Assembly (NCBI GenBank): GCA_016281335.1
Contig: JAEEIK010000148.1
Location: 1-39,943, forward strand
Direction: 5' to 3'
Source: Lachnospiraceae bacterium
Lineage (GTDB): Bacteria; Bacillota; Clostridia; Lachnospirales; Lachnospiraceae
DNA: 39,943 bases
The notes under the pieces are model-generated. The model was given only the letters and a program-made list of their open reading frames with translations. It was not told where the DNA came from and searched no databases. Every line of letters starts with the position of its first letter. The stretch's first letter is position 1. The translations under genes and the position numbers were made by a program. Below are positions 1 to 39,943 of the stretch, piece by piece.

Positions 1-40
1 AAACGAGAGATTCAGAACGTTGGTATAACGGAGAATAAGC

Positions 41-2656
41 TTGAAAAAAACGGCGGTTGAAAATAAGAATAAAGGCTTACTGTGGGTATCGGCAGCTACA
101 TCCGTTGTGATGATAACTCTGATATTTAAGGCAGCCCACAGATTTCCCGGCGACAACCATATATTCATGTATGGCGATTATCTGGTCCAGTTCATGGAAT
201 ATATTGTGATGTTCTGGAGGAAGCTGTTTTCGGGAAACGGTCTTTTCTATTCCTTTGATCTGGGAATGGGGGCGGCGACCTGGGAACACTATTCCTTTTA
301 CGGTTTTTCTCCGTTTAACCTCATTTTCGTTTTGATAGGGGATGCGGATACGGCAGCTTTTGTACTCCTTTTGCTGAAGGTCTGCGCTGCGGCTGTATGC
401 ATGCATCTCTTTTTAAGGCATGCATTGCGGGTAAGAGAGAGTATAGCCGTATTATTCTCTGTTTCTTATGCGTTATGCGCATATGTTATTAATTTTCATT
501 TCTGCATCATACTTCTGGATTATCTTTATCTTCTGCCGATAGTAATGTTGGCGATGTCAAGGCTTTTCAGAACGGGAAAGGCAGGCGGTCTGGCTGCGGC
601 GTATGCTTTTGCTTTTTTGGTCTCATATTATGGCGGGTATATGACCGGCGTTTATTCGTTCGTATGTTTTATGGTCATGCTTCTGTTCGGAGAATATGGT
701 TTTTCAAAAAAGAAACTGCTGGTACGGTATACCCTGGCTGTGATCCTGGCTGTTATCATAAGCTCAGTCGTGACCCTGCCTACTGCTATGGCAATAATTG
801 CGGGAAGAAACGGGGAATCGGGAACTGCGGTTCAGTTTAAAATGCTGATATGGGAAGTGATCGCTGATCTTTATCCCTTAAGAGACATAAATGAGGCAAC
901 ACTGCAACCGTCGATTTATTGCGGTCTGCCCGCGTTTGTATGTTTTATTGGATACTGTATTGATAAGGATATCAGAAAGCGTGAAAAAGCAGCAGTGATG
1001 ATACCTCTTGTATTTCTGCTTATCTGTACTCTGTTTAAGCCGGCATATCTGATGATGCACGGTTTTGATGAACCTGACGGATATTTTTTCCGCTTTGCAT
1101 TTATTATTTGCTTTTGGCTGACCACTATAGGAGCGAGGTGGCTGGAAAAGAAAGATGATAATATCAGGATACTGCCTTTTGTTGTTGTTACGCTTGCAGA
1201 AGTGATGATCATGATAACGGGTTATATATTTCCTGATATGGGAGAGTATTATCCGGGTATAACGGAAACCGCTATAGTCCTGTTCTTTATGCTTATATAC
1301 TATATGGTATTTAAAAATGTAAAGAAATTAAGATATGAGGCGGTATTTCTGGTGCTTTTATCTGAGCTGTTTCTTAATGCTTATTTTGCAATCACTCCGG
1401 ATTCATATAAACTGGTCAGATGGAAAGAAACTTATGAACTGTGGAACAGGCACGGGACAGAAGCGCTTAATGAGATTGGCGGTCTGGAAGAAGCGGAGGG
1501 TGACGGACAATTTTACAGGATCAATTACAGAGACGGCATATGGACCAATGATGCCATGTATTTCGGCTATCATGATCTGAGCTATTTCAGCTCTATGGAG
1601 CAGAGGGATTTAAGACAGCTATTGCATGATATCGGATATTCGACATCAGGCAGGGTTGTTTTTGAAAAGGGAGGCTCTCCCTTTACCGAAATGATCTTTT
1701 CTCAAAAATATAGGGTGGTTACTGATCCGGATATTAGGAACGAAGGATGTGAAAAAGTTGACGTTACAAGAAATGAATATGTTTTACCGCTCGCGTTTAT
1801 GGTCTCTGATGATACTGAAAAGATAAACTTTGTTAATGATGCATTCGAAAACCAGCAGAGACTTGCGGATGCCATGCTGGGACATGGGAATACTATCTGG
1901 GACAGATATACGGGGATTATCAGCAACGAGTGTGATAATGTTTCACTTACGGAATATAACGGCGGATATACAGTAAGGAGAGAAACTGATGGGGAGGGTA
2001 TACTTACACTATCGGTTGATGCGGGAGAGTCGGATGAATGGTATTCTTATTTGTCAACGGGATATAACAATCTTGAGCTGAATTCTCCTGTTGTATACTC
2101 TGATGCCGAAGGAGTGGATCTGGGCCTGATCCGTTCGGCTACGCTCTATATCCCTGCGATCATAAAACTCGGAAATGAAGCCGGCAGGGCTAAACTGTAT
2201 ATCAAACTGAGAAATGAGGCGGATGACGAAGGAAGCTTTGAGCAGGCACTGTTTGCCAAGTATAACGAGAGCGGAGTCAGGAATGCTTATGATGAGCTGG
2301 AGAGCGGCGGACTGATCATTTCGGAAATGAAGGATGATGATATCCGGGGGCACATTACGGTTCAAAAGGATAAGGAAGTGTTATTCACCAGCATTCCGTA
2401 TGATGAGAACTGGCATATACAGGCAGACGGAAATGAGACGGAAACATTTCCGGTGTTGAACGGCGCTTTTCTGGCCTGCCGTCTTCCGGTAGGGGAGCAT
2501 GAGATACGGATGTATTATGATAATAAGTTTATAAAGACCGGTGCGATAGTAAGCTTTATGGGGATACTGTTATTGCTTGGCATGGTAATATATGAAAAGA
2601 AGCATTCTTTGAAAGAAGTGGAGAATGGCGGTGGAGCAGAAGATACAGAAGTATAA
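41..2656 (+). CDS. YfhO-family GT-C membrane glycosyltransferase (pair A, copy 1)
   Basis: Predicted polytopic membrane protein of 871 residues. The N-terminal ~450 residues are mostly hydrophobic helices, then comes a large soluble domain (~450-825) and a last membrane helix (~830-850) before a charged tail. The first outside loop carries GDY (G45-D46-Y47) followed by an aromatic/Gly-rich stretch ending YGFSPFNL; an acidic residue here is typical of GT-C enzymes. The C-terminal segment VLFTSIPY...W...DG...GEHEI is the usual YfhO ending. In characterised three-component systems YfhO proteins transfer a sugar from a polyprenyl phosphate to a surface polymer outside the membrane; this role is inferred here. 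The start is TTG at 41, chosen because GGAG at 30-33 lies 7 nt upstream and no better start is near. It overlaps the next gene by 32 nt, so the two are translationally coupled. Confidence 0.85.
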   Translation: MKKTAVENKNKGLLWVSAATSVVMITLIFKAAHRFPGDNHIFMYGDYLVQFMEYIVMFWRKLFSGNGLFYSFDLGMGAATWEHYSFYGFSPFNLIFVLIGDADTAAFVLLLLKVCAAAVCMHLFLRHALRVRESIAVLFSVSYALCAYVINFHFCIILLDYLYLLPIVMLAMSRLFRTGKAGGLAAAYAFAFLVSYYGGYMTGVYSFVCFMVMLLFGEYGFSKKKLLVRYTLAVILAVIISSVVTLPTAMAIIAGRNGESGTAVQFKMLIWEVIADLYPLRDINEATLQPSIYCGLPAFVCFIGYCIDKDIRKREKAAVMIPLVFLLICTLFKPAYLMMHGFDEPDGYFFRFAFIICFWLTTIGARWLEKKDDNIRILPFVVVTLAEVMIMITGYIFPDMGEYYPGITETAIVLFFMLIYYMVFKNVKKLRYEAVFLVLLSELFLNAYFAITPDSYKLVRWKETYELWNRHGTEALNEIGGLEEAEGDGQFYRINYRDGIWTNDAMYFGYHDLSYFSSMEQRDLRQLLHDIGYSTSGRVVFEKGGSPFTEMIFSQKYRVVTDPDIRNEGCEKVDVTRNEYVLPLAFMVSDDTEKINFVNDAFENQQRLADAMLGHGNTIWDRYTGIISNECDNVSLTEYNGGYTVRRETDGEGILTLSVDAGESDEWYSYLSTGYNNLELNSPVVYSDAEGVDLGLIRSATLYIPAIIKLGNEAGRAKLYIKLRNEADDEGSFEQALFAKYNESGVRNAYDELESGGLIISEMKDDDIRGHITVQKDKEVLFTSIPYDENWHIQADGNETETFPVLNGAFLACRLPVGEHEIRMYYDNKFIKTGAIVSFMGILLLLGMVIYEKKHSLKEVENGGGAEDTEV

Positions 2657-5201
2657 AAAAGAGAAGAATCTGATATGTCTGTCTGCGATAGTGGCTGTAA
2701 TACTTATGATCCTGGCATTTAAGGCTGCAGGCAGAGCTCCCGGAGATAAGCATATCTTTATGGTCGGAGATTACTATGTCCAGTTTATGAACTACATAGT
2801 GATGTTCTGGAGGAAGCTGTTATCCGGGAATGGGCTGTTTTATTCTTTTGATACGGGACTGGGCGCGGCGACCTGGGAGCAGTATGCTTTCTATGGTTTT
2901 TCGCCCTTTAATCTTGTCTTTGTTTTTATTAAAGATGCCGATACTGCGGCTTTTGTGCTGCTTCTGTTAAAAGTAGCTGCGATCGCGGTAAGCATGCATC
3001 TGTTCTTAAGATATGTCTTTGCACTTAAGGAAAGCTATAACGTTCTGTTCTCAGTTTCATATGCCCTGTGTGCATATGTGATGAATTTCTATTTTTGTAT
3101 AGTCCTGATAGATTACCTATATATGCTGCCGATAGTAATGCTGATGATGGTCAGGTTTTTCAGAACGGGAAAGCCTGGAGGACTTACCGCAGCTTATGCT
3201 TATTGTTTTATCTCGGCATATTACGGCGGCTATATGATCGGCATATTTTCTTTTGTATGTTTCCTGTGCATGCTGTTATCGGGGCGGCGGGATAAGCAGA
3301 GAGAAAAGCTGCTGATAAAGTATTCTATTTCGGTGGCAGTATCGGTGCTGATAAGCGCTGTGGTGACCCTGCCGACAGCGGCGGCCATACTGGGCGGACA
3401 CGGGGGTAATGCATATAAGGGTGTTAACTTAAGGCTGTTTATCTGGGATATCATAGCGGATATGTATCCGCTCAGAAAAATAAGCGAAAACAATGTGATC
3501 CCGTCGGTATATGCGGGACTGCCGGCTCTGATCTTCGGTATAGCCTGTTTTACGGACCGGAAGAAAGGGAAAAAAGAAAAGCTTACCGCGGCTGTTCCGC
3601 TTATCTTTCTTATCCTGTGTTCGTTGATCAGTCCTGCATATCTGATGATGCACGGCTTTGATGCACCGGACGGTTATCACTTCAGATTTGCGTATCTATA
3701 CAGTTTCTATATGATAGCTATAGCAGCTAAAGAGGCTAAGGACAGGGATATGATGCCTGAGAGTAAGGCGCTTATAATTACTGCCGTAATGTATCCCTTA
3801 GTTATGTTTCTGGGGAAACTCACGTTACCGGGGGATCTGTCCGTGATCGATACACTTAAAGCCGGTCTGGTATTTGTTTTATTGATCGGATATTATTTTA
3901 TATATACAAAAAAGCCAAAGTATACAAATGTATTGATATCAGCGGTACTTGTTCTTGAACTATTTATGAATGCCTATTTTGCCATTACGCCCGATAAACA
4001 GACGCTTATAAGATGGAAGGATACTTATGATCTGTGGCAGCTGCAGGGCAATGAAGCATTAAGTGAGATTGAGTCTGAAGATAATGAAGATGATTTTTAC
4101 AGGGTGAATTACCGTGACGGCATGTGGGCTAATGATTCTATGTATTTCGGCTTTCACGGACTCAGTTATTTCAGCTCCATGGAGCAGCCGGATACCAGGC
4201 TTGCCTTAAAGAACCTGGGATATTCCACATCCGGAAGGGTTGTGGTGGAGAGGGGCGGCAGTCCGTTTACTGAAATGATCTTTGCACAGAAATACAGGGT
4301 AAGGACCTCGCCGGATTTAAGCCTTGATGAACCGGGGAGTGTTATGGTGGAGAAGAACGAAAACAGTCTGCCTTTGGCTTTTATGGTATCCGAAGATATC
4401 ATTTCCGCAGATATTACCAGTGACAATGCCTTTGAAAACCAGCAGCGGCTTGCGGATGCAATGCTGGGACATAAAACAGAGTTGTGGGAAACATATACCA
4501 GAGATATTGAAAAAGAATGCGAAAATGCGGATATTTCCATGGCTGAAGCTGAGTGCGTGTTGAGCAGAAAAGAGCCGGGGACTGCCGGCATAACGCTGCG
4601 GGTACCGTCGGAAAACGGAAAGCAGACTTATGCCTATTTTTCTTCGGATGTAAGTGCCATGGACTGGAGTTCACCGATCATGTCATCGGCTGTTCAGGGA
4701 GAAAACATTGGTATAGTCTCTCCCGTATTTGTGATGATGCCGTCCATACTCCCCCTCGGGGACAGTCAAGATAAGAGTGAGATGTATATATCTTTCAGTG
4801 AGACGACAGCTGATAATACCGTTACAAAAGGACTGCATTTCGCATATTTTGATGAAAGCGTTCTTAATGAAGTCTGTGATGAACTGAAGGCCGGGGGTAT
4901 GGAGATAAGTTCATTCAGGGATGACAGGATCCTGGGAAAGGTAAAAACCGAAAGTGATAAAGAGGTTTTATTTACAAGTATACCGTACGAGAAAGGCTGG
5001 CATATAAAAGCAGACGGAAAAGAAATCGATACATTTGCGGTGATGAACGGAGCTTTTCTTGCAGCGAGACTTGAGGCGGGAGAACATGAGATAGAGCTTT
5101 ATTATGACAATGCATATATCAGTGCAGGGGCATTCATCAGCCTTGCAGGGATAGCCTTGTCGATAGTCATTGTGTTGATCAATAAGAGAAAAGAACGATA
5201 G
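2625..5201 (+). CDS. YfhO-family GT-C membrane glycosyltransferase (pair A, copy 2)
   Basis: 858 residues, an obvious tandem paralogue of the preceding gene: same GDY loop motif (G48-D49-Y50), same FYGFSPFNL block, same AYFAITPD junction between membrane and soluble parts (~residue 450), same VLFTSIPY near the C terminus and a final helix (~832-850). Role as for its neighbour: likely extracytoplasmic sugar transfer from a lipid carrier. Start choice is open. ATG at 2625 has GGAG (2620-2623) only 1 nt away, while the in-frame GTG at 2631 has it at 7 nt, so translation may really begin two codons later. No clear terminator follows; a new promoter sits at 5245-5274. Confidence 0.85.
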   Translation: MAVEQKIQKYKKEKNLICLSAIVAVILMILAFKAAGRAPGDKHIFMVGDYYVQFMNYIVMFWRKLLSGNGLFYSFDTGLGAATWEQYAFYGFSPFNLVFVFIKDADTAAFVLLLLKVAAIAVSMHLFLRYVFALKESYNVLFSVSYALCAYVMNFYFCIVLIDYLYMLPIVMLMMVRFFRTGKPGGLTAAYAYCFISAYYGGYMIGIFSFVCFLCMLLSGRRDKQREKLLIKYSISVAVSVLISAVVTLPTAAAILGGHGGNAYKGVNLRLFIWDIIADMYPLRKISENNVIPSVYAGLPALIFGIACFTDRKKGKKEKLTAAVPLIFLILCSLISPAYLMMHGFDAPDGYHFRFAYLYSFYMIAIAAKEAKDRDMMPESKALIITAVMYPLVMFLGKLTLPGDLSVIDTLKAGLVFVLLIGYYFIYTKKPKYTNVLISAVLVLELFMNAYFAITPDKQTLIRWKDTYDLWQLQGNEALSEIESEDNEDDFYRVNYRDGMWANDSMYFGFHGLSYFSSMEQPDTRLALKNLGYSTSGRVVVERGGSPFTEMIFAQKYRVRTSPDLSLDEPGSVMVEKNENSLPLAFMVSEDIISADITSDNAFENQQRLADAMLGHKTELWETYTRDIEKECENADISMAEAECVLSRKEPGTAGITLRVPSENGKQTYAYFSSDVSAMDWSSPIMSSAVQGENIGIVSPVFVMMPSILPLGDSQDKSEMYISFSETTADNTVTKGLHFAYFDESVLNEVCDELKAGGMEISSFRDDRILGKVKTESDKEVLFTSIPYEKGWHIKADGKEIDTFAVMNGAFLAARLEAGEHEIELYYDNAYISAGAFISLAGIALSIVIVLINKRKER

Positions 5202-5244
5202 AACAGGTATAAAGTAAGGCTTTGTAAAAAAATCACAAAAAAAC

Positions 5245-5274
5245 TTTACATGGCAGAGGTGTTTTTGGTATAAT
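5245..5274 (+). promoter_or_regulatory. sigma-A promoter for the pilT-pilB-pilC operon
   Basis: TTTACA at 5245-5250 and a perfect TATAAT at 5269-5274, 18 nt apart. The expected start of transcription is near 5281, giving a ~70-nt leader before pilT. This is the only good promoter in the gap between the YfhO pair and the pilus motor genes. Confidence 0.75.
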
Positions 5275-5277
5275 GTG

Positions 5278-5308
5278 TTTGTCGTGGATTTTTGCCCCGA
5301 CAAAGGGG
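5278..5308 (+). promoter_or_regulatory. inverted repeat at the 5' end of the pilT leader
   Basis: TTTGTCG (5278-5284) and CGACAAA (5298-5304) are perfect 7-nt inverted repeats around a 13-nt loop, placed over the predicted transcription start. A shorter competing pairing CCCC (5295-5298) with GGGG (5305-5308) uses the same bases. It could be an operator or a 5' mRNA hairpin; nothing in the sequence decides which. Confidence 0.35.
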
Positions 5309-5351
5309 ATAAAACGTAAATAAATGATAAGATAAAGAGAGGGTATTTATC

Positions 5352-6413
5352 ATGGCAATGAGAATCAGTGACATACTTCTGGTGGCGCAGCAGGCAAAGG
5401 CGTCGGATATTCATCTTACGGTGGCTCTGCCCCCGATGATGCGTGTTAACGGACACCTTATACGTATGGAGCAGTTTGCGATACTGACTGCTGACGATAC
5501 ATTGGAGTTACTGCTTTCGATAACCACAGACCATCAGAGAGAGATATTCAACAGCAAGGGTGAGCTGGATATGTCATTTGCGGTAGACCCCATCGGACGT
5601 TACCGTGTTAATGCATTCCGTCAGAGAGGTTCCGTGGCCATGGCCCTTCGAACTGTCAACACCGTGGTTCCCAACCCCGAACAGCTGGGACTTCCCGAAG
5701 CGTTCGTCGAACTGTACACCAGAAAGCGTGGACTTATACTGGTTACAGGACCTACCGGTTCAGGTAAATCTACATCACTTGCATCAATAATCAATCAGGT
5801 TAACGAGCACAGAGATGCGCATATAATCACACTGGAGGACCCTATCGAGTACCTGCATCTGCACAAGACCTCAATGGTCAATCAGCGTGAGATCGGTTTC
5901 GACTCCATGAGTTATGCAAATGCTCTGAGAGCTGCCCTCCGTGAGGATCCCGATGTTATCCTCGTCGGTGAGATGCGTGACTTTGAGACTATATCGGTTG
6001 CCGTAACCGCAGCCGAGACCGGACACCTTGTGCTTTCAACCCTGCATACCATAGGTGCTGCGTCAACCGTCGACCGTATCATCGACGTGTTCCCGCCTCA
6101 TCAGCAGCAGCAGATCCGTGTGCAGCTGGCTAACGTGCTTGAAGCCGTTATATCACAGCAGCTGCTTCCTCTGCAGGACGGCAGCGGACGTGCGGCAGCT
6201 TTCGAAGTCATGATGGCCAACTCTGCAGTGCGCGCCCTTATCCGTGACGGTAAGAGCCATCAGCTGGTATCAGTTATGCAGACCAACAGAAAACTCGGTA
6301 TGATCACCATGGATGAGTCGATAACACAGCTCTTCCAGGAAGGCAAGATCACCAGAGATATAGCAGTGCAGTTTGCCGTTGATCCCGACGGTATGGCACA
6401 GAAACTCAGATAA
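5352..6413 (+). CDS. pilT: Type IV pilus retraction ATPase PilT
   Basis: 353 residues, the normal size for PilT, the hexameric cytoplasmic ATPase that powers pilus retraction. Visible: an N-terminal PAS-like region with the conserved KASDIHLT (about residues 16-23), Walker A GPTGSGKST at 133-141, a Walker B region EDPDVILVGE at 198-207, the His box ending HLVLSTLHT, and a C-terminal AVRALIRD resembling the AIRNLIRE retraction motif that separates PilT from PilB. The start at ATG 5352 has AGAGAGGG (5336-5343) 8 nt upstream. It leads an operon with pilB (15 nt gap) and pilC. Family assignment is firm; that the pilus retracts is inferred. Confidence 0.95.
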   Translation: MAMRISDILLVAQQAKASDIHLTVALPPMMRVNGHLIRMEQFAILTADDTLELLLSITTDHQREIFNSKGELDMSFAVDPIGRYRVNAFRQRGSVAMALRTVNTVVPNPEQLGLPEAFVELYTRKRGLILVTGPTGSGKSTSLASIINQVNEHRDAHIITLEDPIEYLHLHKTSMVNQREIGFDSMSYANALRAALREDPDVILVGEMRDFETISVAVTAAETGHLVLSTLHTIGAASTVDRIIDVFPPHQQQQIRVQLANVLEAVISQQLLPLQDGSGRAAAFEVMMANSAVRALIRDGKSHQLVSVMQTNRKLGMITMDESITQLFQEGKITRDIAVQFAVDPDGMAQKLR

Positions 6414-6428
6414 TACGGGGGCGGGATA

Positions 6429-8174
6429 ATGGCACTTTTCGGAGCAAAAAAGAGATTGGGTGACATGCTGGTAGATGCCGGCATGATCACCGAAGAACAG
6501 TTAAAAAATGCATTAGAGGAACAGAAAGCAAATAAACAGCGTCTCGGTGAGACACTGATGTCTATGGGTGTTATGACCCAGCAGAGCTTCGCTGAATTCT
6601 TCAGTAGTTCCATGGGACTTGAAGCAGTATCCCAGGAAGAACTTCACCAGCATGATCCCAGAGCGATAGAGATAGTTACGGAGGATATAGTCAGAAAGCA
6701 TCAGATACTTCCTTTTGCTTTTGATCCGAATAATATCAATGCCATAAAGGTGGCTATGGCCGAGCCTAATAATCTGGGGGTCATCGATGATATAGAGATG
6801 GCTTCCGGCATGGAGGTGGAGCCTTATTATGCGCCACAGGCATGGATATCCATAGAGCTGGATAAGCTGTTCGGCAAGCGTTCCACCATGGAAGCTGCCC
6901 AGGAATTTGAAGAGCAACATAAGGCTGAATTCGGGGATGACGATGAAGAGCAGGAGGATACAGTAGGTGATGCTCCCATCGTTAAGATCGTAAGGGCGAT
7001 GATACAGCAGTCCGTTCGTGAGGGCGCTTCCGATATCCATATAGAACCCATGGAACGTCAGGTGCGTGTGAGGAGCCGTGTCGACGGTATGCTTCAGGAG
7101 GATGCGGTATATTCACTGAACATGCTGGCAGCTATGACAGCCCGTATCAAGATCATATCAGGACTTGATATATCCGAGAAGAGAAAACCCCAGGACGGTC
7201 GTCTTACCTATGTGGTTGACGGTATAGAATATGATGTCCGTGTTTCCATACTCCCGACGGTATACGGCGAAAAGACCGTCATGCGACTTACCAAGAAGCA
7301 GGGACTTACACAGCCTAAGAGTTATCTCGGACTCTATCCGGATGATGAAGTGAAACTTGACGGTATAATGAACAATCCTCATGGGATAATCCTTGTTACG
7401 GGGCCTACGGGTTCCGGTAAGTCTACGACCTGTTATACCGTGCTCAATGAACTAAATAAACCCGATGTTAATATCATAACGGTTGAGGATCCTGTCGAGG
7501 CAAATATCGCAGGTATCAACCAGGTACAGGTTAATGTAAAAGCCGGACTTACCTTTGCATCTGCACTGCGATCAATTCTCCGTCAGGATCCCGATATCAT
7601 CATGATAGGTGAGATCCGAGATGGAGAGACTGCGCAGATAGCCGTACAGGCATCTATCACCGGTCACCTTGTGGTATCCACACTGCATACCAACTCAACA
7701 TCCGCTTCTATAACCCGTTTGATAGATATGGGTGTGGAACCGTATCTGATAGGTGATGCTGTGGTCGGTATAATAGCACAGCGACTGGTAAGAAGGCTCT
7801 GCCCTGAATGCAAGGCTCCACATGAAGCTACAAAGCAGGAGAAGATATTGCTGGGCATGGATGAGAACGACCCTACGCCCGTTACAGTATATGATCCGGT
7901 GGGCTGCGAGAAGTGCGGTAACGGTTATAAAGGACGAAAGGCTATATATGAGATAATGCCCATATCTGCGGGGATAAGACGTATACTTCACGAGACAGTT
8001 ACCGCAGAGAAGATAGAGGAAGCTGCTGTATCGGAAGGAATGAATACCTTACGTATGTCAGGTGCCAGAAACGTGCTTGAAGGTGTGACAACGATAGCGG
8101 AGATGGCTCGTGTGGCTTACGATATGGATGCGCAGACAGCTGCGGACAGCAGTCAGATATTAGAGGAAGAATAA
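6429..8174 (+). CDS. pilB: Type IV pilus extension ATPase PilB with MshEN-type N-terminal domain
   Basis: 581 residues, full length for PilB/GspE, the ATPase that drives pilin polymerisation. The N terminus has two adjacent MshEN-like motifs: RLGDMLVDAG from residue 9 and RLGETLMSMG from residue 38, the first block ending EEQ followed by a five-residue spacer. This domain type binds cyclic di-GMP in MshE. The second block has Phe at two positions where Leu is usual. The ATPase core has Walker A GPTGSGKS at 325-332 and HLVVSTLHT; the zinc tetracysteine is C458, C461, C493 and C496. The start at ATG 6429 follows a G-rich stretch rather than a canonical AGGAGG. Co-transcribed with pilT and pilC. 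Confidence 0.95.
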   Translation: MALFGAKKRLGDMLVDAGMITEEQLKNALEEQKANKQRLGETLMSMGVMTQQSFAEFFSSSMGLEAVSQEELHQHDPRAIEIVTEDIVRKHQILPFAFDPNNINAIKVAMAEPNNLGVIDDIEMASGMEVEPYYAPQAWISIELDKLFGKRSTMEAAQEFEEQHKAEFGDDDEEQEDTVGDAPIVKIVRAMIQQSVREGASDIHIEPMERQVRVRSRVDGMLQEDAVYSLNMLAAMTARIKIISGLDISEKRKPQDGRLTYVVDGIEYDVRVSILPTVYGEKTVMRLTKKQGLTQPKSYLGLYPDDEVKLDGIMNNPHGIILVTGPTGSGKSTTCYTVLNELNKPDVNIITVEDPVEANIAGINQVQVNVKAGLTFASALRSILRQDPDIIMIGEIRDGETAQIAVQASITGHLVVSTLHTNSTSASITRLIDMGVEPYLIGDAVVGIIAQRLVRRLCPECKAPHEATKQEKILLGMDENDPTPVTVYDPVGCEKCGNGYKGRKAIYEIMPISAGIRRILHETVTAEKIEEAAVSEGMNTLRMSGARNVLEGVTTIAEMARVAYDMDAQTAADSSQILEEE

Positions 8175-8196
8175 AACAAGGAGGCAGGTATAGATT

Positions 8197-9408
8197 ATGG
8201 CAACATTTGCTTACCGCGTGATAACAGTAGCGGGAAAGGAAAAGAAAGGAACCCTGGAGGCCGGATCCAGAGAATCGGCAATGGCTCTCTTAAAGGGCGA
8301 GAAGAATGTGGTGGTCAGCTGTGAGGAAGCGACAGGCATGGCTAAACCGCTTGCATTCTTAAGCAAGGGAAAGAAGATAAGACCTCGAGATTTCGCCCTG
8401 TTCTGTCACCAGTTTGCATCCATAAACGGCGCAGGTGTCAGCGTGGTAGAAGCTTTTGACATGCTGGCTGAGCAGACAGAAAACCCGGCACTGGAAGATG
8501 CTATCCGTAAGGTTCATACTGATATCTCAAAAGGTGAGACGATGGCTAACTCCATGAGAAAGCAGCAGGGTGTATTCCCTGAAATGCTCATCAACATGGT
8601 AGACGCCGGTGAAGCTTCCGGTTCACTGGACGTATCCTTTGAACGTATGGCCTCACAGTTTGAAAAAGACGAAGCACTGGTACAGGCTGTTAAAAAGGCC
8701 TTTACCTATCCTATCATTCTGGTAGTCATCCTGGTCGGCGTGCTCGCCATCATGATGTTGAAAGTCATACCTACATTCATGAATATGTTTGCGGATCTGG
8801 ATGTGGAAATGCCTGCCATGACAATGGTGCTGGTGCATATATCGGATTTCTTCGTTGCATGGTGGTGGCTGGTCGGTATACTTATCATTGCAGCGGTAAT
8901 GGGCTGGAAAGCTTATGCTTCGACCGATTCCGGTAAGGAAGTCACTTCTGCGATAACTCTGAAGATACCTCTGGTTAAAACTCTTGTTTCGAAATCATCC
9001 TGTGCAAGACTCGGACGTACTCTGACGACTCTTCTTGGTGCAGGTGTGCCGATGGTGGATGCCATAGAGATAACCGGTCGTTCAATGGAAAACCTGCTGT
9101 ATAAGAGAGCACTCAGGGAAGCAAAGGAGCAGGTAATGCGAGGCGTACCTCTTTCCAGACCGCTTAAGACCAGCGGATTGTTTCCTCCCATGGTGGTGCA
9201 TATGATTGCGATCGGTGAGGAAACAGGTAATATCGAAGATATGCTTGAAAATGTTGCCAACTACTACGAGGAAGATGTGCAGAACCTTACCGAACAGATG
9301 ACAACGATACTGGAACCTGCCATCACAGTCGTAATGGCCGTGATCGTCGGTTTCATGGCAGTGGCAATACTTTCGCCTATGTTCACGCTGTACGAGGCAT
9401 TGTCATAA
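8197..9408 (+). CDS. pilC: Type IV pilus inner-membrane platform protein PilC
   Basis: 403 residues, the usual size for PilC/GspF, the membrane platform that couples the PilB and PilT motors to the growing fibre. It has two homologous cytoplasmic GspF domains, each with a GxGVxxxxAxxxL-type signature (near residues 84-100 and 285-300), separated by hydrophobic segments around 165-190 and 215-240, and a third helix near the C terminus (375-398). AAGGAGG at 8178-8184 precedes ATG 8197 by 12 nt, slightly long. It follows pilB by 22 nt and is closed by a strong terminator. No prepilin peptidase or pilM/N/O gene is present here, so the rest of the machine is encoded elsewhere. Confidence 0.95.
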   Translation: MATFAYRVITVAGKEKKGTLEAGSRESAMALLKGEKNVVVSCEEATGMAKPLAFLSKGKKIRPRDFALFCHQFASINGAGVSVVEAFDMLAEQTENPALEDAIRKVHTDISKGETMANSMRKQQGVFPEMLINMVDAGEASGSLDVSFERMASQFEKDEALVQAVKKAFTYPIILVVILVGVLAIMMLKVIPTFMNMFADLDVEMPAMTMVLVHISDFFVAWWWLVGILIIAAVMGWKAYASTDSGKEVTSAITLKIPLVKTLVSKSSCARLGRTLTTLLGAGVPMVDAIEITGRSMENLLYKRALREAKEQVMRGVPLSRPLKTSGLFPPMVVHMIAIGEETGNIEDMLENVANYYEEDVQNLTEQMTTILEPAITVVMAVIVGFMAVAILSPMFTLYEALS

Positions 9409-9431
9409 TACTAGTAATCGTTTATAAACCC

Positions 9432-9459
9432 GAGGGGAATGTTTCATTCCCCTCTTTTT
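9432..9459 (+). terminator. Rho-independent terminator of the pilTBC operon
   Basis: Perfect 10-bp stem: GAGGGGAATG (9432-9441), TTT loop, CATTCCCCTC (9445-9454), followed by five T (9455-9459). Confidence 0.92.
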
Positions 9460-9538
9460 GTATATTTTTATGGTGCTTTTGCTATAGGTTTGCGTTGGAG
9501 GCTGTTAAATACTCCCATACAGGAAGAGGAAGATGATC

Positions 9539-9907
9539 ATGATAAAGAGGAAGTTTGTAATATATTTGATATTGCATCTGATACTGATGCTATATTCGAT
9601 GAGCGGGATACTCAGTAAGCTTGCGTCTGCAGAGAAATTTCTCAGTTTTCATTTTTGCCTTTATTATGGCGGGATGATATTATTATTGGTGTTGTATGCT
9701 TTTGTCTGGCAACAGATCATCAAGTATTTGCCTTTAACCACGGCATTTGCGAATAAAGCAGTTACAGTTGTATGGGGGATGGTATGGGGGCTGATGGTAT
9801 TTAATGAAGAATTGACCATTGGTAAAATAATCGGGGCGTTACTTGTCGTATGCGGTGTGGCCTTATATGCTCTGGACGATAATAGGGGGGAACGTGTTCA
9901 TGGATAA
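9539..9907 (+). CDS. Small four-helix SMR/DMT-type membrane protein (flippase half 1)
   Basis: 122 residues, almost entirely four hydrophobic helices, with the C-terminal pattern of EmrE-fold proteins (...FNEELTIGKIIGALLVVCGV...). Small multidrug resistance proteins and the related ArnE/ArnF pair work as dimers of such four-helix units; ArnE/F are proposed to flip an undecaprenyl-phosphate sugar. The neighbouring genes (a second half-size protein and a polyprenyl-phosphate glycosyltransferase) point to lipid-sugar flipping rather than drug export. An ATG lies at 9533, but AGGAAGAGGA ends at 9530, so the in-frame ATG at 9539 (8 nt spacing) is the better start. Its end overlaps the next gene by 8 nt. 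Confidence 0.75.
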   Translation: MIKRKFVIYLILHLILMLYSMSGILSKLASAEKFLSFHFCLYYGGMILLLVLYAFVWQQIIKYLPLTTAFANKAVTVVWGMVWGLMVFNEELTIGKIIGALLVVCGVALYALDDNRGERVHG

Positions 9908-10253
9908 GTATACCATCCTGTATGCCTGCATACTGCTCGTGGGCGTATTTATCAGTGCTGTATCACAGGTTTTATTAAAAAAAGAGGCTCAGGTCGTACA
10001 CAAAGGGAAAATACAGGAATACTTAAATCTACGGGTGATAATTGCCTATACTATGTTCGTCGGAACGACGCTTCTTTCTGTTCTGGCATATAAAGGGATC
10101 CCGCTTTCAATGGGACCGGTATTGGAAGCTACCAGTTATATTTATGTTACGGTATTTGGGGTTAAGATATTCCATGAGAAAGTGGGAAAAAGAAAGATCA
10201 TTGCGCTGATCCTTATTTTATCGGGAATAGTTGTTTATTCTTTATTCGGGTGA
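9900..10253 (+). CDS. Small four-helix SMR/DMT-type membrane protein (flippase half 2)
   Basis: 117 residues with four predicted helices and an EmrE-fold look: SQVLLKKEAQ after helix 1, GPVLEATSYIYV in helix 3 and HEKVGKRKIIALILILSG in the last hairpin. Partner of the gene just upstream; the two overlap by 8 nt (ATGGATAA), the arrangement expected for subunits made in equal amounts. The start is ATG 9900, preceded by AGGGGGGAA; an in-frame upstream start at 9843 lacks support and would bury the reading frame in the previous gene. Proposed role, by analogy to ArnE/ArnF: moving a polyprenyl-phosphate sugar across the membrane. Substrate unknown. Confidence 0.75.
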   Translation: MDKYTILYACILLVGVFISAVSQVLLKKEAQVVHKGKIQEYLNLRVIIAYTMFVGTTLLSVLAYKGIPLSMGPVLEATSYIYVTVFGVKIFHEKVGKRKIIALILILSGIVVYSLFG

Positions 10254-10270
10254 TACAAGGGGGAAACAAA

Positions 10271-11218
10271 ATGGGAAAAACAGAAATATCCGTCGTTATT
10301 CCGGTTTACGGCTGCCGGGCCGCTGTAAAAGAACTGCACAGAAGGCTTTCTGAAACTTTAAAAGGAATGAATAAAGAATATGAGATCATTCTTGTTGATG
10401 ACAGTTGTCCTCAGGGATCATGGGAGGAAATATATGATGTGTGTAAATCGGATGATCATGTAAAGGGAATCCATTTTTCACGCAATTTCGGACAGATGTG
10501 TGCTATTGCGGCAGGCCTGGACAATTGTATAGGGGACTGGATAGTTGTTATGGATTGTGATCTTCAGGACAGACCTGAGGCTATTCCTGAATTATATAAA
10601 AAAGCTATGGAGGGTTACGATGTAGTATTTGTGAGTCGAAAGAACAGAAAGGACAAAAACGTAACCAAGTTATTATCAAAGTCATTCTATAGAGTATATA
10701 GTTATTTTACAGGGGGATATTTTGACCCCAATATTTGCAATTTCAGTATTTCCAAACGCATAGTCATAGAAAACTATTGTAGAATGAAAGAACATACCCG
10801 GGCTTATGGGATGTTCATCAAGTGGCTGGGATTCAGGCAGACTTCGATTCAGATAGAAGCAGATAAAAGATATGAGGGAAAATCATCATATGATTTCAAA
10901 AAAAAGTGGAGAATGGCCACTGACATTATCACGACACAGTCGACTAAGCCGCTTCAGTTTTCCATCCGTTTGGGCTTCTTCATGGTTTTTTGTTCTGCAA
11001 TTTATATATTATATCTCTTGTTGAGATATATATTGGTTGGTGACCTGCAGGTAGGCTGGACAACTATAATTGCTTCTATTTATCTGGTAGGAGGATTTAT
11101 CCTCTGGGCAATAGGAATATCGGGAATCTATATCGGTAATATTTTTTCTGAGGTAAAAAACAGACCGCTTTATGTAATTGCTGAAAAACTAAATCTGTCA
11201 GGGGGTGAGGAAGATTGA
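10271..11218 (+). CDS. Polyprenyl-phosphate glycosyltransferase, GT2 (DPM1/GtrB/CsbB/ArnC type)
   Basis: 315 residues. An N-terminal GT-A catalytic domain opens with ISVVIPVYG and LVDDSCPQGS, the metal-binding DxD is D95-C96-D97 followed by LQDRPEAIP, and two membrane helices lie at about 231-255 and 262-290. This layout is that of enzymes moving a sugar from a nucleotide onto undecaprenyl phosphate at the inner face of the membrane. Placed directly after the SMR-like pair, it likely makes the lipid-sugar they flip and the YfhO enzymes use. The start at ATG 10271 has AAGGGGG (10257-10263) 7 nt away; the GTG at 10250 overlaps the previous stop and is less likely. The sugar cannot be read from sequence. 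Confidence 0.88.
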   Translation: MGKTEISVVIPVYGCRAAVKELHRRLSETLKGMNKEYEIILVDDSCPQGSWEEIYDVCKSDDHVKGIHFSRNFGQMCAIAAGLDNCIGDWIVVMDCDLQDRPEAIPELYKKAMEGYDVVFVSRKNRKDKNVTKLLSKSFYRVYSYFTGGYFDPNICNFSISKRIVIENYCRMKEHTRAYGMFIKWLGFRQTSIQIEADKRYEGKSSYDFKKKWRMATDIITTQSTKPLQFSIRLGFFMVFCSAIYILYLLLRYILVGDLQVGWTTIIASIYLVGGFILWAIGISGIYIGNIFSEVKNRPLYVIAEKLNLSGGEED

Positions 11219-12210
11219 AAAAGATAGTAGTATTCGGCGCTACCGGGAATATTGGAGCATATTTTATAGATTATTGTAAGGAGCATCTTGATCCGGAACA
11301 ATATAAGCTTATTGCGGTCGGGCGGAAGCAGACGTCTTTTTTTGAACATGCCGGAATAGAATACAGACGTGTAGATATCTGTGATGAAAAAGGATTTGAT
11401 GAGCTGGATACAGAAGATATATATGCAGTAGTTCATTTGGCAGGGATACTTCCGGCTTATTATAAGGAATATGATCCGCAGGTTTATATAGATGTTAATA
11501 TAAAAGGATCTTTAAGAATTTTGGAATATGCAAGAAAATCAGGCGCAGACAGGGTGTTATATACGCAGACCTGGGCAGAACAGGCAGGATTTTGGGGTAA
11601 GAACGAAGTATTATCTCCTAAACTCGGAAAAAGTATATGTTACAAGGGAGATCACGCTTTTTATACAATAACAAAGTCTATGGTTGCCGAAACTATGGAA
11701 TTCTATCATCAGGAATTCAATATAAAAAACTTTGTATTCAGACTGCCTAATGTATATCTTTATCATCCGCAAAAGACATATTATGTGGATGGGAAGGAAA
11801 GGATAATACCGTACAGATATATGATAGATAAGGCTTCAAGGGGAGAAACGCTGGAAATGTGGGGAAAACCCGAAGCTTTCAAGGATATTCTTTATGTTAA
11901 GGATCTGTGCCAGATGATGTATAAGGCGTTATTTGCGAAGGTTGAAGGCGGTACGTATAATGCGGGTACAGGAATAAGGACAACACTCCGGGAACAGATA
12001 AACGGTATATTGAAGGTATTTCATCCTGAAGGGGAAAAGGCTGAAGTGACAGAATGTCCGGATAAAGCAGGGTTTGTGAGTTTTGTTATGGATATTGATA
12101 ATGCAGCCAAAGACCTTGGGTATAAACCGGAATATGATTATATAAGATATCTTGAAGATTATAAAACGGAAATGACCCAAAAACGCTTTAAGGAATTATG
12201 GGGAGAGTGA
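11215..12210 (+). CDS. NAD-dependent epimerase/dehydratase (extended SDR)
   Basis: 331 residues. Rossmann motif GATGNIG at 8-14, HLAG in the expected place (VVHLAGILP), and the catalytic pair Y150-x-x-x-K154 (YTITK) mark an extended short-chain dehydrogenase acting on a nucleotide sugar or similar metabolite. The C-terminal half contains RLPNVY and a DIxYVKDL substrate-binding stretch. The start is TTG at 11215, overlapping the preceding stop by 4 nt with GTGAGGA just upstream, so it is coupled to the glycosyltransferase. It probably prepares the sugar used by that enzyme; the reaction (epimerisation, dehydration or reduction) is not determinable. Confidence 0.85.
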   Translation: MKKIVVFGATGNIGAYFIDYCKEHLDPEQYKLIAVGRKQTSFFEHAGIEYRRVDICDEKGFDELDTEDIYAVVHLAGILPAYYKEYDPQVYIDVNIKGSLRILEYARKSGADRVLYTQTWAEQAGFWGKNEVLSPKLGKSICYKGDHAFYTITKSMVAETMEFYHQEFNIKNFVFRLPNVYLYHPQKTYYVDGKERIIPYRYMIDKASRGETLEMWGKPEAFKDILYVKDLCQMMYKALFAKVEGGTYNAGTGIRTTLREQINGILKVFHPEGEKAEVTECPDKAGFVSFVMDIDNAAKDLGYKPEYDYIRYLEDYKTEMTQKRFKELWGE

Positions 12211-12217
12211 TAATATC

Positions 12218-13360
12218 TTGAAAAAAATTGCGATAATAGGGGCATCATATCTGCAGGTACCTTTGATCAGAAAAGCAAAAGATATGGGACTGGAGACACA
12301 TGTCTTTGCCTGGGAATGCGGCGATCCGGGAGAAAGAGAGGCAGATCATTTCTACCCGATCAGTATACGGGAGAAAGAAGAAATCCTGGAAAAATGTAAG
12401 GCTGTCGGGATAAACGGAATATGCAGCATTGCGTCTGATCTGGCCGTGCAGGTGGTGAATTATGTTGCATTTCACATGGGACTTGTCGGAAATACCCTGC
12501 ATAGTACGGAGATTTCAACCAATAAGTACAAAATGAGACAGGCTTTTGTAAAGAATGGTATCCCATGTCCATCTTTTTCAGAGGTATTACCGGAAGGGTT
12601 TAAGGCTGAAGATATAGATATTAACATGCCGGTAATAGTTAAACCCGAAGACAGATCCGGAAGTCGGGGGGTCACTAAAGTTTATAAAAAAGAGGAATTG
12701 AAGGAAGCGGTAGAAAGAGCTGCGTGCTATGGATTCGAAAAGAAAGCCATTATAGAGAGCTATCTTGAGGGTAAAGAGTACAGTGTTGAGTGTATATCAT
12801 ATAAGGGCAGACACAGCCTGCTTACTGTTACTGAAAAGTATACGACGGGGGCTCCGCATTTTATAGAAACCGGGCATATGGAGCCGGCTGAGATCAGTGA
12901 AGAAAAACTTGAATATATGCGGAATACTGTATTCCGGGCACTTGATGCCCTGGAAATAGAATATGGTGCTTCACATGTGGAATTAAAGATTGATGATGGA
13001 AGTATCAGGATTGTTGAAATTGGGGCAAGAATGGGTGGCGATTTTATAGGAAGTGAGCTGGTTCATATTTCAACGGGGGTGGATTTTGTCAAAGCTGTTA
13101 TAGATATAGCTATGGGGAATGAGCCGGTTTTGAATAGATCCCGGAAGGAAAAATGTGCGGCTATACATTTTATAACAAAGGATTCGGATGTTGAGTGCTA
13201 TAAACGGGTTATAAAAGAGCATCCTGAATATCTGGTGGCCTCGGATGTGTCAAATGACAGGGACCACGAAGTTGTGGACAGCTCCAGCAGATATGGGTAT
13301 TATATAATGCAAGCCGAAAAAAAGGCAGATCTTGAGCCCTATATGCCGCAAATGATGTGA
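12218..13360 (+). CDS. ATP-grasp ligase-like protein
   Basis: 380 residues with an N-terminal Rossmann-like part (IAIIGASYLQVPLI, residues 4-17) and a carbamoyl-phosphate-synthase-type ATP-grasp domain: NKYKMRQAF, PVIVKPEDRSGSRGV, an IIESYLEGKEYSVE stretch contributing ATP-binding residues, and ELKIDDGSIRIVEIGARMGGD with metal-binding acidic residues. ATP-grasp enzymes join a carboxylate to an amine or thiol through an acyl phosphate. Beside a sugar-nucleotide SDR and a lipid-sugar transferase, it could attach an amino acid or other acid to an amino sugar; that is inference. TTG start at 12218 with GGGAGAG 10 nt upstream. Last gene of this cluster; no terminator is visible after it. Confidence 0.82.
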   Translation: MKKIAIIGASYLQVPLIRKAKDMGLETHVFAWECGDPGEREADHFYPISIREKEEILEKCKAVGINGICSIASDLAVQVVNYVAFHMGLVGNTLHSTEISTNKYKMRQAFVKNGIPCPSFSEVLPEGFKAEDIDINMPVIVKPEDRSGSRGVTKVYKKEELKEAVERAACYGFEKKAIIESYLEGKEYSVECISYKGRHSLLTVTEKYTTGAPHFIETGHMEPAEISEEKLEYMRNTVFRALDALEIEYGASHVELKIDDGSIRIVEIGARMGGDFIGSELVHISTGVDFVKAVIDIAMGNEPVLNRSRKEKCAAIHFITKDSDVECYKRVIKEHPEYLVASDVSNDRDHEVVDSSSRYGYYIMQAEKKADLEPYMPQMM

Positions 13361-13417
13361 GTTGAGTCCAAATAATAACAAATTGCATGAATCAATAAAA
13401 AAATGTAATCACCAAAC

Positions 13418-13446
13418 TTGCAAAAGCATTTGACGGGGTGTAAGAT
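13418..13446 (+). promoter_or_regulatory. sigma-A promoter for the pilin gene
   Basis: TTGCAA (13418-13423) and TAAGAT (13441-13446) with an ideal 17-nt spacer. Transcription would start near 13453, giving a ~70-nt leader. A monocistronic strong promoter suits a major pilin. Confidence 0.6.
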
Positions 13447-13463
13447 AAGACCATCAAATAACA

Positions 13464-13473
13464 GATGCGGCGG
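13464..13473 (+). promoter_or_regulatory. Pilin leader 10-mer matching its own terminator arm
   Basis: GATGCGGCGG at 13464-13473 is identical to the right arm of the pilin terminator (14000-14009), and therefore perfectly complementary to the left arm (13985-13994). It lies about 11 nt after the predicted transcription start. It could pair the two ends of the mRNA or compete with terminator folding. Confidence 0.5.
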
Positions 13474-13523
13474 AAAAGACCAAAGCATAAAATAAAAACT
13501 CAAAAAGAAAAGGAGATCAAAAA

Positions 13524-13952
13524 ATGAAAAAGAACAAAGGTTTTTCACTCGTAGAACTCATCATCGTTATCGCCATCATGGCAATCCTGGTTGGTGTTAT
13601 AGCTCCTCAGCTGATCAGATACATCGAGAAGGCTAACGTATCCAGCGACGTAACTACACTTGATTCCATCCGCAGCGCAGTTACTTACGCAGCTTCCGAT
13701 CCTGAGTTCGCAACCAGCACCGAGGCTCTTCCCGGAACAGGTACATATTCAAACCTTTCTGGTTCAATCCTTGGTAACATCGCTCACAATACTGTTGATC
13801 CTAACGGCTCATTCAAGTCAAAGGACATCAAGGGCGACAGCATCGGTGGTGTAACCGTAGCTATCAACGGTTCTACTTCAAAGGTTGAGGTTTCCTACGG
13901 CAGCTTCACAATCGAAGAGAACGGTACTGTTCATACTCCTGCACAGGACTAA
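13524..13952 (+). CDS. Type IV major pilin-like protein
   Basis: 142 residues. Class III leader MKKNKG followed by FSLVELIIVIAIMAILVGVI: cleavage by prepilin peptidase between G6 and F7 leaves mature F1 (N-methylated in the family) and the essential E5 (E11 of the precursor). The N-terminal helix is followed by a short, Ser/Thr/Gly-rich globular region without cysteines, so there is no disulphide D-region. The many surface Ser/Thr could accept O-glycans, although no defined site is visible. It has its own promoter, an AAAAGGAG site 8 nt before ATG 13524 and its own terminator. Codons are richer in C-ending forms (ATC, TAC, AAC) than its neighbours, consistent with high expression. Probably the main subunit for the PilTBC motor upstream. 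Confidence 0.92.
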   Translation: MKKNKGFSLVELIIVIAIMAILVGVIAPQLIRYIEKANVSSDVTTLDSIRSAVTYAASDPEFATSTEALPGTGTYSNLSGSILGNIAHNTVDPNGSFKSKDIKGDSIGGVTVAINGSTSKVEVSYGSFTIEENGTVHTPAQD

Positions 13953-13984
13953 TAAAAACAGTCTAAGTTAGAAATTTATCAAGG

Positions 13985-14014
13985 CCGCCGCATCTTAAGG
14001 ATGCGGCGGTTTTT
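13985..14014 (+). terminator. Rho-independent terminator of the pilin gene
   Basis: Perfect 10-bp GC-rich stem CCGCCGCATC (13985-13994) / GATGCGGCGG (14000-14009) with a TTAAG loop and five T after it. Confidence 0.93.
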
Positions 14015-14015
14015 C

Positions 14016-14044
14016 TTGCAAGAGGATCTGTTTTGTGCTAAAGT
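14016..14044 (+). promoter_or_regulatory. Probable promoter for YfhO pair B and downstream genes
   Basis: TTGCAA (14016-14021) and TAAAGT (14039-14044), 17 nt apart, directly after the pilin terminator. The -35 box is identical to that of the pilin promoter. Confidence 0.45.
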
Positions 14045-14073
14045 TAAACAGGTCTTGAAAGGATGAAGCAGAT

Positions 14074-16662
14074 ATGACAGAAACTCAATCCCGCATTAAA
14101 CGAACTCTGTATTTTGTGACGGCTGCGGTTTTACCGCTTATAATAGCCAGCTTATGTCTGTATCTGAGAGAGATGCTTCCAGGACAGGAGAATAAGCTTG
14201 TATATGGCGATTATATTCACGAATATCTGGCTTTTTTCAGACACTTCTGGGATGCTTTATTACATGGCAAAAGTCTGGAATACAGTTTTTCACTTGGAAT
14301 AGGATCGCCTACAATGGGGATGTATTCTATCTTTGCTTTCAGTCCGTTCAGTATCATTCCGTATATTATCAAGGATGTTACGCTGGCAGCATATATTTCC
14401 CTGATGTGCAAACTATCACTTGCCTCACTAGCGCTTATGTTTTTTTTGACTTATGATCTGAAGTGCAGAAGGGAAACGGGTTTACTCTTTTCTGTTTTTT
14501 ATTCTTTATCGTCTTATGTGCTGATTTATTATATTAATATTCATTTTTTGGATGTGTTTTATATTTTGCCCTTGCTTATTCATTTTCTCATTAAATTTGT
14601 TAAGGAACAGAAATATTTAGGGCTTATCCTACTTTATAGTTTCAGCTTTATCAATAATTTTTTTGAGGGATACTGTGTCGGCTTTTTTTCCTTTGTTTTA
14701 TATATACTTTTACTCTGGTATATGGGGATACGCGGGAACAGATTAAGGGAAAACATAAAGAAATATATACTGGCTGTGACGATAGCTGTTCTGTTTTCAC
14801 TGCCCGTAATACTGCCGGCTGTAATGTATGTGATACAGCATATGCCGGACGGTAGTGATTTTTCGGTCATACCGCTCAGAGCTTCCATATATACATTTAA
14901 TTCCTTATTGTTTGGCAGGAGGATCAGAAGCATATTTGATTCAATGCCGGCAGTTTATTGCGGCTGGCCGTCAATGTTGCTGACTGTATCTTTTTTCGTA
15001 GATAAGAATGATATAAAGAAAAAAATGCTGGCGGGAGTTCCGATAATGCTTCTTATAGTCTGCTGTTTCTGGCATCCTGCCTATTATTTCATGCATCTCT
15101 GCAATGAGCCGGACAGTTTTCCCTGGCGTTTTTCTTTTCTTTTGATCTTTATGTTTGTATGTACGGCAGCCTATCAGTACGATCATATGGAAAAAAAGCT
15201 TTTTTCAAAAGCAAATCTCTTACCCTTGCTTATAGTAGCGATCATAGTGGGAACAGCGTATTATCTTAACCGTGCTGAACTTATCGGTACTGATACTTTG
15301 CCTATGTTCCTTTTTATCATTAATATGGGCTTTGTTTTGCTTCATTGCCTGGGTGATAATAAGAGGATAATATTGTATTTTATTGCAATTCCAGAGCTTG
15401 TATGTGCCACGTATTTTCAGTTGCCATATTTGAATTCAGATAATGATCAGAATGAGATCAAAGAGGAGTTTAAGAGTATAGATAAGATTTTGGATATAAT
15501 TGCAGAAGATGAGTCTGAGTTTCACAGGACCTGTGTGTTTTCGGGAATGACACAAAATCAGGCCTTTATGTGTGATTATCCGGGCTTTAATTTTTTCTGC
15601 TCGTTTGACAACGGCAGATTGATAGATGCATTAAAACTCCTGGGTTTTGAAGCCAGACCACAGCAATATGATTATTACGGACATACGGAATTTACTAACA
15701 TGATTTTTGATGTGAAGTATATCGGATCCAATGTGGCAGGAAAACTGGTTGAAGATTCCCCGACACTGCCGCTGGCTTTTACCGTAACAGATGATATAAA
15801 AGATATTGAGCTCTCTGATGATCCGTTCAGGAACCATCAGACCCTGGCTGATGCAATGACATTCGAGGATAGTGTACTGTATGATTCCATAGAGGTTGAA
15901 ATGGGAACAACTGACGGGATGGAACTTGATGTTGATTATGAAAACGAAGAATATACATTCAGAAAGACCGGCGATGGCGGCCTAGGGGTCTGGTATATAA
16001 AAGATATTGAAAAGCAGCCGGCATATATGTTTGTTTCAACAGGAGTACGTACAGCCGGAGTTTTCGAACGCGAATATATAATGTCCGGATATCCTGTCAG
16101 AGCGGAAAAGCCGGTAGCAATGCCGATCATAAACAGTTTTTTTAAAATAGATAATAAGGATAAACCCGGAGTCGTTCTGAAAATGTATGGAGATATCGGG
16201 ACGGAAGTGAGTTTTAAGACTACTATAGCTAAATGCATAAATCTAGATGCTGTCGAAAGGATATATGAAGAACTGGCACCGGGTGGGATAAAGATAGACA
16301 GTTTCAGAGATGACAGGATTCAGGGCAGGGTTACAGCAGATGAGGAGCATACTGTATTGTTTTCATCAATACCTTATGATATAAACTGGCGTATAAAGAT
16401 AGACGGAAAAGAATATGAGACTTATGCGGTTTTCAACGGAGCATTTCTGGCCTGTGATATCACTCCGGGGGAACATGAGATAGAGTATATATATAAGGAC
16501 AGTTCGGTTACTATGGGAATGGCAGCCTTTGCAGTCGGATTTCTGTTGTTGATGATGAGTATATCAAAGGACCATGGAAAGAAGAAAGAGCAGGATCAAC
16601 TGATCTATGATGCGGTAACCGACTTGAGTGAGGATGAAGGAAAAGAAAACCTTGAAAGCTGA
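14074..16662 (+). CDS. YfhO-family GT-C membrane glycosyltransferase (pair B, copy 1)
   Basis: 862 residues with the same plan as the YfhO genes at the left edge: many membrane helices to about residue 450, a soluble domain, a last helix near 812-832 and an acidic cytoplasmic tail of ~30 residues. GDY sits at 45-47, and the loop reads FAFSPFSI where pair A has YGFSPFNL, so this is a distinct subfamily. The C-terminal block VLFSSIPYDINW...DGKEYETYAVFNGAFLACD is clearly YfhO. Inferred to glycosylate an outside target from a lipid-sugar. ATG 14074 with AAAGGA 10 nt upstream. It overlaps its tandem copy by up to 29 nt. Confidence 0.85.
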   Translation: MTETQSRIKRTLYFVTAAVLPLIIASLCLYLREMLPGQENKLVYGDYIHEYLAFFRHFWDALLHGKSLEYSFSLGIGSPTMGMYSIFAFSPFSIIPYIIKDVTLAAYISLMCKLSLASLALMFFLTYDLKCRRETGLLFSVFYSLSSYVLIYYINIHFLDVFYILPLLIHFLIKFVKEQKYLGLILLYSFSFINNFFEGYCVGFFSFVLYILLLWYMGIRGNRLRENIKKYILAVTIAVLFSLPVILPAVMYVIQHMPDGSDFSVIPLRASIYTFNSLLFGRRIRSIFDSMPAVYCGWPSMLLTVSFFVDKNDIKKKMLAGVPIMLLIVCCFWHPAYYFMHLCNEPDSFPWRFSFLLIFMFVCTAAYQYDHMEKKLFSKANLLPLLIVAIIVGTAYYLNRAELIGTDTLPMFLFIINMGFVLLHCLGDNKRIILYFIAIPELVCATYFQLPYLNSDNDQNEIKEEFKSIDKILDIIAEDESEFHRTCVFSGMTQNQAFMCDYPGFNFFCSFDNGRLIDALKLLGFEARPQQYDYYGHTEFTNMIFDVKYIGSNVAGKLVEDSPTLPLAFTVTDDIKDIELSDDPFRNHQTLADAMTFEDSVLYDSIEVEMGTTDGMELDVDYENEEYTFRKTGDGGLGVWYIKDIEKQPAYMFVSTGVRTAGVFEREYIMSGYPVRAEKPVAMPIINSFFKIDNKDKPGVVLKMYGDIGTEVSFKTTIAKCINLDAVERIYEELAPGGIKIDSFRDDRIQGRVTADEEHTVLFSSIPYDINWRIKIDGKEYETYAVFNGAFLACDITPGEHEIEYIYKDSSVTMGMAAFAVGFLLLMMSISKDHGKKKEQDQLIYDAVTDLSEDEGKENLES

Positions 16663-19219
16663 CAGTAAAATAAAAGAGCTTTCTTTTTGGGGAGCAGTAG
16701 CATTGAGCCCTGTAATTCTGGTTACTATAGGGCTTTATTTGAGAAATATGTTACCGGGACAACAAAAGATGCTGGTTTACGGGGATTATACCTGTGAATA
16801 TCTCCCTTTTTTCAGACATTTTTGGGATGCGGTAATACATGGACAGAGTCCGGAATACAGTTTTTCAATGGGTATGGGTTCGCCGATGCTGTCGATGTAT
16901 TCCATATTTGCTTTCAGTCCATTCAGTATTGTACCTTATCTGATAAAAGATGTGACACTTGCCGCATATATTACATGGATGGGGAAAACGGCCTTAACTG
17001 CCGCTTTCTTTGCATTTTTTCTTATATATGATCTGAAGAGCAGAAAAGAAACTGCTTTTATCTTTTCGCTTTTTTATTCATTGTCTTCATATATGCTTAT
17101 CTATTACAATAATATACATTTTATGGACATTCTTTATATATTGCCGCTTCTCATGCATTTCCTTGTAAGCTTTGTAAAAGAGAATAAGACCTTCGGACTT
17201 GTCATATGTTATACCTTCAGCTTTATCAATAATTTTTTTGTGGGATATTGTGCCGGATTCTTTTCTTTTCTGATATATATTCTTATGCTATGGTATTTTA
17301 ATGTAAGGGGCGACAGACTTAAACGGAATATAAAAAATTATTGTTTTGCCGTATTTACTTCTGTCTTACTTGCTATGCCGGTAGTATTACCGGCAGTGAT
17401 GTTCGTGGTACAGCATATGCCGGATGGCAGTGATTTTTCGGCTATACCGCTTCAATCTATCTCTTATATAGCCAATTCTATGATGTTCGGACGTAAAATA
17501 TGGGGAATATTTGATTCCATGCCGGCAGCATATTGCGGGTGGCCGGTGACGCTGCTGCTGATCTCCTTTTTTGCGGGTAAAACGGATAAACGTACAAAGC
17601 TGTTTGCTGCAATACCTGTAATACTCCTGCTTATCTGCTGTTTATGGCATCCGGCATATATTTTTATGCATTTGTTTAATGAACCGGACAGTTTTCCCTG
17701 GCGCTTTTCCTTTTTGCTGATATTTATATCCGTATGTACAGCTGCTTACCAGTATGATCATATGGATAAGAAGCTGCTTAGCAGATCACGGATCATATCG
17801 CTCATAATCGTAATTCTGTGCGTCGGAGTAGCATATTTCCTGCATCGCAATGAACTTGTATATAATGATATAATTCCGGCATATATCTTTTGGCTCAATA
17901 TCGGCTTTGTATTACTCCACTTTCTGGGTGATAATAAGAAAATGCTGCTGTATTCCCTGACTGTTTTGGAACTGACTTTTGCTGTGTATTTTCAGCTTCC
18001 GCAGACCCAGGCTGAAGGAAGGGTACAGCAGGATATAAAGGAAGAGGAAGCAAAACTTGATGTACTCACCGCAGACATTAAAAAAAGTGATAATGATTTT
18101 TACCGGACCAGTATTTTTGCACCCCGTTCGTTGAATTCCTCTTTATCATGTGATTATAATGGAATGGAATATTTCTGTTCTTTTGATAATACCAGGCTTA
18201 ATAATGCCTTAAGGCTTCTGGGTCTGCGTGCCAGGGAACAGCAGTATAACAATTTGGGTAATACCGAATTTACCAATATGATCTTTTCGGTGAAGTATAA
18301 CGGATCGATATATCTGGAAGGGCTATTTGAAAATGATCATGTATTACCGCTGGCTTTCTCGGTGACGGAAGATATTAAGAACATAAAAGTCACGGAAGAT
18401 CCGTTTGAAACCCAGCAGAATCTGGCAGATGCAATGACCGGAAATGACAGGATGATCTACGAACCTGTCCGTGTCGATGTGAAAACAAGCGGCGGTATAG
18501 AAATAGAGAATGATGCGGAAAATGACGGATATACTTTCGTAAAAACTGACGAAGAAGGTATGGGAAGCTGGTATACGGATGATGAAGAAGCTCAGCCGCT
18601 ATATATGTTCATTGATACAGGAGTCAGATCTTCAGGCATGTTTGACCAGGATAAGATAGTTTCGGGATATCCCGTCACTACCACAACAGCCATGTCGCTC
18701 CCGTCAATTTACAGATTTTATAAAAATGATGAAAACTCAGATCCTTCGGTATATCTGCTCATGAGGGGGGATATCGGTTCGAGGGTAACAATAAAGAAAA
18801 CCATTGTAAGAAGACTTTTAACTGATTCGATACAGGGTATATATGAGGAGCTGGCTCCGCTTGGATTAAAAATCAGGAGTGTCCGAGATAACAGAATACA
18901 AGGAAGCGTTACAGCAGATGAGAAACATTCCGTGCTTTTTTCGTCCATTCCTTATGATATTAACTGGCGTATCATGATAGACGGAAAAGAATGTGAGACA
19001 TACGCAGTATTTAACGGGGCTTTTCTGGCATGTGATATATCCCCGGGAGAACATGAAGTGGAATATATATACAAAGACAGCGCACTGACGATGGGGCTCG
19101 GAGCTTTTGCATCAGGTCTGCTGCTTTTGCTTATACAATTAAAAAACAACGGAAAGAAAAAAGAAGGAAGTAATGAAGCGTTGGTTTATGATGATGGAGG
19201 CGAAGAGAAGGAATGCTGA
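16634..19219 (+). CDS. YfhO-family GT-C membrane glycosyltransferase (pair B, copy 2)
   Basis: 861 residues from ATG 16634 and closely similar to the preceding gene throughout: GDY at 50-52, FAFSPFSI, HMPDGSDFS, NEPDSFPWRFSF, and the VLFSSIPYDINW ending, so a recent tandem duplication is likely. The soluble C-terminal domain differs more than the membrane part, as expected if the two copies act on different acceptors. The start is uncertain: GTG 16628 and ATG 16634 lack well-spaced binding sites, while TTG 16652 has AAGGA 10 nt upstream. The 3' end overlaps the next gene by 7 nt (ATGCTGA). Confidence 0.83.
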   Translation: MKEKKTLKADSKIKELSFWGAVALSPVILVTIGLYLRNMLPGQQKMLVYGDYTCEYLPFFRHFWDAVIHGQSPEYSFSMGMGSPMLSMYSIFAFSPFSIVPYLIKDVTLAAYITWMGKTALTAAFFAFFLIYDLKSRKETAFIFSLFYSLSSYMLIYYNNIHFMDILYILPLLMHFLVSFVKENKTFGLVICYTFSFINNFFVGYCAGFFSFLIYILMLWYFNVRGDRLKRNIKNYCFAVFTSVLLAMPVVLPAVMFVVQHMPDGSDFSAIPLQSISYIANSMMFGRKIWGIFDSMPAAYCGWPVTLLLISFFAGKTDKRTKLFAAIPVILLLICCLWHPAYIFMHLFNEPDSFPWRFSFLLIFISVCTAAYQYDHMDKKLLSRSRIISLIIVILCVGVAYFLHRNELVYNDIIPAYIFWLNIGFVLLHFLGDNKKMLLYSLTVLELTFAVYFQLPQTQAEGRVQQDIKEEEAKLDVLTADIKKSDNDFYRTSIFAPRSLNSSLSCDYNGMEYFCSFDNTRLNNALRLLGLRAREQQYNNLGNTEFTNMIFSVKYNGSIYLEGLFENDHVLPLAFSVTEDIKNIKVTEDPFETQQNLADAMTGNDRMIYEPVRVDVKTSGGIEIENDAENDGYTFVKTDEEGMGSWYTDDEEAQPLYMFIDTGVRSSGMFDQDKIVSGYPVTTTTAMSLPSIYRFYKNDENSDPSVYLLMRGDIGSRVTIKKTIVRRLLTDSIQGIYEELAPLGLKIRSVRDNRIQGSVTADEKHSVLFSSIPYDINWRIMIDGKECETYAVFNGAFLACDISPGEHEVEYIYKDSALTMGLGAFASGLLLLLIQLKNNGKKKEGSNEALVYDDGGEEKEC

Positions 19220-20922
19220 AAAAAATCTTTTCGTCTGATGCAGGAAGATATGGTATAATAGCCGGCTTGATCGGAGCGGTCATGTTTTTTTTACTCTTTG
19301 GTTATAAGCCGCTTATAGTGACAAATGTTGCTTTCCTATATGATTCAAAAGACAGAGTATTGGCTATGTCCGATACTCCTTATCATCAGTTCGGATTGGA
19401 CTACTTTCTGAGATCACCCTGGAGCTTTCCGCCCGGAAACAATCCGGATTATCCCTATCCTTATGGCTCTTCTATACTGATAAGCGATTCGCTGCCTCTG
19501 TTTGCTTTTATAGCTAAGATTTTTGCCGGAATTCTGCCGGATTACTTTCAGTATTTCGGTATATGGACTCTTTTATGCTTTATACTTCAGGGAACATGCG
19601 CAGCCCTGGTTATGAGGAGACTGGGAGTAAAAATGCTGCACGCCATGTGTGCGGTGCCGCTCTTTGTCATCAACGTGCCGCTGCTGTTCCGCTGTTTCCA
19701 TCATTGTGCCTTGTGCGGACAATGGCTTATACTGCTGGCTGTTTTAGGTTATCTGTATAACGATGGATCAACAGTAAAGAAAAAATGCATTTTTTGGACT
19801 GTGCTCTGTGTGCTCAGTGTACTGATACAGGGATATTTTTTGGTAATGTGCGGCGCTATCATGACTGCGGCGTTCATAAATGATGTGATACATGACCGGA
19901 AAAAGATAATAGGGGATTCTTTTGTGTTTGTTACTGCGTTGATCTCCTCGGTATTTACGTACTTCCTTTGCGGAGGTTTTCTGGAGGATACGGAGCTGTC
20001 AGGAATAATGTTCGGACAGTTTTCCTTTGATCTTTCGTTTCTTCTGGACCCTTATGTTTTTTCTTCTTTCTTTTCGGGAGAACGTAAAGCTGATCTTAAT
20101 ACAGAGCACGATGCATATCTTGGGGTGGGCCTTATACTGCTTTATCTTATATCCATGGCGGTATTGCTGCTTAAGAGAAAAGAGCTGATCGAATATATAA
20201 AGAAAAACAGTGCGAAGAAGATAATAATGGCGCTGGTGTGTATTTGCTTTTTTGTGGTGTCGCTGAGTCCCCAGATAAAGTTCTTCGGAAAGACTGTCGT
20301 AGATCTGATGCCTGTAATACCCGAAAAGATACTTGCTTATATGTCGATCTTCAGATCAAGCGCGAGGTTTTTCTGGCCGGTCTGGTATATAATGCTGCTG
20401 TGCTCCGTAAGGATACTGTCAGGGGCATTTAAGGACCGGAGTACGGCAGTACTTGGACTGATCTTTGTTATATGTGCAGTGATACAGCTTTTTGAACTTC
20501 CGGCTTTGACAATAGAGACAAGAGCAGATGAGATAGTGAAGGGATATCCCTCCTCTCTGGAAAATGCTTTCGGAGACTGTTTTAACGAAAAGGCTAAACA
20601 TGTATCGGTAGTTACTAATCTTCTCGGTAATATGGAAGATGCAAATGTTTTTGCCGTTCATCACGGACTTACAGTCAATCGTGCAAATTTAGGCAGAGGA
20701 AAAGGAATGTCGGTAGATGAAGATATAGAAAAACTGGTTAACGGGCAGGCGGATCATGAAACCATCTACCTTTTAAGGCTGGTAGAAGCTGATGATATAC
20801 CTATAAAGTGGCTTCCGGAGGAATTTGTTCTGTATTATGACAATGAGAAGTATATGTGTTTTTTTGACAGGGCATTGCTTAAATCCGAGCCGGACTGTCA
20901 AAAGCTTGAGCTGAACGAATGA
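19213..20922 (+). CDS. DUF6311-like polytopic membrane protein, probable GT-C glycosyltransferase
   Basis: 569 residues, about ten hydrophobic segments up to residue ~430 and a short soluble C-terminal part. The first outside loop has S53-D54-T55-P56-Y57-H followed by FGLDYFLRSPWSFPPG and later YGSSILISDSLPL, the pattern of DUF6311 proteins, which share the GT-C arrangement of an acidic residue after helix 1. A sugar-transfer role is likely but unproven; acceptor and donor are unknown. Translationally coupled to the upstream YfhO by a 7-nt overlap, with GAGAAGGA before ATG 19213. Confidence 0.7.
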   Translation: MLKKIFSSDAGRYGIIAGLIGAVMFFLLFGYKPLIVTNVAFLYDSKDRVLAMSDTPYHQFGLDYFLRSPWSFPPGNNPDYPYPYGSSILISDSLPLFAFIAKIFAGILPDYFQYFGIWTLLCFILQGTCAALVMRRLGVKMLHAMCAVPLFVINVPLLFRCFHHCALCGQWLILLAVLGYLYNDGSTVKKKCIFWTVLCVLSVLIQGYFLVMCGAIMTAAFINDVIHDRKKIIGDSFVFVTALISSVFTYFLCGGFLEDTELSGIMFGQFSFDLSFLLDPYVFSSFFSGERKADLNTEHDAYLGVGLILLYLISMAVLLLKRKELIEYIKKNSAKKIIMALVCICFFVVSLSPQIKFFGKTVVDLMPVIPEKILAYMSIFRSSARFFWPVWYIMLLCSVRILSGAFKDRSTAVLGLIFVICAVIQLFELPALTIETRADEIVKGYPSSLENAFGDCFNEKAKHVSVVTNLLGNMEDANVFAVHHGLTVNRANLGRGKGMSVDEDIEKLVNGQADHETIYLLRLVEADDIPIKWLPEEFVLYYDNEKYMCFFDRALLKSEPDCQKLELNE

Positions 20923-20942
20923 TATGGTATTGGAGGACAAAG

Positions 20943-22178
20943 ATGATACTATACATCGATCCCGGAACGGGAAGCATGCTGTTTACGGTATTGCTGGGAC
21001 TGGTAACAACGGTATATTTCTTTCTGCAGAAACTGGTACTGAGGATAAAGGTGTATCTGTCGGGAGGCAGGAAGGGCAAAGTTGATACAAATATGATGCC
21101 CTTTGTTATCTTCTCTGATGATAAGAGGTATTGGGAATACTTTAAAGGTGTATGCAGGATATTTGAGGAGAAAGGAAGGGAGCTTGTTTACTGGACCTGT
21201 TCCAAGGATGATCCGGCCCTGAATGAAGATTATAAATATGTGAAGACCGAATATATCGGAAATATAAATGCAGCGAGTGTACGGCTCAACAGGATGAAAG
21301 CGGGGATATGCCTGTCAACGACGCCGGGACTGGACGTATATCAGTGGAAGCGGTCAAAGGATACCAGATGGTATGTCCATATACTGCATACCGCCGGGGA
21401 TGCCAGGGTATACAGGATGTTTGGCATGGATTTCTATGACGCGGTGCTGGTGACCGGAGAGCATCAGATAGAGGAGATACGCCAGCTTGAAGAAGTGAGG
21501 AAGCAGGCACCCAAAGAAATAAGCGTAGCCGGTGAACCCCATATCGACAATCTCTATGAACGTTTCAAAAATGAAGGAATAAGCGGGAAAAAGGGCTTTA
21601 CCGTATTGCTTGCGCCTTCGTGGGGAAGCAGCGGGATACTTGCAAGATTCGGAGAAAAGATAATCAGGGCTCTTATAGCTACGGGATACCATATAATCAT
21701 CAGACCGCATCCCCAGTCCATGCAATCCGAAAAAGAGATGATGGACAGGCTGATGACACAGTTTCCTGATGATGAGCAGATTGAGTGGAATTTTGATAAT
21801 GATAACTATTCTGCGCTCTGCAGAGCGGATATTATGATCTCGGATTTCTCCGGAGTGATCTGGGATTACATGTTCATCTTTGAACGACCGGTGATCTATG
21901 CCGACGTGGAGATAGATGACGGACCTTACGATATCTACTGGGTGAATGACAAACGCTGGCCCATAAAAGTACTGGAAAAGAACGGTATCAGGCTGGAGGA
22001 GGAGAAGTTCGGGCAGCTCAAAGAGATCATCGACGAGGCAGTAAATTCCGAAAGTATAAAAAAGACTATTGAAGAGGCAAGGAGCGAGGCCTGGGCCAAT
22101 CCCGGACATGCAGCGGAAAAGATGGCAGCTTATCTCTTCAGCAAATATGATGAACTGGAGTGTACGGAAACCGCCTGA
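20943..22178 (+). CDS. CDP-glycerol glycerophosphotransferase-family protein (TagB/TagF-like)
   Basis: 411 residues. One N-terminal membrane segment (about 10-30) and a GT-B-like domain with the family signatures: HILHTAGD (146-153), SWGSSG (226-231), RPHPQS (254-259) and DFSGVIWDYMF (from 301). Characterised members transfer glycerol phosphate or ribitol phosphate from a CDP-activated donor during teichoic acid synthesis. No CDP-glycerol supply gene is adjacent, but the next gene carries cytidylyltransferase-type domains fused to a phosphonate enzyme, so a CMP-phosphonate donor is plausible. ATG 20943 is chosen because GGAGG (20932-20936) is 6 nt upstream; a start at 20919 would overlap the previous gene with no site. 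Confidence 0.82.
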   Translation: MILYIDPGTGSMLFTVLLGLVTTVYFFLQKLVLRIKVYLSGGRKGKVDTNMMPFVIFSDDKRYWEYFKGVCRIFEEKGRELVYWTCSKDDPALNEDYKYVKTEYIGNINAASVRLNRMKAGICLSTTPGLDVYQWKRSKDTRWYVHILHTAGDARVYRMFGMDFYDAVLVTGEHQIEEIRQLEEVRKQAPKEISVAGEPHIDNLYERFKNEGISGKKGFTVLLAPSWGSSGILARFGEKIIRALIATGYHIIIRPHPQSMQSEKEMMDRLMTQFPDDEQIEWNFDNDNYSALCRADIMISDFSGVIWDYMFIFERPVIYADVEIDDGPYDIYWVNDKRWPIKVLEKNGIRLEEEKFGQLKEIIDEAVNSESIKKTIEEARSEAWANPGHAAEKMAAYLFSKYDELECTETA

Positions 22179-22201
22179 CAATATGAGAGGAGTTTATCGA
22201 T

Positions 22202-24211
22202 ATGAAAGCCCTTATACTTAATTCCGGAATGGGAACCCGTATGGGAGTGCTTACTTCGGAACATCCGAAGTGTATGACGGAAGTATCCGCGAGAGAGACT
22301 ATATTGTCCAGACAATTACAGCTTTTGTGTGATGCTGGGATCAGAGAAGTGGTGATGACGACAGGAGCTTTTGATGCTGTATTGGTGAATTATTGCCACA
22401 GTCTGGATATGCCTATACATTTTACTTTTGTTAATAATCCGCTTTATAAGGATACTAATTATATATACAGCATCTATTGCGCAAGAGAGCTGCTGGATGA
22501 TGATATTGTCCTGATGCACGGCGATCTTGTTTTTGAGGCCGAGGTACTTGACAGAGTTGTATCAAGCGAAGTTTCGTGCATGACCGTGTCTTCAACTCTG
22601 CCGCTGCCTGAAAAGGATTTCAAGGCACAGATAAAAGACGGTAAAGTAGTCAGAGTCGGTGTTGATATCTTTAATGATGCGGTTGAGGCTCAGCCCTTAT
22701 ATAAACTGATGAGAGCTGACTGGAAGGTATGGCTGGATAAGATAAAAGAGTTTTGCGAAAGCGGAAATACAAAGGTCTACGCGGAAAATGCACTGAACGA
22801 ATTGGAGGGGGCAGCGAATATCAGCGCTCTTGATGTGGAAGAGCTTTTATGCGCGGAGATCGATGATGCTTCGGATCTGGCAGTGGTCACTAACAAGCTG
22901 AAAGAGATAGAGAATCGTCTGGTTTATATGTGTTTTTCCTCTGACATCATACACGGAGGCCATATATCGATAATCAGGAAAGCCTGCAAGCTCGGAAAAC
23001 TGATGATCGGTGTGCTTTCTGATGAAGCCGTGGCTTCATACAAGCGTCTGCCTCTTGTGCCTGAGTCTGAGCGTAAGATGATGTTTGAGAATCTGTCCGG
23101 AGTCCATAAAGTTGTTGAGCAGAAAAGCCTGAGTTACAAGGAGAATATAGAAAAATACAGACCGGCTATAGTTGTTCACGGGGATGACTGGTGCAGCGGT
23201 TTTCAGAAACCGATACGAGATGAAGTGGTGGCAGTGCTGGCAGGCTACGGCGGTAAACTCGTAGAGTTTCCCTACAGCAAAGATGATAAATATGCGGATA
23301 TTGAAGCCCGCACCCGGGCGGATCTGGCTATGCCCGATATACGAAGAGGCAGACTGAAAAGGGTACTGGATGCAAAAGGGCTGATCACAGCTATGGAAGC
23401 GCATGACGGCCTGACAGGCCTGATAGTGGAAAATACCGTTGTACATCAGAATGGCGGCGCCCACCAGTTTGATGCGATGTGGGTGAGTTCACTCTGTGAT
23501 TCCACGGCAAAGGGTAAGCCGGATATAGAGCTGGTGGATATGACCTCACGTTTCCGGACTATAGAGGATATCACGGAAGTAACCACCAAGCCGATTATCT
23601 TTGACGGTGATACAGGCGGAAGGACCGAGCATTTCATATATACGGTAAGGAGTCTGGAGCGCCTCGGGGTATCAATGGTGATCATAGAGGATAAGACCGG
23701 GCTTAAAAAGAATTCATTATTCGGGACTGAGGTCGAACAGACGCAGGACAGTATAGAGCATTTCTGCAAGAAAATAAAGGCAGGAAAGAGGGCAAGCAGG
23801 ACAAAGGAATTCATGATCTGCGCCAGGATAGAAAGCCTGATACTGGAGCAGGGAATGGAGGATGCGCTCGCTCGCGCTTTCGCTTATGTTGAAGCGGGAG
23901 CCGATGCCATAATGATACACAGCAGGAAGAAAGATCCTTCGGAGATCAAAACGTTTATCAGTAAGTTCAGAGAGCAGGATAAACAGACTCCTTTAGTACT
24001 GGTGCCTACTTCATTTAATTCCGTTAAAGAAGAGGAATGGAAGGAACTGGGAGCGAACATCATCATATACGCAAATCAGCTTATGCGGGCGCAGGTACCT
24101 GCTATGCAGAAGGCGGCTGAGACGATACTTGAAAACCACAGAGCAGAAGAGTGTGATGCAATGCTGATGCCGTTCAAGGATATAATACGTTTGATACCGG
24201 TGGAGGAATGA
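22202..24211 (+). CDS. pepM: Fusion: PntC-like NTP transferase / HxGH cytidylyltransferase-like / phosphoenolpyruvate mutase
   Basis: 669 residues in three parts. Residues 1-~235 are a LicC/PntC-type nucleotidyltransferase (NSGMGTRMG at 7-15, PKCM at 22-25, HGDLVF). Residues ~236-375 are a TagD/GCT-type domain with H251-G-G-H254. Residues ~381-669 are PEP mutase with FDGDTGG, the diagnostic E496-D497-K498...N504-S505 loop, and ARIESLI. PEP mutase makes phosphonopyruvate from PEP, the entry step to almost all natural phosphonates. PntC-type enzymes activate phosphonates as CMP esters for transfer to glycans or lipids. So one protein may both start the pathway and activate its product. AGAGGAG lies ~9 nt before ATG 22202. 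The catalytic state of the middle domain is unclear; such a domain occurs on many PEP mutases. Confidence 0.92.
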   Translation: MKALILNSGMGTRMGVLTSEHPKCMTEVSARETILSRQLQLLCDAGIREVVMTTGAFDAVLVNYCHSLDMPIHFTFVNNPLYKDTNYIYSIYCARELLDDDIVLMHGDLVFEAEVLDRVVSSEVSCMTVSSTLPLPEKDFKAQIKDGKVVRVGVDIFNDAVEAQPLYKLMRADWKVWLDKIKEFCESGNTKVYAENALNELEGAANISALDVEELLCAEIDDASDLAVVTNKLKEIENRLVYMCFSSDIIHGGHISIIRKACKLGKLMIGVLSDEAVASYKRLPLVPESERKMMFENLSGVHKVVEQKSLSYKENIEKYRPAIVVHGDDWCSGFQKPIRDEVVAVLAGYGGKLVEFPYSKDDKYADIEARTRADLAMPDIRRGRLKRVLDAKGLITAMEAHDGLTGLIVENTVVHQNGGAHQFDAMWVSSLCDSTAKGKPDIELVDMTSRFRTIEDITEVTTKPIIFDGDTGGRTEHFIYTVRSLERLGVSMVIIEDKTGLKKNSLFGTEVEQTQDSIEHFCKKIKAGKRASRTKEFMICARIESLILEQGMEDALARAFAYVEAGADAIMIHSRKKDPSEIKTFISKFREQDKQTPLVLVPTSFNSVKEEEWKELGANIIIYANQLMRAQVPAMQKAAETILENHRAEECDAMLMPFKDIIRLIPVEE

Positions 24212-24212
24212 G

Positions 24213-25310
24213 ATGATAATCACACCGGCAGATAATTATCTCGCATTGGATCAGTGGCTTAGTGATAAGAAAAAGCTATTGCTGGTCTGCGATGATTCCA
24301 TAAGGTTTCAGAAAAAGCTGAATAAGAAACTGGAAGAAATAAGGATACCCTTTGTATCCTTCTCTGATTTTACGCCCAATCCTCTTTATGAATCCGTGGT
24401 AAAAGGAGTAGAGCTGATACGTAAAGAAGAGTGTGACTGTATCATGGCTGTCGGAGGCGGATCAGCTATTGACGTGGCTAAATGTATAAAGAAGTATATG
24501 AATATGAGCGGAGATGGTGCTGACGGAAAATGGCTTAAGGAAAACGCGCCATCTTCAGTAATACCCTTTCTGGCTATGCCCACAACTGCAGGGACCGGAT
24601 CGGAAGCTACAAGATATGCTGTCATATATTACAAAGGCGAGAAACAGAGTATCACTGATGAGGGTTTTATACCGGATACTGTGCTCATGGATCCCGAAGC
24701 CCTAAAGACTCTTCCGCTTTATCAGAAAAAGGCAACAATGATGGATGCCCTCTGCCATGCAATTGAATCCTGCTGGTCTGTTAACAGTACGGATGAAAGC
24801 AGCGAATATGCATTGAATGCCATAAAGGCGGTCATCAAAAACATGGATGCTTACCTGGAAAATTCTGAAGAGGGAAATAAACAGATGCTTATGGCTGCAC
24901 ATATCGCAGGTAAGGCTATAAACATAAGTCAGACTACCGCAGGACATGCGATGTGTTACAAGATCACTTCCATATTCGGCTGTGCTCACGGGCATGCGGC
25001 GGTCCTCTGCGACAGGATACTGTATCCTTGGATGATAAAGAATGACAGACTCTGCATTGACAAAAGGGGAGCCGGTCATTTGAATAAAATGCTTAATGAG
25101 ATCGGACTGGCGCTTGGCGGTAAGGATGCAGAGGAAGGGGCAGAAATACTTGCCGGGGTTTTTGCAAAACTGGAACTGGAAATACCTGAGGCATCCGGGG
25201 AACAGATGGAGGAACTGGTAAAAGGAGTAAATCCGGTAAGGCTTAAGAATCATCCCATACCGCTTGATGAGGAAACGATAAGGCAGCTGTACAGAGAGAT
25301 TTTGAGGTGA
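24213..25310 (+). CDS. Iron-containing alcohol dehydrogenase, probable phosphonoacetaldehyde reductase
   Basis: 365 residues, group III Fe-ADH. NAD(P) motif GGGSAID at 81-87; PTTAGTGSE; metal ligands D178, H182, H245 and H259, with the family spacing intact, so the enzyme should be active. Between PEP mutase and phosphonopyruvate decarboxylase genes it most likely reduces phosphonoacetaldehyde to 2-hydroxyethylphosphonate, as PhpC does in phosphinothricin and related pathways. The alternative AEP branch would need an aminotransferase, which is absent from the window. GGAGG at 24202-24206 precedes ATG 24213 by 6 nt; the gap to pepM is 1 nt. Confidence 0.85.
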   Translation: MIITPADNYLALDQWLSDKKKLLLVCDDSIRFQKKLNKKLEEIRIPFVSFSDFTPNPLYESVVKGVELIRKEECDCIMAVGGGSAIDVAKCIKKYMNMSGDGADGKWLKENAPSSVIPFLAMPTTAGTGSEATRYAVIYYKGEKQSITDEGFIPDTVLMDPEALKTLPLYQKKATMMDALCHAIESCWSVNSTDESSEYALNAIKAVIKNMDAYLENSEEGNKQMLMAAHIAGKAINISQTTAGHAMCYKITSIFGCAHGHAAVLCDRILYPWMIKNDRLCIDKRGAGHLNKMLNEIGLALGGKDAEEGAEILAGVFAKLELEIPEASGEQMEELVKGVNPVRLKNHPIPLDEETIRQLYREILR

Positions 25311-25313
25311 GAC

Positions 25314-26432
25314 ATGAATGTAAAAAGATTTGCTGATATATTAGGGGCTGATTTTTATACGGGAGTGCCCGACAGCCAGCTGAAAGCTCTGTGTAATTTT
25401 CTGATGGAAAAATACGGTATTGATCCGGAACATCATATAATAGCCGCAAATGAAGGTAACTGCACCGCTATTGCCGCAGGTTACCATCTGGCTACCGGGA
25501 AAGTGCCTGTAGTTTATATGCAGAACAGCGGAGAGGGAAATATCATCAATCCCCTTGCCTCACTTCTGAATGAAAAAGTCTACGCCATACCTGTCATATT
25601 TATAATAGGCTGGAGGGGAGAACCGGGGATACATGATGAACCCCAGCATATATATCAGGGTGAGGTGACCGTAAAATTATTGGAAGATATGGGTGTAAAC
25701 AGCTTTATCATCGGAAAAGAAACTGCCGATGAGGAAGTTGCGGCTGCCATGGATGCGTTCAGAAAGGAACTTGATGAGGGAAGGGACGTGGCATTTATCA
25801 TCCGAAAGGGTGCGCTCAGTGATGCTCCGAAGCCTGAGTATAAGAATGATAATAAGATGCTGCGTGAGGAGATAATAAGACATATAGTTAATGCAGCCGG
25901 AGAAGATCCGATAGTTTCGACTACAGGCAAGGCAAGTCGTGAGCTCTTTGAAATAAGAGAAGCAAACGGACAGGAACATAAATATGATTTTCTGACTGTG
26001 GGATCTATGGGACACAGTTCCTCCATAGCTCTGGGGGTGGCGATAAATAAACCCGGAAAGCGTATCTGGTGTATAGACGGAGACGGGGCAGCCCTAATGC
26101 ATATGGGGGCAATGGCAGTGATCGGAGCAAATAAACCGGAGAACCTGATCCATGTTGTTATAAATAACGGCGCTCATGAAACTGTGGGCGGCATGCCGAC
26201 TGTTGCGGGAAGCATCAATCTGGTGAAAATAGCAGAGGCCTGCGGTTATCCGCATGCAGTCTGCGCAGAGGATTTCGAAACTCTTGATAAGGAACTGGAG
26301 AAAGCCCGTAACAGAGCGGAATTAAGCTTTATAGAAGTGAAGTGTGCTATTGGTGCCCGTGAAGATCTGGGAAGACCTACAACTTCGGCAAGTGAAAACA
26401 AAGAAAACTTTATGGAGTTTCTGAAGGGGTGA
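25314..26432 (+). CDS. aepY: Phosphonopyruvate decarboxylase
   Basis: 372 residues, the usual length of this thiamine diphosphate enzyme. The cofactor-activating glutamate is E47 (AANEGNCTAIAAGY). GWRGEPGIHDEPQH is a hallmark stretch, and the diphosphate/Mg motif is G256-D257-G258 ending in VVINNGAHETVGGMPT. It decarboxylates phosphonopyruvate to phosphonoacetaldehyde, the irreversible step that pulls the unfavourable PEP mutase reaction forward. It starts 3 nt after the dehydrogenase stop, with GAGG 6 nt before ATG 25314. The trio pepM-dehydrogenase-decarboxylase is complete for 2-hydroxyethylphosphonate. Confidence 0.94.
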   Translation: MNVKRFADILGADFYTGVPDSQLKALCNFLMEKYGIDPEHHIIAANEGNCTAIAAGYHLATGKVPVVYMQNSGEGNIINPLASLLNEKVYAIPVIFIIGWRGEPGIHDEPQHIYQGEVTVKLLEDMGVNSFIIGKETADEEVAAAMDAFRKELDEGRDVAFIIRKGALSDAPKPEYKNDNKMLREEIIRHIVNAAGEDPIVSTTGKASRELFEIREANGQEHKYDFLTVGSMGHSSSIALGVAINKPGKRIWCIDGDGAALMHMGAMAVIGANKPENLIHVVINNGAHETVGGMPTVAGSINLVKIAEACGYPHAVCAEDFETLDKELEKARNRAELSFIEVKCAIGAREDLGRPTTSASENKENFMEFLKG

Positions 26433-26441
26433 GCTGAAATC

Positions 26442-27101
26442 ATGCGAATAGCGGTCGTATCGGATACCCACGGACAATTGAGGGCGGATATAGCAGAGGA
26501 GCTGAAGACTTATGATCTGCTCATGCATGCCGGGGACTTTGATGATGAATATACATATAAGAAGTTGAGCGGCGGTATCGGCGCGTTTCTCGGAGTGAAG
26601 GGTAACTGCGACTGGTTTGCATACGGACCTGCACTTCCGCTAAGCAGAAAGGTGGAGCTTAACGGGGCTGTTGTGTTTATGACCCACAGACCCGGAGATG
26701 TGGGAAGGTATTTGAACGGTGAGGCCGATATAGTGATACACGGGCATACCCATGAGAGACGGGAGGAATACAGAAACGGCGTATTGTATCTGAACCCGGG
26801 AAGCTTAAGTCAGCCCAGGGACGGCAGGCCGGGATACTGTATTCTGGATATCCATGACGGCAGCTACAGTGTGGAATGGCGGGATCTGAACGGGAAAAAG
26901 CCGGAAGCTACTGCAGTACAGCCGGATGCGGAAATGATAAAGAAGATAATGAAGTATACTGACAGGGGCATGACAATTGGGCTGATCTCTGATAAACTGA
27001 AGTTGCCTTATGAGACAGTGGAGAAGGCAGTAAGAATGTACCTGACGCACCCGGGAGTGGGGGTGGAAGGGATTATTGAGAGGATGGGGAAGCCCCGGTA
27101 G
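26442..27101 (+). CDS. YfcE/MJ0936-type metallophosphoesterase with C-terminal extension
   Basis: 219 residues. Calcineurin-like fold motifs in order: SDTHG (7-11), HAGDFDD, GNCDW and GHTHER, all with metal ligands present, then LNPGSLSQPRDGRPGY. Family members are Mn-dependent phosphodiesterases of uncertain natural substrate. The core normally ends near 160-180 residues; here ~56 more (163-219) form predicted short helices (IGLISDKLKLPYETVEKAVR) that look like a helix-turn-helix, so it may bind nucleic acid or dimerise. A GGTGAG lies 8 nt before ATG 26442. Its place after the phosphonate genes may be coincidence. Confidence 0.85.
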   Translation: MRIAVVSDTHGQLRADIAEELKTYDLLMHAGDFDDEYTYKKLSGGIGAFLGVKGNCDWFAYGPALPLSRKVELNGAVVFMTHRPGDVGRYLNGEADIVIHGHTHERREEYRNGVLYLNPGSLSQPRDGRPGYCILDIHDGSYSVEWRDLNGKKPEATAVQPDAEMIKKIMKYTDRGMTIGLISDKLKLPYETVEKAVRMYLTHPGVGVEGIIERMGKPR

Positions 27102-27105
27102 AGTG

Positions 27106-27582
27106 ATGGATAAGAGTAAGGTAATAAGGTATATATGCAGGATCGCGGCACCGCTGATGATGGCGGTGATCTTTTATTTTTCATCAAGACCGGGGCCGGA
27201 TTCGGATGTGGACAGCATGACCATAGGAAGGTTGATCGGTGAAATGGTGATGCCGGGCTTTGACGATATGGATATGCAGGCACAGCTGGAGTTTGTGATC
27301 GGCATAAACAAGGCGGTCAGAAAGACTGCGCATTTTACGGAGTATGCCATTCTGGCAATGCTTTTAACCGGCGCATTTGATGCTGATGACAAGAAAAAAA
27401 GAAAGATATTTGCACAGGCGGTGATAGTGGCGGCTCTCTATGCTGCAGGTGATGAGTTTCACCAGACTTTTGTTCCCGGCAGGTCGGGAAAAATCGGCGA
27501 TGTGCTGATAGACAGCGCGGGAGCAATCTGCGGCTCCGGGCTTGTCCTTGCTTTACGCAGACGAAGAATAGTGATAGAATAA
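27106..27582 (+). CDS. VanZ-family membrane protein
   Basis: 158 residues, three to four hydrophobic helices. Typical VanZ features: YFSSRPG after helix 1, KTAHFTEYAILA at the start of helix 2, and DEFHQTFVPGRSG followed by DVLIDSAGAICG in the last helix. VanZ proteins alter cell-surface chemistry or glycopeptide binding by an unknown mechanism; the name does not imply drug resistance here. ATG 27106 lies 4 nt after the previous stop. The reading frame stays open back to a TTG at 27076 inside the upstream gene, which is unlikely as a start. The ribosome binding site is weak, so translation may depend on the upstream gene. Confidence 0.85.
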   Translation: MDKSKVIRYICRIAAPLMMAVIFYFSSRPGPDSDVDSMTIGRLIGEMVMPGFDDMDMQAQLEFVIGINKAVRKTAHFTEYAILAMLLTGAFDADDKKKRKIFAQAVIVAALYAAGDEFHQTFVPGRSGKIGDVLIDSAGAICGSGLVLALRRRRIVIE

Positions 27583-27589
27583 ATCGATT

Positions 27590-28903
27590 ATGGATAAAAA
27601 AAGAAAAAACATACTTATACTTCTTGTGTTATCTCTGGCTATACTGACAGTGATTATTTTTTTCATACCAAGAAATGAAGTGGATCAGACTGATGATGCG
27701 GCTGATGAAATAAAGGCTTATGTGGGAGACAGGGATATCCCGGCACCGACAGGAGAAGAGGAAGAAGAGATAAGGCTGTCAAAACGGGATGAAAATGCGC
27801 CGGAACCTGAGATTATCATCACACCGACGCCTACGCCCACGCCGGAACCGGTACCGACGGAAAAACCTAAAAAGAAGAAAAAAAAGAAAGCCACGCCCAC
27901 ACCGGAACCCACTGCTACACCTTTTCCCGAGATGATAAGGGTGGAAGTAGACGATTCCGTATTGTGCCGCAATATGATCGTGGATCTGGATTATGCATCT
28001 GATGTGGATGATGTGGCTGCAGTCCGTATTGCAGCTCAGATGCACCGCTTCAGGCGTATAGAGCTTAAAGCCATGATGCTTTCCGTACCCTTTGAAGATG
28101 CGGCAAAGGCGCTTCACGGACAGCTTCGTTATGAAGGCTTCAGGAGCATGCCCATAGGTGTGTCCGGCCCCTCAGCCGGAGTAACGAGTCCTTTTTGGAG
28201 TGATTTCATTGATAAGTATTATGCTGATGACGGCTTTGATAAAAGGGACAGTGTGGAACTGTATAAAGAGATACTCCGTGACTGTGCTGCAAAGAATGAA
28301 AAGATCAGGATAGTGACTACAGGCTTCCTGGTCAATATTGAAAAGCTGTTAAGAGATAGCGAAGGCTACAGTCTGGTAGATAAGTGCGTGGAAGACATAT
28401 GGATAACCGGAGGCTCATATCCGGAGCCGGGAATGGATTATAACTTTTATATTTCCGAAGAAACACGCAAAGCCGCCAAGTATGTATTCGAAAATGCTCC
28501 CGTGGAACTGGTGTATTCGGTAGGGCAGATGGCTTCCGATGGTGCAGGAAAGAATATACTCTGCGGAGGAACCTTATACGGCATTGACTCCTCCGATATC
28601 GATCCCATAAGGGTTGCGTACAAGGCCTATGAGGCGTATGGCGGAGCAGATCTGTCAAAGGGACATATGTCCTGGGATCCGCTGTGTGTCTGGGCGGCAT
28701 CACTTACAAACAGTGAGACCCAGACAAGGATAGTCGGGGTGAACGGAAGCTTTGATGATGTGGGGCGAAACAGCTTTGTGGCTGCAAATAATCCCTTAAG
28801 GGGAGTGTTGGAAAAGACAAGTCTGGACGGGAGCTGGTACAGCGGGCAGCTGGATTACTATATCAATATGGGGTATCATTATCCGGATGATTGGTATGAG
28901 TGA
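27590..28903 (+). CDS. Membrane-anchored nucleoside hydrolase-like protein with Pro/Thr and poly-Lys linker
   Basis: 437 residues. The N-terminal signal-anchor (about 8-26) has no lipobox cysteine. Residues ~30-120 are a low-complexity spacer, acidic first, then TPTPTPTPEPVP, a run of seven lysines, and TPTPEPTATP. The outside domain opens with D132-L-D134-Y-A-S-D138-V-D140-D141, close to the DxDxGSDxDD calcium site of inosine/uridine-type nucleoside hydrolases, and keeps VTTGFLVNIEKLL, ITGGSYPEPG and a WDPLCVWAA near the C terminus. It may cleave a ribosyl or glycosyl bond outside the cell; the substrate is unknown. There is no clear ribosome binding site before ATG 27590, only an A/T-rich 7-nt gap after vanZ. 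Confidence 0.72.
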   Translation: MDKKRKNILILLVLSLAILTVIIFFIPRNEVDQTDDAADEIKAYVGDRDIPAPTGEEEEEIRLSKRDENAPEPEIIITPTPTPTPEPVPTEKPKKKKKKKATPTPEPTATPFPEMIRVEVDDSVLCRNMIVDLDYASDVDDVAAVRIAAQMHRFRRIELKAMMLSVPFEDAAKALHGQLRYEGFRSMPIGVSGPSAGVTSPFWSDFIDKYYADDGFDKRDSVELYKEILRDCAAKNEKIRIVTTGFLVNIEKLLRDSEGYSLVDKCVEDIWITGGSYPEPGMDYNFYISEETRKAAKYVFENAPVELVYSVGQMASDGAGKNILCGGTLYGIDSSDIDPIRVAYKAYEAYGGADLSKGHMSWDPLCVWAASLTNSETQTRIVGVNGSFDDVGRNSFVAANNPLRGVLEKTSLDGSWYSGQLDYYINMGYHYPDDWYE

Positions 28904-28919
28904 GGAGGGGAGAAGCCTT
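28904..28919 (+). repeat. Truncated copy of the palindromic intergenic repeat
   Basis: GGAGGGGAGAAGCCTT is identical over 16 nt to 39354-39369, the right end of the full double-hairpin element at 39316-39369. Only the right arm is present here, between a stop codon and the hisZ promoter. Confidence 0.6.
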
Positions 28920-28921
28920 AT

Positions 28922-28951
28922 TTGACGGAGAAATACAGAATGTGGTATTAT
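28922..28951 (+). promoter_or_regulatory. sigma-A promoter of the histidine operon
   Basis: TTGACG (28922-28927) and TATTAT (28946-28951) with an 18-nt spacer; transcription would start near 28958, only ~23 nt before hisZ. That leaves no room for a T-box or leader-peptide attenuator. Confidence 0.65.
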
Positions 28952-28980
28952 AAAGAGTCTTAAACAAAGAGAGGAATGCC

Positions 28981-29964
28981 ATGGATACGAAACTGATACA
29001 CACACCTGAGGGTGTCAGAGATATATACGGAGAAGAGCTTAAGGCCAAGAAGGAGCTTATAGCAAGGATACGCGGGGTATTTGACGAGTACGGATACAGT
29101 GAGATACAGACCCCGGTATTCGAGTATTTTGATGTGTTTTCCAATGAAGTGGGAACCACTCCTTCGAGGGATCTCTTTAAGTTTTTTGATAAAGAGGGAA
29201 ATACCCTGGTGCTCAGACCTGACTTTACACCTTCTGTTGCCAGATGCGCCGTTAAATACTTCCTTGAAGACAAAGAAGCCGGTCCTTTAAAGCTCTGCTA
29301 TGAGGGCAATGTTTTTACCAATACCTCAGAGCTTAAAGGTCTGTTAAAGGAGACCACCCAGACCGGCGCCGAACTTATCGGTGATGACAGTCCCGAAGCC
29401 GATGCACAGATACTGATAATGGTGATCAAAGCATTGAAGGCTGCCGGACTTGACAGCTTCACCGTGAGCACGGGTGAGATAGGTTTCTTCAAAGGCATAT
29501 GCGAGGCTGCGGGACTTGATGACGAAACCGTAAAGAAATTAAGGGACCTGATCTCTTTAAAGAACTATTATGCGGCGGCAGCGCTGCTTAAGGAAAACGG
29601 CGGCGGTGACAGGGATACGGAACTGCTGCTTAAGAACGGAGATGTGTGTACCATTGACGATCTGCGCGCAGCAAAGGAGAAGCTTGGAAATAAACGATCC
29701 GCTGATGCCCTTGAACGTCTTGAAAAAGTATATGCCCTAGTTGAAAAGGAAGGCCTAGAAAGCTATCTTTCCTTTGACCTTGGACTGCTTTCGAAATTTA
29801 ATTACTACACCGGTATGCTCTTTAAGGCTTATACCTACGGAGCCGGTGATGCCATAGCAAAGGGTGGCCGCTACGACGGTCTGCTCAAGCATTTCGGACA
29901 CCACGCCCCTGCGGTGGGGTGTGTATTTCTTGTTGATGATATTTTATTTAAACTGAGAAGATAG
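28981..29964 (+). CDS. hisZ: ATP phosphoribosyltransferase regulatory subunit HisZ
   Basis: 327 residues, a histidyl-tRNA-synthetase paralogue that lacks the anticodon domain and forms a complex with short HisG to make it active and feedback-inhibited by histidine. Visible: the N-terminal TPEGVRDIYGEE, motif-2-like LVLRPDFTPSVARC, and the motif-3-like AIAKGGRYDGL near the C terminus. Slightly shorter than many HisZ proteins. GAGAGGA a few bases before ATG 28981. First gene of hisZ-G-D-B-IE. Confidence 0.93.
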   Translation: MDTKLIHTPEGVRDIYGEELKAKKELIARIRGVFDEYGYSEIQTPVFEYFDVFSNEVGTTPSRDLFKFFDKEGNTLVLRPDFTPSVARCAVKYFLEDKEAGPLKLCYEGNVFTNTSELKGLLKETTQTGAELIGDDSPEADAQILIMVIKALKAAGLDSFTVSTGEIGFFKGICEAAGLDDETVKKLRDLISLKNYYAAAALLKENGGGDRDTELLLKNGDVCTIDDLRAAKEKLGNKRSADALERLEKVYALVEKEGLESYLSFDLGLLSKFNYYTGMLFKAYTYGAGDAIAKGGRYDGLLKHFGHHAPAVGCVFLVDDILFKLRR

Positions 29965-29975
29965 AGGTACTGATT

Positions 29976-30620
29976 TTGAACGAAGATAAATACCTGACAT
30001 TTGCGCTGACAAAGGGAAGGCTGGCTGATAAAACACTGGCGCTTCTTAATACCGCAGGGATCAACTGCAGTGAGATGGAGGACAAGAACAGCCGTAAGCT
30101 GATATTCGTCAACGAGGAGCTGAAAGTAAGGTTTTTCCTTGCAAAAGGGCCTGATGTTCCCACCTATGTGGAATACGGAGTTGCCGATATAGGCGTGACC
30201 GGACTGGACACCATACTGGAGGAAGGACGAAGAGCTTTCGAAGTACTGGATCTGGGTTTCGGCAAATGCCGCATGTGTGTATGCGGACCGGCTTCGGCAA
30301 GAGATCTGTTACAGCACCATGAACGTATAAGGGTGGCCAGCAAATATCCCAACATCGCAAGGGATTATTTCCATAACCAGAAATTCCAGACAGTCGATAT
30401 CATCAAACTTAACGGGTCGGTGGAACTGGGACCGATAGTAGGTTTATCCGATGTGATCGTTGATATTGTTGAGACCGGATCGACCCTGAGGGAGAACGGA
30501 CTGGAAGTACTGGAAGAAATTTGTCCGCTGTCAGCAAGGATGATAGTAAATCAGGTGAGCATGAGACTTAAGAATGAAAGGATACGGGAACTGATTCATT
30601 CCCTGGAGGGACAGTTATGA
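29976..30620 (+). CDS. hisG: ATP phosphoribosyltransferase catalytic subunit HisG (short form)
   Basis: 214 residues, the short form that lacks the C-terminal regulatory domain and needs HisZ, which is encoded just upstream. It joins ATP and PRPP to phosphoribosyl-ATP, the first step of histidine synthesis. Visible: FALTKGRLADKT at the N terminus, ADIGVTGLDTI, and the PRPP-binding VDIVETGSTLREN. TTG start at 29976 with GAGG (29964-29967) 8 nt upstream; no ATG lies nearby in frame. It overlaps hisD by 4 nt (ATGA). Confidence 0.95.
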   Translation: MNEDKYLTFALTKGRLADKTLALLNTAGINCSEMEDKNSRKLIFVNEELKVRFFLAKGPDVPTYVEYGVADIGVTGLDTILEEGRRAFEVLDLGFGKCRMCVCGPASARDLLQHHERIRVASKYPNIARDYFHNQKFQTVDIIKLNGSVELGPIVGLSDVIVDIVETGSTLRENGLEVLEEICPLSARMIVNQVSMRLKNERIRELIHSLEGQL

Positions 30621-31906
30621 ATATAATAAAGTTAAATGCCGAAAACGGCAGGGAGCTGAAAGAGACGCTGAAAAAGCGGCAGACCAACAGCTTCCCGGAA
30701 ATAGAGAAAAAAGTTGCGGCTATAATCGAAAATGTCATCGCAAAAGGTGATGAAGCTCTCTTTGAGTATTCAAGGACTTTTGATCACTACGAACTGAGCA
30801 AAGACAATATCCGGGTAAGTGATGAAGAGGTAAAGGCTGCGGTGGATGCGGTTGATAAAGACTTCCTCGAAGTGCTGAAGAAGGCTGCTGCTAACATCCG
30901 CGCGTTTCACGAGAAACAGAAACGTTTAAGCTGGATCGATACCCAGGCTGACGGTACCATACTGGGCCAGAAGTTCACGCCGCTTGAGATAGTCGGAGTA
31001 TATGTGCCCGGCGGAAAGGCTGCATATCCCTCATCACTGCTGATGAGTGTTGTAACTGCCAAGGTGGCAGGAGTGGAGCGCATAATAATGATGACGCCCC
31101 CGGGACAGACCGGTGAGATCAGCAAAGAAACCCTTGCTGCAGCTTATGTGGCAGGAGTTGATGAGATATACAGGGTGGGAGGCGCCCAAGCTATAGCTGC
31201 AATGGCTTACGGTACGGAATTGATACCCAAGGTTCACAAGATCTGCGGACCCGGAAATATTTTCGTAGCAATGGCTAAAAAAGCCGTATACGGACAGGTC
31301 AGCATTGACTCTGTGGCAGGACCTTCGGAAATACTGGTGCTTGCCGATGAAACAGCTAATGCCAGATTTGTGGCGGCAGACCTGCTCTCACAGGCTGAGC
31401 ATGATGAGATGGCAAGCGCGATACTTGTGACGACCTCACAGAAACTTGCTGAGGATGTGAAGGCTGAGATAGAAGGCATGGTACCTACGCTGCCCAGAAA
31501 AGAGATAATACAGAAGTCACTTGATGATTTCGGTTTCCTCTTTGTAGCTGACAATATGGATGATGCCATAGCGGCTGTAAATGATATAGCAAGTGAACAC
31601 CTGGAGATAATAACAAAGGATCCTTACGCAGATATGACTAAGGTTAAAAATGCCGGTGCCATATTCCTGGGAACCTGGTCTTCGGAACCGCTGGGTGACT
31701 ATTTTGCGGGACCTAATCACATACTTCCTACTAACGGAACGGCGAAGTTCTTCTCGCCACTCAATGTGGATGATTTCGTGAAGAAGACCAGCATCATCTC
31801 CTATTCAAGAGAAGCGCTGAAGCGGGATGCGGAAGACATCATGCTGTTTGCAAATAAAGAAGGGCTGCAGGCTCACGCGAATTCGATAAGAGTTAGATTT
31901 GAATAA
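30617..31906 (+). CDS. hisD: Histidinol dehydrogenase HisD
   Basis: 429 residues, normal length. It catalyses the last two oxidations, L-histidinol to histidine, with NAD and zinc. Visible: VPGGKAAYPSSLLM, GGAQAIAAMAYGT, KICGPGNIFVAMAKK, the zinc/base region LSQAEHDEMASA, and ASEHLEIITKDP. GGAGG-type GGAGGGAC sits before ATG 30617, which overlaps the hisG stop. Confidence 0.96.
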   Translation: MNIIKLNAENGRELKETLKKRQTNSFPEIEKKVAAIIENVIAKGDEALFEYSRTFDHYELSKDNIRVSDEEVKAAVDAVDKDFLEVLKKAAANIRAFHEKQKRLSWIDTQADGTILGQKFTPLEIVGVYVPGGKAAYPSSLLMSVVTAKVAGVERIIMMTPPGQTGEISKETLAAAYVAGVDEIYRVGGAQAIAAMAYGTELIPKVHKICGPGNIFVAMAKKAVYGQVSIDSVAGPSEILVLADETANARFVAADLLSQAEHDEMASAILVTTSQKLAEDVKAEIEGMVPTLPRKEIIQKSLDDFGFLFVADNMDDAIAAVNDIASEHLEIITKDPYADMTKVKNAGAIFLGTWSSEPLGDYFAGPNHILPTNGTAKFFSPLNVDDFVKKTSIISYSREALKRDAEDIMLFANKEGLQAHANSIRVRFE

Positions 31907-31936
31907 AGGGGGGAAGCCTTAAAAAAGGAGACAGAT

Positions 31937-32521
31937 ATGAGAAAAGCGGAAGTAAAGAGGACTACTAAGGAAACGGATATAGAGCTTAAGCTTGATCTGG
32001 ACGGCAGGGGCGTAAGCGTGATCGATACGGGCATTGGTTTCTTTGATCATATGCTCAGCGGCTTTACAAAGCACGGTTTCTTTGATATGACGCTCAAGTG
32101 CAAAGGCGATCTGAACGTGGACGGTCATCATACCGTTGAAGACTGCGGCATAGTGCTGGGAGAAGCGCTTAAACAGGCAGTCGGAGACAAGGCGGGCATG
32201 GTAAGGTACGGATACTTTATACTGCCGATGGATGATGCGCTGGTACTCTGTGCGGTTGATTTCTGCGGCAGGCCCTATTTTAATTATGATCTCAAGTTTG
32301 ATACGGAATTCTGCGGTGATTATGCAACGGAACTTACCAAAGAATTCTTCTATGCGGTAAGTTATTCCGCAGGCATCAATCTGCACATAAAACAGTTGGA
32401 CGGTGTTAATTCACACCACATAACAGAGGCCGCTTTCAAAGCTTTCGGCAAGGCAGTGGACATGGCTACGAGAATGGATGAAAGAGTCAGCGGAGTGCTC
32501 AGCACCAAGGGGAGTCTGTAA
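31937..32521 (+). CDS. hisB: Imidazoleglycerol-phosphate dehydratase HisB
   Basis: 194 residues, the monofunctional bacterial form (no phosphatase domain). Two repeated metal motifs are present, HHTVEDCGI and [11 protein letters not shown], plus GFFDHML at the start. It dehydrates imidazoleglycerol phosphate using Mn. AAAGGAGACAG precedes ATG 31937. The 30-nt gap after hisD contains GGGGGGAAGCCTT, resembling the end of the palindromic repeat. Its stop shares one base with the next start (TAATG). Confidence 0.96.
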
Positions 32522-33825
32522 TGGGAAGAAAGAGTTTATTTGCGGCAATATATCTGTATAAGGGCTGTGCGGTAAAGAGCAGGATAGACAGGAACGTGAT
32601 AAGCAACAAGCCCGAAGAACTGGCTGCTTCTTATTCGGATCACTGCGCTGACGGCATGATAGTATTTGATCTTTCGGAAAATGACGAGGATCATGACAAG
32701 GCCATAGGAGTGCTCAAAAAGATAGTAGCCGCTTCCGAAGCGCCGGTATGGGGCTGCGGAAATATAAAGCGCTTCGAAGATGTAAAGAAGATACTTTATA
32801 CAGGCTGTGCCAAAGCAGTGCTCAACTACGGTAAGGACAGCAATGTGGAACTGACTGCCGAGGTATCAAAGCGTTTCGGTAAGGAGAAGATAGCCGCTTC
32901 AGTAGCGGAGCTTAAGGAAGCGGAAGAACACTCGGGCGTGATAGAAGAATATGTGAGCTCGCTGGTGCTCGTTAATGAACGGGATGAATATGATGCCGCG
33001 CTGTTGAAGACCATGCTTTCTTCTTCCGTAGCCACTCCGATGATGGTACCGATGCCTGACGGAGTGCCGGCACAGATAGCAGCCGTGCTGTCAAAAGACA
33101 GGGTAGAGGGTGTATTCGGGCCTGTGGTCAATTCCAATGCGGACCAGATCAATACGATCAAGGCATTCTGTTCCGAGAGCGGCATAGATGTAGCGGGCTT
33201 TGATGCGAAACTTAAGTTTGAAGAATTAAAGACCAACAGTGACGGTCTGGTGCCCGTGATAGTACAGGATTACAGGAACAAGGAAGTACTGATGCTTGCC
33301 TACATGAATGAAGAGGCTTTTAACAATACGATACGGACCGGCCGCATGACTTATTATTCAAGGAGCAGGAAGGAACAATGGCTTAAAGGAGAGACCAGCG
33401 GACATTTCCAGTATGTGAAAGCGCTCTATGCGGACTGTGATAAAGATACGATCCTTGCAAAGGTATCCCAGGTAGGCGCGGCCTGCCATACGGGTTCCCG
33501 CAGCTGTTTCTTTAATGAGATAATCAAAAAAGAGTATCAGGATACGGATCCTTCAAAGGTGTTCCAGGATGTATACGAGGTGATACTGGACAGAAAGGCC
33601 AATCCCAAGGAAGGTTCGTATACCAATTATCTCTTTGACAAAGGCATAGACAAGATACTGAAAAAAGTCGGAGAGGAATGTACGGAGATAGTAATAGCTG
33701 CCAAGAATCCGGATAAGGAAGAGATAAAATACGAGATATCGGATTTCCTTTATCATGTGATGGTGCTGATGGCTGAAAAGGGCGTGACCTGGGAAGACAT
33801 AACAAGAGAGCTGGCGAGCAGGTAA
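32521..33825 (+). CDS. hisI: HisI-HisE fusion with degenerate HisA/HisF-like N-terminal domain
   Basis: 434 residues, about twice a normal HisIE. Residues ~233-340 are phosphoribosyl-AMP cyclohydrolase: Mg site D305-C-D307-K-D309 and zinc cysteines C322 and C329 are intact. Residues ~345-434 are phosphoribosyl-ATP pyrophosphatase ([28 protein letters not shown]). Residues 1-~229 resemble a HisA/HisF barrel ([45 protein letters not shown]), but the catalytic aspartate in HisF's LDVKDG is Tyr here, so the domain is probably not a HisA or HisF enzyme. Steps 2 and 3 of the pathway are supplied. hisC, hisH, hisA and hisF are not in the window. Confidence 0.9.
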
Positions 33826-33828
33826 AAT

Positions 33829-35691
33829 ATGGATGTGAGCGAAAGAAAAACGGCTTTGTCCCATGAGATACTGATGAAGGCGGAAAAACCCGCGAGATAT
33901 ACCGGCGGGGAGCTTAACACTGTGATAAAAGAGGCGGATCGTGTAAAGGTCCGCTTCTGTTTATGCTTTCCGGATGTATATGAGATAGGCATGTCACATC
34001 TGGGACTGCAGATACTCTACGGACTCATGAATTCATATGAGGATGTATGGTGCGAGAGGCTGTTCTCACCCTGGACCGATATGGACAGGATCATGAGGGA
34101 TGAGAAGATAGAACTCTTTGCCCTTGAAAGTCAGGAGCCTGTAAAAGACTTTGATTTTCTGGGCTTTACTCTCCAGTATGAGATGTGCTATGCGAACATA
34201 CTGCAGATACTGGAACTGTCCGGACTGAAATTCCTTGCAAAAGACAGAAAGGAAGATGATCCGATAGTCATAGGCGGCGGTCCCTGTACCTATAATCCGG
34301 AACCGCTGGCGGATTTCTTTGATATCTTTTACATAGGTGAAGGCGAGACAAAGTACAGGGAGCTCTTTGATCTGTATGAGTCATCTTCATCCAAAGCTGA
34401 ATTCTTAAGAAATGCTTCGCATATAGAGGGCATGTATGTTCCCTCGCTTTATGAAGTCGATTATAACGATGACGGAACGCTGAAATATATGCGGCCTAAA
34501 TATGAAGATGTGCCCGTAAAAGTGCGTAAGACAATCGTTAATGATCTGAATGAATGTTTTTATCCGGAAAAGCCGGTAGTGCCGTTTATCCGCGCTGCCC
34601 AGGACAGAGCCGTGCTGGAAGTGATGCGCGGCTGTATAAGAGGCTGCAGGTTCTGCCAGGCAGGACAGATATACAAACCTGTTCGGGAGAGAAGCGTTGA
34701 GACTCTGAAAAAATATGCGGATGCCATACTTGCTAACACGGGCTACGAAGAGATATCCTTAAGCTCGCTGAGTACCAGTGATTATACGGGCTTGCAGGAA
34801 TTGCTGGAATATCTTATAGATGAGTGTAACAGGAAAAAGATAAACATATCACTGCCGTCCCTTCGTATTGATGCTTTTTCTCTTGATGTGATGAATAAGG
34901 TGCAGGACGTTAAAAAGAACAGCCTGACCTTTGCTCCGGAGGCGGGAAGCCAGCGGATGCGAAATGTCATCAATAAGGGCCTGACCGAAGAAGATATACT
35001 GAGAGGTTCAAAGATGGCCTTTGAAGGCGGATGGAATAAGGTGAAGCTGTACTTTATGCTGGGACTGCCTTTTGAGGAAAAAGAGGATATTGCAGCCATA
35101 GGTGAGCTTTGTGAGAAGATAACGGAACTTTACTTTGATACGGTGCCCAAGGAAAAAAGACAGGGAAGAGTAGAAGTAAGCGCCAGTTCTTCTTTCTTCG
35201 TACCCAAGCCTTTTACGGCTTTCCAGTATGCGCCGATGGATACAATGGAGAGTTTCCTGGAAAAAGCGTCTTTCTGCAAAAAGAATGTAAGGAGCATGCA
35301 CAATCAGAAGAGCATACGCTACCAGTATCATGACGCTAAGACTACGATAATTGAGGGAATATTCGCCAGAGGGGACCGCAGGCTTTCGGCGGCTATAATA
35401 AATGCATATAAGGCAGGAGCGCTGTACGATGCATGGACCGAGAGTTTCTCTTATGAACGATGGATGAAAGCTTTTGAAGATGCAGGTATAGCTTACGGGA
35501 ATTATATTTTCAGGGAAAGAACCGAAGATGAGCTGTTCCCCTGGGATTTCATAGACTGCGGCGTTAGCAAGAAGTGGTTTTATAAAGAATGGCAAAATGC
35601 AAAAGAGGGCAAAGTCACGCAGAACTGCCGGGCGGGCTGCAGCGGCTGCGGCTGCGGGACTTTCCAATGCGGCATATGTGTTTCGAGGTAA
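33829..35691 (+). CDS. B12-binding-type radical SAM protein, TIGR03960 family
   Basis: 620 residues. The N-terminal part resembles a cobalamin-binding fold (VRFCLCFPDVYEIGMSHLGLQILY). The radical SAM cluster is C269-x3-C273-x2-C276 (RGCIRGCRFCQAG), followed by ISLSSLSTSDYTGL and LRIDAFS. The C terminus is a cysteine cluster, C-x3-C-x2-C-x-C-x4-C-x2-C, probably another Fe-S or metal site. Reaction unknown; members regularly precede the TIGR03936 protein and RNase E/G, as here, suggesting a shared RNA- or ribosome-linked job. It starts 3 nt after hisIE with only a weak site. Confidence 0.92.
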   Translation: MDVSERKTALSHEILMKAEKPARYTGGELNTVIKEADRVKVRFCLCFPDVYEIGMSHLGLQILYGLMNSYEDVWCERLFSPWTDMDRIMRDEKIELFALESQEPVKDFDFLGFTLQYEMCYANILQILELSGLKFLAKDRKEDDPIVIGGGPCTYNPEPLADFFDIFYIGEGETKYRELFDLYESSSSKAEFLRNASHIEGMYVPSLYEVDYNDDGTLKYMRPKYEDVPVKVRKTIVNDLNECFYPEKPVVPFIRAAQDRAVLEVMRGCIRGCRFCQAGQIYKPVRERSVETLKKYADAILANTGYEEISLSSLSTSDYTGLQELLEYLIDECNRKKINISLPSLRIDAFSLDVMNKVQDVKKNSLTFAPEAGSQRMRNVINKGLTEEDILRGSKMAFEGGWNKVKLYFMLGLPFEEKEDIAAIGELCEKITELYFDTVPKEKRQGRVEVSASSSFFVPKPFTAFQYAPMDTMESFLEKASFCKKNVRSMHNQKSIRYQYHDAKTTIIEGIFARGDRRLSAAIINAYKAGALYDAWTESFSYERWMKAFEDAGIAYGNYIFRERTEDELFPWDFIDCGVSKKWFYKEWQNAKEGKVTQNCRAGCSGCGCGTFQCGICVSR

Positions 35692-35695
35692 AAGG

Positions 35696-36391
35696 ATGGC
35701 TGTTGCGAGGATCAAATTTTCAAGGCTTGGGCCGGTAAGATATCTCGGACATCTGGATATGCTCAGATATTTCCAGAAGGCTGTGATGCGTTCCGGTATC
35801 AGTGCAAAATACTCCGAAGGCTTTCACCCCCATCAGCTGATGAGTTTTGCTTATCCGCTGGGAGTTGGCATGGAAACAAAAGGGGATTACTTCGATCTGG
35901 AGATAACGGGCGCCGAGAGCGGCGATGAGATAAGAGATAGGATGAACGCAGTAATGAACGAAGGCATGAAGGTGGTAGAAGCCGCCATAATGCCTGAGGG
36001 AGAGCCGGCGGCCATGGCAGCCGTTGCCGCAGCTGATTATCTTGTGGAATATGAAAGCGGTAAGGACACGGATATGGCTTTTCTTATCGGGGAACTGATG
36101 AAGCAGGATGAAGTATTCATCAATGAAGGGGAAGAAGAAGCGGAGCATAAAGGCGGAAAGAAAAAGAAAGCGCCAAAGGATATAAGACCCGGCATCCTCG
36201 AAATGCGGATGACAGAAGACGGGATATTTATGAAGCTGAAGAGCGGCAGCGCCATGAACGTCAGACCTGCGGATGTTTTTGAAAGACTCTTAAAGTTTAG
36301 TCCGGATCAGACTGCACTGAAGGCAAGCAGACTGATAAGGCTGGAGATATATAAAGAGAAGGACAATACGCTCTGTCCTTTGATCGGATAA
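35696..36391 (+). CDS. TIGR03936-family radical SAM-associated protein (DUF2344)
   Basis: 231 residues with the hallmark N terminus IKFSRLGPVRYLGHLDMLRYFQKAVMRS (split here as visible blocks RYLGHLD and FQKA), then KYSEGFHPH and FAYPLGVGMET. It accompanies the preceding radical SAM gene; in some genomes the two are fused. Function unknown. The frame is open back to 35597, but ATG 35696 has GAGG (35685-35688) 7 nt upstream and sits 4 nt after the previous stop, so it is the start. A Lys-rich stretch (GGKKKKAPKD) lies near residue 160. Confidence 0.9.
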   Translation: MAVARIKFSRLGPVRYLGHLDMLRYFQKAVMRSGISAKYSEGFHPHQLMSFAYPLGVGMETKGDYFDLEITGAESGDEIRDRMNAVMNEGMKVVEAAIMPEGEPAAMAAVAAADYLVEYESGKDTDMAFLIGELMKQDEVFINEGEEEAEHKGGKKKKAPKDIRPGILEMRMTEDGIFMKLKSGSAMNVRPADVFERLLKFSPDQTALKASRLIRLEIYKEKDNTLCPLIG

Positions 36392-36395
36392 AGAA

Positions 36396-37415
36396 ATGAA
36401 CACAAAGGAAAAGTGCGGTGAAGCCAAGACGGCTTTAAAACGTGTCATAGCAAAAAGGATAGAATATAAAGACGGTGTATACCGTCTTTTTCTGCTGATG
36501 GAAGATAAAAGGATAAAGAGTTTCCTGTTTGAAAAAGAAGGCGGTCTTAAGACCGGTGATATCTATCTTGGCAGGGCAGTGGATCATGCGAAAAATATAA
36601 ATGCCCTTTATCTTGATATAGGCCGTGATGAAAAAGTATATATGCAGAGCGAAGATGGCAGGGCCGACCGGAAGCTGCGGCTCTTACGTGTGGTTTCTCT
36701 GCCCCACGGGAACAAGCTTGCAAGGGTGTCAGAAAAACTTAAGTTATCTGCTGAAGAAGAAACGGCAATTCGGGATAAAGCGGAGCATATGCCGGGCTGC
36801 GGGCTTTTAAAAAGCGGTGTGGATATGATAGCAGAGAGTCTTGATTTTCTTGGGGAGGGGACGGATGGCCGCTGGCTGACCGAAGACAGTGTTCTGTATG
36901 AAGAAGCTGTCGGGATCGTGAAGGACAGAGGACTTAAGAATGTGAGCCCTGAATTATATGCAGATAAAGACGTATCCCTTGATCTTCTGTTTGATGTCAG
37001 GAAAAGGCTTTCGGATATAACGGCTGACAGGGTATATCTTCCGTCGGGAGGGGAGATAGTAATATCTCCGACCGAAGCTATGTATGTTGTGGATGTTAAT
37101 ACTTTCAAGATGACTTCAGGTAAGGACAGGGAGCAGACCTTTCTGAAGACCAATCTTGAAGCTGCAGAGGTACTGGCCTGGCAGATAGCTGCAAGAAATA
37201 TGGCCGGCATTATAATAGTTGATATGATCAACATGAAAGCTGATGAAAATGTCACGATTTTGCTTGAAAAGATGAAAGAGTATCTGAAAGGGACAAATCC
37301 GCAGGCACAGGTCGCGGATGTTACAAAATTAGGGCTTATAGAGATCACAAGAAAGAGAAAAGGACTGAGCATTTATGAGATCAGACATATTCTTGATAGT
37401 ACTATTTTGATCTGA
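36396..37415 (+). CDS. rng: Short ribonuclease E/G-family protein
   Basis: 339 residues against ~490 for E. coli RNase G. An S1-like segment is visible early (GDIYLGRAVDHAKNINALYLDIG) and the catalytic DNase-I-like domain keeps both metal aspartates, D233 (VVDVNTF) and D276 (IIIVDMINM), spaced exactly as D303/D346 in E. coli RNase E. The protein stops where the CPxC zinc-link would begin, so the zinc-bridged dimer and small domain are missing. It probably still cuts single-stranded RNA. Starts 4 nt after the TIGR03936 gene. In many Firmicutes rplU-rpmA follow; here they do not. Confidence 0.85.
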   Translation: MNTKEKCGEAKTALKRVIAKRIEYKDGVYRLFLLMEDKRIKSFLFEKEGGLKTGDIYLGRAVDHAKNINALYLDIGRDEKVYMQSEDGRADRKLRLLRVVSLPHGNKLARVSEKLKLSAEEETAIRDKAEHMPGCGLLKSGVDMIAESLDFLGEGTDGRWLTEDSVLYEEAVGIVKDRGLKNVSPELYADKDVSLDLLFDVRKRLSDITADRVYLPSGGEIVISPTEAMYVVDVNTFKMTSGKDREQTFLKTNLEAAEVLAWQIAARNMAGIIIVDMINMKADENVTILLEKMKEYLKGTNPQAQVADVTKLGLIEITRKRKGLSIYEIRHILDSTILI

Positions 37416-37498
37416 TTGCAGAAAAAGCACCTCTGTATGACATGGTTTATGGCATTATATGTGTGAGATTGGGAAATTGGGCATTTTGAAGGAAAAAC

Positions 37499-37520
37499 AG
37501 GCTTGTATTAGCCTATTTTT
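37499..37520 (+). terminator. Weak Rho-independent terminator after the RNase E/G gene
   Basis: AGGCT (37499-37503) / AGCCT (37510-37514) with a 6-nt loop, A-rich before and ATTTTTT after. The short stem makes it weak. The candidate promoter for the next gene overlaps it. The rest of the 217-nt gap (37416-37632) holds that promoter and the folded leader. Confidence 0.5.
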
Positions 37521-37530
37521 TGTGTATACT
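37503..37530 (+). promoter_or_regulatory. Candidate promoter for the SHOCT-like repeat protein gene
   Basis: TTGTAT (37503-37508) and TATACT (37525-37530), 16 nt apart. A TATAAT at 37532-37537 is a second possible -10 but lacks a matching -35. Confidence 0.45.
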
Positions 37531-37556
37531 TTATAATTACCAAAGAAAGAGAGAAG

Positions 37557-37608
37557 GATTCCCCGGGCTTCGCCCTCGGAATAAAGGAAGAGGAAAGCTC
37601 TCGGAATC
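37557..37608 (+). promoter_or_regulatory. Structured leader, possible three-way junction
   Basis: GATTCC (37557-37562) can pair with GGAATC (37603-37608), enclosing GGGC-TTC-GCCC (37565-37575) and AGAG/CTCT (37589-37592 / 37598-37601). Alternatively ATTCC (37558-37562) pairs with the nearer GGAAT (37578-37582). The two outer pairings exclude each other. No known riboswitch class was recognised. Confidence 0.4.
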
Positions 37609-37632
37609 AAATAATAATGGGAGGATCAGTTT

Positions 37633-39261
37633 ATGGCAGTTCAGGTATTTCAATGTAACTGGGGAAGCAGTTTAAAGAGTTTCCTTTCGGCTAAGAGCCA
37701 GGAAAAGCTTTTTCTGCAGATCGATGACAGCAAACCCGGTGAGGTAAAGGTACTCGGTAAAGCTTATATCTGTAATGAAGAAGGCAAGAACGAGTATATC
37801 TCACAGTATGACTATCCCGCAAAGGATATCAGAGACGTAAAGAAGGGTGAATTCCAGGGCTCTGATGCGCTGATCATCGTTACAAAGCTTCAGACACTCT
37901 ACGGAGCAAAGAAGACACAGACTATCCTTCCCGGTCTTAAGGATATGGATAAGGCTATGGAACTGGTAAGTCAGGTGGCAAAGGACGCCGGCGGAATGGG
38001 CGGCGATACAAAGGGACCCGGCCCTGCAGCAACACCTGCAGCACCTCCTGTACCTCCTACACCTGCAGCACCCGCAGCGCCTGCACCTACAGCACCGGCA
38101 GCTCCTGCAAAGCCGACACCGAAGCCTGCGGCTCCTACACCTTCGGCACCGGTTCCGGCACCTGCACCCGCACCGGCTCCGGCACCTACATCAAAGACAC
38201 CTGTAGTGCCCGAGTATACACCTTCCCAGACACCCGTCGCACCCGCAAAGCCTGCTGATACACCGGCACCGGCAAAGAAGAACGAGTCCTATGAAGAGAA
38301 GCTCAGGAAACTGGATATACTCCACGGTTCGGGAATGTGTACCGATGAGGAGTACAAAGAGAAGAAGCTCAAACTTATCTGCGATGAGAAGGGCATGAGC
38401 AAATTCTACGAGAGCATCCAGAAGATATTCGTTGCCAAGAAGGCAGGCCTCTTAAGCGATGCAGAGTTTGAAGATAATAAGAAGAAGATCGTTGACGAGT
38501 GCTTCGATCCTACAGTGACCGATCTGGAGACTTTCCGTGAGAATTCATCCAGACTGCCCATAATAGTCATGAGCGAGCTGATCACTCCGGCTGAGTACGA
38601 GTCAAAGAAGACCAAGCTCCTTGAAAGTGTTGCATACAACGAGATGGATTCCAATGATGTATTTGCTCTTAAACTGCAGAAGATACCCATCCTTGTTGAC
38701 GCAGAGATAGTTCCTTCGGAAGAGTTTGAAGCAGATAAGAAAGAACTCAAGAAAGTACTTGATCCTTCCGCTACAGACAGCCTTGAACTGCTTGACATGA
38801 AGCTCTCCAGATGGCCGGCAATGGTAGCTGCAGGAGCTGCATCGGATGCTGAATTCAAAGAGAAACAGCAGAAATATGTGGGCGAAGTAATGTCGATCCC
38901 TTCAAGTGATGAGAAGCACTACAAGGATAAGGTTGACAGAGTCATACAGCTGAAGAACAGACTGTGGCTGAACGAGATGGATTTCCACGGCAAGAAGGTA
39001 GAGATACTCAAGGAAGTATCCGGTATACAGGACTTCATCTTAAGAACAAAGCTTTACATGGCATCAAGGGATTGCGGCCTGATCGAGCCCGAAGAGTACC
39101 AGCAGAAAGAAGATGCGCTTATCGCTGATATCTTTGCCCCTTACTCCAGCATGGAAGAGTTCCAGGAGAAGGTAGGAATGCTGATGAAGCTCAACGAGGC
39201 AGGCATCATCTCCAGCGAGAAATTCGAAAACCTCAAAGGCAAGCTGATGAGCGATCTGTAA
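37633..39261 (+). CDS. Multi-domain protein: N-terminal beta-rich domain, Pro/Ala linker, tandem SHOCT-like hairpins
   Basis: 542 residues, no signal peptide or membrane helix. Residues 1-~115 look like a small beta-rich (possibly PH-like) domain. Residues ~127-217 are a Pro/Ala/Thr/Lys linker with PAPAPAPAPAP. From ~217 to the end are about eight ~40-residue units of two helices, each with the SHOCT pattern 'hydrophobic helix, G/D-L/I-I-(S/T)-x-x-E-(F/Y)-x-x-K-K' (DEEYKEKKLKL, DAEFEDNKKKI, PAEYESKKTKL, SEEFEADKKEL, DAEFKEKQQKY, EMDFHGKKVEI, PEEYQQKEDAL, SEKFENLKGKL). Single SHOCT motifs usually end a protein; an array suggests a scaffold or oligomer-forming role. Codon use indicates high expression. 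GGGAGGATC precedes ATG 37633. Function unknown. Confidence 0.8.
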   Translation: MAVQVFQCNWGSSLKSFLSAKSQEKLFLQIDDSKPGEVKVLGKAYICNEEGKNEYISQYDYPAKDIRDVKKGEFQGSDALIIVTKLQTLYGAKKTQTILPGLKDMDKAMELVSQVAKDAGGMGGDTKGPGPAATPAAPPVPPTPAAPAAPAPTAPAAPAKPTPKPAAPTPSAPVPAPAPAPAPAPTSKTPVVPEYTPSQTPVAPAKPADTPAPAKKNESYEEKLRKLDILHGSGMCTDEEYKEKKLKLICDEKGMSKFYESIQKIFVAKKAGLLSDAEFEDNKKKIVDECFDPTVTDLETFRENSSRLPIIVMSELITPAEYESKKTKLLESVAYNEMDSNDVFALKLQKIPILVDAEIVPSEEFEADKKELKKVLDPSATDSLELLDMKLSRWPAMVAAGAASDAEFKEKQQKYVGEVMSIPSSDEKHYKDKVDRVIQLKNRLWLNEMDFHGKKVEILKEVSGIQDFILRTKLYMASRDCGLIEPEEYQQKEDALIADIFAPYSSMEEFQEKVGMLMKLNEAGIISSEKFENLKGKLMSDL

Positions 39262-39285
39262 AACAAATCAAAAGCATGTTGAAAA

Positions 39286-39309
39286 CCCCGGCAGAAATGC
39301 CGGGGTTTT
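39286..39309 (+). terminator. Rho-independent terminator of the SHOCT-like repeat gene
   Basis: CCCCGGCA (39286-39293), GAAA tetraloop, TGCCGGGG (39298-39305), TTTT; an A-run precedes the stem, so it may also act on the opposite strand. Confidence 0.93.
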
Positions 39310-39315
39310 ATTGTG

Positions 39316-39369
39316 CCCCTCATCAGTCATCCTCCGGATGACAGCTTCTCCCCGGAGGGGAGAAGCCTT
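39316..39369. repeat. Double-hairpin intergenic repeat (full copy)
   Basis: After CCCCTCATCA come two perfect hairpins: GTCATCC-TCC-GGATGAC (39326-39342) and GCTTCTCCCC-GGA-GGGGAGAAGC (39344-39366), ending CTT. Its last 16 nt recur exactly at 28904-28919. The layout matches a REP/MITE-like element I recall as common between genes in gut Clostridia; no coding potential. Confidence 0.65.
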
Positions 39370-39380
39370 GTTATGTAATC

Positions 39381-39409
39381 TTGACAGTTATTGTACTGTT
39401 TCCTACAAT
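39381..39409 (+). promoter_or_regulatory. Strong sigma-A promoter for the secreted repeat protein
   Basis: TTGACA (39381-39386) and TACAAT (39404-39409), exactly 17 nt apart. The leader then contains a small hairpin TGCCC-TTTT-GGGCA (39432-39445) before GGGAG (39471-39475), the ribosome binding site. Confidence 0.8.
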
Positions 39410-39485
39410 CACATGGTAAGAGGGTTTACTATGCCCTTTTGGGCAATAAAGAGAGAAGATATTTATATGTGGGAGATACATTAAA

Positions 39486-39943
39486 ATGAGAAGACTGATC
39501 ATTCTGGCTTGCGGAGTATTGTTTTTCCTGTTGTCGGCAAAAGCATATGCAGCTCCGAAAGTAATGTATGACGGAGGTATTTTTGATCCGCAGTATTATG
39601 CCGACACAAATCCGGATGTTAAGGCAGCTTACGGATATAATGAATGGCTGTTGTATACCCATTATAAAAATTTCGGAAAGAATGAGGGGCGCCTTCCTTA
39701 TGATCCGGCAGGGCTTCAGGCTCAGCAGCAAACGGTAACAGTGACAACTAACGGCTTTGACGCAGCATATTATGCTGCCAATAATCCCGATGTGGTCATG
39801 GTCTTCGGTAATGATCCGGCGGCGCTTTACAGACATTATCTTAATTACGGCATCAGAGAAGGACGTAAGGCAGCTCCGGGCGCAAGTGTTGTAAATACTC
39901 AGCCTGCCCCGCAGCCTGTTGTAACACCGGCGGAAATAAAGCC
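39486..39943 (+). CDS. Secreted protein with NPDV/EGR repeats (3' end beyond window)
   Basis: Partial gene; the first ~152 residues are in the window and the frame is open to the edge. Signal peptide MRRLIILACGVLFFLLSAKAYA with cleavage likely after AYA (residue ~22). Two tandem ~40-residue repeats follow: FDPQYYADTNPDVKAAYG...HYKNFGKNEGR and FDAAYYAANNPDVVMVFG...HYLNYGIREGR, separated by a Gln/Thr-rich spacer, then a Pro/Val-rich stretch. Such repeats are frequent in exported proteins of Lachnospiraceae, often before a catalytic or adhesion domain, so the main domain is probably downstream. GGGAG is 10 nt before ATG 39486. Function unknown. Confidence 0.85.
   Translation, partial: MRRLIILACGVLFFLLSAKAYAAPKVMYDGGIFDPQYYADTNPDVKAAYGYNEWLLYTHYKNFGKNEGRLPYDPAGLQAQQQTVTVTTNGFDAAYYAANNPDVVMVFGNDPAALYRHYLNYGIREGRKAAPGASVVNTQPAPQPVVTPAEIK

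Follow-up and report, generated by a model that had tools for sequence, protein, structure and literature searches.

A three-domain PEP mutase fusion predicted to supply CMP-2-hydroxyethylphosphonate for a surface glycan in a Lachnospiraceae bacterium

Our analysis of a 39,943-nucleotide stretch of DNA from a Lachnospiraceae bacterium (assembly GCA_016281335.1, contig JAEEIK010000148.1; hereafter the window) points to a compact phosphonate module that probably (with a probability that we put at roughly 0.7) makes CMP-2-hydroxyethylphosphonate to decorate a surface glycan, and that would be one of several exchangeable head-group modules. In the pathway that we propose, a PEP mutase would convert PEP to phosphonopyruvate, a decarboxylase would take this to phosphonoacetaldehyde, and an Fe-ADH would reduce the aldehyde to 2-hydroxyethylphosphonate (HEP), a compound of a rare kind with a carbon-phosphorus bond. 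The N-terminal LicC/PntC-type domain of the mutase protein, which carries His106 in place of an acid near the AEP amine, would then couple HEP to CMP, and the PF04464 transferase, or a LicD protein of the genome, would move HEP to a glycan or teichoic-acid-like polymer. That HEP is formed by this reduction, then activated and transferred, we infer from how the genes associate, from homology and from a single position in an active site. A sequence-only reading of the window had already proposed an HEP route serving a surface glycan; what it observed is confirmed here, and its interpretation is supported by the comparisons described below.

Profile and structure matches show the families to which the module proteins belong, in a source genome (G000) of 3.23 Mb that is 92.9% complete. 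The features are laid out as follows:

14074..20922, + strand: upstream context, comprising YfhO-family membrane proteins (14074-16662 and 16628-19219) and a DUF6311 protein (19213-20922), by Pfam
20919..22178, + strand: PF04464 (TagF-like) transferase with an N-terminal membrane segment (Pfam PF04464, 46.8 bits, cut-off 22.1)
22202..24211, + strand: mutase fusion gene with three domains (TIGR02320, 402 bits, cut-off 319.6)
22202..22909, + strand: fusion domain 1, residues 1-236, LicC/PntC-like nucleotidyltransferase (His106 codon at 22517-22519)
22910..23317, + strand: fusion domain 2, residues ~237-372, Fom1-type HxGH cytidylyltransferase (PF01467; 5x3d (Fom1), E 9.9e-37; HGGH)
23348..24205, + strand: fusion domain 3, residues 383-668, phosphoenolpyruvate mutase (TIGR02320; motif EDKTGLKKNS at 23687-23716)
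24213..25310, + strand: Fe-ADH, putative phosphonoacetaldehyde reductase of the PhpC/FomC/DhpG type (PF00465, 123.6 bits, cut-off 31.3)
25314..26432, + strand: phosphonopyruvate decarboxylase (TIGR03297, 473.7 bits, cut-off 312.5)

The genes run in the order mutase, Fe-ADH, decarboxylase, all on the + strand and tightly packed, and both coordinates and profile matches agree with the earlier description of three consecutive genes with a transferase just upstream. That transferase, described there as of CDP-polyol type, exceeds the gathering cut-off of PF04464, the CDP-glycerol glycerophosphotransferase family, and lies directly before the fusion. It has a second in-frame ATG at 20943, which is the start chosen in the sequence-only reading, and the conserved YIDPGTGS segment lies downstream of this position. 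The frames of the two YfhO proteins, the DUF6311 protein and the transferase overlap one another. In GC content (0.44-0.47) the module does not differ noticeably from the rest of the window. A motif scan found 31 promoter-like sites against 34.9 expected, and 13 terminator-like sites against 10.4 expected, counts that are not informative. Beyond the histidine genes, at 33829-35691, lies a radical SAM protein (Radical_SAM_N2 type), which is probably not a Fom3.

The mutase carries the sequence EDKTGLKKNS, which fits the Ppm motif EDKX5NS (Rice 2019, PMC6697681), and its TIGR02320 score lies above the curated cut-off, in keeping with the earlier identification from a diagnostic EDK...NS loop. 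A PntC-like domain had also been described as fused to this mutase. Both the fusion and the PntC-like domain stand, but a Fom1-type domain between the PntC-like domain and the mutase had been missed, and its presence rules out a plain PntC-mutase fusion. The N-terminal domain has a fold match to PntC by structure comparison and contains the GXG(T/S)RX4-8PK motif of PntC (GMGTRMGVLTSEHPK), with R13 and K23 kept in 92 of 92 triple-fusion rows; this match to PntC and the nucleotidyltransferase motif, which is intact, support the CMP activation predicted in the sequence-only reading. K141 and E195 are invariant in these rows, and our guess would be that they are the equivalents of PntC Lys153 and Glu196. 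The entries of the fold-match list for the fusion were taken up by the N-terminal and mutase domains, such that the absence of the Fom1-type domain from it carries no weight; the best solved-structure match of this middle domain is the Fom1 cytidylyltransferase domain (5x3d), in an alignment that reaches residue 360. Its HxGH motif is kept in 91 of the 92 triple-fusion rows, the exception being Segatella copri, where the motif is degenerate (NSAH) and the rest of the module is retained.

Fom1 is named as the HEP cytidylyltransferase, with CMP-HEP as its product, by Rice 2019 (PMC6697681), and this, together with the structural match and the motif intact in all rows save one, speaks for an alternative in which the middle domain makes CMP-HEP while the N-terminal domain activates something else, such that the protein supplies two activated groups. 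We nevertheless consider this rather unlikely, as the Fom1-type domain is common to HEP-type and AEP-type loci, being fused to the mutase in both, and hence shows no link with the head group, unlike the type of N-terminal domain, which does track it; the degenerate motif in an otherwise retained Segatella module also argues against it. On these two grounds, the sharing with AEP-type loci and the loss in Segatella, we assign the activation of the head group to the N-terminal domain and regard the middle domain as either redundant or structural; it may be another site at which CMP-HEP forms, or a remnant. Triple fusions of the composition PF12804-PF01467-Ppm, which join the same domain families in one protein as in the window, make up 42 of 1485 Ppm proteins in Rice 2019 (PMC6697681). 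The available part of that paper counts these proteins, and we found nothing in it that gives them a function or a head group or links them to an Fe-ADH; none of the titles in the literature searched concerned the triple fusion.

The preference for the HEP over the AEP branch had been drawn from this one locus, and it is supported by a comparison across 299 genomes of the window's family, 35 of which gave a match. Eleven of these carry the triple fusion (ten at full length, and G089 in a frame with an insertion) and 19 carry a two-domain CyTase-mutase fusion; 18 of the latter were compared, and the nineteenth (G283), which has a separate N-terminal-type enzyme, an Fe-ADH and no transaminase, was set apart. 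An AEP transaminase above the TIGR03301 cut-off was found in 0 of 11 triple-fusion genomes versus 13 of 18 two-domain genomes, and Fe-ADH at E 1e-60 in 10 of 11 versus 0 of 18. When the threshold was set at E 1e-8, no Fe-ADH was found in the surroundings (up to 20 kb) of the two-domain fusions except at L048. As noted in the sequence-only reading, there is no aminotransferase among the module genes. An AEP transaminase elsewhere in the genome, which had been named there as counter-evidence, was not found either: nothing exceeded the TIGR02326 or TIGR03301 cut-off, a negative with a small gap in it because the genome is 92.9% complete.

A scan of named genomes gave 532 confirmed relatives, the best 80 of which were taken, all with matches that start at residue 1 of the query and extend at least to residue 666. 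Together with the family loci and Segatella, these 80 make up 90 distinct triple loci, from which the repeats L101 and L130 and the interrupted fusion L100 were left out, and the carriers are mostly gut and rumen Clostridia, plus Segatella copri. Across these 90 loci, drawn in large part from the best 80 of 532 relatives, Fe-ADH is present in 78, the decarboxylase in 75 and a class V transaminase-type gene in 5; Fe-ADH is missing by clustering in 12, in two of which (L094 and L126) the contig ends within 410 bases.

Four triple loci do carry an AEP-transaminase gene adjoining the fusion or close to it, which is AepZ-like and beside an Fe-ADH in L109 and L116, and PhnW-like in L079 and L131 (the L131 transaminase, in a short frame, falls under the TIGR02326 cut-off and passes NF010006). 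Since PhnW plus PhpC form a route from AEP to HEP (PMC9381506), the PhnW in L079 and L131 could be explained in this way. These four loci are also among the points in favor of an alternative in which the module makes AEP via an unlinked aminotransferase outside the known families, with the Fe-ADH in another role; AEP is, in addition, the usual surface phosphonate (Rice 2019, PMC6697681), and the source genome encodes elsewhere (L151) a fusion of a CobD-like PLP enzyme with a nucleotidyltransferase. We regard this alternative as improbable, given the lack of an AEP transaminase over cut-off in the source genome and in all 11 triple-fusion family genomes, the conserved Fe-ADH downstream, and the replacement by His of the Glu that contacts the amine.

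This last position tracks the head group in our comparison. In Tde-PntC, Glu104 is placed, with Glu196 and a water, to hydrogen-bond the AEP amine (Rice 2019, PMC6697681). In our alignment, the ESD of Tde-PntC and the DAD of LicC face HGD in the window (residues 106-108), such that the acid at the Glu104 position is absent and His106 stands in its place, for which reason we do not class the window enzyme as an AEP-type PntC. All 92 triple rows (two repeated loci included) share His106, Gly107 and Asp108. Within the family sample, His at this position occurs with Fe-ADH at 13 loci (G046 counted twice) and with a transaminase at none, and Glu occurs with Fe-ADH at none and with a transaminase at 11 of the 12 loci that have one; near the remaining locus (L063) no nucleotidyltransferase of the types searched for was found. 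The table of residues leaves out both L063 and, for the same reason, L049; the latter was scored as transaminase-negative at the 250-bit limit, yet a transaminase over cut-off adjoins its fusion.

The association of His or Glu with Fe-ADH or transaminase (Fisher 4e-7) counts loci rather than evolutionary events, and the loci are not independent, since the split follows deep clades: in the mutase tree all triples group in a single clade whose sister is L048, and the transaminase loci lie apart. Some independence of the His/Fe-ADH pairing is nevertheless suggested by the existence of other arrangements, namely L067, where an enzyme-Fe-ADH fusion stands beside a lone mutase, and L197 and L198, which are unfused sets from other families of the phylum; L048 is a further case in which the His-type enzyme pairs with an Fe-ADH unfused. 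Three observations speak against His as a marker of HEP. L068 has a His-type enzyme, and Fe-ADH is absent there, and His106 is kept in all four triple loci with a transaminase. Among standalone LicC-like enzymes, moreover, Ser or Cys stands at the tracked position in 4 of the 19 fetched (L061, L071, L121 and L122), none of which is among the 11 transaminase-linked enzymes. Glu is found in L151 and L156, the enzymes linked to CobD, Ser in L157, the one linked to a choline kinase, and Asp in LicC. We propose from these alignments a code in which His would indicate HEP and Glu primary amines, with the choline types being less regular.

The Fe-ADH of the window retains the four metal ligands of its family, D178, H182, H245 and H259, in line with the earlier statement that all four are present. 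Gln occurs at ligand position 182 in 6 of 84 Fe-ADH relatives. No NCBIfam equivalog scored above its cut-off with this protein (TIGR03405, PsrA, reached 133.6 bits, below the cut-off of 423.7), and the Segatella homologue is labelled phosphonoacetaldehyde reductase in its database record. The notion that the Fe-ADH is a chance neighbor is made unlikely by its presence in 78 of 90 triple loci, on the strand of the fusion in 78 of 78, where its stop-to-stop frame begins a median of 10 bases before the end of the fusion frame (loci again including the best 80 of 532 relatives). In a FastTree phylogeny, midpoint-rooted and including 25 general Fe-ADHs, the phosphonate-linked enzymes fall into at least two lineages, with L197, L198 and L201, which also adjoins a mutase, in the second. 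We also rejected the idea that the Fe-ADH clade is phosphonate-only, as the family search found four members of the same clade in genomes without a mutase match.

The sequence-only reading went further than our data in describing a self-contained route from PEP to polymer, since the transferase subfamily is not phosphonate-specific. This subfamily occurs in 15 of the 299 family genomes, 9 of which have no mutase match, and six loci away from any mutase contradict its being dedicated to phosphonates. At two of the six (L151 and L156) a CobD-like/nucleotidyltransferase fusion is nearby, at L157 a single gene separates the transferase from a choline-kinase/nucleotidyltransferase fusion, and at L158, L159 and L160 our queries matched no such fusion beside the transferase. 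Relatives of the transferase occur next to, or not far from, modules of HEP, AEP, CobD-like and choline-kinase type, and a sequence search of the transferase against solved structures (E 0.01) returned nothing.

A surface-glycan setting, as suggested earlier, finds support in the gene context, which consists here of YfhO, DUF6311 and PF04464 and in relatives of LicD, PF04464, glycosyltransferase, flippase and sugar epimerase genes; in Segatella copri a polysaccharide cluster contains, in a row, the fusion gene, the decarboxylase, the Fe-ADH and a PF04464 gene that is more distantly related. The neighbors of the relatives make it very improbable, in our view, that HEP or CMP-HEP is instead an intermediate of a small-molecule, antibiotic-like phosphonate, as does the fact that we recognised no tailoring enzymes of small-molecule phosphonate pathways among the 30 proteins of the window that were compared with Pfam. 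HEP is reportedly shared as an intermediate by several phosphonate pathways (Shao 2008), which favors such a product. So does a mutase/decarboxylase/reductase cluster in a gut archaeon that was read as possibly antibiotic-making (PMC10035134).

As to the transfer step, the source genome gives, outside the module, four matches to LicD that exceed the cut-off, and LicD is the commonest extra neighbor family of the triple fusions (27 of 90 loci versus 13 of 90 for PF04464, the loci including the best 80 of 532 relatives). HEP could thus be activated here and transferred by a LicD protein, with the PF04464 neighbor using another donor, although we judge this to be on the unlikely side: the PF04464 gene lies directly upstream of the fusion in the window, the one further PF04464 match that the genome has adjoins a different nucleotidyltransferase fusion, and PF04464-like genes flank the unfused sets L197 (a weak match) and L198.

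Set against known systems, the predicted CMP-HEP module differs from the pnt clusters with PntC of Treponema denticola and Atopobium rimae (PMC6697681) in having an Fe-ADH where these have an AEP transaminase, His106 where PntC has Glu104, and an additional Fom1-type domain in the fusion. It resembles Fom1 of fosfomycin biosynthesis in that an HxGH cytidylyltransferase is fused N-terminally to a PEP mutase, but has a PntC-type domain ahead of it, a surface-glycan context and no other recognised fosfomycin enzyme in the window. The phosphonoglycans of Glycomyces and Stackebrandtia are said to bear HEP. An HEP-bearing polysaccharide is present in marine dissolved organic matter (PMC9381506), such that an HEP ester to polysaccharide is known chemistry, in organisms other than that of the window; in the accessible portion of that work we found no enzymes described for HEP activation or transfer. 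The Lic phosphocholine pathway likewise passes a CMP-activated small phosphorus head group to a glycan (PMC6697681), whereas the head group of the window would derive from PEP via a C-P bond and would bear a neutral hydroxyl in place of choline.

Surface phosphonates are considered the main use of bacterial phosphonate genes and are chemically little known, and PntC-type enzymes are expected to activate varied phosphonates (Rice 2019, PMC6697681). The module appears as a variant of phosphonyl tailoring with HEP replacing AEP, and comparison with relatives suggests that the decoration is swappable via small modules; head-group modules near the same transferase family are of HEP, AEP and probably ethanolamine and choline type. 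A broader reading, to which we would give somewhat less than an even chance, is a plug-in system in which interchangeable modules, each building and CMP-activating a different head group (HEP, AEP, a CobD-type aminoalkyl phosphate, phosphocholine), supply a single family of PF04464 (or LicD) transferases, in which one nucleotidyltransferase position reports the head group, and in which congeneric species differ by module exchange. Under it, HEP in the species of the window and AEP in G004, of the same genus, would be an example of such exchange. If this were true, the chemistry of many unseen surface phosphonates would be readable from sequence.

With the CMP-HEP reading, the triple fusion, which is common in gut and rumen Clostridia and has a named carrier strain in Segatella copri DSM 18205, gains a specific, testable product and a candidate specificity residue. 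If it is correct, the mammalian gut microbiota would carry, so far hidden from view, glycans decorated with HEP, in which phosphorus would be held in a stable form and which might expose a surface group of relevance to immunity.

Two species of one genus carry different phosphonate modules, of the 2-hydroxyethylphosphonate (HEP) type in the genome of the window (20919-26432) and of the AEP type in its congener G004 (locus L062:1494-7305), each of which adjoins a transferase, and the two transferases are homologous.

The fetched loci also include:
L068:6979-8856, minus strand, His-type nucleotidyltransferase fused to a rhomboid/rhombosortase-like domain, adjoining a mutase and a decarboxylase
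L134:10977-11753, short-chain dehydrogenase immediately 3' of a triple fusion

Around the L068 genes, neither an Fe-ADH nor a transaminase was seen. The L134 triple fusion occurs without an Fe-ADH, for which the short-chain dehydrogenase might substitute as reductase. In the Segatella copri triple fusion (L037:12001-14010), NSAH replaces HxGH in the middle cytidylyltransferase domain, with the other two domains conserved.

The window also holds the following genes:
5352-9408 and 13524-13952, genes of type IV pilus type, for two T2SSE ATPases, T2SSF and an N-methylation-motif protein
9533-13360, two EamA half-transporters, family 2 glycosyltransferase, epimerase and ATP-grasp protein, 5' of the YfhO genes
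32521-33825, single protein with His_biosynth, PRA-CH and PRA-PH domains, within a histidine operon

The pilus-type genes alternate with glycan genes; those at 9533-13360 possibly provide lipid-linked sugars for the YfhO proteins.

Phosphonate and other head-group modules repeatedly have as neighbours large membrane proteins that carry a 60KD_IMP domain of YidC-like type; some of the proteins listed here contain a sulfatase or PF04464 domain:
L053:3305-6058
L044:13307-16045
L142:13274-16069
L051:12516-14660

Elsewhere in the window's own genome (G000), contig C75 carries a further gene set, which includes this genome's second PF04464 transferase:
L151:5265-10970, fusion of a CobD-like PLP enzyme and a LicC-type nucleotidyltransferase, then a 60KD_IMP-type membrane protein and the PF04464 transferase

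This set is probably a second head-group module, of the ethanolamine or aminopropanol type.
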